Source of the DNA: an uncultured Selenomonadales bacterium
GTDB taxonomy: Bacteria > Bacillota > Negativicutes > Selenomonadales > Selenomonadaceae
NCBI GenBank assembly: GCA_900314765.1
Contig: OMWN01000101.1
Location: 1-43,385 of the forward strand
Length of the DNA stretch: 43,385 bases
Direction: 5' to 3'
The notes beneath the pieces are model-generated. The model was not told the DNA's origin. It made no database searches and worked only from the letters and a program-made list of their open reading frames with translations. Below are positions 1 to 43,385 of this stretch, piece by piece; position 1 is the first letter of the stretch, and the number at the start of each line of letters is the position of its first letter. The position numbers and the translations under genes are program-made.

Positions 1-6
1 CATGCT

Positions 7-82
7 TGGTTGCGGGAAGAGGACTTGAACCTCTGACCTCCTGGTTATGAGCCCGACGAGCTACCATCTGCTCTATCCCGCG
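7..82 (-). tRNA. initiator tRNA-fMet (CAT anticodon)
   Basis: The minus strand folds as a 76-nt tRNA with an encoded CCA end. The anticodon loop reads CTCATAA, giving anticodon CAT. The acceptor stem starts CGCGGGA and ends TCCCGCA before ACCA, so position 1 (C) faces position 72 (A). This C1-A72 mismatch marks bacterial initiator tRNA and separates it from elongator tRNA-Met. The anticodon stem ends in the G-C pairs typical of initiators (TCGGG before the loop). Confidence 0.93.
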
Positions 83-204
83 GTTAGTTGCTTAGCTTCT
101 TATTTGTCCACCTGTCGGCTGACAAGATAGTATGTTACCATAAGTTCATTGATTTGTAAATAGGGAAAATAAAATTATTTTAGATTTAAATTTTTCGCGT
201 CATA

Positions 205-233
205 TTCACAAACGCATAAAAAATACATATAAT
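205..233 (+). promoter_or_regulatory. sigma-A promoter of the rubrerythrin gene
   Basis: A -35 like TTCACA (205-210) and a perfect TATAAT (228-233) are separated by 17 bp. They lie about 50 bp upstream of the rubrerythrin start, which has a strong AAGGAGGAG ribosome binding site at 271-279. No operator was recognised. Confidence 0.6.
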
Positions 234-284
234 AAGGATGTACAGTGATTTACGATGTATGAATACTTTTAAGGAGGAGTTATC

Positions 285-830
285 ATGAAGAAATGGGTTT
301 GCACAGTCTGCGGATACGTCTACGAGGGCGAGAACCCGCCAGAGAAATGCCCGCAGTGCAAGGCTCCAGCGTCGAAGTTCGTCGAGCAGAAGGCAGGCGA
401 GCTCGTATTCGCTGACGAGCATCGCGTCGGCACGGCGAAGGGCGTAGATGAGCGCGTCCTCGAGGGGCTGCGTCAGAACTTCACGGGCGAGTGCTCAGAG
501 GTCGGCATGTATCTCGCGATGAGCCGTCAGGCTGACCGCGAAGGCTATCCGGAAGTCGCTGAGGCTTTCAAGCGCTACGCATTTGAGGAAGCTGAGCACG
601 CATCGAAATTCGCGGAGCTCCTCGGCGAAGTCCTCACCGACAGCACGAAGAAAAATCTCGAGATGCGCGTCGACGCTGAGCACGGCGCATGCGAAGGCAA
701 GCTCCAGCTCGCGAAGCTCGCAAAGCAGCTCAACCTCGATGCCATCCACGACACCGTCCACGAAATGGCGAAAGACGAGGCGCGTCACGGCTGCGGCTTC
801 AAGGGCCTGCTCGAAAGATATTTCAAATAA
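285..830 (+). CDS. rbr: reverse rubrerythrin (rubredoxin domain first)
   Basis: A 181-residue non-haem iron peroxidase expected to reduce hydrogen peroxide in the cytoplasm of an anaerobe. Residues 1-35 form a rubredoxin domain with paired cysteines (CTVCGY and CPQC). The rest is a ferritin-like four-helix domain with diiron ligand motifs such as [10 protein letters not shown] and DEARHG. In classical rubrerythrin the rubredoxin domain is C-terminal; here it is N-terminal, as in the reverse rubrerythrins of clostridia. The ATG follows AAGGAGGAG at good spacing. The gene is monocistronic, with its own promoter and a terminator at 881-913. Electron donors are not encoded nearby. The family call is firm; the peroxidase role follows from family knowledge. 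Confidence 0.93.
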
Positions 831-880
831 TTTAACGCTCGCAAGCTAAGCTCAAACTGAAAACTAAAACTGCACAACAA

Positions 881-913
881 AAGCCCGATGGATTTTCTCC
901 ACCGGGCTTTTTC
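881..913. terminator. bidirectional terminator between rbr and the esterase
   Basis: The stem AAGCCCGATGG / CCACCGGGCTT has T-runs on both sides (TTTTT on plus, TTTTG on minus), so it can end both convergent genes. Confidence 0.8.
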
Positions 914-930
914 ATTTGCCATAAAATTTT

Positions 931-1707
931 TCAGATGACGCCGCTCTCATGCAGCTTCATGTCGGCGAGTGCGTACGGCATGAAGTACCGTATCTGCTTC
1001 CGCCACCAATCCCAATCATGATTCACATCGTAGCCCCAGAAATCGACCCACGCCGACACGCCCTTCGAGCGCAGTATGTCGTCGAGCCTGTACGCCGAGC
1101 GAATGCCGTCATCTTCCCACGCGCCGCGCCCGACACACACGGCGATCGCGCGCTTATTGTAGAGCCTGATGTACGGATGATCGAGCGGCATATTTTTGAG
1201 GAACGCGAGCGGCGCATTGTCGTAGAGCGTCTCATTCATCCAGCCGTCGAAGAAATAATTCGTGTCGTAGACGCCCGAGAGTCCTATCATGCCGCCGAAA
1301 ATATCTGGCCGTCTGAAAAACGCGATGGCCGCATGCATTGCGCCCATGCTGCAGCCCGTGACGAGCGGCGGGCGCGACGATCCGCTTATCTCCTTCACCA
1401 CGGGCACGACTTCATTCACGATGTAGCAGTAGTACATCTCCTGCATCCACGCGCGGTGACCTTTGTCGCCCTCCTTGTCGGACCAGCTCTCCCGGTCAAC
1501 CGTGTCCACGCAGAAAAGCTCAATATCGCCCACCTCGATGAAGTCGCTCAGCGCGTCAATCATGCCAAAATTCTCATAGTCGTGGCACATGCCGTCCTGC
1601 GACGGGAACACAATCACCGGCCACGCGCCATCGCCGCCGCCATAAATCATCATGTTCATGTCGCGGTTCAGGCAATTACTGTAATGCGTATATGATTCGC
1701 GTCTCAA
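931..1707 (-). CDS. putative esterase, alpha/beta-hydrolase fold
   Basis: About 258 residues, resembling the putative esterase (esterase-D/antigen-85-like) family. The nucleophile elbow GCSMGAM (G-x-S-x-G) is near the middle. An acid is likely in the following strands, and a C-terminal histidine lies in NHDWDWW. There is no signal peptide, so it is probably cytoplasmic. I chose the TTG at 1707-1705 because GGAGGG lies 5-8 nt before it. The in-frame ATG at 1728 would swallow that ribosome binding site and has none of its own. Substrate unknown; carbohydrate-ester or S-formylglutathione hydrolases share this fold. The gene stands alone, convergent with rbr. Confidence 0.8.
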   Translation of the reverse strand: MRRESYTHYSNCLNRDMNMMIYGGGDGAWPVIVFPSQDGMCHDYENFGMIDALSDFIEVGDIELFCVDTVDRESWSDKEGDKGHRAWMQEMYYCYIVNEVVPVVKEISGSSRPPLVTGCSMGAMHAAIAFFRRPDIFGGMIGLSGVYDTNYFFDGWMNETLYDNAPLAFLKNMPLDHPYIRLYNKRAIAVCVGRGAWEDDGIRSAYRLDDILRSKGVSAWVDFWGYDVNHDWDWWRKQIRYFMPYALADMKLHESGVI

Positions 1708-1934
1708 AGCATTCCCTCCTAATCTCAACTTGTTCCTCTGCTCGTTGTCACACTATCAATCATTGCACTTCCTATTATACATTCATTATAAGATGTAGCG
1801 CCTTTAAAATCTATTATAATTTTCATTTTTGCGCAAATTTATTCATTTTCGAGCTGGAATGGCGAAGAAAAAATTTTTATCCATAGCCTCTAGTACCTTT
1901 AAATCACATCCTGCGAAAATTTTCATCACCTCAC

Positions 1935-1975
1935 AAAAAAAATCCCGTGCGCCTTCATTGGCACACGGGATTTTT
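1935..1975 (-). terminator. thrS terminator
   Basis: On the minus strand ATCCCGTGTGCC pairs with GGCGCACGGGAT and is followed by a run of T. It lies about 40 bp beyond the thrS stop codon. Confidence 0.8.
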
Positions 1976-2016
1976 CTTACGCTCTTAATTTTTCATTTTT
2001 GCTTTTCACGCGCCGA

Positions 2017-3936
2017 TTAATATTTCTCGGCTTTCGTCGCAATCTTGTCCTGCAGCATCGCGATGAATTCCTCGACCTTCATCGTCGTGCTTTCCTTCTC
2101 GCCGTACTTCCTCACATTCACCGTGCCGTCCGCGACCTCCTGATCGCCGACGACGAGCGCGTACGGTACCTTTTTGACCTGAGCCTCGCGGACCTTGTAG
2201 CCCATCTTTTCATTGCGCGCATCCACCTCGACGCGGAGCCCGAGGTCGAACATCTTCTTTTTGATGTCATACGCGTAGTCATGATGCTTGTCCGTGATAG
2301 GCAGTATCTTCGCCTGCACAGGAGCGAGCCACACAGGGAAAGCGCCCGCGTAGTTCTCGATGAGGATGCCGATGAAGCGCTCGAGGCTTCCGTAGACGAC
2401 GCGGTGCAGCATGACAGGGCGATGAAGCTCGCCGTCTGCGCCGACATAGTGCATATCGAACTTCTCCGGCATCAGCATGTCGAGCTGTATCGTGCCACAC
2501 TGCCACGTCCTGCCGATGGAGTCCTTGAGGTGGAAATCAATCTTCGGGCCGTAGAATGCGCCGTCGCCCTCGTTGACAACATAATCGAGACCGCGATGCT
2601 CGAGCGCATTGCGAAGTGCCGCCGTCGCTTTCTCCCAGATTTCATCAGAGCCCATCGAGTCATCAGGGCGCGTCGAGAGCTCCGCATGATACGAGAGGCC
2701 GAACGTCGAATAAACCTCATCGAACAGGTCGATGACATGCTGTATCTCGTCCTCAATCTGATCCGGCGTCATGAAGATGTGCGCATCGTCCTGCGTGAAA
2801 TTGCGAACACGGAACAATCCGTGAAGCGCGCCCGAAAGCTCATGGCGATGAACGAGGCCAAGCTCGCCGAGACGCAGCGGCAGCTCACGATAGCTGTGCG
2901 GCTGCGTCTTGTAAACGAGAATGCCGCCCGGGCAGTTCATTGGCTTTATCGCGTAGTCCTCATCGTCAATCTTCGTGAAATACATATTTTCTTTGTAATG
3001 ATCCCAGTGGCCGGACTGCTCCCAGAGCTTTCTGTTGAGAATCATCGGCGTCTTGACTTCCTGATAGCCGTAGCGGCGATGAACCTCACGCCAATAATTG
3101 ATGAGCTCGTTTCTGATAATCATGCCGTTTGGATGGAAGAACGGGAAGCCCGGGCCTTCCTCGTGAATGCTGAAAATGTCGAGCTCCTTGCCGAGCTTCC
3201 TGTGGTCGCGCTTCTCCGCTTCCTCGAGCATGTGCAGATACGCGTCGAGGTCCTCTTTCTTCTCGAATGCCGTGCCGTAAATGCGCTGCAGCATCTTGTT
3301 GTGCTCATCGCCGCGCCAGTACGCGCCCGCAATCGACTGCAGCTTGAACGCCTTGACCTTGCCCGTCGACATCACGTGAGGGCCCGCGCAGAGGTCAACG
3401 AAATCGCCCTGCTCATAGAGCGAAATGAGCGCGTCCTCCGGCAAATCGTTTATGAGCTGCACCTTGTAGCTCTGCCCCTTCTCCTCGAACAGCTTCAAAG
3501 CGTCCGCGCGGCTGACCTCTTTCCTGACCATCGGAAGATTCTGCTTTACGATGCGCTCCATCTCTTTCTCGATGTCCTTGAGATCATCGTCAGTGAGGCG
3601 GCGCTCCATGTCCACATCATAGTAAAATCCATTCTCTATCGCTGGCCCGATGGCGAACTCGATATGCTCGTCGCCATAGAGATGCTGCATCGCCTGTGCC
3701 ATGACATGCGAAGCCGTGTGCCTCAAAGCCCAGCGGCCATCGGCGTCGTCAAACGTCAGAAACTCGACTTTCGAGCCGTCCTTCACGGGCATCATGAGAT
3801 CATTCACTTTGCCGTCGACCTTCGCGACGAGCACCTTCTTCGCGAGCGAATTGCTCACGGACTTCACGAGATCGATGAGCTTTGCCCCGTCAGCGACCTC
3901 GCGGACACTGCCATCCTTCAATGTTACCTTTGCCAT
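2017..3936 (-). CDS. thrS: threonine-tRNA ligase
   Basis: A 639-residue class II aminoacyl-tRNA synthetase that charges tRNA-Thr. It has the full bacterial layout: N-terminal TGS domain (residues 1-62), the second additional editing domain with its HxxxH motif (TASHVMAQAM), the catalytic core with the zinc-binding cysteine in KPMNCPGG, and a C-terminal anticodon-binding domain. The length is normal. The ATG follows TAGGAGGAAT. It is monocistronic and controlled by the T-box leader directly upstream. Confidence 0.98.
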   Translation of the reverse strand: MAKVTLKDGSVREVADGAKLIDLVKSVSNSLAKKVLVAKVDGKVNDLMMPVKDGSKVEFLTFDDADGRWALRHTASHVMAQAMQHLYGDEHIEFAIGPAIENGFYYDVDMERRLTDDDLKDIEKEMERIVKQNLPMVRKEVSRADALKLFEEKGQSYKVQLINDLPEDALISLYEQGDFVDLCAGPHVMSTGKVKAFKLQSIAGAYWRGDEHNKMLQRIYGTAFEKKEDLDAYLHMLEEAEKRDHRKLGKELDIFSIHEEGPGFPFFHPNGMIIRNELINYWREVHRRYGYQEVKTPMILNRKLWEQSGHWDHYKENMYFTKIDDEDYAIKPMNCPGGILVYKTQPHSYRELPLRLGELGLVHRHELSGALHGLFRVRNFTQDDAHIFMTPDQIEDEIQHVIDLFDEVYSTFGLSYHAELSTRPDDSMGSDEIWEKATAALRNALEHRGLDYVVNEGDGAFYGPKIDFHLKDSIGRTWQCGTIQLDMLMPEKFDMHYVGADGELHRPVMLHRVVYGSLERFIGILIENYAGAFPVWLAPVQAKILPITDKHHDYAYDIKKKMFDLGLRVEVDARNEKMGYKVREAQVKKVPYALVVGDQEVADGTVNVRKYGEKESTTMKVEEFIAMLQDKIATKAEKY

Positions 3937-3969
3937 TTAATATTCCTCCTAAAAATAATTGTCATAAAA

Positions 3970-4225
3970 TAAAAAAGCCCCGTCCCAACAAAGGGACGAG
4001 GCATTGCTCGCGGTTCCACCCTGATTAGCGCTCAAAACAAAATAAGCGCCCTCTCATGTCGCTGATAACGGTGCGTGCCGTTCCCCTTCCGCCGTGTCTC
4101 ATGCGTGGGAAATGCTCAGAAGTGGTAGCTCAATGTCTCATCTGCGGCGCTCTCAGCAATCGTGCCGCTCTCTGTGAGATGACATCCAATGAGTCATGTC
4201 TTCCTCATAGCTCAAATATCGTGTA
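3970..4225 (-). promoter_or_regulatory. T-box leader of thrS (threonine sensing)
   Basis: The minus-strand leader ends with the T-box antiterminator sequence GGTGGAACCGCG, then the intrinsic terminator GCCTCGTCCC-TTTGTT-GGGACGGGGC with a T-run. A long stem I region precedes it. Its probable specifier is an ACC (Thr) codon in GAGCTACCACTT. Uncharged tRNA-Thr would stabilise the antiterminator and let transcription enter thrS. T-box identity is clear; the exact specifier assignment is my reading. Confidence 0.92.
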
Positions 4226-4226
4226 C

Positions 4227-4255
4227 ATTATACAGCCGTCATTCATATTTTTCAA
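4227..4255 (-). promoter_or_regulatory. sigma-A promoter of the thrS T-box transcript
   Basis: On the minus strand TTGAAA (4255-4250) and TATAAT (4232-4227) have exact 17-bp spacing, immediately upstream of the T-box leader. Confidence 0.8.
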
Positions 4256-4358
4256 GTAAAAATGTTCACGCTCAGAAAATTTTAATTGATAAATCCGCAC
4301 GCAATAAACGTCGCATTGTCATCATCAACTGGATAAAATTTCTCGTGACAAAATCACT

Positions 4359-4658
4359 TTATGCGAATGCGGCTCTCTTGTCCTGCATTTCTGCGTCTTC
4401 CTGCTCGACTTTTATAATATTCTCGCGATATATCTTCTCTAAATTGCTCCAGAACTCCGCCGATACGCCTATCGCCGTTTCAATTTTCTCAGCTACATTG
4501 GGCGTTAGAGGGACAGTGCCAGCAAACAGATTATTGACAAACGCCTCTGATACTCCCATGCGCACGGCAAACTCCTTCTTATCCATGCCGCGGTCTGCAA
4601 TCTGCTCCTTTAGTGTCTCCCCTGGAGGAACGGCTATCGTATATTTGCTCATAATCAT
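4359..4658 (-). CDS. higA: HigA-like XRE-family antitoxin, apparently orphan
   Basis: A 99-residue protein with the HTH arrangement of the HigA/VapI addiction-module antidotes: a PPGETLKEQ opening, a helix-turn-helix around KKEFAVRMGVSEAFVNNLF, and the FWSNLEKIYRE helix. The ATG follows AAAGGAGG with 9-nt spacing. In higBA operons the toxin gene sits just upstream. Here that position holds only a short possible remnant (4677-4739), so this copy looks orphaned. It may still act as a DNA-binding autoregulator. The family call is strong; the exact partner is unknown. Confidence 0.85.
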   Translation of the reverse strand: MIMSKYTIAVPPGETLKEQIADRGMDKKEFAVRMGVSEAFVNNLFAGTVPLTPNVAEKIETAIGVSAEFWSNLEKIYRENIIKVEQEDAEMQDKRAAFA

Positions 4659-4676
4659 TTTCTGTTTCCTCCTTTA

Positions 4677-4739
4677 TCAATGATAATCAATTATCTCAAT
4701 GACGATTACGGTCTTAGATTCGCTCTTTTGCTCTGTAAA
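4677..4739 (-). pseudogene. possible 3' remnant of a higB toxin gene
   Basis: Reading into the higA ribosome binding site, one minus-strand frame encodes ESKTVIVIEIIDYH followed by TGA. This resembles the usual C-terminus of HigB toxins, which end in a strand plus DYH, and it stops just before higA as a toxin gene would. A TGA closes the frame upstream after only 20 codons, so no complete toxin exists. It is short and could be chance. Confidence 0.3.
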
Positions 4740-4801
4740 TCATAATATCATCAAGTGTGTATCTTATGCAATGCTGTTATATTATAATTGTCAAATTCCC
4801 T

Positions 4802-5059
4802 ACCCTCTCCGCCCCCTGCGGGGGCACCTCCCCCAGAGTGGGAGGCATAGCGAAAGCGATGCTTCACATTATAATTAAAAGCGAATGGCAGGTTCTTCAA
4901 TTTACAGGCAAAGTAAACTACATGTTTTTATTTACGATGGAAATTTGCACTAATGATTTTCTCAATGAATCGTTTCAGCTAATGCAAATAATCTCAGAAT
5001 CTGTGACGCCAGCCTCCCACTCTGGGGGAGGTGCCGAGCGAATGCGAGGCGGAGAGGGT
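4802..5059. repeat. MITE-like palindromic-ended element, copy 1
   Basis: The element starts ACCCTCTCCGCC and ends GGCGGAGAGGGT. Each end carries a further inner palindrome (GGCACCTCCCCCAGAGTGGGAGGC on the left, its near mirror on the right). The interior is AT-rich, contains no convincing gene, and shares sequence with the other copies (a stretch near TTCAATTTACAGGCA matches copy 2 on the opposite strand). The element fills most of the 480-bp gap between higA and cbiK. Confidence 0.85.
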
Positions 5060-5142
5060 TTGGTTAGGCTTATAAGTCGCTTACAAATCTTGCATTTGAG
5101 GTTGACGCAATCGAAACATTTCTCTCTAATCCTTCCCACCCC

Positions 5143-5179
5143 AAAAAGAAAATAGCCCGCCCCACGCGGGACGAGCTAT
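5143..5179 (-). terminator. cbiK terminator
   Basis: A minus-strand stem TAGCTCGTCCC / GGGGCGGGCTA is followed by TTTTCTTTTT, 40 bp beyond the cbiK stop. Confidence 0.8.
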
Positions 5180-5219
5180 CATCTTTGCCATCTATTTTAT
5201 CTTTTATGTCGTGGAAGTC

Positions 5220-6230
5220 TTATTCCTGAGCGGTGCCCTCGAGAGCATCCCATGCCTCATTTGCGCGCTCGACATAGAGGCTACGGATTGCCTTGTTCTC
5301 GCCGAGGCCATGAATGTAGGTGTTGACCTCGAAGCCGTTGGCCTTGAGGATAGACTTATGAGAGTCTGGCTCATCGCCCGCCATGTCGTTGTTCGCATGA
5401 TCGCCAGCGACCATCATGATTGGCATGAGCGTTACCTTCTTGACGCCATTCGCCTTCATCTTCTCCATGACATCTGGGAGCTGTGGCCAGCCCTCGACTG
5501 TGTAGATGAACACGTTCTTGAGGCCGAGCTGATCGATGCGGTTCTGGATGACGGAGTAGTATGCGTTCGATGGATGCGGTGTGCCGTGTGCCATGAGGAG
5601 GATTGCCTCTTTGTCAGCATCGCGCTTTGGGAACTGAGTCTCGACGGCCTTCACGAACTCCGTGAGGTCATCGCGCTGCTCTTCCTGGCCCATCCAGTAC
5701 ATGAGCGGCGTGCCCATGACCATCTTCTTGAAATCGTTCTTATAGAGATTGAATACGGCCGTATCGTATGCGTACTCCATGCCTGGGAAGAGGTCGAGCG
5801 ACGTCAGAGCAACGCGGCTGTAGCCTTCCTCTTTGAGCTGTGCGAGTGCTTCCTCAGGAGTTGGGATCTTTATGCCCTCTTTTGCCTCGATGCGGTCAAT
5901 GATGATGTGCGATGTGAATGCGAGCACAACCTTCGTGTCTGGATGTGCAGCCTGGATGTCAGCGACAGTCGCCTCGATCGTCTTCTGACGAGTCTCTTTG
6001 AATGTCGTGCCAAAGCTCATGACGACGATAGCGTCCTTGTTCTCCATGTTCTGAAGCTCAGGGTTCTCGTTGACGAGCACGCCAATCTGAGCAGCCTGCA
6101 TCAGAGCCGGCGTAGCATCCTTTACCTCAGGATTGAGCGCGTAGCTTGCATTCGCGACAGCGGAAAATCCGAAAATCGTCGTGCATGCGACACCCATTGC
6201 CAGAGCTTTCTTCCAGTTTTTCATTTCCAT
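5220..6230 (-). CDS. cbiK: sirohydrochlorin cobaltochelatase CbiK with signal peptide
   Basis: A 336-residue class II chelatase of the CbiK type, which inserts cobalt into sirohydrochlorin early in the anaerobic cobalamin route. Visible motifs are VMSFGTTFKETR at the start of the fold, the first metal-site histidine in LLMAHGTPHPSNAYY, and the second in MMVAGDHANNDMAGD. Residues 1-28 form an export signal: a KNWKK n-region, a hydrophobic core, and an ANA cleavage box. The mature protein should therefore be periplasmic, as described for the exported CbiK of Desulfovibrio. The ATG at 6230 follows AGGAGAGATT; a TTG two codons earlier is less likely. A cobalamin riboswitch lies upstream. The periplasmic location makes a metal or haem-handling role an alternative to B12 synthesis. 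Confidence 0.9.
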   Translation of the reverse strand: MEMKNWKKALAMGVACTTIFGFSAVANASYALNPEVKDATPALMQAAQIGVLVNENPELQNMENKDAIVVMSFGTTFKETRQKTIEATVADIQAAHPDTKVVLAFTSHIIIDRIEAKEGIKIPTPEEALAQLKEEGYSRVALTSLDLFPGMEYAYDTAVFNLYKNDFKKMVMGTPLMYWMGQEEQRDDLTEFVKAVETQFPKRDADKEAILLMAHGTPHPSNAYYSVIQNRIDQLGLKNVFIYTVEGWPQLPDVMEKMKANGVKKVTLMPIMMVAGDHANNDMAGDEPDSHKSILKANGFEVNTYIHGLGENKAIRSLYVERANEAWDALEGTAQE

Positions 6231-6308
6231 ATACAATCTCTCCTAACAAAAATTTATTTATGAAAATTTTACCAAGGGAATACGTCGTTAGTTCTCCATC
6301 CAAAATCA

Positions 6309-6351
6309 CAGCATCTTCCGGCGAGTGCTCACCCGCCGGAATGCTGCATGG
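6309..6351 (-). other. long hairpin in the cbiK leader
   Basis: On the minus strand CAGCAT-TCCGGCG pairs with CGCCGGA-AG-ATGCTG around a GTGAGCAC loop. It lacks a T-run, so it is more likely a structured mRNA element than a terminator. It lies about 80 nt before the cbiK start. Confidence 0.6.
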
Positions 6352-6385
6352 AGGTAAGGACAAGCAAATGTATTTTAAGGGGTAT

Positions 6386-6431
6386 TCTGTCAAAAAAAGA
6401 GGGTTCCCGGGGAGCCTTCCCCGGGAGTCAC
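6386..6431 (-). terminator. terminator-like hairpin inside the cbiK leader
   Basis: The minus-strand stem TCCCGGGG-AAGGC-TCCCCGGGA is followed by ACCCTCTTTTTTT. It looks like a second intrinsic terminator between the riboswitch and cbiK. Whether it is conditional cannot be told. Confidence 0.6.
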
Positions 6432-6524
6432 CGCAGTGCGGCTCACATAAAATGAATTGAATGGAATGAAATGTATGAGCAATGCTTCGCTAAGGAGCTG
6501 AAACCTTAGCGAAAAATGATAATC

Positions 6525-6557
6525 AAAAAGGCTCTTTCCCTCGAATGGAAAAGAGCC
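6525..6557 (-). terminator. riboswitch-linked terminator
   Basis: The minus-strand stem GGCTCTTTTCC / GGGAAAGAGCC plus TTTTT directly follows the cobalamin aptamer. It is the likely off-switch when B12 is bound. Confidence 0.75.
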
Positions 6558-6589
6558 CATATATAGCACAAAACTATATCAACCATCTT

Positions 6590-6805
6590 CCCATTCTCGA
6601 GGGTACATCGATGAAAGAATCAGGCAGTTTTCCTGGCTACAGGTCATCGCTCCATGGCGTCTTCCCAGGGCATGCTCCCTCGTGACAAATGCCATTTCGC
6701 TCGCTGTTACAGTGGCGAGACCGCGCTAGCTTATCTAGCTTTTCTTTTGAGTGCTGGGAAATATCTTCCCATCACACCTAATCCGCTTCAATATTCAATT
6801 CGCTT
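6590..6805 (-). promoter_or_regulatory. cobalamin riboswitch upstream of cbiK
   Basis: Reading the minus strand, the conserved landmarks of the B12 aptamer appear in order: GCCACTG, then CTGGGAAGACGCC, then the B12 box AGCCAGGAAAACTGCC. A terminator follows at 6525-6557, so control is probably by premature termination when adenosylcobalamin is abundant. The aptamer is over 300 nt from cbiK, with two more hairpins in between. Confidence 0.9.
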
Positions 6806-6814
6806 ACAAAAGCA

Positions 6815-6843
6815 ATAATAACACTTCTAAAAGCGGGTGTCAA
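6815..6843 (-). promoter_or_regulatory. promoter of the riboswitch-cbiK transcript
   Basis: On the minus strand TTGACA (6843-6838) and TATTAT (6820-6815) have 17-bp spacing, just upstream of the aptamer. Confidence 0.8.
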
Positions 6844-6898
6844 CATATAAAAAGGAAATTTTCACTATTTACATAGATAATTGTCATTTTCAGAATAA

Positions 6899-8584
6899 TC
6901 ACCAAATCTTGCCGAGGATGAACCACATGCGGCTCTTGTCCTTCTGCTCGTCGCTCATTGTCGTGACGCCCTTTATGCCGCCGATGCGGCGCGCATAGTC
7001 AAACCGCGCGAACCAATCGTTTGGCTTCGTGTACGATACGCCGAGGCCCCAGCCTTTGAGCGACTCGCCGCCACTTTTCCCATCGTGTCTCACATTCACA
7101 TGGCCGCCATCGAGATACGTCGAGAGAACGAGCCCCGGCAGATCCGTGTAGTAACGAAGCTCCATCGTGCCGAGCCAGCCATCGTCGCCCGAGCCTTCGG
7201 CCTGAGCGTACGCCCTGACACCATTCGCGCCGCCGAGATACATCTGCTCCGAGCCATCGAGATTTTTCGATGCGCGCTGCCCCGACAGCTTCACCATCAC
7301 GTCCGTCTTGTGGCCGAGCGCCTGCACAGCCGTGACATTCGCCTCGGCCTTCGTGTAGCGTCCCTCAGCATTCGTGGCTTTGTCGAGTATTTTACCGCCC
7401 CATGTCGTAGAATCGAAACCAAGCGTACCCGTTCTGAACGTCAAGTCATAATCAAGCAGTGTGCCCGACTCACGCCATTGCTCAAATCCATCTATGCCCG
7501 CATGGACACTGTGCGAATGTTTGTCGCGGTTCATTTGACTACCAAAGCCGCCACCATATTCATCCTGCATATCACGATAATCATAGCCATACGTGAATTT
7601 CAGCTTGCGATTCGTCTCATGATATATTGGCGACGAACCAAACAGCGAAATCGTATCGGCGTTGCCCTCTGGATGCAAAGTTGCGCGAAGAGGCCCGCCG
7701 ACCTGATAATCCATGCGGCTGTAGCCTAAGCCAAGCGTTGTGCCGCCACGACCCACGAGTGCCTCATAGTTCACGTAGTAATTGTGAAGGTGATCGTTCG
7801 ATATGAGCGTGCCGACGTTGAGCTTGCCGCCCGTGCCGCCGACATCGTACAGGCTCTCCTGCAGGCCATAGCGATAGCGCCCTGTCGACTTCGAGCCGTA
7901 GTTTTCAGCGTAGAGCACCGTATTCGACTGCTTGCCGTCCTCGACGCGCACAGTGAGGTCACTCGTGCCGAATTCCTCGCCCGCCGAGAGTACGGCGACC
8001 GCCTTCGTGCCCGACAAATCACTGATGCCGTAGAGCGCCGTCTCGAGCGGACGCGTCTCGATGACACGCCCCTTCGTGAGATTGTTGATGAAGCCCTTTA
8101 TGATGTTCTCATTGAGGCGGCTTTTATTGTCGATTGTCACCTTGCCATAGCGCCCCGGTATGACCTCGACGCGCACGGAGCCGTCGCTCGTCTCCTGCGC
8201 CGGCAGATACGCCGCGGCTGCGGGATAGCCATGCGAGCGGCAGTACGCCGTCACTTGGTCGATGTAGCCATTGAGCTCTGAGAGCGTGATTTCCCTGTTC
8301 AGCGCGGGCGCGAGTATCTCCGACACCTTCGCCTTGTTGAGCTTCAAGTCTGGCGCATCAAGGCTGATGCCCTTCAGCGTGAACTTCACCTCGGGATGCT
8401 CAACGGGAGCATCAGGCGTCACATTCTCGACGCTCGCGCTGCTCGACGGCAGCTGCTCATTGATATCCTCACCAGGCTTCGACATCGACTGCGCCGCGTA
8501 CGCCGATGGCATCACCACGACCGACCCCAGCGCGAGAGCGACGACTACCGCCCGCGAAATGCCTCTATAAAAATCAAAACGCAT
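6899..8584 (-). CDS. TpsB outer-membrane transporter (ShlB/FhaC family)
   Basis: A 561-residue Omp85-superfamily pore for two-partner secretion, expected to export the adjacent adhesin across the outer membrane. A signal peptide (about residues 1-31, ending AYA) is followed by a ShlB-type POTRA region (about 60-200, with QVTAYCRSHGYPAAAAYLP) and a C-terminal 16-strand barrel. The barrel carries the family motif VRAYAQAEGSGDDGWLG and ends in an aromatic residue (ILGKIW). The ATG at 8584 follows AAGGGGG; an upstream in-frame ATG at 8617 has no ribosome binding site. The gene lies 150 bp downstream of the adhesin gene, with a terminator between them that must allow read-through or be bypassed by a local promoter. 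Confidence 0.93.
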   Translation of the reverse strand: MRFDFYRGISRAVVVALALGSVVVMPSAYAAQSMSKPGEDINEQLPSSSASVENVTPDAPVEHPEVKFTLKGISLDAPDLKLNKAKVSEILAPALNREITLSELNGYIDQVTAYCRSHGYPAAAAYLPAQETSDGSVRVEVIPGRYGKVTIDNKSRLNENIIKGFINNLTKGRVIETRPLETALYGISDLSGTKAVAVLSAGEEFGTSDLTVRVEDGKQSNTVLYAENYGSKSTGRYRYGLQESLYDVGGTGGKLNVGTLISNDHLHNYYVNYEALVGRGGTTLGLGYSRMDYQVGGPLRATLHPEGNADTISLFGSSPIYHETNRKLKFTYGYDYRDMQDEYGGGFGSQMNRDKHSHSVHAGIDGFEQWRESGTLLDYDLTFRTGTLGFDSTTWGGKILDKATNAEGRYTKAEANVTAVQALGHKTDVMVKLSGQRASKNLDGSEQMYLGGANGVRAYAQAEGSGDDGWLGTMELRYYTDLPGLVLSTYLDGGHVNVRHDGKSGGESLKGWGLGVSYTKPNDWFARFDYARRIGGIKGVTTMSDEQKDKSRMWFILGKIW

Positions 8585-8699
8585 AAAAAGCGCCCCCTTA
8601 TACTTTTTACACTTCATGTCAAATATGATACCACAAAATTATTTTACTCATCACAAAATCGATTGAACAAAATTTCTTGCTACACGATTTCATTATAAC

Positions 8700-8727
8700 A
8701 AAAAGAGGCGGCTTTCGCCACCTCTTA
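8700..8727 (-). terminator. terminator between adhesin and transporter genes
   Basis: The minus-strand stem AAGAGGTGGC-GAAA-GCCGCCTCTT is followed by TTTG. Partial termination here would favour the adhesin transcript over the transporter, or the transporter has its own start. Confidence 0.7.
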
Positions 8728-8736
8728 CATATTTCA

Positions 8737-11700
8737 TCATCCGAGCGCGGAAAGATTCACGCCCATGCCCTTCGTCTCTATGCCGATGTTGCCGATATTC
8801 GACGCAACGAGCGCCGCATCATCGAGGCGCGACTCCTCGTCATCGTCGTCATCCTTCGAATTGATCGTGATGCCCGTCGCCGCGGCCTGCTCGCGCTCGT
8901 AGCGCGCAGTCCACGTCTCGGGCTCGCTCATCGCTTCGCCCTCGCCCGCATACGTGTCATACGAGCCACTCTCCGCGTCATACACGCCCGTACTCTCACG
9001 GCTCATGACTCGCGTCGTGCTCATCGTCTCGCTCGGCTCTGTCGCCTCGCTCACAGCCGACATCGTCACTGGCTCCGTCTCGCTCACGCTCGCCGTCGGC
9101 AGTGCCTCGACCGCGCTTGACGATGCCTGTGTGCTCTCTGGCTCCGCCACTGTGCTCGTCATGTAGCGACCCATTCTCACCCTCGGCGTCGTCGTGGACT
9201 CGCTCATATTCGATTCGCTCGATGCGTTTGCTGCCTCGCGCGCCACTGCCTCTGCCTCGTTCGTCGTCACGCCATTGCTCAGCGTGCTGAGGGCGCTGTC
9301 CTCGTCCGCGAACGTCACATTCGACGACGCAATCGAAAGCCTATCGCCATCGACGCTCACAGAGCCACCGACCAGCGTCGGCGCATCCGACTCGACGCCA
9401 ATAGAGCCATCATAGTCGAGCGTTGCCTCATCGCCGAGATTGACGCCGCCATTATGCGCGATGAGATCGATGACAGGCTTCCTGCCGTAGTGCGCCTCAT
9501 CCTCATCATACGAAGCACGGAAATACGACCGATCATCCGGCACGAACCTCGTCGCATCGCGCACCGACTCCTCATAGCGGTCAATCTCATGCTCAGGAAT
9601 ATCCTTGTTCGTGATATCCTTGATGATGTCACTCGGGCGCACTGGCCTGTCGGGATTCACTGGATTTACAGGATGATGCGGATCATCAGGCTTTGCGATT
9701 GTAAGGAAACCATCGCCTAAAACGAAGCGATAATTCTTGTACTCATCGCCGTTCAGTTCAAGACCAGCCTTTGTAACTGGATTCGTTTTTCCAGCATCTT
9801 GCCACGAATAAATTTGATACGTGCCACTAGTGCCGTTCTGTGCTGGAGTCCTATCAGACAAATCATAAGTAAAGTCTCCAAATTTCGCTTTGTCATCGTT
9901 GTAGCCCTTGACAGAGTTCGACAAATCAGAGAAATTGCCCGTAAATTCATAGCTTGGGTCAAGCTTCTGCCCCGCAGGAAGCGAAACATTCACAGGCGTG
10001 ACTACAACAGTCGCCCGCTTGATAGTGCCCTTGCCATCAAACGTTGTTTTGTTAACCACATCATTATCAATCGTGTAGTTATTGTTATTTTCCAATCCAG
10101 TAAGTTTCACATTCGTAAAGTGAACGACCTTATTCGTGCCAGCATTTTTGTCATCGAATGTTCCGTCAGCCGATATGCCGATATGCCCAACGTCGCGATC
10201 AGCCAATCCCTCGAACGTGAGGTTCTTACCTGCCTCGCCAATATCAGCGGTGCCGTCATAAACTTTCGTGACGCTCGCCGTTGAGAGCTTTATCGTCCTC
10301 GGTGTTATGCTGCCTTCGCCTGTGAGTTCCATGAGCAATTTCGACGTTGACGGCGCAAGAAGTGTGGTATCTTTGACAAGCTCAAAGTTTTCGCTGTCAT
10401 ATTTCAGCCTATACGTTACGCCAACGCCATAACCCTTGTCAGCCGCTCCCGCATTATAGTCATCATACGTCGATTTGTCATTATCAAGCGTAGCTATGCT
10501 GACAGTCTGCTCTTTTCCTGCATCATCACTAAACGTGTACAGTATCTTATTGCCAGACGTGCTCACTGTGCCGCCCGTCTTAACAACCAAATCTGCACTC
10601 AAGTTATTCGCGCTGTTGTAGTTCACGCCATCTTTGCTTCCCGTTATGACATTAGTGCCATCATAGACCTTCGTCGGAGCGTTCTTTATATCCACCTTCA
10701 CTTGTCTCGGTGATATTTTTCCTTTTCCTACAAGCGCATCGCCGACAGTGCCATCAGCGTTCTTCACCTTAACTTCGTAGTTGCCACTTCCATCGCCCTT
10801 CAAATTGAAATTCGAATACGTGACGTCCTGCGTCGTTGGATTGCCATTGGAATACTGCACATCTGCCTTATCGTATTGAGCCGTTGGCGCCTTTCCGTTA
10901 TCATAATCAAGCGATATAGTGTTCTTATCTGCTTCATTGACAAATCCCGTCTCCGATTCCGCAGGCTTATCGGTAACAGTGTCATCAAGCCCGACCATTT
11001 CTTTAGGCGCAAAATCATCAAGCACCTTCGTCGTGCCATCATATTGCTTGTCGATGCCTGTCCCTTTGCCATCCTTAAAATCGACATACACCGTGCGCTT
11101 ATTTATCTTGCCATAGACTGTGCCACTGACAGTTCCGCTACCAGCATCTCCCGCAATTTTGTAGTTGCCAGTGTTGTCCTCCGCAGCACTATCTGCCTTT
11201 TGAAGCGTCGCAGTGTACGCAATCGCATTATTCTCATCAACATTTTTATTTTTGTAATTGGTCGTGTACGAGACAATAACATTATCGCCATCAATGATGC
11301 CCGTATTGGTATCGTTGGCAGTATTAATCTTATCTTTCTCTATCGTTTCATACTTGAACCCAGACGTGTCCTTCACTGTGTCAGTGCCATCATACGTCTT
11401 GTCAATGCTCTTATCTGGCAATACAAGATTCACCGTGCGCGGCGTAATGGCAACATTATAGTCAGCTCTCTTTGTATGAGTTAGTTTCTTGCTGTTATAA
11501 CTGTTCAGCAAATTGCTGTTCAAGTCATAATTTTTATTCAGCCCATCCTGCCTGACACTAAGAACATCATACGATACTCCATTCACGTCTTTTACATTCT
11601 TCGTTTCATTGCCGTTGCTATCGATGAATACAGCTTTGCCCACTGTATAGCCTATGTCTATATCCTTGCCATCAACATTCGTTGACAACTTCAGATAGTC

Positions 11701-14700
11701 CTCAGGATTTATCACCTTGCCTTGCGTTGCATCATAGTGCATGACTGACGACGTGCCGTCATATACCTTTGATATATCCTTGTCCCATGTCTCAGTCAAA
11801 GCGGTAGCTGTTATAGCCAGTGGCCTGATATAGCCTTTTTGCGCCGCTTCATCAAAATACACAGTGTCAACCATCGAGGCATTATTGGCATCCATCGTTT
11901 TTGCCGTTGCGCTCTCCACATCTGCTATATAGTAGTTCTTTGCCACATCCCCGCCCGCAGTATTCGACAGCGCAGTCAGTGCGTCATTGAGACCCGTATA
12001 CATGACTGCCTTGTATCCATAATGCGACCCATTCGAATAATCGCCTGCCACTCCATCATTCGTGTCAGCGTTTACATCGTCGCTGGCCTTGAATGCGCCA
12101 GTAGATACATCATATTCGCCATACGTGCCTTTCACATTATTCGTCAAAGCATTGCGCGTATCATCATTAGTCGCGAACTGTACATTTTCGCCGGTCACAA
12201 ATCCTGACAAAGTTACATCAGCATTGCTGAGGTCTACACTTCCATCACCATTCTTAGCGACAGCGGCCGTCGTGTCATTTGGATCATATACTTTATTCAC
12301 CGTACCTATCGTGAGCGTCAGCGGTGCCTTGTTGATGGTTACATTTTTCGCCAAGCCGTCCTTATTTAGTTCATAGTTGCCAGCACTCGCACCAGCCAAC
12401 TTCACATCATCATACGATAAAGCATTTTTATACTCTCCCGCATCCTTTGTGGACGTATTTCCTACATTGCCAGCTATGCTAAGCTTTGTCGCATAATCCT
12501 TATCCACATTGACAACTCCATCGAGGGATATATTGTCCGTGGAAATCCCCAGCACTTTGCCATCATACGTCTTTGTGTACGTGCCATCAGCAAGCGTTAC
12601 CTTATCACCAAGCGCGCCGATGACAGACTTCGCCGTGATGGTCTTCTTTGTGATTGTTCCCGCGCCTTCTGTCGATGTCAACGTATAGTTCCCTGCATCA
12701 TTGCCAGCAAGTTTCACATTCGAATATGTAATCTTCGTAGCGCCGCTATTATCTGTTGCGTTAGCGCTATCGTACGTACCACCATCTGCTGTTATCCAAA
12801 CATTGTCACCGTCATACAGACCGATTGCCTTAAGCGACTTACTGGATATCACATTTTTGTTATCCTCGCTGAGTGCAACAGTGCCATCGTATATCTTGCT
12901 GAGCCCATCAACCGCCGTAATCTCGCCAGTAGTATCATTTTTCGTATTAAATGTGCCAATACTGCCACTTATTTCCTTCGGCGTGATTTTGCCCGTGCCG
13001 TCAAGATGGTCTGTATTGAGCTTATAATTCGCGTTCCCAATCTTGAAAGCATAACGAACGGTCAAACTGTTGTCACCATCGCTTGCGTTCTTCGTCGTCT
13101 CAAATGCATCGCCGTTGACGGTGCCATATTGCGCCCATGTATTTGCGTTCAAACCATCAGCATACGTGAGCCCTGCATCATCGTCAGCGACTAAGCCAGT
13201 ATGCTTTGTGTCATCGGCATCTTCAAAAGCAACAACAGCATTTATATCTTTGCCCGTCGCGTAAATTGTACTGTCATATGTTTTATCGATGTTTGTCTGA
13301 GGCGCGCCATCCTTCCACTTTGCGATGAGTTCGCGCTGCTTTATTGTCGCTTTTTGCGGTGCTGGGGACGTAAGCGTGTAGTTACTCGCTATGTATTTTT
13401 CATTCGCGTCCGTAGTCCCGAGCGTGAAGCCGTCCAGCTTTAAATCATACGTGCCAGCATTGGGGCCGACAGATATATCCGCGCCTGCCATCGTCAGCTT
13501 TCCCTTGTCTTTGTCGACTATATCACTATCATTCAAAGACAATACACTCGCGGCGACAGTAAGCGTGTTTCCGTCGTATATCTTTGTCAGCTTTGTATCA
13601 TCCTTGACAACGGCATTTATGCCTTTTGGCGTAATCGTGCCCGTGCCAGTCGTTGATTCCGCCGTGAATTCATAATTATCCGCAGTCCCGTCGTCGCTAG
13701 TTACTCCAATGTTTTTGTAATAAACCGTGTGGTTTATCGTCCCATGATTTTCTCCCACTAATTGGTTTATGACATTCGCATCATCGTATCTATCAAACTC
13801 GACTTTGGACGTATCTGCTTTAACCTTGCCATTGTCAACGTCCAAGAGTCCGTCAAACGTCATCTCAAAATCTTTTATCGAGCCATTGCCAGCTCCAGTA
13901 TTGCCGTCATACGTTTTTGAATATATTGACGACACTTTGCCCGTCAGCGTCTTCTTCGTGATGGTACCAGTAGTATTCAGATAATCGTTTGAGATGTAGT
14001 AATTGTCATCGACCGTGCCATTATCTGTCAGTGCGAATCCTGTAAGCTGCACATCATGGTTGCCGGCATTTCTATTCCCAGTAATGGATTTCCCGCCATT
14101 AGAAAGCTCGCCGTACGTGCCTTTGATTTGGTCATAGTCCAGCGTCACTGTCTCGACGCTTATGACACCCGTGTCATCACCAGTCGAAGCAGTGTTCAGC
14201 GTAATATAATTCGCCAATGGGCTATTAGCTGAGGTATCTTTCCAGTCGTTGCCATCCTTATCAACGCCAAGGCTCGTCGTGCCATCGTATACCTTGTTGA
14301 TGCCGCCGCCATAATTTAACAAAGCATTATCATTCAGCGTGACATTTAAAGTGCGCTTTAATATATTGCCGCCCGTAGTAATGCCATTCGTAGAGTCATA
14401 CTCTGCATATTGATTCTTTTCTTGTGCGTCCTTATCTGTGGCCACATATAAAGCATAATTGTTATTTGTGTCGCCCTGAATCGAAACTTTATAAGTTATC
14501 GTATTTGTATTGTCATACGTTTGGTTTGGCGTTGCATTTGCATTTTTATCCTTATAGTAAACGCTATCAATACCGACTATGATATCTTTATCATCTCCGA
14601 TAACGCCATCCGCACTCTTCGTAACATCTACAGAAGATGCATACGTGATACCTGCGCGTGCAGCATCAGCAACGGCCTGAGTGCCATCATACACCTTTGT

Positions 14701-17700
14701 CTTTGCTTCGTAATCGTCGAGTGCGACATTGATATGGCGCTTATTGATAGTGCCGTCCGTCGTTGTCTTGGTAATACTTGCACCATCCACCGCCAATGTG
14801 CCGCCATTGACAGTCTTGTTATTCAGCGCACTGATGTCCATATTTTTGACAATATCGTCGTCGAACGTGATTTTATACTTCACGCCCGTGGTTCCAGCGT
14901 CAGTGCCTTCATAGGCAGAATCCTCACTAACAGTGTAGTAAGCGACACCTTTCCCGTTCGTGAGTGTTATGTCCTTACCATTTGATTTTATAGTAATTCC
15001 CTTTATATAGTCAGCAAGATCAGTGACAGCTTTTGTACTGTCTTTCTCCGACGTCGAGTCATAGCTCTTGAGCGAAGCAGTGCCATCATACGTTTTTGTT
15101 GCTTTATACGTTTCAAATTTGAAATCGTCTTCGTCGCCAAGCACAATTTTCTTTATCTCGCCTTTGCCCGTATTAACTTTTGTAATCTTATAATTGTTCG
15201 AGCCATTGAGCAGATTACTATTCGATATATCGTAGGTGACAGTCTTATCCGTCCCGACATTGGCGTCATCGTAGGTTCCAGTTATGTTGCTTTTGCTTGT
15301 TGCATTGCCGCTTGCGTCAGTAATGCCATCCGATTTGAGCAGTTCTATTGTCTTAGTATTTATTGTAGCATCACTGTCTGCGCCAACAATCGACGGAGTA
15401 ATCGCGCTTGCAGCTGTCTCAACGACATCCGCTGTGGTGTCGTATTCTTTTGTCACACCATCAAAATTTACAGCGACATCACGCCTGATTATCTTGCCCT
15501 TTGCGTCAAACGCATTACCCGATATATTTTGCGCTGTATCTTTTGTGACAGTATTTCCATTAATCGTATAGTTCGCAACATCATCGCTGCTAGACAAAGT
15601 CGCATCAAACTTTATGTTCTTGTCTGCTTCCTCGCCATTTACCAGATAAACATTGGCCGCGCCCTCATTATTGGTATTGAGATATTTCCCGCCAAGAGTC
15701 AGCGTGACACCATCATTGTTTGTGACACCCGTCGTAATATTGACATAGTTATTCACATCATCTGTCACATCAGCGGTGCTGTCATACAGTTTGTTTTTGA
15801 CAGTCGCATTATCTTTAGCCGATATTTTAAGGTCACGCTTGTTGATGGTGCCAGATGCGCCCTTGACTTCCGTCGAGTCAGTGCTGCTTATCTTCGTGAG
15901 ATTAGTTTTGTCAAACGTATAATTCTTTACGGCATCTCCCGTCGCCTTAACATACGCCGAGGCATAGTGAGCCGCATTGCCAAGGCCAGACTCTGTCGCA
16001 TCCGACGCTTCTGTTGTGCCTCCTTCATCTTTATAAAACACGCCAGACTGATTCGTATCAAGCGCAAGGCTGAACTTGTCCTTGTCAGAAACAAGCAGTC
16101 CTTCATCGCTCTCCGTGCCATCAGCAATAGTTTTTGTTGTATCTATTGCTACAGTTGCATCCGCTGTAACGTCAGACGTGCCGTCATAAGTTTTCGATAT
16201 GGCAATGATTTCCGACGGATCGATATAGCGGCGCTTGATATTGCCAGTTGTTTCTAGCTCTCCGCTTTCCACATCTTTAGATGAGTCGAAGTTATTTTCA
16301 TCATTCGACTTGTAGTATATCGTATTGCCTTTGCTGTCAACCAGCTGATAGTTGTTGGCGTTATCGCCTGTCAGCTTGAGATTGGTCAGCTTTACAGTAT
16401 AGTCTTCGCCAGCGTCAGAGACAGTATTGCCGTCCTTATAATATGCTCCACTGATTGATGACGACGAATCAAGCTCGACCTTTTCCTTCTCCGTGCTGTT
16501 GCTCGCTGTCTGCACTTCATCCAGCGCCGATGTGATGTTTTTCGTTATTTCATTCTGCAGGCTCGTAATATAAGCATCACGCACGTTGCTCGTGCCGTCG
16601 TAGGTCTTATCCACGCTGTTCGCATTGACATAGATTTTCTTAGGATTAATGACGCCAGTCTCATCAAAGAAAGATTTACCACTCAAGGATGTCGTATCAA
16701 TAACATAATTTTGTGCTGCGGCATCATACTGAGACTTGGTTACAGAGTCATTTGCCTTGTCAAGTGTCCCCGACCCCGTAAGCGATATGGCCACATAATA
16801 CTGATTTCCCGCCGCAGTTCCCGTGGCGTTGACAAGGTCGTCATCCGTCGCGTTGTTGCCCTTTGCGATGTACGCTTCATAATCGGCCTTAGACTTGTAG
16901 TAATAGCCCGTGCCATCAGCCTTTACCTTCAATATATCCTTATCAGCGTCAACGATGCCATTAACGCCCGTGAAAAGATTCGATGCAGTAAATGTATTCG
17001 TGCCGTCATATTCCTTTTCAGCATTTATCGTAGTGTCATTCGTAGACAGAGTAATGCCTTTAGGCGTTATCGTGAAAGCGTCGCCAGCAACATCATATCC
17101 CTGCTGGGTTGATGAAAAGATATAGTATGTCCCCGCATTTTTTGAAGGCAAATTGCCATCACTATATTTATCACTTATGAGGTTGCTGCTTGTATCATAA
17201 TTTGCACCATAAAATTTTACCTTGCTCTCTTCGCTAATGGTTGGCGTCTCGCCATTGTAAACAGCAGTGACATTTCCATTGCGGTCATAGCCAAATCCAT
17301 GTGTGCTATAGTCTTTTAAGGTCTTCTCTGTGCCGATATTATCAGTATTGTGATACGATGAGGCATCTACCTCATTCATGTTCACAGTATAGTCCGCCTG
17401 AACCGTGCCTTTGAAGAAGGCGGTCAAAAGAGGCAGAGTCTTCCCCTCATAAATGCGCCACGTCGGACGATAATATTTACCGCCAGACGTCTTTTGCAGA
17501 CCGCCAGTGTTGGAGATGGACCAGTTACTTCCATCAGATGTATACGGTTTAATATGCTTACTTCCAGTAATTTCCTTTTGTATTCTCGGGACACTTCCAA
17601 CCAGAGAATATGTATACATCTTATCTGTATTTTTATCAACCAAAAAAAATGATGTTCCACTACCTGATGCAGGCGTAACATCAGAAGCTACGCCTATTGC

Positions 17701-19158
17701 TCCCGTAGTGTATGAATTAACTATATTAGAAAAAAAACCACTATCCACTGATTTGACGAAACCATCCATACTACTACTATCCATATCAGAGTAAGAGTTC
17801 TTTATTAGTAACCCCTTTACTCCAATAACATTCCCAACAAAACCTCCTCCAGACGAATTTCCCTTAAAATAAGATGAATCTATCGTTATTGCATTGTCAT
17901 CTGAAGTCCATGCACGGCCTATCAATCCGCCTGTATATTCTTCTACCCCGCTAATACTAGTGTTGCCTTCACTACTCTCAGTAACATACACATTTTTCAA
18001 CTTTACACTTGATGCTGTACCTATAATCGCACCTGCGGGAGTATCTTCGCTACCACCGCTTACACTCAAATCAATCATACCAAGGTTTTCGATAGTTGCA
18101 TTTCCCTCAGCGGTCGCAAAGAGACCTATTCCATTATTTCCCGAACTAATCACAAATTGATTTAGCGTATGATACATACCATCAAATTTACCTGAAAAAC
18201 TCGTATCACCATTTACGATAGAGGTAAATCCAATATCCGATTTATAATCAATATTATCTGCAAGCATGTAATTGCCATTAAGCTTTGTATTGATGTTTTG
18301 AAGGTCTTTTTGACCGTTAACAAGCATATAATCAATAGTTGTCCCACTCGTATTATAACCATTCGATATGGTGCCTGCATGCTCATAATCAGATGTACCA
18401 TCCACACCATTAGGGCTTATATCGTGTCCGATATGTATCTCACCAGCTGTACCGAGCCCATCAGGCAATGCTGTAAGATTGACAGCATTGCCAGTAAGCG
18501 CATTTTTCCCACTGCTATCAAGTATATTAGTAGCATTTTCAAAGCGTATATTATGCCCCTCAACAGTGACAGAGGTTGCACTAATTTTGCCCATATTGAC
18601 AATGTCGCTTGGAGCATAAGTATTAGTATCAATAGTTTTTAATGGACTGCCGCCTGCTTGAAATGCTGTAGTATCCAAATCTTCGAGCGGACGTGTCGAT
18701 ACATAGAGACTACCAACATTGACACTTGAGCCTTCGCCAAAAATCACGCCATTAGGATTGATGAGATAAACATTCTTACCGCCAATAACAGACCCATCTA
18801 TTTGAGAAGTCGCTGCACCATTTACGATATTGAGATAATCTTTTGTCTTAGTGCCACCATCGAATTGTACCTGTTCATTTGAGGCAACCGAAAAATCTAT
18901 CCAATTAAGAACATTTCCTTTATCAGTATTACTGCCTACAATATTTATAGCCTTAGTATACTTATTAGGATCATTAGTTGGATTAATCGGAGTAACGCTT
19001 TCAGGTTTTGGAGCATCAAATGTTGCTCCCGGCATCTGCGTAGGCATAGCAAAGCCGACAGGAGCATAGGCAAACATGCCCGTCATTCCTGCCATGAGCC
19101 CAAGACTAATCTGTGCGGTCAGTTTTCTTGTTTTCTCATCCATTATTGTGCGTGTCAT
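8737..19158 (-). CDS. giant TpsA adhesin with YDG repeats
   Basis: A 3473-residue secreted protein of the filamentous-haemagglutinin class, partner of the TpsB encoded downstream. It has an extended signal peptide (about 1-37), then a TPS secretion domain with the hallmark NPNGVIFG (about residue 130). A beta-helix stretch with GLUG-like repeats (GGLIGRAW, GGGFVG) precedes an MBG-like segment. About 19 repeats of roughly 100-150 residues follow, each opening with a variant of KxYDGT (for example DKTYDGTSN, TKVYDGTNV). A proline-rich linker (HHPVNPVNPDRPVRP) leads to a Ser/Thr/Glu-rich tail with an acidic cluster. I saw no cysteines, as usual for TpsA. Such proteins form long surface fibres for adhesion. 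Start ATG follows AAAGGAT. The frame is uninterrupted. Confidence 0.95.
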   Translation of the reverse strand: MTRTIMDEKTRKLTAQISLGLMAGMTGMFAYAPVGFAMPTQMPGATFDAPKPESVTPINPTNDPNKYTKAINIVGSNTDKGNVLNWIDFSVASNEQVQFDGGTKTKDYLNIVNGAATSQIDGSVIGGKNVYLINPNGVIFGEGSSVNVGSLYVSTRPLEDLDTTAFQAGGSPLKTIDTNTYAPSDIVNMGKISATSVTVEGHNIRFENATNILDSSGKNALTGNAVNLTALPDGLGTAGEIHIGHDISPNGVDGTSDYEHAGTISNGYNTSGTTIDYMLVNGQKDLQNINTKLNGNYMLADNIDYKSDIGFTSIVNGDTSFSGKFDGMYHTLNQFVISSGNNGIGLFATAEGNATIENLGMIDLSVSGGSEDTPAGAIIGTASSVKLKNVYVTESSEGNTSISGVEEYTGGLIGRAWTSDDNAITIDSSYFKGNSSGGGFVGNVIGVKGLLIKNSYSDMDSSSMDGFVKSVDSGFFSNIVNSYTTGAIGVASDVTPASGSGTSFFLVDKNTDKMYTYSLVGSVPRIQKEITGSKHIKPYTSDGSNWSISNTGGLQKTSGGKYYRPTWRIYEGKTLPLLTAFFKGTVQADYTVNMNEVDASSYHNTDNIGTEKTLKDYSTHGFGYDRNGNVTAVYNGETPTISEESKVKFYGANYDTSSNLISDKYSDGNLPSKNAGTYYIFSSTQQGYDVAGDAFTITPKGITLSTNDTTINAEKEYDGTNTFTASNLFTGVNGIVDADKDILKVKADGTGYYYKSKADYEAYIAKGNNATDDDLVNATGTAAGNQYYVAISLTGSGTLDKANDSVTKSQYDAAAQNYVIDTTSLSGKSFFDETGVINPKKIYVNANSVDKTYDGTSNVRDAYITSLQNEITKNITSALDEVQTASNSTEKEKVELDSSSSISGAYYKDGNTVSDAGEDYTVKLTNLKLTGDNANNYQLVDSKGNTIYYKSNDENNFDSSKDVESGELETTGNIKRRYIDPSEIIAISKTYDGTSDVTADATVAIDTTKTIADGTESDEGLLVSDKDKFSLALDTNQSGVFYKDEGGTTEASDATESGLGNAAHYASAYVKATGDAVKNYTFDKTNLTKISSTDSTEVKGASGTINKRDLKISAKDNATVKNKLYDSTADVTDDVNNYVNITTGVTNNDGVTLTLGGKYLNTNNEGAANVYLVNGEEADKNIKFDATLSSSDDVANYTINGNTVTKDTAQNISGNAFDAKGKIIRRDVAVNFDGVTKEYDTTADVVETAASAITPSIVGADSDATINTKTIELLKSDGITDASGNATSKSNITGTYDDANVGTDKTVTYDISNSNLLNGSNNYKITKVNTGKGEIKKIVLGDEDDFKFETYKATKTYDGTASLKSYDSTSEKDSTKAVTDLADYIKGITIKSNGKDITLTNGKGVAYYTVSEDSAYEGTDAGTTGVKYKITFDDDIVKNMDISALNNKTVNGGTLAVDGASITKTTTDGTINKRHINVALDDYEAKTKVYDGTQAVADAARAGITYASSVDVTKSADGVIGDDKDIIVGIDSVYYKDKNANATPNQTYDNTNTITYKVSIQGDTNNNYALYVATDKDAQEKNQYAEYDSTNGITTGGNILKRTLNVTLNDNALLNYGGGINKVYDGTTSLGVDKDGNDWKDTSANSPLANYITLNTASTGDDTGVISVETVTLDYDQIKGTYGELSNGGKSITGNRNAGNHDVQLTGFALTDNGTVDDNYYISNDYLNTTGTITKKTLTGKVSSIYSKTYDGNTGAGNGSIKDFEMTFDGLLDVDNGKVKADTSKVEFDRYDDANVINQLVGENHGTINHTVYYKNIGVTSDDGTADNYEFTAESTTGTGTITPKGINAVVKDDTKLTKIYDGNTLTVAASVLSLNDSDIVDKDKGKLTMAGADISVGPNAGTYDLKLDGFTLGTTDANEKYIASNYTLTSPAPQKATIKQRELIAKWKDGAPQTNIDKTYDSTIYATGKDINAVVAFEDADDTKHTGLVADDDAGLTYADGLNANTWAQYGTVNGDAFETTKNASDGDNSLTVRYAFKIGNANYKLNTDHLDGTGKITPKEISGSIGTFNTKNDTTGEITAVDGLSKIYDGTVALSEDNKNVISSKSLKAIGLYDGDNVWITADGGTYDSANATDNSGATKITYSNVKLAGNDAGNYTLTSTEGAGTITKKTITAKSVIGALGDKVTLADGTYTKTYDGKVLGISTDNISLDGVVNVDKDYATKLSIAGNVGNTSTKDAGEYKNALSYDDVKLAGASAGNYELNKDGLAKNVTINKAPLTLTIGTVNKVYDPNDTTAAVAKNGDGSVDLSNADVTLSGFVTGENVQFATNDDTRNALTNNVKGTYGEYDVSTGAFKASDDVNADTNDGVAGDYSNGSHYGYKAVMYTGLNDALTALSNTAGGDVAKNYYIADVESATAKTMDANNASMVDTVYFDEAAQKGYIRPLAITATALTETWDKDISKVYDGTSSVMHYDATQGKVINPEDYLKLSTNVDGKDIDIGYTVGKAVFIDSNGNETKNVKDVNGVSYDVLSVRQDGLNKNYDLNSNLLNSYNSKKLTHTKRADYNVAITPRTVNLVLPDKSIDKTYDGTDTVKDTSGFKYETIEKDKINTANDTNTGIIDGDNVIVSYTTNYKNKNVDENNAIAYTATLQKADSAAEDNTGNYKIAGDAGSGTVSGTVYGKINKRTVYVDFKDGKGTGIDKQYDGTTKVLDDFAPKEMVGLDDTVTDKPAESETGFVNEADKNTISLDYDNGKAPTAQYDKADVQYSNGNPTTQDVTYSNFNLKGDGSGNYEVKVKNADGTVGDALVGKGKISPRQVKVDIKNAPTKVYDGTNVITGSKDGVNYNSANNLSADLVVKTGGTVSTSGNKILYTFSDDAGKEQTVSIATLDNDKSTYDDYNAGAADKGYGVGVTYRLKYDSENFELVKDTTLLAPSTSKLLMELTGEGSITPRTIKLSTASVTKVYDGTADIGEAGKNLTFEGLADRDVGHIGISADGTFDDKNAGTNKVVHFTNVKLTGLENNNNYTIDNDVVNKTTFDGKGTIKRATVVVTPVNVSLPAGQKLDPSYEFTGNFSDLSNSVKGYNDDKAKFGDFTYDLSDRTPAQNGTSGTYQIYSWQDAGKTNPVTKAGLELNGDEYKNYRFVLGDGFLTIAKPDDPHHPVNPVNPDRPVRPSDIIKDITNKDIPEHEIDRYEESVRDATRFVPDDRSYFRASYDEDEAHYGRKPVIDLIAHNGGVNLGDEATLDYDGSIGVESDAPTLVGGSVSVDGDRLSIASSNVTFADEDSALSTLSNGVTTNEAEAVAREAANASSESNMSESTTTPRVRMGRYMTSTVAEPESTQASSSAVEALPTASVSETEPVTMSAVSEATEPSETMSTTRVMSRESTGVYDAESGSYDTYAGEGEAMSEPETWTARYEREQAAATGITINSKDDDDDEESRLDDAALVASNIGNIGIETKGMGVNLSALG

Positions 19159-19307
19159 GATATATCAATCCTTTGCGTGAGATAAAATATTGACGTTAGT
19201 TTCACTCAATCGAAAAATAGAGACAATATCCCTATTGTGACATTATGCTAGTTTGATTATATAGCTTGCATGAGATTTTTGGAAGGGAATTTTGACCTAT
19301 GATATGC

Positions 19308-19343
19308 AAAAAGCCCCTTCCCCATTTTCTGGGGAAGAGGCTT
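19308..19343 (-). terminator. flagellin terminator
   Basis: The minus-strand stem AAGCCTCTTCCCC / GGGGAAGGGGCTT is followed by TTTG, just past the flagellin stop. Confidence 0.85.
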
Positions 19344-19356
19344 TCCCTTCTCTCTT

Positions 19357-20778
19357 TTACTGGAGCAGGCTCAGCACTGAGCTGCTGTTTTGGTTTGCCT
19401 GAGCAAGCATGCTCTGGCTCGCTTGCTCGAGCACGTTCATCTTCGTATACTCTGTCATGCTCGCCGCCATGTCAGCATCACGGATGACACTCTCGCTTGC
19501 CTGCGTGTTGTCACGTGCCGTCATGATGTTCGCGCTCGTGTAGCCGAGACGGCTCTCCACCGAGCCAATCTCCGTTGCTTGGTCAAGCGCTTTCTGAAGT
19601 GCAGTCTCAACGACGTTGATGGCAGCATTTGCAGCCTGCTGGCTTGTAGCAACGGTCTTTGGGTCTAAAAGAGAATACTCACCCGTTGCTGATTTTTTCT
19701 GTCCGCCAACATTAAGGTATCCGCCTAAATTATCTTTAAGCCCAAGCGCATACGAGCGCATATCTGTAAGGCCAATTTTAACGGAGCGATTCGCTCTGGT
19801 ACCCGTTTGAAGAACTATCGCATTATCCGGTGATGGATTCTGAGCACGTATTACCTCTTGAAAATTATCAAGCACAGTATTAGCGCTACGGCGAAACTCT
19901 CCGTACCTATCCGTAACGCTTATCGTAAGACCTGAAATCTGGCCTTCGATTCCCGGCCTTGTTGCCTTATATGCTATCGCATTAGCATGATCAGGAGTAT
20001 AAACCTCATTACCGTATTGATCTTTTCCCAAATAAGAAAAATCCTGTGACTGTATCTTACCCCATTTCCCGTAAGTTACCTTCCCCTTCGAAACCTCAAC
20101 ATCGCCTTTATCTCCGTTGACCAAAAGATCTTCCAATTTAAGTTTCTTACCTTTTTCATCAACGACTGGAAAGTCCTTTACATAAGTAATGCCTTGCTTA
20201 ACATAAGAGACCGTAACCCTATCACTTGAAAGTATGCCCAAACTTGTTCCATTATGGTCTTTCAAATCAAGCAATGTTGTTTTAGTAGTAGTTTCACTAT
20301 TGAAGCTTGTATTGACAAGCGTCGTATACGTGCCTGGGTCGAGCACCGTATTATTATGCGAGCCGTCAAGAAGCATCTTGCCGTTGTAGGTCTGCTGTGC
20401 GTTGTAGTCTATCTGGTCGCACATCTGGTCAAACTCACGTTGTATGGTCTCGCGATCCTGCTCTGTGTTCGTGTCGTTCGCTGCATTGATGAGCTTTTCT
20501 TTCATCGTACGAAGAAGTTCTATCGTGTTGTTGACAGCGCCCTCTGCTACCTTGAGCATGGAGTTGCCATTCTCGGTGTTCATGTTGTCCTGATCGAGCG
20601 AACGAATCTGAACACGCATTTTCTCTGATATGGAGAGGCCAGACGCATCGTCAGCCGCGCTGTTGATGCGCATGCCCGATGAGAGCTCAGCCAGCTTCTT
20701 CGACTTTGCCTTCGTATTCTTATTGAGCTGGTTCAGCGTGTTCGTTGCTGACGTGTTGTTCTTTATAACCAATGCCAT
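19357..20778 (-). CDS. fliC: flagellin
   Basis: A 473-residue flagellar filament subunit. The conserved D0/D1 N-terminus shows LNKNTKAKSKKLAELSSG and SAADDASGLSISEKMRVQIR. The C-terminus shows AxNVVETALQKALDQ, RLGYTSANI and ends NQNSSSVLSLLQ. The middle (about residues 140-370) is a variable surface domain. No cleaved signal: it is exported by the flagellar type III apparatus. The ATG follows GGGAGG with 8-nt spacing. The gene is monocistronic with its own terminator and a sigma-28-like promoter. No other flagellar genes lie in the window. Confidence 0.97.
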   Translation of the reverse strand: MALVIKNNTSATNTLNQLNKNTKAKSKKLAELSSGMRINSAADDASGLSISEKMRVQIRSLDQDNMNTENGNSMLKVAEGAVNNTIELLRTMKEKLINAANDTNTEQDRETIQREFDQMCDQIDYNAQQTYNGKMLLDGSHNNTVLDPGTYTTLVNTSFNSETTTKTTLLDLKDHNGTSLGILSSDRVTVSYVKQGITYVKDFPVVDEKGKKLKLEDLLVNGDKGDVEVSKGKVTYGKWGKIQSQDFSYLGKDQYGNEVYTPDHANAIAYKATRPGIEGQISGLTISVTDRYGEFRRSANTVLDNFQEVIRAQNPSPDNAIVLQTGTRANRSVKIGLTDMRSYALGLKDNLGGYLNVGGQKKSATGEYSLLDPKTVATSQQAANAAINVVETALQKALDQATEIGSVESRLGYTSANIMTARDNTQASESVIRDADMAASMTEYTKMNVLEQASQSMLAQANQNSSSVLSLLQ

Positions 20779-20842
20779 GATGGTTGCCTCCCTGATTTAT
20801 CTTGCTGGGCATCCCGCCCGCTTTATTTCTCTTTACACAATA

Positions 20843-20869
20843 TATATCGTAAAATCTCCAAAAATCTTA
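20843..20869 (-). promoter_or_regulatory. sigma-28-like promoter of flagellin
   Basis: On the minus strand TAAG, 15 bp, then ACGATATA. This approximates the flagellar sigma-28 pattern TAAA-N15-GCCGATAA. The start would give a leader of about 60 nt. Confidence 0.55.
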
Positions 20870-20963
20870 AGCACTTTTTTGAAAAATTTTCAAAGATGGG
20901 AAAAAAGGACTAATTTTGCCCTAGTTCATTTATAAATCATTGTTAAATTTTATGATGTAAGTA

Positions 20964-20994
20964 TAAAAGCCTCGGGGTGACGAAGCCCGAGGCT
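20964..20994 (-). terminator. terminator of the small hydrophobic peptide mRNA
   Basis: The minus-strand stem AGCCTCGGGCTTC / GGGGTGACGAAG-type arms (GCCTCGGG with CCCGAGGC) is followed by TTTTATA, 25 bp past the peptide stop. Confidence 0.8.
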
Positions 20995-21018
20995 CTGGCT
21001 AACTGCTGTGCAAGGCCG

Positions 21019-21111
21019 TTACGGACCAATCAGCCAGTAAAACAAAAAATTCGCTACTATCCCTGCAATAACACTTAAAAGGAAATCGCGAATCAGAGAG
21101 AAATTTTGCAC
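21019..21111 (-). CDS. 30-residue hydrophobic peptide, putative type I toxin
   Basis: A short gene starting at GTG (21111-21109), 8 nt after a strong AGGAGG within GGGAGGAGGTGAGACCT. It encodes 30 residues: a short N-terminus (MQNFSLIRDF), then one predicted membrane helix (LLSVIAGIVANFLFYWLIG), then Pro and TAA. It has its own extended -10 promoter and its own terminator, so it is a complete transcription unit of about 180 nt. Its ribosome binding/start region is complementary to the 5' end of a small RNA transcribed divergently (see 21196-21292). That is the logic of type I toxin-antitoxin pairs such as tisB/istR or zorO/orzO. The peptide matches no family I can name; membrane toxicity is inferred. 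Confidence 0.75.
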   Translation of the reverse strand: MQNFSLIRDFLLSVIAGIVANFLFYWLIGP

Positions 21112-21119
21112 AGGTCTCA
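21095..21119 (+). repeat. direct repeat, copy at the peptide start
   Basis: AGAGAGAA then 4 nt then TGCACAGGTCTCA. It covers the GTG start and first codons of the peptide on the opposite strand. The 13-bp core is identical to that at 21206-21218. Confidence 0.9.
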
Positions 21120-21156
21120 CCTCCTCCCAACTGTCAGAGGAAGCACAGCCGAAATT

Positions 21157-21165
21157 AGTATAGCA
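21157..21165 (-). promoter_or_regulatory. extended -10 promoter of the hydrophobic peptide
   Basis: TGCTATACT on the minus strand forms an inverted repeat with the mirror promoter at 21181-21189. The predicted start is about 40 nt upstream of the GTG. Confidence 0.7.
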
Positions 21166-21180
21166 TTTTTTTGCTGACTA

Positions 21181-21189
21181 TGCTATACT
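21181..21189 (+). promoter_or_regulatory. extended -10 promoter of the divergent small RNA
   Basis: TGCTATACT on the plus strand is the exact mirror of the toxin promoter. The two -10 boxes are 15 bp apart, each lying in the other's -35 region, so the promoters probably compete. Confidence 0.7.
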
Positions 21190-21195
21190 ACACAT

Positions 21196-21292
21196 AGAGA
21201 GAATATGCACAGGTCTCAGCGTCAAAGGGATGACCACCCTAGACGCAGTCCCAACGCAAAAAGCCGCTTGTCTTATCAACAGGCGGCTTTTT
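21196..21292 (+). ncRNA. putative antisense RNA antitoxin
   Basis: A transcript from the 21181-21189 promoter would begin near 21196 and end at the terminator 21258-21292, giving about 97 nt. Its first 23 nt repeat the sequence at 21095-21119. Because the two genes are divergent, this makes it complementary to the toxin mRNA across its start codon, with a perfect 13-bp core (TGCACAGGTCTCA). No credible reading frame is present. Pairing would block translation initiation of the peptide. Confidence 0.7.
21258..21292. terminator. bidirectional terminator (small RNA and YbjN-like gene)
   Basis: The stem AAAAAGCCGCTTGT / ACAGGCGGCTTTTT has T-runs in both directions. It serves the small RNA on plus and the YbjN-like gene on minus. 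Confidence 0.85.
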
Positions 21293-21307
21293 CTATTTGC
21301 AAAAATT

Positions 21308-21829
21308 TTATTCTTTTGACCAGACGCACTCCATGAGGTCCTCGTAGACGGCGTCGAGGTGCTGCACGAGGACGCTGAGCATGAGCTGTATCATTTTGCT
21401 GTCGAATGTCTCGTCGACGAATGGCAGGCAGACATCGAGGTAAACGATGCCATCAGGGCGCAGATAATATTTGAAAATTTTATATTGCGCGTTGAGGTCG
21501 TTGAGGTAGTCTTTGATTTTCTCCTGCTTCTTTTTCGAGATGCCGCTCACGACCTGCGTGCGTATGACGGTGAAGACGCTCGTGTCGATGAATATCGCCA
21601 TCGGCAGTATCTGTCCCTTCGTCTCGATGCGCGAGCGGAATATGACGGTCTGATAGTCGTCGTCGAGCGTCTCGGACGAGAAAACGCTGATGTCGTTCTC
21701 CATGAGAAATTCTTGGAACTTCAGCGCCTTCGCGTTTGCCTCGACGCCTTTTTTCTTCTTCGCGCGCGCCGCAGGCTTCGCTTCTTCTTTTATCTCTTTA
21801 TCGTCGCTGTCGATTTTCTTTGCTGCCAT
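21308..21829 (-). CDS. YbjN-like protein with lysine-rich N-terminus
   Basis: About 173 residues. A charged, Lys/Ala-rich N-terminus (about 1-30, ARAKKKKGVEAN) precedes a domain resembling the YbjN family: strands around DDDYQTVIFRSRIE and LPMAIFIDTSVF, a helix KKKQEKIKDYLNDLN, a strand YYLRPDGIVYLDVCLPF, and a last long helix. YbjN domains resemble chaperone-like folds of uncertain function. The ATG at 21829 follows GAGAGGAGC; an upstream in-frame ATG at 21892 has no ribosome binding site. A paralogue lies at 25583-26017 with aligned motifs. Function not known. Confidence 0.75.
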   Translation of the reverse strand: MAAKKIDSDDKEIKEEAKPAARAKKKKGVEANAKALKFQEFLMENDISVFSSETLDDDYQTVIFRSRIETKGQILPMAIFIDTSVFTVIRTQVVSGISKKKQEKIKDYLNDLNAQYKIFKYYLRPDGIVYLDVCLPFVDETFDSKMIQLMLSVLVQHLDAVYEDLMECVWSKE

Positions 21830-21968
21830 GATTTTTGCTCCTCTCAAAAATTTTTCTATTCGTATTATATCGAACTTTATTTTTTCATTCAATATATTTC
21901 AATGGCGCACACAAATTTATTTACACTGTCTACAAATAATGATACAATGACTATGTGAGGTGATGAAA

Positions 21969-22238
21969 ATGCCACAGACAAGCGTGAACATCCGCATGGA
22001 TTCTGAATTAAAAAATCAATTTGAAAACTTTTGCAATGATGTTGGCATGAATATGACGACGGCTTTCAATATTTTTGCCAAGACAGCCGTGCGCGAGCAA
22101 AAAATCCCATTTGAAATCTCCGCGAAAAAAAGCGATCCATTTTACAGCAGCGAAAATATCGCCAGACTGAAAAAATCTATGGCACAGGTTGAGGCCGGCA
22201 AAGCTCATTTCACGGAGCATGAACTCATCGAGGTGTGA
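21969..22238 (+). CDS. RelB/DinJ-family antitoxin
   Basis: An 89-residue antitoxin of a type II module. The N-terminus (TSVNIRMDSELKNQFENFC) is the ribbon-helix-helix DNA-binding part, and NMTTAFNIFAKTAVREQKIPFEI is the classic RelB/DinJ core. The tail (about 55-89) should wrap the toxin. I prefer the ATG at 21969, which follows GAGGTGAT; ATG at 21963 overlaps that site. Its stop lies 2 bp before the toxin ATG, so the two genes are translationally coupled. The module probably autoregulates. Confidence 0.93.
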   Translation: MPQTSVNIRMDSELKNQFENFCNDVGMNMTTAFNIFAKTAVREQKIPFEISAKKSDPFYSSENIARLKKSMAQVEAGKAHFTEHELIEV

Positions 22239-22240
22239 CG

Positions 22241-22504
22241 ATGAGAAAGACATGGCTCGATGCAGCATGGGAAGATTATCTCTATTGGCTGAATCAAGAT
22301 AAGAAAACTCTGAAGAAAATCAATAGGCTTATAGAAGACATTGACAGAAACGGCTACAACTGCACTGGCAAGCCCGAACAACTAAGTGGTGACTTAAGCG
22401 GTTTGTGGAGTGTGCGCATCGATGAGAAAAATCGCATTGTTTTTCGCATCGTCGATGACGCAATAGAAATTTGGCAGTGTGGCTCACATTATCGCGACAA
22501 ATAA
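22241..22504 (+). CDS. yoeB: YoeB/Txe-family mRNA interferase toxin
   Basis: An 87-residue RelE-superfamily ribosome-dependent mRNA endonuclease. The start (RKTWLDAAWEDYLYW) and the end (IEIWQCGSHYRDK, with the catalytic His and Tyr) are signatures of YoeB. The internal GKPEQLSGDLSGLWSVRI and NRIVFRI motifs also fit. The length is normal and no residues are missing, so it is probably active. It is paired with the RelB-type antitoxin rather than the more usual YefM, a mixed combination known from other genomes. Confidence 0.93.
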   Translation: MRKTWLDAAWEDYLYWLNQDKKTLKKINRLIEDIDRNGYNCTGKPEQLSGDLSGLWSVRIDEKNRIVFRIVDDAIEIWQCGSHYRDK

Positions 22505-22512
22505 CGCATACA

Positions 22513-22547
22513 AAAAGCACGAGGCTCGTATTGGACCTCGTGCTTTT
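22513..22547. terminator. bidirectional terminator after the toxin gene
   Basis: The stem AAAAGCACGAGG / CCTCGTGCTTTT has T-runs on both strands. It separates the plus-strand toxin operon from the convergent minus-strand operon that starts at floA. Confidence 0.85.
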
Positions 22548-22562
22548 CTTTTGCATATTCGA

Positions 22563-23447
22563 TTATTTTCTTCTCTGCTCGTCGGACAGATACCAACGAA
22601 TGATGGCCTGTGTGCCATCGTCCTCCATGCCCCGTGCCGCGAGCTCGTCATAAAGACGCTTTGCGAGCTTGAGCCCCGGGAGGTCGAGGTTCATTTCTGT
22701 CGCGGACTCGATGGCGATGCGCATGTCTTTGATGAAATGCTTGATGTAAAATCCCGGCGCGCTGTCGCCTTTTATCATGCGCGGGCCGAGATTTGAAAGC
22801 GACCACGAGCCAGCGGCGCCGCCCGAGATGGTCTCGAGGACTTCTGTCGCGTCGAGTCCCGCTTTTTCCGCGTAGACGATTGCCTCGGCGACTCCCATCA
22901 TGCCAGAGGCTATGGCTATCTGATTCGCCATCTTCGTGTACTGGCCACTGCCTGCCTCACCGAAATAGCGTATCGTGCGGCCTATGCACTCGAACATCGG
23001 CAGCACCGCGTCATACGCAGCTCTGTCGCCGCCTACCATGATGACGAGCGAGGCATTTCTCGCGCCGATGTCGCCGCCCGACACAGGCGCATCGAGCGCG
23101 GCAATGCTCCGTCTTTTCGCCTCGGCGTAGATTTTCTTCGCAAGCTTCGGGCTCGACGTCGTCATGTCGATGACGTAGCCGCCTTTTTTCGCTGAAAGTA
23201 TGCCGTGCTCGCCGAGGTAGACTTCCTCGACGTCCTTTGGAAATCCGACGATTGTGATGACTATGTCTGATGCGCTCGCGACGTCGGCAGGATTCTCGAC
23301 CCATTTCGCGCCGCGCGCGATGAGCGTGTCCGCTTTCGACTTCGTGCGGTTGTATACGGTGAGCGCGTAGCCCGCGTCCAAAAGGTGCGACGCCATCGCC
23401 GCGCCCATCACGCCGAGCCCGATGAATCCGACTGTTGGTTTAGACAT
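22563..23447 (-). CDS. NAD(P)-dependent beta-hydroxyacid dehydrogenase (GarR/HIBADH family)
   Basis: A 294-residue enzyme of the 3-hydroxyisobutyrate dehydrogenase / tartronate semialdehyde reductase family. It has the N-terminal Rossmann motif VGFIGLGVMGAAMASHLL and NRT, which favours NADP. The substrate-binding signature DAPVSGGDIGARNASLVIM follows, then the catalytic lysine in YTKMANQ. The C-terminus is the helical dimerisation domain (GFYIKHFIKDMRIA). Length normal. It overlaps the upstream gene by 8 bp and ends the floA operon. The exact substrate cannot be fixed from sequence. Confidence 0.88.
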   Translation of the reverse strand: MSKPTVGFIGLGVMGAAMASHLLDAGYALTVYNRTKSKADTLIARGAKWVENPADVASASDIVITIVGFPKDVEEVYLGEHGILSAKKGGYVIDMTTSSPKLAKKIYAEAKRRSIAALDAPVSGGDIGARNASLVIMVGGDRAAYDAVLPMFECIGRTIRYFGEAGSGQYTKMANQIAIASGMMGVAEAIVYAEKAGLDATEVLETISGGAAGSWSLSNLGPRMIKGDSAPGFYIKHFIKDMRIAIESATEMNLDLPGLKLAKRLYDELAARGMEDDGTQAIIRWYLSDEQRRK

Positions 23448-23997
23448 GTTTTTGCCTCCTCTGTAGTGCTTTTGGTTTGTCCAATATGATAGAGTACGCT
23501 ACCGCTTTTCTCATTTCCTCAGCCGTGAACCTCGGCCGCCGTGGCCGCGCGCTCTCTCCGCTGATGCTCGCCTCGTATGACGCGCGCTCCGCCGCCTGTA
23601 TCTCGTCGTCTATCCTTCGGCGGCCTTCGCGGTATGCCTCGTAGCCTTCACGCTCCTCGCGCTGCTCCTCGAGCTCGATGGCACGCGAGTCTGGTGCCAT
23701 TTCCTCGCGGAATACGCCGTCCGCGCCCTCTTTTGACTCTATGGGCTCTATCGTATTATCTTCGACAAATCCGCCCTCTGTGTCGAGCTTTTCGCTCTCT
23801 GGCGCGCCCTCAATGTGCGGTATCTCGAAATCAAGCGGCTCCGCGCTCTGTTGCTCCAATGGGTCTGACGTTGGCGCGTCTCCGTTTGGAATCTGATTTT
23901 CTTGTTCTGTTGGCTCCGTCGACTGACGGCGTTTCTTTTTTGAGAAAATCGTGCGCAGGAAGAGGAACGCGATAATGGCGATGATTATGTTTGACAT
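23440..23997 (-). CDS. small single-pass membrane protein of unknown function
   Basis: A 185-residue protein I do not recognise. Residues 2-18 form one membrane helix (NIIIAIIAFLFLRTIF), followed by a basic KKKRR stop. A long acidic, Pro/Glu-rich, probably disordered region (25-135) follows. The C-terminal 40 residues look folded, with FTAEEMRKAVAYSIILDKP as the most conserved-looking part. It lies 15 bp after floA and overlaps the dehydrogenase gene by 8 bp, so it is co-transcribed and may work with the FloA membrane platform (inference from position only). Confidence 0.7.
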   Translation of the reverse strand: MSNIIIAIIAFLFLRTIFSKKKRRQSTEPTEQENQIPNGDAPTSDPLEQQSAEPLDFEIPHIEGAPESEKLDTEGGFVEDNTIEPIESKEGADGVFREEMAPDSRAIELEEQREEREGYEAYREGRRRIDDEIQAAERASYEASISGESARPRRPRFTAEEMRKAVAYSIILDKPKALQRRQKHV

Positions 23998-24012
23998 GAT
24001 GCCACCATCTCA

Positions 24013-25005
24013 CTATTTCACGGGTGCGGTCGGCGTCGATGGCGCGCCTGTGCCACCTATGGCCTCGCGCATGTCGGTGTCGGCCTTGATGTTGCGGAGG
24101 TTGTAGTAGTCCATGACGCCCATGTTGCCGCTTCTGAGCGCCTCGGCCATCGCATGCGGCACCTCTGACTGCGCCTCGACGACCTTTGCCTCCATCTCCT
24201 GCGTGTAGGCTTTCATTTCCTGCTCCTTCGCGACGGCCATCGCACGACGCTCCTCGGCCTTCGCCTGCGCTATGCGCTTGTCGGCCTCGGCCTGGTCCGT
24301 CTGCAGCTGCGCTCCGATGTTGCGCCCGACGTCGACGTCCGCGATGTCGATGGAGAGTATCTCGAAAGCCGTCCCCGCGTCGAGACCTTTCTCGAGCACG
24401 GTCTTTGATATGTCGTCTGGGCTCTCGAGCACGTCGTTGTGGCTCGCCGATGAGCCGACGGTCGTGACGATGCCCTCGCCGACGCGCGCGATGATGGTTG
24501 GCTCGCCCGCGCCGCCCACGAGGCGATCAATATTCGCGCGGACGGTGACACGCGCCTTTATTTTGAGCTCTATGCCGTTTTTCGCGACGGCAGAGACGAC
24601 TGGCGTCTCTATGACTTTCGGATTGACGCTCATCTGCACAGCCTCAAGCACGTCGCGCCCCGCGAGGTCTATGGCCGCCGAGCGCTCGAACGGCAGTGGT
24701 ATCTGTGCGCGATGTGCCGCAATGAGCGCATCGACGACTCTGTCGACATTGCCGCCCGCGAGGTAGTGCGCCTCGAGCTGATTGACGGAGACGTCAAGCC
24801 CCGCCTTATTCGCTTTGATGAGCGGGAGCACGATGCGCTGCGGCACGACACGGCGCAGGCGCATGCCCACGAGCGTGAATATGCCGACATGGACGCCCGC
24901 CGCTATGGCCGAAATCCACAGGCCAATCGGCACAAAGTGCAGAAAAAGCATGACCGCCGCAATGATGACGACGAGAGAAAATCCCGAGCCAATCAAAAAA
25001 TCCAT
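24013..25005 (-). CDS. floA: flotillin-like protein FloA
   Basis: A 330-residue membrane scaffold protein of the FloA (YqfA, UPF0365) family, which organises functional membrane microdomains. Two hydrophobic N-terminal segments (about 5-27 and 29-48) are followed by the SPFH-type core ([35 protein letters not shown]). A long Ala/Glu-rich helix carries the EA-type repeats ([21 protein letters not shown] split over 205-250). Length matches the family. It heads a three-gene operon with the small membrane protein and the dehydrogenase. Confidence 0.95.
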
Positions 25006-25090
25006 ATTGACCTCCTAACGAGAAAAATCGTGAGTTTGCGAAAAGCTTGTGTCCAGTTTTCGCCTACCACTTCAAAAGATGTCAAGTGCA

Positions 25091-25381
25091 ACCCTCTCCG
25101 CCTCGCATTCGCTCGCGCAAACATGCCACTGGCATGTTTGCCCCCCATTGGGGAGGCTGGCTCCACAGATTCTGTGATTATTTACTTTAGCTGAAATCGA
25201 CTAGTTGCTCTGTCTGTAAAGTGAATGGCTGATGTTTATTTTTTACAACATCGTAAAACAGTAGCCCTACTTGCCTACCAGTAAATTGAAGGACTGTCAT
25301 TCACTTTCGATTACATCGTAAAGCATCGCTTTCGCTATGCCTCCCACTCTGGGGGAGGTGCCCCGCAGGGGCGGAGAGGGT
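25091..25381. repeat. MITE-like element, copy 2
   Basis: Starts ACCCTCTCCGCCTCGCATTC, ends GGCGGAGAGGGT, with inner palindromes at both ends (CATGCCACTGGCATG is extra here). The right half (from ACTGTCATTC through CATCGCTTTCGCTATGCC) matches copies 1 and 5. Together with the hairpin at 25410-25558 it accounts for the 577-bp gap between floA and the next gene. No gene seen inside. Confidence 0.85.
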
Positions 25382-25409
25382 CTTCACAAGCTCATAAATT
25401 TGGGTTATC

Positions 25410-25558
25410 CTCGAGGCGATGCCAGTCCGAAGTAACTTAGCAATTTCTTACAAGCTCTTTAGCTGGCTCCGAAGCGGCATGTTTTCGCTTTTGCCGCGAG
25501 GAGTCCAGCATTAGAGCTTGTCGAAATTGCGCAGTGGATGAGGACTGGCGTCGCCGAG
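25410..25558. other. long imperfect hairpin of about 149 nt
   Basis: Two arms pair over most of their length: CTCGAGGCGATGCCAGTCC with GGACTGGCGTCGCCGAG, AATTTC..CAAGCTCT with AGAGCTTG..GAAATT, and GCTGG-CTCC..GCGGCA with TGCCGCGAGGAGTCCAGC. The loop is rich in T. It lies just after the stop of the YbjN-like gene on the minus strand. There is no T-run and no reading frame of note. It could be a structured 3' UTR, a processed small RNA or a mobile palindrome. Confidence 0.7.
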
Positions 25559-25582
25559 TCATTGTCATCTATTTTACAATTC

Positions 25583-26017
25583 TCATGCCCAAATGGAATG
25601 CATGATGTCCTTGTATGCCTCATTCAGATGGCGAATGATGACGTCGAACATCGCGTAGACCATTTCGCCGACGCTTTCTTCTTCGTCGGACGATATGAGG
25701 CACACGTCGAGGATGAGAGAGCCCGCCTCGTCGATGTAGTATTTTATGGCCTTGTAGCGGCGGTTGTAGCTGTCGAGGAGGCGCAGCACCTCTAGCTGAT
25801 TTTTCTCGGTCATGACTTTCGGCGCGACAAGTATGCGTATCATGCCGTAGACCGATTTGTCGAAAATGACTGCCGTTGGCAGCTTGTTGCCATTGATGTC
25901 GAGCTGCGAGCGATAGATGACGGTGTCGAAGTCATCCTCGAGCTCCTCGACTTTGAAAACGTCCTCGATTTTCTGCTCATCAAGGTATGATTTGAATGTC
26001 TCTGCTTTCTTGTTCAT
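25583..26017 (-). CDS. YbjN-like protein, second paralogue
   Basis: A 144-residue protein aligned with the one at 21308-21829. The match runs through FKSYLDEQKIED / FQEFLMENDI, LEDDFDTVIYRSQL, LPTAVIFDKSVYGMIRILV, YYIDEAGSLILDVCLI and the final helix IRHLNEAYKDIMHSIWA. It lacks the Lys-rich N-terminal extension. The start ATG follows AGGAGACGA. It lies downstream of yqeY on the same strand. Function unknown; probably a small cytoplasmic chaperone-like or sensory protein. Confidence 0.72.
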   Translation of the reverse strand: MNKKAETFKSYLDEQKIEDVFKVEELEDDFDTVIYRSQLDINGNKLPTAVIFDKSVYGMIRILVAPKVMTEKNQLEVLRLLDSYNRRYKAIKYYIDEAGSLILDVCLISSDEEESVGEMVYAMFDVIIRHLNEAYKDIMHSIWA

Positions 26018-26062
26018 GGTGAGTCTCGTCTCCTTTTTGAGGCGCAGTGATGAGCTGCGCTT

Positions 26063-26515
26063 TTATTTTGCGAGCAGCTCGCGGACGATGGTGTTCACGA
26101 CTTTGCCGTCAGCGCGGCCCTTCGTCTTCGGCATGATTTCCTTCATGACCTTGCCCATGTCCTTCGGCGTCGTCGCGCCGACCTTCTCTATGGCCTCGGC
26201 GACAAGCTTTCTTATCTCATCCTCGCCCATCTGCTCAGGGAGATACCCCTCGAGGATTTTGATCTCGGCCTCATTCTGGTCGACGAGGTCCTGCCTGTTG
26301 CCCTTCTTGAATTCCTCGATGGAGTCGCGGCGGCTCTTGACTTCCTTCGCGATGACGCCGAGCACGTCCTCATCCGTGAGCTCCTTTTTGCCGTCGATCT
26401 CCTGCTGGCGAATGGCGCCGCGCACGAGGCGAATGACGGAGAGGCGGAGCTTGCCTGCCTCCCTTTCCTTCATTGCGGTCTTCATATCTGCTGTCAGTTG
26501 TTCCTTGAGTGTCAT
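26063..26515 (-). CDS. yqeY: GatB/YqeY domain protein
   Basis: A 150-residue protein homologous to the C-terminal tRNA-binding domain of the GatB amidotransferase subunit. Motifs include KLRLSVIRLVRGAI, EEFKKGNRQDLV, LPEQMGEDEIRKLV and GKVMKEIMPKTKGRADG. In Firmicutes it commonly follows rpsU, as here. I chose ATG 26515 (MTLKEQLTADMK), the usual family start, with AGAAGG upstream; an ATG six codons earlier lacks a ribosome binding site. Its cellular role is not established. Confidence 0.92.
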   Translation of the reverse strand: MTLKEQLTADMKTAMKEREAGKLRLSVIRLVRGAIRQQEIDGKKELTDEDVLGVIAKEVKSRRDSIEEFKKGNRQDLVDQNEAEIKILEGYLPEQMGEDEIRKLVAEAIEKVGATTPKDMGKVMKEIMPKTKGRADGKVVNTIVRELLAK

Positions 26516-26600
26516 TTGTATAGCCTTCTTCATTCTGTGGAAATGCTGATGAAGTGAGATTATCCTCGCCCATCATCGTTTCCCTCTATTTTCGTCAATA

Positions 26601-26650
26601 AAACACAAAAACGCCGGCGCGTCACTCTTGCCGAGCGGCCGCACCAGCGT
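26601..26650 (-). terminator. rpsU terminator
   Basis: The minus-strand stem CGCTGGTGCG / CGCGCCGGCG, with two G-U pairs, is followed by TTTTTGTGTTTT. It would limit read-through from rpsU into yqeY. Confidence 0.65.
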
Positions 26651-26684
26651 CCATTGCTTTTCTCAGCACTGGGCATAGCTATGC

Positions 26685-26867
26685 TCAGGCTCTGTACTTC
26701 CTTTTACGTGCAGCCTCCGACTTCTTCTTGCGACGGACGCTGGGTTTCTCATAATGCTCACGTTTGCGTACCTCTGCGAGGGTGCCCGCCTTCTGGCACG
26801 TGCGCTTGAAGCGGCGAAGCGCGCTGTCGATGCTCTCATTCTTGCCGACTTTGACTTCGTTTGCCAA
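26685..26867 (-). CDS. rpsU: 30S ribosomal protein S21
   Basis: A 60-residue, very basic ribosomal protein that binds near the 3' end of 16S rRNA and helps base-pairing with Shine-Dalgarno sequences. Characteristic sequence: [32 protein letters not shown]. Normal length. A GGAGG precedes the ATG closely. Confidence 0.97.
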
Positions 26868-27006
26868 TCTATATTCCCCCCCTCCAAATTAGCTGGGAGT
26901 GTAATGCGTTTCAGAAATTACACCGCTATATTATACACATTTTTAGAGAAGTTCGCAATATGTATTTGTATATTTTTGTGGACGCCCTGTCTCTAGACTC
27001 GCCACA

Positions 27007-27348
27007 TCAGCCCGGTGGCCACTGCATGGAGCGTCCGCCGAGAATGTGAAAATGGAGATGCGGCACGGTCTGACCGCCGTCCTCACCGACATTCGCGACA
27101 ACTCTGAAGCCCTTCTCCGCAATGCCCTCGTCCTTCGCGATCTTCGGTATGACCTCGGTCAGGATATGAGCCGCGAGCTCTTTGTCGCTGAGCTCCATGA
27201 CGCTTTTGACGTGCTTCTTCGGTATGACAAGCACATGCGTCGGCGCCTGTGGCTCCACATCGCGAAATGCTATTGTCGTATCGTCCTCGTAGACGATGTT
27301 TGATGGTATCTCTTTTTGCGCTATTTTGCAGAAAATGCAATCTGACAT
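27007..27348 (-). CDS. hinT: HIT-family purine nucleoside phosphoramidase
   Basis: A 113-residue HIT protein of the HinT branch. The histidine triad HLHFHILGG is near the C-terminus, and CIFCKIAQKEIPS opens the fold. HinT hydrolyses AMP-lysine-type phosphoramidates and can remove aminoacyl-adenylates. Start ATG follows AGGTG. Single gene between mtaB and rpsU; no operon structure is obvious. Confidence 0.94.
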   Translation of the reverse strand: MSDCIFCKIAQKEIPSNIVYEDDTTIAFRDVEPQAPTHVLVIPKKHVKSVMELSDKELAAHILTEVIPKIAKDEGIAEKGFRVVANVGEDGGQTVPHLHFHILGGRSMQWPPG

Positions 27349-27442
27349 GCTTTTTCACCTCATTTCATAGTGAAGATAATGTTATATTCGACACAAAGAT
27401 GATAAATTCCTGCATGAAAATTCAAAAATAAGAAAATTATTT

Positions 27443-28804
27443 TTATTTCGCGATTTTGCCCCAGACACCATCACGATAAAGACGCTCGATTTTCATGTCC
27501 GCCATCTCGCCGAGCTCCACATCGTCGTCGGTGTAGACTCTGACGTATGTGCCCGTGAGCCCGTCCGAGACGCCGTCTTCCCGCGTCTCAAAGAGCACGC
27601 TGAGCGTCTTGCCAATCTGCTGCGCGTGAAAATCGCGCGCCATTTCCTCTGCGATCGCCTCGAGCTCGTGGACGCGCTCTTTCTTCACGGGCGCGGGAAT
27701 CTGATTTTTCATGCGCGCGGCGGGCGTCCCTGGGCGAATGGAATACGGAAATACGTGGATGCGCGAAAATTTCATCGCTCGCGCGAAATCAAGCGTCTCT
27801 TGAAAAAGCTCGTCCGTCTCGCCGGGAAATCCGACGATGATGTCGGTCGAAATCGCTATGTCGGGCACCTCGCGGCGAACGCCCTCGATGAGACGCGCGA
27901 ATGATGCTGTGTCGTAGTGGCGGTTCATCGCGTGAAGTATCGCGTCGGAGCCGGCCTGCAGCGGCAGGTGAAGGTGATGAGCGAATCGCGCGTCGCCGCG
28001 AATGAGCGAGAAGAGCTCGGGCGAAAGCTCGAGCGACTCGAGCGAGCTGAGGCGCAGGCGGCGCAGGCGGCCGCTCTCGCTCTCGATGCTGAGGACGGCG
28101 CGCGCGGCGTCGGCGAGCGTCGCGTCGATGTCATGATAGCGCTTCAGGTCACGACCATACGCGCCGAGGTGGATGCCCGTGAGCACGATTTCACGAAATC
28201 CCGCGTCGATGAGCTTTTTCGCCTCGCAGCGCACGCTCTCTATCGTGCGCGAGCGCAGACGGCCGCGCGTGTACGGTATGATGCAGTACGAGCAGTAGTT
28301 CTCACAGCCCTCCTGTATTTTGAGGAATGCGCGTGTCCGCGTCGGCGGCGCCATGAGCGGTATATCCTCGAAGTCCTGCGCTTCCATGATGTTGCCGATG
28401 TCGCGCACCGCTTTTTTCTCGCCGCCGCGCTTTTCTCTGAGCGCATCCTCGACGAGCTCGACGATGCGGCCGCGGTCCTGCGTGCCGACGATGAGGCCGA
28501 CGCCCTCGATGCCCGCGATGGTGTCGGGTGCGAGCTGCGCGTAGCAGCCCGTCACGCATATCAGCGCATCCTCATTCTCGCGCGCCGCGCGGCGGATGAT
28601 TTGGCGCGATTTTTTCTCACCGAGCGTCGTGACGGAGCACGTATTGACGATATATATGTCAGCTTTTTCCGTGAACGGCACGACACTGTACCCTGCTGAC
28701 AAAAAAAGCCCTTCCATCGTCTCCGTCTCATACTGATTGACTTTGCAGCCAAGAGTCATAAAGGCGACGGTGTACGGGGCCGTGGATTCATTTCTCATTT
28801 GCAA
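27443..28804 (-). CDS. mtaB: tRNA threonylcarbamoyladenosine methylthiotransferase MtaB
   Basis: A radical-SAM methylthiotransferase of about 453 residues that converts t6A37 to ms2t6A37 in ANN-decoding tRNAs. The N-terminal UPF0004 domain binds one [4Fe-4S] cluster (TLGCKVNQYE, NTCSVTTLGEKK, VTGCYAQ). The radical-SAM triad CENYCSYCIIPYTRG follows, and the C-terminus is a TRAM-like RNA-binding domain. TTG at 28804 lies 9 nt after GGGAG; ATG at 28798 is the alternative. The start overlaps or abuts the end of rsmE, so the two are co-transcribed. Confidence 0.95.
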   Translation of the reverse strand: MQMRNESTAPYTVAFMTLGCKVNQYETETMEGLFLSAGYSVVPFTEKADIYIVNTCSVTTLGEKKSRQIIRRAARENEDALICVTGCYAQLAPDTIAGIEGVGLIVGTQDRGRIVELVEDALREKRGGEKKAVRDIGNIMEAQDFEDIPLMAPPTRTRAFLKIQEGCENYCSYCIIPYTRGRLRSRTIESVRCEAKKLIDAGFREIVLTGIHLGAYGRDLKRYHDIDATLADAARAVLSIESESGRLRRLRLSSLESLELSPELFSLIRGDARFAHHLHLPLQAGSDAILHAMNRHYDTASFARLIEGVRREVPDIAISTDIIVGFPGETDELFQETLDFARAMKFSRIHVFPYSIRPGTPAARMKNQIPAPVKKERVHELEAIAEEMARDFHAQQIGKTLSVLFETREDGVSDGLTGTYVRVYTDDDVELGEMADMKIERLYRDGVWGKIAK

Positions 28805-28805
28805 G

Positions 28806-29552
28806 CTATAAATCTCCCTTTTCGTATTGGACAATGGACACGGCCGCGATGGCCGCCGTCTCACAGCGAAGTATGCGCGGACCGAGCGTCACGGACGCGA
28901 TGCCTATGGCCTCGGCCTCCGCCGCCTCGGATGACGTGAAGCCGCCCTCCGCACCGACTATGACAGTGTAGCGCTCGCCGTCATTCGGCGACTTTTCGCG
29001 AAGCCAATCCTTTATCGTGAGCGTCTTTTCCGACTCATAGCAGAGCGCCACATTGGTGCTTGACTCACTCCGCACTCTTTTTATGAAATCGCTGAACAAC
29101 ATGATTTCATTCACGCGCGGAATTTTCGTCCGCGCGCACTGCTTTGCGGCTTCCTCGGCAATTTTTTGCCACTTCTCGCGCTTTGCTTTGCGCTTTTTCT
29201 CGTCGTACTTCACAACGCAGTTCTCGCTCTCAAGCGGCTGTATCTGCGTCACGCCGAGCTCCGTCGCCTTCTGCACGATCATGTCCATCTTGTCGGACTT
29301 CGGCAGGCACATCGCAAGCGTGATGATGATGGGCGACTCCGTGTGCGCCGCACCATCGTCGCGCGCGACGAGCTCGAGCGTCACCGTGTCGCGCGTGAAT
29401 GACGACACGCGCATCGTCGCGACATCACCCGACGCATCGGCGACCGTCACGCTGTCGCCGACGCGCGCCCTCAGCGCATAGCCGATATGATGGGCATCAT
29501 CGCCGTCCAGCACAATTTTCGATTTTATTTTGTCTACAAATATTCTGCGCAT
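28806..29552 (-). CDS. rsmE: 16S rRNA m3U1498 methyltransferase
   Basis: A 248-residue SPOUT-class RNA methyltransferase with a PUA-like N-terminal domain (DDAHHIGYALRARVGD) and a trefoil-knot C-terminal domain. Knot motifs: VGAEGGFTSSEA and LGPRILRCETAAIAA. It modifies U1498 of 16S rRNA in the decoding region. In many Firmicutes it follows prmA, as here, although a repeat element now lies between them. Confidence 0.96.
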   Translation of the reverse strand: MRRIFVDKIKSKIVLDGDDAHHIGYALRARVGDSVTVADASGDVATMRVSSFTRDTVTLELVARDDGAAHTESPIIITLAMCLPKSDKMDMIVQKATELGVTQIQPLESENCVVKYDEKKRKAKREKWQKIAEEAAKQCARTKIPRVNEIMLFSDFIKRVRSESSTNVALCYESEKTLTIKDWLREKSPNDGERYTVIVGAEGGFTSSEAAEAEAIGIASVTLGPRILRCETAAIAAVSIVQYEKGDL

Positions 29553-29580
29553 AGATTTAGCCTATTTTGAGTTTTTGCAA

Positions 29581-29841
29581 GACCCTCTCCGCCCCCTGCG
29601 GGGGCACCTCCCCCAGAGTGGGAGGCATAGGATGAAAGTCTTGAGGCATAAAACTTTACGAATGAATGAAACATTTTACACTTTCATTAGGCGATTGTTT
29701 AGCTAAATTAAGTGTCTCACATTTTCGCATGTAGATTATTTGCCTGTGTAGATTTTCAACTAGTGTAAATAATCACAGCGTCTGTGACGCCAGCCTCCCA
29801 CTCTGGGGGAGGTGCCGAGCGAATGCGAGGCGGAGAGGGTC
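29581..29841. repeat. MITE-like element, copy 3
   Basis: Starts GACCCTCTCCGCCCCCTGCG and ends GGCGGAGAGGGTC, with the inner CCTCCCCCAGAGTGGGAGG palindromes intact at both ends. Its left flank (GAGTTTTTGCAA) mirrors the right flanks of copies 2 and 4, so the true ends may extend further. It separates prmA from rsmE and fills the 305-bp gap between them. Confidence 0.87.
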
Positions 29842-29857
29842 GGCATTTATCGCGTAT

Positions 29858-30814
29858 TCACTGCCGCTCTATAATCATCATAACCCAGTCTTTATCCTCT
29901 TGCTGCTCCGTTATTTTGTAGCCGTGCTTTTCTGCCGCGTCTTTTACTTCATCGGCGCGCGATGTGATGATGCCGCTCGCGAGGAGCTTTCCGCCCGCGG
30001 CGAGGTGCGCCGATAGTCCATTTTCGCCATTATCTTCATCAAACAGCCTTATGATAAGGTCGGCTATCAGATTCGCCGTGATGAGCATCACTTTTTTGTC
30101 TGCCGCGACATTTTTGAGCAAATCGCTCGCGCCTGTCTTCACGACGCCCGCCACGCCGTTCTGCTCGACATTTTCACGCGCCACCTTCACGGCGGTCTCG
30201 CTGTAGTCGACCGCCGTCACACGCGACGCGCCGAGCTTCGCTGCGGCGATCGCGAGCACGCCCGAGCCCGTGCCGATGTCTATCGTCTCCATGTCGGGCT
30301 TCACGAGCCGCTCGAGCGCGCGCAGGCACATTGCCGTCGTCGGGTGCGTGCCCGTGCCAAAAGCCGCACCTGGGTCGAGGCGCAGCACGATTTCACCATC
30401 ATTCGCCTCGTAGCTCTCCCACGTCGGCACGATGACGATGCGCTCGCCGATTTTCTCCGTGTGGAAATATTTCTTCCACTCATTCGCCCAGTCCTCGTCA
30501 TCCACCTCACGCTTCCAGAGATCAGCGGGCGACGTGTCAACGCCATTACGAAGGAGCCTCAGCATGCCGACACGAATCGTGTCGATTTTACCCGTGAGAC
30601 TATCATCCATCGGCAGATACGACTTGACCGTCACGAATGTCGCATCTCGCCGCTCCGTCATATCCTTAAAATCCCATTTGCCCGAGCGAATATATTCATT
30701 CACGAGCGCGGGGTCATCCATCACTACGCCCGACGCGCCGACATCCTCCATGAGCGACGCCACGAGGTCCATCGCCTCATGAGACGTGCGCACGCTCACC
30801 TCTGCCCATTTCAT
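29858..30814 (-). CDS. prmA: ribosomal protein L11 methyltransferase
   Basis: A 318-residue SAM-dependent methyltransferase that trimethylates L11. An N-terminal substrate-recognition domain is followed by the Rossmann domain with DIGTGSGVLAIAAAKLGA, and by TANLIADLI at the active site. PGAAFGTGTHPTT is a strong family marker. Its start overlaps the stop of the diguanylate cyclase gene by 4 bp (ATGA), so both are translationally coupled. Confidence 0.96.
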   Translation of the reverse strand: MKWAEVSVRTSHEAMDLVASLMEDVGASGVVMDDPALVNEYIRSGKWDFKDMTERRDATFVTVKSYLPMDDSLTGKIDTIRVGMLRLLRNGVDTSPADLWKREVDDEDWANEWKKYFHTEKIGERIVIVPTWESYEANDGEIVLRLDPGAAFGTGTHPTTAMCLRALERLVKPDMETIDIGTGSGVLAIAAAKLGASRVTAVDYSETAVKVARENVEQNGVAGVVKTGASDLLKNVAADKKVMLITANLIADLIIRLFDEDNGENGLSAHLAAGGKLLASGIITSRADEVKDAAEKHGYKITEQQEDKDWVMMIIERQ

Positions 30815-32205
30815 CGTCTTCTGCCCTCTTCCTCATAGTATAGCTGCTTGTCCGTGTACATGCGCGCATCGGCGAGCGCCACCGTCTGCTGCATCGTCTG
30901 CTTCGTTCCGTCGCTCCACGCATAGCCGACCGACACCGACAGCGCCGGCAGCGTATCGATGTAGCTCATCGCCTTTGCGAGCCGCGCCGTAAACTGCGTC
31001 TTCGGCATGTCAAAGCATATCACGACGAACTCGTCGCCGCCCGTCCTGTATATCTCGGGCTTTCTGTAGAAAAGCGCAATCGTCTCGGCGAGGTCGATGA
31101 TGAGCCTGTCGCCCGCGCGGTGCCCTTCGCTGTCATTGACTCGCTTGAGACCATTCAGGTCGAAATAAATCACGCCGACAGGCTTTTTGTCCTTGTCGAT
31201 GATTTTCTGGTCGCGCTCGATGTCGCGGATGAACGCGTTGCGATTGGCGACGCCCGTCATTTCATCGAAATAGCTCGCTTTCTCAAGGAGCTTCCTGTTC
31301 GTGTCGGCCACGATCGACGCCGATATGAAATACGAGAGCGTCAGCATCATCATCGACGCACTGTCGAAATCATCGGGCTCGATGTTGATAATGCTGAGGA
31401 GCGCGACGATTTTGCCGCCTACCTGTATCGGGGCGACGACGCAGTTTTTGCACCCCTGCGCCGTCATGGAGTCATACTCATCCTTATGAATTTCCTTGAG
31501 CAGATTCACGTCGCGGATTTTCACATTGTTATAATGTTCAAATATGTCAAACCACCGTATGAATTTGCTTTTGGGCACGGACTCCGCCATGTCCATGAGC
31601 CTCGTGACGCCCGCCGGCACCCACTCATTCGTCATGGCCAGCGTGTCGTCCTTTACGTCGGTGATGCAGCAGTGATCCGCGCGGAAATAGAGGCCGATAT
31701 GCTCGAGCATTTTGTCGAACGCCACATTTAGGTCCGTCTCCGAATAAAGAATCTGCACCGTCTCATTGAGCACGGCCTCCGCCTGAAGTGTCTTCTGAAG
31801 GTTCTCACGCTGTCTCACGGATTCAGTCACATCGACGACAACCTCGACACACGCGTCATGGCCTTTGTACCGTATCGGCGAATCAAAAGCCTGAAACATC
31901 CTTTTGAGATACGCATTGTACCCCTCGCCCATCCATTTGCCGTGCTCCGTCATGCGCTGCGGACACTGCTCGCACTGCTTGTCCTTTTTTTGGAGCACCT
32001 CGTAGCATTTCCTGCCGATGTAGTCAGTCTCCGTGATGCCAAGCGCCTCACGCCCAACACGGTTGACGAAAAGCAGCTCGTCGGTATCCCTGTCCATGAC
32101 GTAGATGATCATGCCGAGCTCGTCAAATATGCTGAGGTCCGTATATTCAGCGCGTTCATTTTGTTCCGTATTTTCTTTTTCGATGCCTTCATTGCTTTCG
32201 AGCAT
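30811..32205 (-). CDS. PAS-GAF-GGDEF diguanylate cyclase
   Basis: A 464-residue cytoplasmic signalling protein with no membrane segment. An N-terminal PAS-like sensor (about 25-130, with a cysteine pair CEQCPQR) precedes a GAF-like domain (about 145-295). The catalytic GGDEF domain has the intact active site TGGDEFVVI. I see no RxxD inhibitory site just before the GGDEF motif, so product inhibition may be absent. It should make cyclic di-GMP, which commonly opposes motility and promotes surface adhesins; both traits are represented in this window. It is coupled to prmA by a 4-bp overlap. Confidence 0.92.
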   Translation of the reverse strand: MLESNEGIEKENTEQNERAEYTDLSIFDELGMIIYVMDRDTDELLFVNRVGREALGITETDYIGRKCYEVLQKKDKQCEQCPQRMTEHGKWMGEGYNAYLKRMFQAFDSPIRYKGHDACVEVVVDVTESVRQRENLQKTLQAEAVLNETVQILYSETDLNVAFDKMLEHIGLYFRADHCCITDVKDDTLAMTNEWVPAGVTRLMDMAESVPKSKFIRWFDIFEHYNNVKIRDVNLLKEIHKDEYDSMTAQGCKNCVVAPIQVGGKIVALLSIINIEPDDFDSASMMMLTLSYFISASIVADTNRKLLEKASYFDEMTGVANRNAFIRDIERDQKIIDKDKKPVGVIYFDLNGLKRVNDSEGHRAGDRLIIDLAETIALFYRKPEIYRTGGDEFVVICFDMPKTQFTARLAKAMSYIDTLPALSVSVGYAWSDGTKQTMQQTVALADARMYTDKQLYYEEEGRRR

Positions 32206-32232
32206 TTCAATACCGCCTCTTATTTTGAAGCC

Positions 32233-33612
32233 TCATACGGTTTCTTTTTCCTCTTTTTCCAGTGCCAGCGCGGCCTGCACCATGATGGCGCACTCGAGGC
32301 GCTTTTTCTGGATGGCGCATCCGACCTCGTACGGCTCGCGGATGTCGCCGTGGAACAAATCCGCATTCGCGTGGCAACCACCGCTGCAGAAAAATCTTGC
32401 CCAGCAATCGCGGCACTTCTCCTTGTTGAGCACATGAGACTCCCTGAAATATTTTGGCCAATGATTGTCCGTCACGCCCTCGAACACGGAGCCCAATCGA
32501 TATTTCTCGCGGCCAACAAACTGATGGCACGGATAGAGGTCGCCATTCGCCGCGACGGCCATGTATTCGTGACCCGCGCCGCAGCCCGCGAGGCGCTTCG
32601 CGACGCACGGCCCATTCGAAAGGTCCATATTGAAATGGAAGAAGAAAAAGCCGCGACCTTCCCTCTGGCGCTTGAGATACGCGTCAACGAGGCGATCGTA
32701 TTCCTCGTACACGCGCGGGAGATCCGACTCCTCGATGCCATACGGCGCGTCCTTCGCGACGACGGGCTCGATGGAGAGAATGTCAAATCCCGCGTCCGCC
32801 ATCGAAAGCACGTCCTTCGTAAAATCGAGATTATACTTCGTATATGTGCCGCGCAGATAATAGTTGTCGCCGCCGCGTGAATCGACGAGCGCCTTGAAAT
32901 TCTTGAGCACCCTGTCATACGTGCCATTGCCGCCCGCGTCTGGGCGCATGCGGTCGTGCGTCTCCTTGCGGCCATCGAGCGACAGCACGAGGCTGATGTT
33001 GTTGTCGTTGAAAAATTTGCGATTTTCCTCATTTAAAAGGAGGCCGTTCGTCGTGAGCGTCAGCTTGAATTTCTTGCCCGTCGTCTTTTCTTTCGCGCGA
33101 ATGTACTCCGTCAGATGGCGCACGACCGGCATATTCACGAGTGGCTCGCCGCCGAAAAAGTCAATCTCCGAGTGAATACGCGGCCCCATGTGCTCTATGA
33201 GGTAGTCCACGGCACGCTCGCCGACCTCATTCGTCATGAGCTCTCGCCCGCCGCCGAATTCACCCGTGTCGGCGAAGCAATATTTGCAGCGCAGATTGCA
33301 GTCATGTGCGACCATGAGGCAGAGGGACTTCACGATGCCGACCTCCGCGAACGTCGGCGGCACATCGATGTCCGGCGCGAAAAGCTCATTCGCGTCCATT
33401 AGCTCATGAAGCTCAGCGAGCGACTCGCGGAGCTCCGCCTCGTCATATTTATCTTTAAACGCCGCGACGACAGCGTCATCGTTCTTGCCGTCGAAGACGT
33501 CCATCATGTCATAAATCATCTTGTCGATGACATGCACCGCGCCGCTGTTCACGTCGAGCAATATGTACATGCCATTCTGTACGAACTTGTGGATTTTGTT
33601 ATTAGCCTGCAT
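32233..33612 (-). CDS. cteB: SCIFF thioether-forming radical SAM maturase CteB
   Basis: A 459-residue radical-SAM/SPASM enzyme that installs a Cys-Thr thioether in the SCIFF peptide. An N-terminal peptide-recognition domain (about 1-95) is followed by the radical-SAM triad CNLRCKYC, the FFGGEPLVN motif, and a SPASM region with auxiliary-cluster cysteines: CGAGHEYMAVAANGDLYPC, CRDCWARFFCSGGC, and a final C-x(8)-C pair (CAIQKKRLEC). It is about 30 residues shorter than, or equal to, typical family length. The precursor gene cteA lies upstream on the same strand, separated by a repeat element. ATG 33612 was chosen; a TTG one codon earlier is possible. Confidence 0.93.
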   Translation of the reverse strand: MQANNKIHKFVQNGMYILLDVNSGAVHVIDKMIYDMMDVFDGKNDDAVVAAFKDKYDEAELRESLAELHELMDANELFAPDIDVPPTFAEVGIVKSLCLMVAHDCNLRCKYCFADTGEFGGGRELMTNEVGERAVDYLIEHMGPRIHSEIDFFGGEPLVNMPVVRHLTEYIRAKEKTTGKKFKLTLTTNGLLLNEENRKFFNDNNISLVLSLDGRKETHDRMRPDAGGNGTYDRVLKNFKALVDSRGGDNYYLRGTYTKYNLDFTKDVLSMADAGFDILSIEPVVAKDAPYGIEESDLPRVYEEYDRLVDAYLKRQREGRGFFFFHFNMDLSNGPCVAKRLAGCGAGHEYMAVAANGDLYPCHQFVGREKYRLGSVFEGVTDNHWPKYFRESHVLNKEKCRDCWARFFCSGGCHANADLFHGDIREPYEVGCAIQKKRLECAIMVQAALALEKEEKETV

Positions 33613-33708
33613 CAAAAATAGTGACCCCTATGATTTTATTTTTGTGGTGAGTTTGTGAGTTTGTAAAACTTATGTCCAGTTTCTGCTTAATAATACAGCG
33701 ACGAGATA

Positions 33709-33909
33709 ACCCTCTCCGCCTCGCATTCGCTCGGCACCTCCCCCATATGGGGAGGCTGGATTTACAGATTCTGGAAACATTTAAATTAGCTGAACAATCG
33801 ACTAATGGAAGCGTGAAGTCTTTTATCCTACCGTCTCAGTTCTAAGCATTAAGTCTCTCTTACTTTGCCTCCCACCATGGGGGAGGTGCCCCGCAGGGGC
33901 GGAGAGGGT
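33709..33909. repeat. MITE-like element, copy 4, inside the cteA-cteB gap
   Basis: Starts ACCCTCTCCGCCTCGCATTC, ends GGCGGAGAGGGT, about 201 bp, the shortest complete copy. Inner palindromes are CCTCCCCCATATGGGGAGG and CCTCCCACCATGGGGGAGG. It fills most of the 360-bp gap between precursor and maturase genes. Confidence 0.87.
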
Positions 33910-33926
33910 CTTTTCAAACTCATTCC

Positions 33927-33961
33927 AAATAAAAATGGGTGTCACCGAATGGCAACACCCA
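33927..33961 (-). terminator. terminator or attenuator after cteA
   Basis: The minus-strand stem TGGGTGTTGCC / GGTGACACCCA is followed by TTTTTATTT. It would give more precursor than maturase transcript. Confidence 0.75.
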
Positions 33962-33973
33962 CGATAATCATTC

Positions 33974-34120
33974 TTACCTGCCGCCGTGCTCGCATACCTG
34001 GTTGCCAACAGTGCAGGATGTCTTGCACGCGGACTGGCATGAAGCCTGGCACTCGCCGCAGCCGCCTTTGCCGATTGTGCTCTGGAGATTTGGCTTGTTC
34101 ACTGTTTTGATATGTTTCAT
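33974..34120 (-). CDS. cteA: SCIFF RiPP precursor peptide (six cysteines)
   Basis: A 48-residue peptide: leader MKHIKTVNKPNLQSTIGKGG followed by a core with cysteines at 21, 24, 28, 32, 36 and 43. This is the exact plan of SCIFF (six cysteines in forty-five residues), nearly universal in Clostridia. In Clostridium thermocellum CteA the thioether joins Cys32 to Thr37; here residue 32 is Cys and 37 is Thr. The ATG follows GGGGGGAAC, with an excellent promoter upstream. Its maturase cteB lies downstream. The biological role of mature SCIFF is not known. Confidence 0.95.
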   Translation of the reverse strand: MKHIKTVNKPNLQSTIGKGGCGECQASCQSACKTSCTVGNQVCEHGGR

Positions 34121-34187
34121 TATTCAGTTCCCCCCGTCAGATAAATGTTTCTTCTACAAATGCTACTTTAATGTAAATCACATCTCT

Positions 34188-34216
34188 ATTCTACGACATT
34201 TTTGCCAATAGTGCAA
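34188..34216 (-). promoter_or_regulatory. promoter of cteA
   Basis: On the minus strand TTGCAC (34216-34211) and TAGAAT (34193-34188) have 17-bp spacing, about 65 bp upstream of cteA. Confidence 0.75.
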
Positions 34217-34256
34217 GAAAGAGTTTAGAAAACGCCGAATAGCCGAATTGAATAAT

Positions 34257-34339
34257 CGAAGTAGGAGTATTGACGAGAGATTTTTTCGCATAGCAAGGAG
34301 ATGCTAGGCGGAAAAAGATCCGTCAAGACGACTACTTCG
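34257..34339. other. long imperfect hairpin after purD
   Basis: CGAAGTAG pairs with CTACTTCG, TTGACG with CGTCAA, GAT-TTTTTCGC with GCGGAAAAA-GATC, and TAGC with GCTA at the tip. It begins 3 nt after the purD stop on the minus strand. No T-run follows, so it is not a standard terminator, though it probably marks the operon 3' end. Confidence 0.65.
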
Positions 34340-34342
34340 CCT

Positions 34343-35623
34343 TTATTTCGCGAGCCGCTCAAGCGCCCTGTGCGCAATGTCGTGGCGATAATGAACGCCG
34401 TCGAAATGAATCTTCTTAACGCCCGCATACGCCTTGTCGATTGCGCCCTTGATGTCGTCGGCCTCTGCCACGACGCCGAGCACGCGGCCACCATTCGTCA
34501 CGAGCTTTCCGCCGTCTTCCTTCGTGCCCGCATGGACGACGAGTGCGCCGAGTGCCTCAGCGTCCTCGATGCCCGTGATTTCCTTGCCCTTCTCGTAGTG
34601 CTCAGGATAGCCGCCCGACGCCATGATGACGCATGCCGCCGCGCCGTCCGACCACTCGATTTTCTGCTCGCTGAGCGTGCCGTCGATGCACGCGAGCATG
34701 ATGTCAACGATGTCGCTCTTGAGGAGCGGCAGCACGACCTGCGTCTCCGGGTCGCCGAAGCGCGCGTTGAACTCGACGACTTTCGGCCCTTTCGCCGTGA
34801 TCATGAGCCCCGCATAGAGGCATCCCTTATATGGATGGCCTTCCTTCTTCATGCCCTCGATGACGGGCACGAGGATTTCTTTTTTGACGCGCTCCATCAT
34901 CTCCGGCGTCATGACAGGCGCAGGAGCATAAGCGCCCATGCCGCCCGTGTTGAGTCCCTCGTCGCCGTCGTTCACGCGCTTGTGGTCCTGCGACGACACC
35001 ATCGGCACGATTGTCTCGCCGTCGGTGAAGCAGAGGACGGACGCCTCCTCGCCCTCCATGAATTCCTCGATGACGATGCTCTTGCCCGCGTCGCCAAACG
35101 CCTTGTCCTGCATGATGGTGTCGATTGCGTCAATCGCCTCATCGACCGTCTTCGTGAGAATGACGCCCTTGCCCGCCGCGAGGCCGTCCGCCTTTATCGC
35201 GAATGGCTGACGCATCTGACGCACATAGACGTGCGCGCGGCCGATGTTGTTGAACGTCTCGCTCTTCGCCGTCGGTATGCCGTAGCGGCGCATGATGACC
35301 TTCGAGTACACCTTCGAGCCCTCGAGCATCGCCGCGTCCTTCGACGGACCAAACGCCTTTATGCCCGCCGCAGTGAGCGCATCGACGACGCCGTTCACGA
35401 GCGGCACCTCCGGTCCCACGACGACGAGGTCGATATTTTTCTCCTGCGCGAGCTTCACGATTGCGTCATTGTCCTCGATGTCGACGCCCGCGACACACTC
35501 CGCATATTTTTTCATGCCAGGATTGCCCGGCACCGCGTAGATTTTCTCCGCCTTTGGGCTTTGGCTGATTTTCCAGACGAGCGTGTGCTCACGGCCGCCG
35601 CTCCCCAGTACCATTATATTCAT
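34343..35623 (-). CDS. purD: phosphoribosylamine-glycine ligase
   Basis: A 426-residue ATP-grasp enzyme that makes GAR, the second step of purine synthesis. N-terminal [20 protein letters not shown]-grasp region [18 protein letters not shown], and metal-site [17 protein letters not shown] are all present. Normal length. It is the last gene of the purine operon and overlaps the purH stop by 4 bp. Confidence 0.97.
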
Positions 35624-36216
35624 TTGCTGATCTGCTCCTTCAAATATTTCTGTATGCAGTCATCGTACTCAGCCGTGTGCTGGAATGCCTCCTGCGCGAG
35701 CTCCATGCGCATCATGCCGCTCGTCGTGCCGTCCTTGAGTATCGCGTCGGCCACCTCGTCATAGCGGCTCGGGTTCGTCACGACCGTCACGTAGCGGAAA
35801 TTTTTCGCCGCCGCGCGTATCATCGCAGGGCCGCCGATGTCGATGTTCTCGATGGCCTCGGAGAGCGTGACATTCTCCTTTGCGATTGTCTCGCGGAATG
35901 GATAGAGATTGCAGACGACGAGATCAATCGGCGTGATCTTGTGCTCCTTCATCTGCTGCACGTGCTCCGGATTGTCGCGCACGGCGAGAATGCCGCCGTG
36001 GATGTACGGATTGAGCGTCTTCACGCGGCCGTCCATGATTTCAGGAAATCCCGTGACGTCCGAGACGTAGAGCACAGGGATGCCCGCGTCCTGTATCGTG
36101 CGCATCGTGCCGCCCGTCGAAACAATCTCGACGCCCGTAGCCTGCAGCTTTTTCGCGAACGCGACGATGCCCGTCTTGTCCGACACGCTCAAAAGTGCCC
36201 GTTTTATTTTCATCAT
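35620..36216 (-). CDS. purH: standalone IMP cyclohydrolase (N-terminal half of PurH)
   Basis: A 198-residue protein that matches only the MGS-like IMP cyclohydrolase domain of Pur[49 protein letters not shown] and [17 protein letters not shown]. The usual bifunctional protein has about 510 residues, with a C-terminal AICAR transformylase. Here the frame ends cleanly and purD begins in overlap, so this is a natural single-domain protein rather than a damaged gene. FAICAR synthesis must come from elsewhere (a separate AICAR formyltransferase or PurP-type enzyme). Start ATG follows AGGGGGAAT; the next codon is also ATG. Confidence 0.93.
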
Positions 36217-36289
36217 TCATTCCCCCTAGGTATTTTTTAGAAATTCTACGCATACAAATGAGGGCGCACTGAACAATGCGCCCTACATG

Positions 36290-36925
36290 TCAATCTAAAA
36301 TTTTCACGTGCCGACCCTCGACCTTGAGCTTTCCTTTGCAATAGAGCTCAATGGCGCGGGGATACAGCTTGTGCTCCTCGACGAGCACTCTCGCCGCGAG
36401 CGTGTCCTCGTCGTCGTCCTGCTCGACAGGCACAACCGTCTGCAGGATGATGGGGCCAGAGTCCATGCCCTCATCGACGAAATGAATCGTGCAGCCCGAT
36501 ACTTTGACACCGTACGCGAGCACGTCGCGATGCGCATGTGCCCCGCCGAAAGACGGCAAAAGCGACGGATGAATATTCATGATGCGGCCCGCAAATTCGC
36601 GCACGAAATACGGGCTCAGTATGCGCATGAACCCAGCGAGCACGACGAGCGTCACGCCGTATTTATGAAGCTCCGCCGCGATGTCGCGCTCAAATGATTC
36701 CTTGTCGCTGTACTTTTTGCGGTCAAAGCAAATATGCGGGATGCCCGCCTTCTCCGCGCGCTCGAGCGCTTTTGCGTCAGGCTTGTCCGTGATGACGACG
36801 GCGATCGTCGCAGGTATCTGCCCGCTCTCGACGGCCGCCATGATGGACTGAAGATTTGTCCCGCGTCCCGAGCACAGCACGCCGAGGATATGCTTTTTTG
36901 CGTTTCCGCTTTCATTTTCGCTCAT
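36290..36925 (-). CDS. purN: phosphoribosylglycinamide formyltransferase
   Basis: A 211-residue folate-dependent GAR transformylase, third step of purine synthesis. Motifs: LCSGRGTNLQSIM for substrate binding and MNIHPSLLPSFGG with the catalytic Asn and His, plus a distal Asp in VDEGMDSGPII. Start overlaps the purM stop by 4 bp. Confidence 0.97.
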   Translation of the reverse strand: MSENESGNAKKHILGVLCSGRGTNLQSIMAAVESGQIPATIAVVITDKPDAKALERAEKAGIPHICFDRKKYSDKESFERDIAAELHKYGVTLVVLAGFMRILSPYFVREFAGRIMNIHPSLLPSFGGAHAHRDVLAYGVKVSGCTIHFVDEGMDSGPIILQTVVPVEQDDDEDTLAARVLVEEHKLYPRAIELYCKGKLKVEGRHVKILD

Positions 36926-37977
36926 GCGAATACCCCGCCTTTTATCGTGACCTCGTGGGCGCCGCGCGTGACCTCGCCGATGCGGTAGGCCGTCCGTTCA
37001 TTCAGTTTAAGCGACTTCTCGACGTCATCCGCGCGGTCCTTGTCGACAATGATGACCATGCCGATGCCCATGTTGAACGTGCGGTACATCTCATGCCAAT
37101 CGACATTGCCCCACTCATGCATGAGGCGGAAAATCGCTGGCATCTCCCAAGCGTCGTCATTTATCGTGGCGCCCATGTCCTTCGGCAGCGCGCGCGGTAT
37201 GTTGTCGTAGAATCCGCCGCCCGTGATGTGTGCCATGCCGTGTATCGCCTCGCCAAACACGGCCAAGAGAGGCATTACCGTGCTCGGATAGAGACGCGTC
37301 GGCGTCAGAAGAGCATCACCGATTGTCTCGCCGAGCTCGTCGATTTTCTCATCGCCCTTGAATTTCTTCACATCGAACACGATTTTCCTCACGAGCGAAA
37401 AGCCATTGGAATGGAGACCGCTCGACGGCAGGCCAAAAAGCACGTCGCCCTCCTTGACGCGCTCGCTCGTGATGATTTTCGATTTCTCGACGACGCCTAC
37501 AGCAAACCCCGCGATGTCGTACTCGCCGACGGGGTAAAATCCGTTCATCTCCGCTGTCTCGCCGCCAATCAGCGCACAGCCCGACTCCTTGCAAGCACCC
37601 GCGACGCCCTTGACGATCGACGCTACCTGCTCCGGCTCGAGCTTGCCGACCGCGAGATAGTCGAGGAAGAAAAGCGGCTCCGCGCCCTGCACGATGATGT
37701 CGTTGACGCACATCGCGACGGCGTCCTGACCAATCGTGTCGTGGCGGCCGAGCTTGAAAGCGATTTTGAGCTTCGTGCCGACGCCGTCCGTGCCCGAAAC
37801 AAGCACCGGCTCATCGTACTTCTTGCTGTTCAGCGCGAAAAGCCCGCCAAACCCGCCGAGGTCGCCGAGCACCTCTGGGCGATACGTCGCCCTCACGCTG
37901 TCCTTTATCAGCTCCACCGAGCGATTGCCCGCATCGATGTCAACGCCGGCGTCGCGATAAGTGAGAGATTGAGTCAT
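36922..37977 (-). CDS. purM: phosphoribosylformylglycinamidine cyclo-ligase
   Basis: A 351-residue AIR synthetase, fifth step of purine synthesis. Typical features: SGTDGVGTKLKIAF, GGETAEMNGFY and HITGGGFYDNIPRALP. Ribosome binding site AGGAGC. Preceded by a tandem ATATCGAT tract in the 51-bp gap after purF. Confidence 0.97.
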   Translation of the reverse strand: MTQSLTYRDAGVDIDAGNRSVELIKDSVRATYRPEVLGDLGGFGGLFALNSKKYDEPVLVSGTDGVGTKLKIAFKLGRHDTIGQDAVAMCVNDIIVQGAEPLFFLDYLAVGKLEPEQVASIVKGVAGACKESGCALIGGETAEMNGFYPVGEYDIAGFAVGVVEKSKIITSERVKEGDVLFGLPSSGLHSNGFSLVRKIVFDVKKFKGDEKIDELGETIGDALLTPTRLYPSTVMPLLAVFGEAIHGMAHITGGGFYDNIPRALPKDMGATINDDAWEMPAIFRLMHEWGNVDWHEMYRTFNMGIGMVIIVDKDRADDVEKSLKLNERTAYRIGEVTRGAHEVTIKGGVFA

Positions 37978-37994
37978 AATCTTAGCTCCTATTT

Positions 37995-38024
37995 ATATCG
38001 ATATATCGATATATCGATATATCG
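37995..38024. repeat. tandem palindromic 8-mer tract
   Basis: The unit ATATCGAT is repeated nearly four times between purF and purM. Each unit is self-complementary, so the tract can fold or cruciform and may vary in length by slippage. Confidence 0.85.
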
Positions 38025-38028
38025 ACGT

Positions 38029-39465
38029 TTATTTCTTCCGCTGCTCAAAGACGTACTTGCCCGCGCCCTCAGGGATTTCGCCCTTCTCAATCGGGTAGTC
38101 GCTGTTGAAGCACGCATAGCACATCTGCTCCGGATCGACGGCCGTCATCGCCTTTTTCAGTCCCTCTATCGAGAGAAAATGGAGCGAATCCGCCTGAATA
38201 TACTCTCTGATCTCCTCGACGGACTTCGTCGCGGCAATGAGCTCTTTTCTGACCTGCGTGTCGATGCCGTAGTAGCATGGGAAGCCAATCGGGGGCGACG
38301 AAACGCACATGTGTACCTCACGTGCACCCGCATTTCTCAGCATCTTCACGATTTTGCCGCTCGTCGTGCCGCGCACGATGGAGTCATCGACCATGATGAC
38401 AGACTTGCCATTTACAGCCGATCGGATAGCATTGAGCTTCAGCTGCACGGCCGTGTCGCGTTTCTTCTGCGTCGGCTGGATGAATGTACGCCCTATGTAG
38501 CGATTTTTCATGAGCCCCTCGACGAACGGTATGCCCGATTCGTATGCGTAGCCCGTCGCCGCCGTCGTGCCCGAGTCCGGCACCGATATGACGATGTCCG
38601 CCTTTGGGCAATGCTCGCGCGCGAGTATGCGGCCCATCATGAACCGCGCGTCGTGGACGCTTTGCCCGTCGATGATGGAGTCGGAACGCGCGAAATATAT
38701 GTACTCGAAAATGCAGGAGGCGAGCTTCTGCTTCGGCGTGAACCTGATGGATTTTATATTATCTGGACCACTGCCATCGATGACGACCATCTCGCCTGGC
38801 TCCACATCGCGCACGAACTCCGCGCCGATGACATCGAGGCCGCATGTCTCGGACGAGAGCACCCAGCCGTCATCGAGCCTGCCGATGCAGAGCGGGCGGA
38901 ATCCCTGCGGATCACGCGCGCCGATGAGCTTCGTCTCCGTCATGAGCGTGATGCAGTACGCGCCCTTCACCTTGTTGAGACTGTCAGCGAGCTTTTCCTC
39001 TATTGTCTCCTTGCGTGAACGCGCGATGAGATTGAGGATGACCTCCGTATCGACAGACGTCTGGAACATCGCGCCGTTCTGCTCAAGCTCGTGGCGTATC
39101 TCCGGCGCGTTCGTGAGATTGCCGTTGTGCGCGAGACTGATCTTGCCGCCCGCGTAGTTCACGATGAGCGGCTGCGTGTTGATGCGCAAAGACGAGCCCG
39201 TCGTCGAGTAGCGTACATGGCCTATCGCGATGCGCTGGTTGTCCATGTGCGGCACCTGATGGCGGAACACCTCATTGACGAGTCCCATGCCGCGCGACAC
39301 GTCCATCCAAGCGCCGTCCGTCACCGCGATGCCCGCGCTCTCCTGCCCGCGGTGCTGGAGCGCGTAAAGGCCGAGATACGTGAGCGTCGATACATCCTCG
39401 TCCGGCGCGTACACGCCGTAGACGCCGCACTCCTCATGCCAGGGGCCGTGCAAAGATTCTGTCAT
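38029..39465 (-). CDS. purF: amidophosphoribosyltransferase
   Basis: A 478-residue glutamine-PRPP amidotransferase, committed step of purine synthesis. A short propeptide ends before the nucleophile Cys13 in HEECGVYG, so the enzyme is autoprocessed, as in Bacillus. The PRPP loop [13 protein letters not shown] is intact, and late cysteines (CYACF) fit the iron-sulfur cluster of the Bacillus-type enzyme, which makes it oxygen-sensitive. It begins immediately after the purC stop, with no gap. Confidence 0.97.
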
Positions 39466-40182
39466 TTATCTCTCTTCTCCCGTCAGACGACGAAGCATCT
39501 CCTTGTATGCGCCCTCCACATTGCCGAGGTCACGGCGGAAACGGTCTTTGTCGAGCTTCTCATGCGTGTCGCTGTCCCAGAAACGGCAGTTGTCCGGCGA
39601 AATCTCGTCGCCGAGAATGATGTTGCCATCCTTGTCCTTGCCGAATTCGAGCTTGAAATCGACGAGGTCAACTTTCTTCGTCTTGAGGAATTTCTTCAAA
39701 ATATCATTGATTTCGAGGCCGAGACGCTCGATCTCCGCTATCTCCTCTTTCGTCGCGAGGCCAAGCGCGATAGCGTCGTAGCTGTTGAGCATAGGGTCAT
39801 TGAGCGCGTCATTTTTGAGGAAAAGCTCGACGGTCGGGCTATTGAACACTTTGCCCTCGTCTATGCCGTAGCGCTTCGAGAAACTGCCCGCCGCGACATT
39901 TCTCATGACGACCTCGAGAGGGAACATCGTGAGCTTTTTGACGACCATCTCGCGGTCGCTCGGCATGCTGACATAGTGCGTCTTTATGCCCTGCTTTGCG
40001 AGGTAATCAAAGAAGAAAGCCGTCATCTTGTTGTTCATGATGCCCTTCTCGGCAATCGTGCCCTTCTTTGCGCCGTTGCCGGCCGTCGCGTCGTCCTTGT
40101 AATAGACGAGAAGCTCGTCCGGATTGTCCGTCGCGTACATGATTTTTGCCTTGCCCTCGTAAAGCTGCTTGCCCTTTTCCAT
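39466..40182 (-). CDS. purC: SAICAR synthetase
   Basis: About 238 residues; joins CAIR and aspartate. Motifs: [22 protein letters not shown] and [10 protein letters not shown] start at ATG 40182, 10 nt after GGAGG; the longer frame from TTG 40200 would contain that ribosome binding site. Fused end-to-end with purF. Confidence 0.97.
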
Positions 40183-40265
40183 TGTGATAATTCCTCCCAA
40201 TTTATTACTTATTTAGAAACATTTGATATAGTCGCGCCCGAAAACGGGCGTAAATCAACAATAAA

Positions 40266-40751
40266 TCAAAGCTGTGCCTTCACGCGCTCCGCCTTCACGT
40301 CAACCTCTTTCGCAAGATTCGCGCGGTACTCTTTCATCTTGTCAGCGAGGCCCTTGTCCGCCTGCGCGAGTATCTGCACCGCGAAAAGCGCCGCATTCTT
40401 CGCGCCGTTGATTGCCATCGTCGCAACAGGGACGCCGCTCGGCATCTGCACCGTCGCGAGCAGCGAGTCGAGACCATTCATCGGCGACGCATTGATGGGC
40501 ACGCCGATGACCGGGAGCGTCGTGTAGCTTGCGATGACGCCCGCGAGATGAGCCGCACCGCCCGCTGCCGCGATGAAAAGATTGATGCCATTCTGCTCCG
40601 CGCCCTCCGCGATCTCGCGGACCTTCAGCGGCGTGCGATGAGCCGACGCAACAGTGACCATCGGCTCGACGCCGAACTGCTTCAGCACCTCGACAGCCGA
40701 CTTCATGACAGGCCAGTCAGAGTCGCTCCCAATGATAATTCCAACTTTCAC
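40266..40751 (-). CDS. purE: N5-carboxyaminoimidazole ribonucleotide mutase
   Basis: About 161 residues, class I PurE. Motifs: [15 protein letters not shown] and [15 protein letters not shown] at 40751 follows GGAGATGG at 9 nt, giving the family-typical [12 protein letters not shown]; upstream ATG/TTG codons overlap that site. First gene of the purine operon. No purK is adjacent, as usual for operons that rely on another locus or on high CO2. Confidence 0.96.
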
Positions 40752-40789
40752 GAAAACCATCTCCAATTTTAAAATAGAAATGCATCCTC

Positions 40790-40807
40790 GGAGGGGAACA
40801 CCTCCCC
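40790..40807 (-). other. leader hairpin before purE
   Basis: GGGGAGGTGTTCCCCTCC folds as a short GC-rich hairpin about 40 nt before the purE start. It has no T-run and no recognised aptamer. Function unknown. Confidence 0.4.
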
Positions 40808-40834
40808 ACTGTGATACTAATCACATCGTAAATC

Positions 40835-40862
40835 ATTATATCATAGCGAGCGCCCTACGCAA
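40835..40862 (-). promoter_or_regulatory. purine operon promoter
   Basis: On the minus strand TTGCGT (40862-40857) and TATAAT (40840-40835) have 16-bp spacing. The leader to purE is about 80 nt. I could not identify a PurR box. Confidence 0.65.
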
Positions 40863-40989
40863 AAGAAATTCTAAAAAAAATGGTGACTTATCTGAAAGTA
40901 TACACGAATGAATGTTGAAATGGTAATTTTAATCCGTACGCTGAATTACTTAATGCGTTATAATCTATTGAGTCTCTGCATGTTTCCCA

Positions 40990-41092
40990 TTGAAATGAAG
41001 GACAGTTGTTCGCTATCAATTATATCGTTAAGCACTGCTTTCGCTATGCCTCCCACTCTGGGGGAGGTGCCCCCGCAGGGGGCGGAGAGGGT
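40990..41092. repeat. MITE-like element, copy 5 (right half only)
   Basis: The right end is intact: GAAGGACAGT through CTGCTTTCGCTATGCC and the CCTCCCACTCTGGGGGAGG palindrome to GGCGGAGAGGGT. No matching left end is visible before it, so this is a half copy or a diverged one. The 430-bp gap between purE and 41195 otherwise holds only the purE promoter and leader and the terminator at 41149. Confidence 0.75.
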
Positions 41093-41148
41093 CTGCTTGA
41101 GTGGCAAAAATTCACTTCTTCACTCCACAACCCAAAAAATTTTCCAAC

Positions 41149-41177
41149 AAAAAAAGCTGCTGCATCACTGCAACAGC
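41149..41177 (-). terminator. terminator of the DapF-like gene
   Basis: The minus-strand stem GCTGTTGCAGTGATGCAGCAGC is followed by TTTTTTT. Confidence 0.8.
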
Positions 41178-41194
41178 CCTGCTTATTTCCAATA

Positions 41195-41530
41195 TCAGCC
41201 AGCGACACGGACGCTCGCGCCTGCGCTCATGATGCGGCTCGCATAGCCGTCCGTGAGTCTGACCTCTATATGCTCCACGCCCGGCACCACGCTCGCAATC
41301 GATCCCACATGCGCAGCGATAACACGCGCCGCGCTGTCAATCTCTGCCGCCGCGCCCGTCGCATCGTAGCACCTCACATCAGCGCCCTCGCCCGAGAGGA
41401 TATAGTCGGCGCCGACTCCATCGCGCGACGAGAGAAGCATCGCGATGCCGTCATGTGTCGGCATAGTGAATGTATCATTCCACACCATATAGCGCACACC
41501 ATCAATCACAAATTTGTCAATTACCAGCAT
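41195..41530 (-). CDS. small protein resembling half of a DapF/PhzF-type epimerase
   Basis: About 111 residues. The stretch SSRDGVGADYILSGEGADVR followed by CYDATGAAAEIDSAARVI parallels the N-terminal half of diaminopimelate epimerase (GxGADGLI...[21 protein letters not shown]). The catalytic cysteine (MCGNG) is replaced by IDSAA, and the second half is absent, so it cannot be a normal epimerase. It may be a repurposed fold or a binding protein. ATG at 41530 follows GGGGG; a TTG at 41545 is possible. Own terminator. The homology is my reading of motifs and needs a profile search. Confidence 0.6.
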   Translation of the reverse strand: MLVIDKFVIDGVRYMVWNDTFTMPTHDGIAMLLSSRDGVGADYILSGEGADVRCYDATGAAAEIDSAARVIAAHVGSIASVVPGVEHIEVRLTDGYASRIMSAGASVRVAG

Positions 41531-41715
41531 CGCTTTCGCCCCCAAAATTTATTCTCGCTTCTTATTCTTGCTTCACAGAAGTATTGAAGTCGTAATTCAT
41601 TTGATAGGCTTATTATAGCAGGCAATATGTGAAAGCAAAATGCTAAAAAATGTCATGTAGCTATCAGATTGTGCTATAATGTGAAAAAGAATCATGAAGG
41701 AGCGCACCATTAATA

Positions 41716-42582
41716 ATGAATAAAAAAGATAGAGAAGCAATACAGCAACGCGGCTACCTCGTCGAAAATTTCCGCGTGTTCAGGCTCGACGACGCAGCGC
41801 TCGCACCAATACCATTTCACTACCACGACTTCCACAAGCTCATAATATTTCTCTCCGGCACTTGCGACTACATCATCGAGGGCCGCGAGTGGCACCTCGC
41901 GCCGAGGGACATCGTATTCGTGCGCGCGGGCGAAATCCATCGCCCCATCCCACAAAGCGGCGTGCCATACGAGCGCATCGTCATCTACATCGCGCCGATG
42001 TTTCTCGAGCGCTTTCACGCAAATGACGGCGACACGCTCGCGCGATGCTTTCACTCCGCGCGCGATGCATCAAGCGTCATGCACCTCACCGAAGGCCACA
42101 CGCACGACCTTCTCTTTCACATCGAGAAACTCGAGCGCGTCTCGCGCGAGCATGGCTTCGCGAATAAGCTCTACACGGAAATGCTCTTCATCGAATTCAT
42201 GATACTCCTCAATCGCGCCATCATCGGCGGCGAGCTCGACACCACTGCCGTCACCTGCGACAAAAAAATTCAGCCCGTCATCGAGCACCTCGCCGCACAC
42301 ATCACCGAGCCCGTCGACATCGACGCGCTCGCCGCAAAATTTTTCATATCGCGCTCGTACCTCATGCACAGATTCAAAGACGCGACAGGCTACGGCGTCC
42401 GCCAATACGTCACAAAAAAAAGGCTGCACCTCTCGAGGACGCTGCTCATCGAAAAAAACAACGAGCCCGTTGCCTCGATAGGCACAGCCTGCGGCTTCAC
42501 CGACTACCTCTCATTCCTGCGCGCATTCAAAAAAGAATTCAAAGAAACGCCCGACGAATACAGGAAGGCGCATCAGCAGTAA
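41716..42582 (+). CDS. AraC-family transcription regulator
   Basis: A 288-residue regulator. The N-terminal half is a cupin sensor (HYHDFHKLIIFLSG, APRDIVFVRAGEIHRP) and the C-terminal 100 residues carry two helix-turn-helix motifs (DIDALAAKFFISRSYLMHRF and VASIGTACGFTDYLSFLRAF). Cupin-type AraC proteins usually sense sugars or other small ligands. The ATG follows GAAGGAG with long spacing. It is divergent from the DapF-like gene and nothing lies directly downstream in operon, so its target is unclear. Confidence 0.92.
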   Translation: MNKKDREAIQQRGYLVENFRVFRLDDAALAPIPFHYHDFHKLIIFLSGTCDYIIEGREWHLAPRDIVFVRAGEIHRPIPQSGVPYERIVIYIAPMFLERFHANDGDTLARCFHSARDASSVMHLTEGHTHDLLFHIEKLERVSREHGFANKLYTEMLFIEFMILLNRAIIGGELDTTAVTCDKKIQPVIEHLAAHITEPVDIDALAAKFFISRSYLMHRFKDATGYGVRQYVTKKRLHLSRTLLIEKNNEPVASIGTACGFTDYLSFLRAFKKEFKETPDEYRKAHQQ

Positions 42583-42620
42583 TTATCTTTGGTAGACCTG
42601 ATTGTTTGATTTTATCTTGC

Positions 42621-42650
42621 TTGTACAACTAAATATTTACGTGCTATAAT
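42621..42650 (+). promoter_or_regulatory. promoter of the 21-residue peptide
   Basis: TTGTAC, 18 bp, TATAAT. The predicted leader of about 58 nt starts with GAGGAAGGTAC. Confidence 0.7.
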
Positions 42651-42660
42651 TCACTATTAG

Positions 42661-42696
42661 AGGAAGGTACAGTTTGGCGGTCATCTTCTGCCCTCG
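42661..42696 (+). repeat. inverted leader repeat, peptide side
   Basis: AGGAAGGTAC, GGCGGTC and TGCCCTCG blocks recur in the same order, on the opposite strand, at 42834-42865. The 5' leaders of the two convergent RNAs therefore have the same ancestry. Confidence 0.75.
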
Positions 42697-42714
42697 TAAA
42701 AAGGGGGAACGCCT

Positions 42715-42780
42715 ATGAGTGATACTATCGTAGTTCTGCTACTGATACTGTTGATTCTTATAGAGTTAAAAAGAAAATAG
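42715..42780 (+). CDS. 21-residue hydrophobic peptide, holin-like type I toxin candidate
   Basis: MSDTIVVLLL, then a pure Leu/Ile stretch, then a basic tail ELKRK: one membrane helix with a positive end. The ATG follows AAGGGGGAACGCCT. This matches the general plan of small holin-like/TxpA-type toxins of Firmicutes, though it is shorter than most. A convergent antisense RNA with a consensus promoter overlaps its 3' end. Toxicity is inferred from the layout. Confidence 0.7.
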   Translation: MSDTIVVLLLILLILIELKRK

Positions 42781-42866
42781 CCGCCCCTAGTTGGCAGCTA
42801 CGGCGGCTTTAAGCAATTTGTGCTTTTAACTTCCGAGGGCACGACCGCTAGGCCGTACCTTTCTCT
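42766..42866 (-). ncRNA. convergent antisense RNA (candidate antitoxin)
   Basis: From the promoter at 42873-42901 a transcript would run leftwards about 100 nt to the stem GCCGCC / GGCGGC and TATTTTCTTTTT. It overlaps the last codons and the 3' UTR of the peptide mRNA. Its 5' end forms a hairpin (GGTACGGCC / GGTCGTGCC with wobble pairs). Confidence 0.65.
42834..42865 (-). repeat. inverted leader repeat, antisense side
   Basis: GAGAAAGGTAC, GCGGTC and TGCCCTCG on the minus strand mirror the peptide leader at 42661-42696. Confidence 0.75.
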
Positions 42867-42872
42867 ACTTTT

Positions 42873-42901
42873 ATTATACATCGTAAAATGCTATTTTTCA
42901 A
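42873..42901 (-). promoter_or_regulatory. promoter of the convergent antisense RNA
   Basis: TTGAAA (42901-42896) and TATAAT (42878-42873) with 17-bp spacing, closer to consensus than the peptide's promoter. An antitoxin stronger than its toxin is expected. Confidence 0.8.
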
Positions 42902-42994
42902 CACCCACAGCTTCTTGTCACGCACTTTCAAAAGCGATTCGTGTAAAGCCTAGACTAAAATAGATTCAATGAATTCAGAAAGGAGCAATGACCT

Positions 42995-43225
42995 ATGAAA
43001 TGCCCATCATGCACATATAAGGAAATGAAAGAAGATACAACTACTTACTATGTCAAAGTTGACAGCTCATATTTTATAATAGAAAACGTTCCGTGCCTGA
43101 TATGCGACCGCTGCGGCGAGGAATATTTCCGCGCGTCTGTAATAGAGCATATCGAAAAAATCGTCAAAGCCCTTGAAGATAGGAATGAAAAAGTAACAAT
43201 AGCAGATTATCAATCAGCCGCATAA
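42995..43225 (+). CDS. YgiT/MqsA-type zinc-finger protein
   Basis: A 76-residue protein with two cysteine pairs (CPSC and CDRC) and GEEYF, the mark of YgiT-type zinc-finger domains. These are often antitoxins paired with a DUF4258 or MqsR-like toxin encoded just upstream. No such toxin is present here, and the MqsA helix-turn-helix half is absent. AAGGAG lies 9 nt before the ATG. Likely an orphan or solitary regulator. Confidence 0.85.
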   Translation: MKCPSCTYKEMKEDTTTYYVKVDSSYFIIENVPCLICDRCGEEYFRASVIEHIEKIVKALEDRNEKVTIADYQSAA

Positions 43226-43232
43226 ACTCATA

Positions 43233-43265
43233 GAAAAAGCCTCGACGAATGCCGAGGCTTTTTCT
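43233..43265 (+). terminator. terminator of the zinc-finger gene
   Basis: Stem AAGCCTCGACG / TGCCGAGGCTT followed by TTTCT. Confidence 0.85.
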
Positions 43266-43266
43266 A

Positions 43267-43385
43267 TTGCAATCCATTTCACAAATTGATATACTTGATT
43301 TTAGGCACTGCCATAACGGTAGGCGGTTATGCCCTTCATTCGTTTGACTATATCAATACGAAGGGAGGGATGCGGCTCTCCAATA
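43267..43385 (+). promoter_or_regulatory. promoter and structured leader running off the window
   Basis: TTGCAA, 17 bp, TATACT (43290-43295) is followed by two hairpins (CATAAC/GTTATG and CCCTTC/GAAGGG) and GAAGGGAGGG near the edge. The layout, with GGCGGTTATGCCC, resembles the leader at 42661. A small gene may begin just past the end; it cannot be confirmed here. Confidence 0.4.

Follow-up and report, generated by a model that had tools for sequence, protein, structure and literature searches.

It was concluded that the hairpin at positions 25412–25558 (+ strand) of the window, the whole stretch of 43,385 nt that was analysed, was very probably one copy of a non-autonomous mobile palindrome of ~195 bp, which was named family A and had multiplied within its species. 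The palindrome was repeated in its genome and absent from relatives, direct repeats flanked it, a filled site could be compared with an empty one, and both a position bias and compensatory changes were recorded.

The long imperfect stem originally predicted at 25410–25558 was found to be real, with a fold far beyond chance on both strands. The + strand RNA folded at −87 kcal/mol, compared with −46.9 ± 4.0 kcal/mol for shuffled sequences (z −10.1), and the − strand RNA at −79 kcal/mol (z −11.2). None of the 200 shuffles equalled either value. No gene call spanned the stem, in agreement with the original prediction, however the repeat proved to be longer than had been proposed, as its outer arms reached ~25394 and ~25586. 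The element was composed of a conserved core of 147 nt (25412–25558, + strand; fold z −10, 51 aligned copies and a covariance-model match) and two short degenerate terminal arms, delimited by flank alignment and column conservation. The left outer arm occupied positions 25394–25411 (+ strand, consensus ATGAGTTTGTGAATATTCC) and the right outer arm positions 25559–25586 (+ strand, consensus TCATTTTATCTATAATTTTACAAACTCAT). The sequence TCATTTT was conserved on the + strand just 3' of the hairpin, and the − strand of the right arm contained stop codons in all three frames. Rfam scans of the element by gathering score and by E-value gave no family, the best sub-threshold scores being far under gathering.

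At least 62 places of family A were located in the source genome (2.33 Mb, 103 contigs) by the union of a pattern and a covariance model. The right-arm pattern was present at 61 places, and the reversed control pattern at none. The covariance model of the core returned 66 rows, five of which were opposite-strand readings of the same palindromes; one of the 61 remaining places was new relative to the pattern list. A DNA search of the same genome, with the best 40 of 344 candidates scored, returned at least 45 rows, and left-end matches near some contig ends suggested a few further broken copies there. A single-copy RNA gene was ruled out by the copy number, and the earlier idea of a unique RNA gene was contradicted both by the number of places and by the absence of family A from relatives.

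The alignment of family A comprised 51 of the 61 copies. Seven copies were left out for an interruption by another palindrome, family D (L039, L041, L042, L046, L051, L064 and L065), one was truncated at the edge of its contig (L043), and two had a poor or undetected left end (L055 and L061); L055 matched the covariance model over its full length. The mean pairwise identity of the 51 uninterrupted copies was 0.90 (range 0.82–0.97), the core was 147 nt long in 46 of them, and the per-column identity was 93%. The outer arms were much looser in sequence than the core, as judged from column conservation over the copies. This stronger conservation of the core counted against the mobile-palindrome reading, since simple decay after insertion would not produce it. 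The inverted ends ATGAGTTTGTGAA / TTTTACAAACTCAT were recognisable in ~20 of the 59 copies listed and degenerate in the others, and the total length was mostly near 195 bp when both ends could be recognised. The element agreed with the general size and copy features of bacterial MITEs (~100–200 bp, dispersed, a stable stem-loop), and it carried the terminal inverted repeats expected of them. No description of the family A repeat was found in a literature search.

The core was detected by DNA search in none of 59 relatives, and by the covariance model in none of 40 relatives when strict filters were applied and at most 76 candidates per genome were scored. No copy was present in 188 other genomes of the taxonomic family, where the sole match of 23 nt was read as chance. 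A 25-nt pattern had no match among viral contigs or in a species-level collection of genomes, from which the source genome itself may be missing. The RNA fold was not conserved between species in the 40 relatives covered by the covariance model. Of the two outcomes named in advance as speaking against such a fold, a lack of conservation in relatives and a lack of a transcript, the first was observed.

The element was situated between a YbjN-like gene upstream (25583–26017, − strand, 144 aa), whose stop codon at 25583–25585 lay inside the right outer arm, and the flotillin-like gene floA downstream (24013–25005, − strand; Pfam FloA, 548 bits). The neighbour had been called YbjN-like before, and this name was kept as a weak label, the Pfam YbjN match having an E-value of 0.013, under the cut-off. 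The two genes were 577 nt apart in the window, and the gap consisted mainly of a MITE-like element, family B (~25030–25395), and of family A (~25394–25586). The empty-site comparison comprised one congener genome (G001, 82% complete), in which only 24 nt separated the stop codon of the YbjN-like gene (1993–1995 of L123) from the first in-frame start of floA (2020). It was proposed that families A and B would have been inserted between these two genes. Should co-transcription of the two genes persist, a hairpin formed by the − strand of family A would lie between the cistrons. The YbjN-like protein was longer in the congener; truncation of the gene in the window was not established, because the proteins of two other relatives stopped where that of the window stops. 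Small YbjN-like paralogues were encoded twice in the window (21317–21736 and 25583–26017, both on the − strand) and twice more elsewhere in the genome, and the one at 21317–21736 just reached the Pfam YbjN cut-off.

The flanks of 56 of the 61 copies were compared for direct repeats. The exact direct match between left and right flanks was 6.05, compared with 5.41 ± 0.14 in permuted pairings (z 4.5). Clear repeats were observed in L044 (12 nt), L006 (9 nt) and L002 (9 nt), and imperfect ones in L028, L017 and L066. In total, they were clear in only ~6–8 of the 56 copies, with varying length and exact place, and were not seen in most copies, as would be expected if the duplications were old or variable. 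No constant TA duplication was seen at the ends of family A.

The positions of the copies relative to genes were biased. A stop codon no more than 60 nt from the core was found to the right in 29 copies and to the left in 6 copies (p 1.2e-4). The 3' end of the neighbouring gene pointed at the + strand core in 42 of 61 cases on the right and in 20 of 53 on the left (Fisher p 0.0013), the gene calls around the copies having been made by a simple codon-score caller, not a gene finder. A called gene was overlapped by 6 of the 61 copies, in every case at a gene end or in a doubtful start or short call. These data are consistent with an element that would insert preferentially right after stop codons and in one orientation. 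Every reading frame of the − strand is closed by a stop codon in the right arm. An insertion at or into the end of a gene would therefore do little harm in the favoured orientation, and such tolerance may be the entire cause of the orientation and position bias.

Family A would be mobilised in trans by some enzyme. The Y1 transposase (PF01797) had no match in the genome of family A and matches in 5 of 14 control genomes, Transposase_mut had none in the genome, and DDE_Tnp_1 had two, with neither region carrying the ends of the element. Among these three transposase families no parent element with matching ends was found in the assembly, which loses repeats at contig ends. An insertion sequence of the DDE_Tnp_1 type on contig C83 was rejected as the parent, as its ends differed, though a copy of family D was located at the start of that contig.

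The origin of the ends was also considered. Insertion of the core into a pre-existing ATGAG...CTCAT site was rejected, since this motif was largely found at the ends of families B and C. Elsewhere in the genome it was present at 49 sites, compared with 2 sites for the reversed pattern, and none of the 20 stretches examined contained a short solo site of 48 bp. An origin of the outer arms in dyad symmetry of the target was likewise discarded, the inverted flank matching (z −1.2, 2.5, 0.3 and −1.6 in four windows) being not clearly above that of permuted pairings.

Several other palindromic families were present in the same genome. Family B (25030–25395, no strand assigned) was delimited through repeat families D1, D2 and D8 and inverted pairs, with its probable ends placed by a shared terminal motif. 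It adjoined family A, as the original prediction had stated for a MITE-like copy. The accompanying claim that the two share no sequence was correct for the core only, for the end motif ATGAGTTTGTGAA was present in both elements, in one form or another. The ends of family B were GGCGGAGAGGG, and its copies in the window were located at 25030–25395, 4802–5060, 29580–29840, 33708–33923 and 40976–41104. An end of family B was found within 62 nt of family A on the left side in 9 of 61 copies and on the right side in none. Family C (L071, L073, L070 and L074) was ~298 bp long; its ends resembled ATGAGTTTGTRAA, and a block GTCACCCCACCACC...GGGGCGGAC was situated inside it. Family D was a palindrome of ~160 bp (AAGGAAACGCTGATT...AATCAGTGTTTCCT) with 40 scored places (46 rows) in the genome, including loci L042, L046, L110–L121 and L141–L164. 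Seven of the 61 family A cores were ~305 nt long, owing to a copy of family D inside either arm of the hairpin. Six of these nested copies adjoined GGCTCT in one arm of family A or the mirrored motif in the opposite arm, all with the same orientation relative to it, and the seventh (L041) was situated elsewhere in the stem. Terminal motifs were common to three or more families whose cores differed, and several palindromic families had heavily remodelled the intergenic space of one genome. From its gene content and a Phascolarctobacterium match at 52% identity, this genome was placed as probably belonging to the Negativicutes.

The pairing of the arms was analysed for 51 copies and 53 pairs, where 96.1% of the cells paired. 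Both sides had changed in 19 pairs, compared with a mean of 6.0 ± 1.7 in shuffles (none of 500 equalled the observed number) and 2–7 in slid structures. The covariation analysis recommended earlier was therefore positive with respect to the arms, however it compared copies of one genome, not species. The + strand folded lower than the − strand in 50 of the 51 copies.

The alleles were split by the number of copies carrying them, with 51 copies used for family A and 34 for family D, where 34 of 36 loci out of 40 places passed the length filter, the 7 nested copies among them. The G-U alleles outnumbered the A-C alleles among those common to at least 4 copies, by 10 to 2 in family A and 4 to 0 in family D (14 to 2 together). 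Counts of 7 vs 3 and 6 vs 6, respectively, were obtained for alleles in 2–3 copies, and of 7 vs 9 and 19 vs 22 (26 vs 31 together) for private ones. The contrast between shared and private alleles gave Fisher p values of 0.054 for family A, 0.11 for family D and 0.0038 for both together; it was based on 16 shared alleles, with a cut-off of 4 that was picked once the data had been seen, and neither family was significant alone. Private Watson–Crick double changes numbered 10 in family A and 15 in family D, whereas 0.05 and 0.24, respectively, were expected from independent private changes. A tree-based count (63 Watson–Crick to G-U and 18 Watson–Crick to A-C changes) was replaced by the allele count, as a poorly resolved tree recounts shared variants. 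The unpaired sites leaned the opposite way (16 vs 43 events, with one variable loop position contributing), so a mutational strand bias was an unlikely cause of the shared G-U excess.

Families A and D were unrelated and had the same two-layer signature of variants. It was tentatively proposed, as a possibility of rather low probability, that in both families the spreading variants keep one strand folded and the private double changes come from template switching between the arms. Propagation would pass through the folded + strand, either RNA or single-stranded DNA, because only the variants that spread are wobble-biased. The pairing in resident copies would be kept by arm-to-arm template switching, since private compensatory doubles are common and lack a wobble bias. 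Template switching has been argued by Monttinen and Loytynoja to be able to create and maintain hairpins (PMC8794818). If this two-layer reading is true, palindromic repeats of bacteria can covary without acting as RNA, and allele sharing can separate the propagation layer from the resident one. Covariation routinely counts as strong evidence for RNA function, and family A covaried with no sign of RNA selection in its resident copies. The comparison of private with shared and of wobble with A-C alleles could serve as a simple control for other repeat-derived RNA candidates. The wobble contrast and the excess of private doubles are the parts of specialist interest, for which more copies or strains are needed.

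The strong two-sided covariation, the lower folding of the + strand and the G-U excess among shared variants would also suit a structured RNA, that is a small RNA or a cis-regulatory leader whose fold is under selection at the locus. Such an RNA was judged very unlikely, as the copies were many and dispersed between various genes, relatives and Rfam gave no match, and the only promoter-like match, with its first hexamer inside family B, compared with 0.7 expected by chance. Selection of RNA in situ predicts more G-U than A-C among private variants; this reading was dropped because the private counts in family A showed no such excess. The G-U bias was likewise no proof of an RNA working at the locus, since it was confined to widely shared variants. 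The compensating pairs on which the original prediction of an RNA fold relied therefore stood as two-sided changes and as a + strand preference for G-U over A-C, but not as RNA function at this site. A bidirectional or + strand transcription terminator, to which the + strand hairpin followed by TCATTTT could point, was considered quite improbable: the T run was interrupted, the terminator scan made no call at the element, and several left-hand neighbour genes already had a clear terminator before it.

It was regarded as rather unlikely that the host now retains the mobile element for a 3'-UTR hairpin that would protect or process the mRNA upstream of it, a role proposed for YPAL in Yersinia. 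Such a role would agree with the finding that 29 of the 42 right-hand − strand genes ended no more than 60 nt from the core and that no intrinsic terminator was seen between the stop codon and the core in 34 of the 42, and a review notes that YPAL might affect the stability of upstream transcripts (PMC2229807). The co-transcribed strand is the − strand, however, whereas the wobble bias among shared variants is in favour of the + strand, and the three-frame stops of the − strand arm also explain tolerance with no benefit to the host. A putative effect on host mRNA through 3'-end protection or processing is likely a by-product of the mobile palindrome.

Family A is a new family of YPAL/ERIC-like palindromes, likened to them by descriptions, not by sequence. 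The nearest known elements were YPAL, ERIC, RPE and related bacterial MITE-like palindromes (PMC2229807), together with the families of a stem-loop survey (PMC2267715). YPAL (RU-2) of Yersinia is described as a dispersed intergenic element of ~168 bp that folds into a strong hairpin, duplicates its target over a variable length, is known from both empty and filled sites and has a tie to upstream transcripts (PMC2229807). Family A was likewise dispersed and intergenic, with a strong hairpin and an empty and a filled site, and showed direct repeats of variable length in a minority of its copies, however the host lineage, the length and the inverted ends were different. By De Gregorio's account of 2006, YPALs are reportedly placed closely downstream of stop codons, and this trait was shared by family A (29 stop codons on the right vs 6 on the left within 60 nt). 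ERIC (IRU, RU-1) is an imperfect palindrome of 127 bp with TA at its termini, and its orientation affects the flanking mRNA (PMC2229807). Family A was an imperfect palindrome of similar size, but without the constant TA. The Rickettsia palindromic elements (RPE) form long stem-loops of 105–146 bp with inverted ends (PMC2229807). They also insert in frame within genes, whereas family A overlapped gene calls in just 6 of 61 copies. REP units are 20–40 bp long (PMC3733652). Both REP/REPIN and family A are intergenic palindromes with many copies. REP and REPIN are mobilised by a Y1 transposase (TnpA-REP, RAYT); the absence of this enzyme from the genome of family A set the two apart and ruled out a REP/RAYT system. 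The stem-loop survey reports 92 families in bacterial genomes, 57 of them with a predicted common fold and the structured ones mostly intergenic, and the genomes it names are other than that of family A (PMC2267715).

Other features of the window included a T-box leader at 3989–4217 and a cobalamin riboswitch at 6606–6796, both on the − strand and above the Rfam gathering score. A tRNA was located at 10–82, and a gene pair for a RelB-like antitoxin and a YoeB-like toxin at 21960–22504 (+ strand).

Follow-up and report, generated by a model that had tools for sequence, protein, structure and literature searches.

SCIFF has been treated as a ranthipeptide system of the Clostridia (PMC8326336; PMC8172795), and the locus described here raises the question of how a SCIFF precursor gene, scfA, and a maturase gene, scfB, come to lie in a genome of another class. 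The window, that is, the whole stretch of 43,385 nucleotides that was analysed, is one entire contig of a 2.33-Mb genome in 103 contigs that is 98% complete and 0.07% contaminated. The host genome belongs to the Selenomonadaceae, so the "probable Negativicute" of the initial annotation stands. The contig is collinear with a congener (G001) on both flanks of the gene pair (purM to purD; prmA-rsmE-mtaB-HIT, with floA further on) and is therefore not a contaminant. BamA-like matches to TIGR03303 are present in the host genome and, together with two-partner secretion genes in the window, are consistent with a diderm envelope. The latter encode a ShlB/FhaC-type transporter (6899-8617) and a 3473-aa filamentous-haemagglutinin-like exoprotein (8737-19158), adjoined by a flagellin gene (19357-20778). 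The outer-membrane system beside which SCIFF had been placed thus exists (6899-19158), but is located ~13 kb away and is unrelated to it.

The precursor gene, scfA (33974-34120, minus strand), encodes the 48-aa peptide MKHIKTVNKPNLQSTIGKGGCGECQASCQSACKTSCTVGNQVCEHGGR, which in profile searches exceeds the cut-offs of both TIGR03973 (86.6 bits, E 7e-25; cut-off 50) and PF13165 (87.4 bits; cut-off 27). The leader, MKHIKTVNKPNLQSTIGKGG, is followed by a Cys-rich core that begins at Cys21. As is characteristic of SCIFF precursors, ScfA has six Cys within ~45 residues (21, 24, 28, 32, 36, and 43), including Cys32, together with an acceptor Thr; Thr34 and Thr37 are both present. A GGGGGG sequence is found at 34130-34135, upstream of the ATG. 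Such a small precursor is readily overlooked, and each ScfA is expected to be accompanied by a ScfB (PMC5300114). The companion gene, scfB (32233-33612, minus strand), encodes a CteB-type radical SAM/SPASM SCIFF maturase of 459 aa, counted from ATG, that scores 611 bits against TIGR03974 (E 1e-183; cut-off 425). The listed reading frame (32233-33615, minus strand) has a TTG start; the ATG at 33612, one codon downstream, is the more natural choice, and an AGGGG sequence is kept upstream of the start. Among solved structures, ScfB is closest to CteB (5WGG/5WHY; E 3e-158), and because the match spans residues 6-448, the RRE, the radical SAM core, and the SPASM domain are all present. In ATG numbering, the CxxxCxxC motif comprises C105, C109, and C112, and the eight SPASM/auxiliary Cys are 336, 344, 362, 400, 403, 409, 413, and 432. 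All eleven are invariant in twelve ScfB proteins and align with the cluster Cys of 5WGG, in agreement with the earlier statement that every cluster motif is kept. The two genes are on the same strand, about 360 bp apart, and hence within the 500 bp taken as adjacency (PMC5300114). With three profile models exceeded (TIGR03973, PF13165, and TIGR03974), the precursor and maturase noted at 32233-34120 are confirmed; the description of the system as complete holds for these two genes and does not extend to a protease or exporter, as no gene for either adjoins the pair.

The best explanation of the locus is almost certainly an intact SCIFF ranthipeptide system that has been vertically inherited within the Negativicutes. 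Observed here, and underlying this reading, are the family membership of both genes, their intact motifs, the joint presence of scfA and scfB, descent at the level of the group, and the anatomy of a terminator.

The terminator belongs to an intergenic region with two structured elements. First, directly 3´ of scfA, an intrinsic-terminator-like hairpin with a U tract (33928-33962, minus strand) is found by RNA folding; it has a 12-bp stem, an AUUC loop, and then AUUUUUAUUU (-23.6 kcal/mol, z -3.0, for the fold of 33920-33985). A hairpin with a T run occurs at this position in 28 of the 30 loci examined from Negativicutes, the majority of them from Selenomonadaceae, against ~0.5 expected from shuffles, and in 30 of 65 loci from outside the class, against ~0.9 expected. 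The window's own hairpin escaped the automated survey because its stem includes two G-U pairs. Second, a MITE-like palindromic repeat without assigned strand (33709-33909) forms a strain-specific insertion between scfA and scfB, with ends, set from ~20 copies, reading ACCCTCTCCG and CGGAGAGGGT. It is multicopy, with 57 matching pieces genome-wide, many of them full-length at 71-85% identity, and as RNA would form a very stable hairpin of ~200 nt (MFE -92 kcal/mol, z -6.8). A search of congener G001 gave no match to the element, and it is absent from the scfA-scfB spacers of the measured family relatives, which are 69-179 nt long, against 379 nt in the window. Inspection by eye revealed no evident target-site duplication. 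The repeat family is ~190-290 bp in length, with further copies having both ends at ~4802-5059, 25091-25381, and 29582-29840 of the window and a right end by itself at 41083-41092; matches in family members are confined to the terminal arms and to a few genomes (e.g., G014 and G025).

In this strain, the repeat might reduce the expression of scfB or eliminate it. In the extreme case, its insertion and the downstream position of scfB would have silenced the maturase gene, leaving a decaying remnant in this genome, and the separation of scfB from scfA by a stable element of ~200 nt on top of a terminator speaks for such an outcome. However, both reading frames are intact with all motifs kept, AGGGG is retained before scfB, and a terminator is found at the same place in many family members that retain scfB, which makes silencing improbable.

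Downstream of scfB, after a gap of 27 nt, is a gene for a PAS-GAF-GGDEF diguanylate cyclase (30811-32205, minus strand; matches to PF00990, PF01590, and PF13426) with an intact GGDEF motif. It sits between scfB and prmA. The congener locus is otherwise collinear but lacks this gene, as do most loci of the family; the cyclase is therefore not a SCIFF component, and was rejected as a conserved partner. No Rfam element is found near scfA-scfB. Rfam matches elsewhere in the window are restricted to a tRNA, a T-box leader (3989-4217, minus strand) that precedes a gene (2017-3936) for a class II (threonyl-type) tRNA synthetase, and a cobalamin riboswitch (6606-6796, minus strand) that precedes a gene (5220-6236) for a CbiK cobalt chelatase.

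SCIFF is near-universal in the sampled Negativicutes. Among 60 relatives from the same genus, family, and class, scfA exceeds its cut-off in 55 and scfB in 54, with a 55th scfB genome (G056) counted in which the match is cut off near a contig end. The two genes are present or absent jointly in all 60. Both are missing from G002, G028, G031, G033, and G054, and in the case of G028, which is 93% complete, this may be a real loss. scfA is found in 49 of the 50 good-quality relatives and in 21 of the 22 sampled families; named carriers of the pair include Selenomonas, Anaerovibrio, Veillonella, Megasphaera, and Acidaminococcus. Across the phylum, sampled evenly (299 genomes), scfA was detected in 243 genomes and scfB over its cut-off in 235, and a single genome (G135) was found to have a strong scfB match (E <1e-100) without scfA. 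No scfA was found in 14 control genomes. In BiG-SLiCE, 80.5% of SCIFF clusters come from Clostridia and 99.3% from Firmicutes overall (PMC7804863), shares that leave room for SCIFF in other classes. A sactipeptide-like radical SAM cluster with increased transcription below pH 5.5 was described in Veillonella parvula in a 2018 oral-biofilm paper (PMC6284299); we infer that it corresponds to scfA-scfB, because the Veillonella loci examined here carry the pair.

Among named relatives, the window ScfB is closest to proteins from Selenomonadaceae and from further Negativicutes (Anaerovibrio, Selenomonas ruminantium, S. montiformis, Megasphaera, Allisonella, Acidaminococcus, and Veillonella). In a careful tree of 62 sequences, the Negativicutes are grouped with support of 91/86 and in 88% of bootstrap trees, and in a larger tree, built from 125 ScfB and three outgroup maturases (128 sequences), the 46 Negativicutes fall on one side of a branch with SH-aLRT 85. 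Support for a single grouping of the Negativicutes proteins is moderate, not full. SCIFF may be older than the split of the classes or may have entered the ancestor of the Negativicutes by ancient transfer. A recent transfer of scfA-scfB into this lineage from Clostridia might be suspected from the GC content of ranthipeptide clusters, which in BiG-FAM hints at some transfer (PMC7778980), and from the flanking genes, which are not conserved between genera. Against this, the window ScfB is placed beside that of the congener (87% identity), nested within its family and then within the Negativicutes, the best matches from Clostridia are only ~52% identical, and the order purM-purN-purH N-terminal part-purD-scfA-scfB-prmA-rsmE-mtaB is shared with the congener. 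The trees and the synteny thus lead us to reject recent transfer, one of the outcomes that the initial annotation had named as refuting, as highly improbable. As an aside on this flank, the PurH-like protein (35620-36216, 198 aa) has the MGS (IMP cyclohydrolase) domain and the first 59 AICARFT profile positions only, and so lacks a complete transformylase domain; this reading frame is shared by the congener at 89% identity.

Near-universal in the class and inherited within it, SCIFF is to be expected in this genome. The pair is already known in kind, its presence is ordinary, and curated models recognise both genes. The initial observation is consequently confirmed, and the significance claimed for it is not supported: with 55 of the 60 relatives carrying the pair and the ScfB of the Negativicutes forming one group instead of a branch within the Clostridia, the proposal that its location here bears on SCIFF history finds no support.

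Several known systems are close to that of the window. CteA/CteB from Clostridium thermocellum (thermocellin; 5WGG, 5WHY) has the six-Cys precursor, the MKHI leader, and Cys32, Thr34, and Thr37 in common with the window pair, and CteB has the same RRE, radical SAM core, SPASM domain, and cluster Cys; the differences are the diderm Negativicute host and the leader-to-core residues, which are unlike those of CteA. Tte1186a/Tte1186 from Caldanaerobacter subterraneus is likewise a SCIFF pair, whereas the host is a clostridial thermophile. Closer still are the loci of Selenomonas, Anaerovibrio, Veillonella, Megasphaera, and Acidaminococcus (L104-L120), from the same class and with the same pair, order, and core SCQSACKTSCT, although with different neighbours and, in the measured family spacers, without the repeat. 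PapA/PapB (freyrasin) and QhpD represent related radical SAM maturases of non-alpha thioethers that differ in acting on Cys-X3-Asp targets with beta-thioethers or on protein substrates. That the window protein is instead a related orphan maturase of the not_ScfB, PapB, or QhpD type, acting on a different substrate, has next to no probability, since its scores against NF040492 (not_ScfB; 545 bits) and the PapB and QhpD models are all below their own cut-offs (855, 340, and 453), whereas TIGR03974 is well exceeded and scfA adjoins the gene.

For an intact SCIFF system, the chemistry of the window pair would be that of the studied homologues. The leader (MKHIKTVN...) would be bound by the N-terminal RRE domain of ScfB, the radical cluster would, with SAM, abstract a hydrogen from a core Thr, and the thiolate of Cys32, held by a SPASM cluster that has a free coordination site, would attack to form a gamma-thioether (-2 Da). 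Which Thr is the acceptor is disputed. The initial annotation had pointed to Cys32 and Thr37 as the residues joined in CteA; both are present in ScfA, and a Cys32-Thr37 thioether was, according to the sources cited, first shown in vitro for Tte1186a (PMC8326336) and also found for CteA in vitro (reviewed in PMC8326336; PMC8172795). The same reviews give Cys32-Thr34, linked via the gamma carbon, as the product of CteA and CteB co-expressed in E. coli. We gathered 151 distinct precursors with a pattern that fixes neither Thr. The core CQSACKTSCT is nearly frozen among them. Thr34 is found in all 151, including all 50 from Negativicutes, while Thr37 is found in 144 and replaced by Gly in seven, none of them from Negativicutes (CKTSCGV or CKTSCGI; loci L026, L027, L030, L031, L032, L172, and L174). 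An intact ScfB frame is present at most of the Gly37 loci. Because it is invariant, Thr34 would be the likelier physiological acceptor; natural variation favours it over Thr37 without amounting to proof. The Gly37 variants offer cheap material for testing the two alternatives.

Expression stoichiometry and biological role can be inferred only. The terminator hairpin would let only part of transcription through to scfB, and ScfA would be made in excess because the hairpin limits transcription into the maturase gene; more precursor than enzyme is thus the likely outcome. Such an imbalance is common among RiPPs. Export by a C39 peptidase transporter acting at a double glycine was considered and rejected, as no match to the C39 peptidase (PF03412) was found in the host genome (98% complete), and Gly19-Gly20 of ScfA is accordingly not evidence for this type of export here. 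The product most likely would not be an antibiotic but would serve a conserved function in housekeeping or signalling, as argued by a core that is near-frozen in two classes. This is in line with the quorum-sensing role reported in solventogenic clostridia (Chen et al. 2020, as cited in PMC8326336 and PMC7778980), a report that also tempers the earlier description of the role as unknown. A bolder proposition, that Thr34 and not Thr37 is the general SCIFF acceptor and that SCIFF, near-universal in a diderm class, is a housekeeping peptide that is not exported, is tentative and in its entirety rather unlikely.

In conclusion, SCIFF is no less typical of Negativicutes than it is of Clostridia, and the surprise at finding it here traces to the "Clostridia" label of the literature. 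Negativicutes that have really lost SCIFF, as G028 may have, could help to find genes that disappeared jointly with it. Given that SCIFF is typical of this class, any account of its function must hold for bacteria with an outer membrane.
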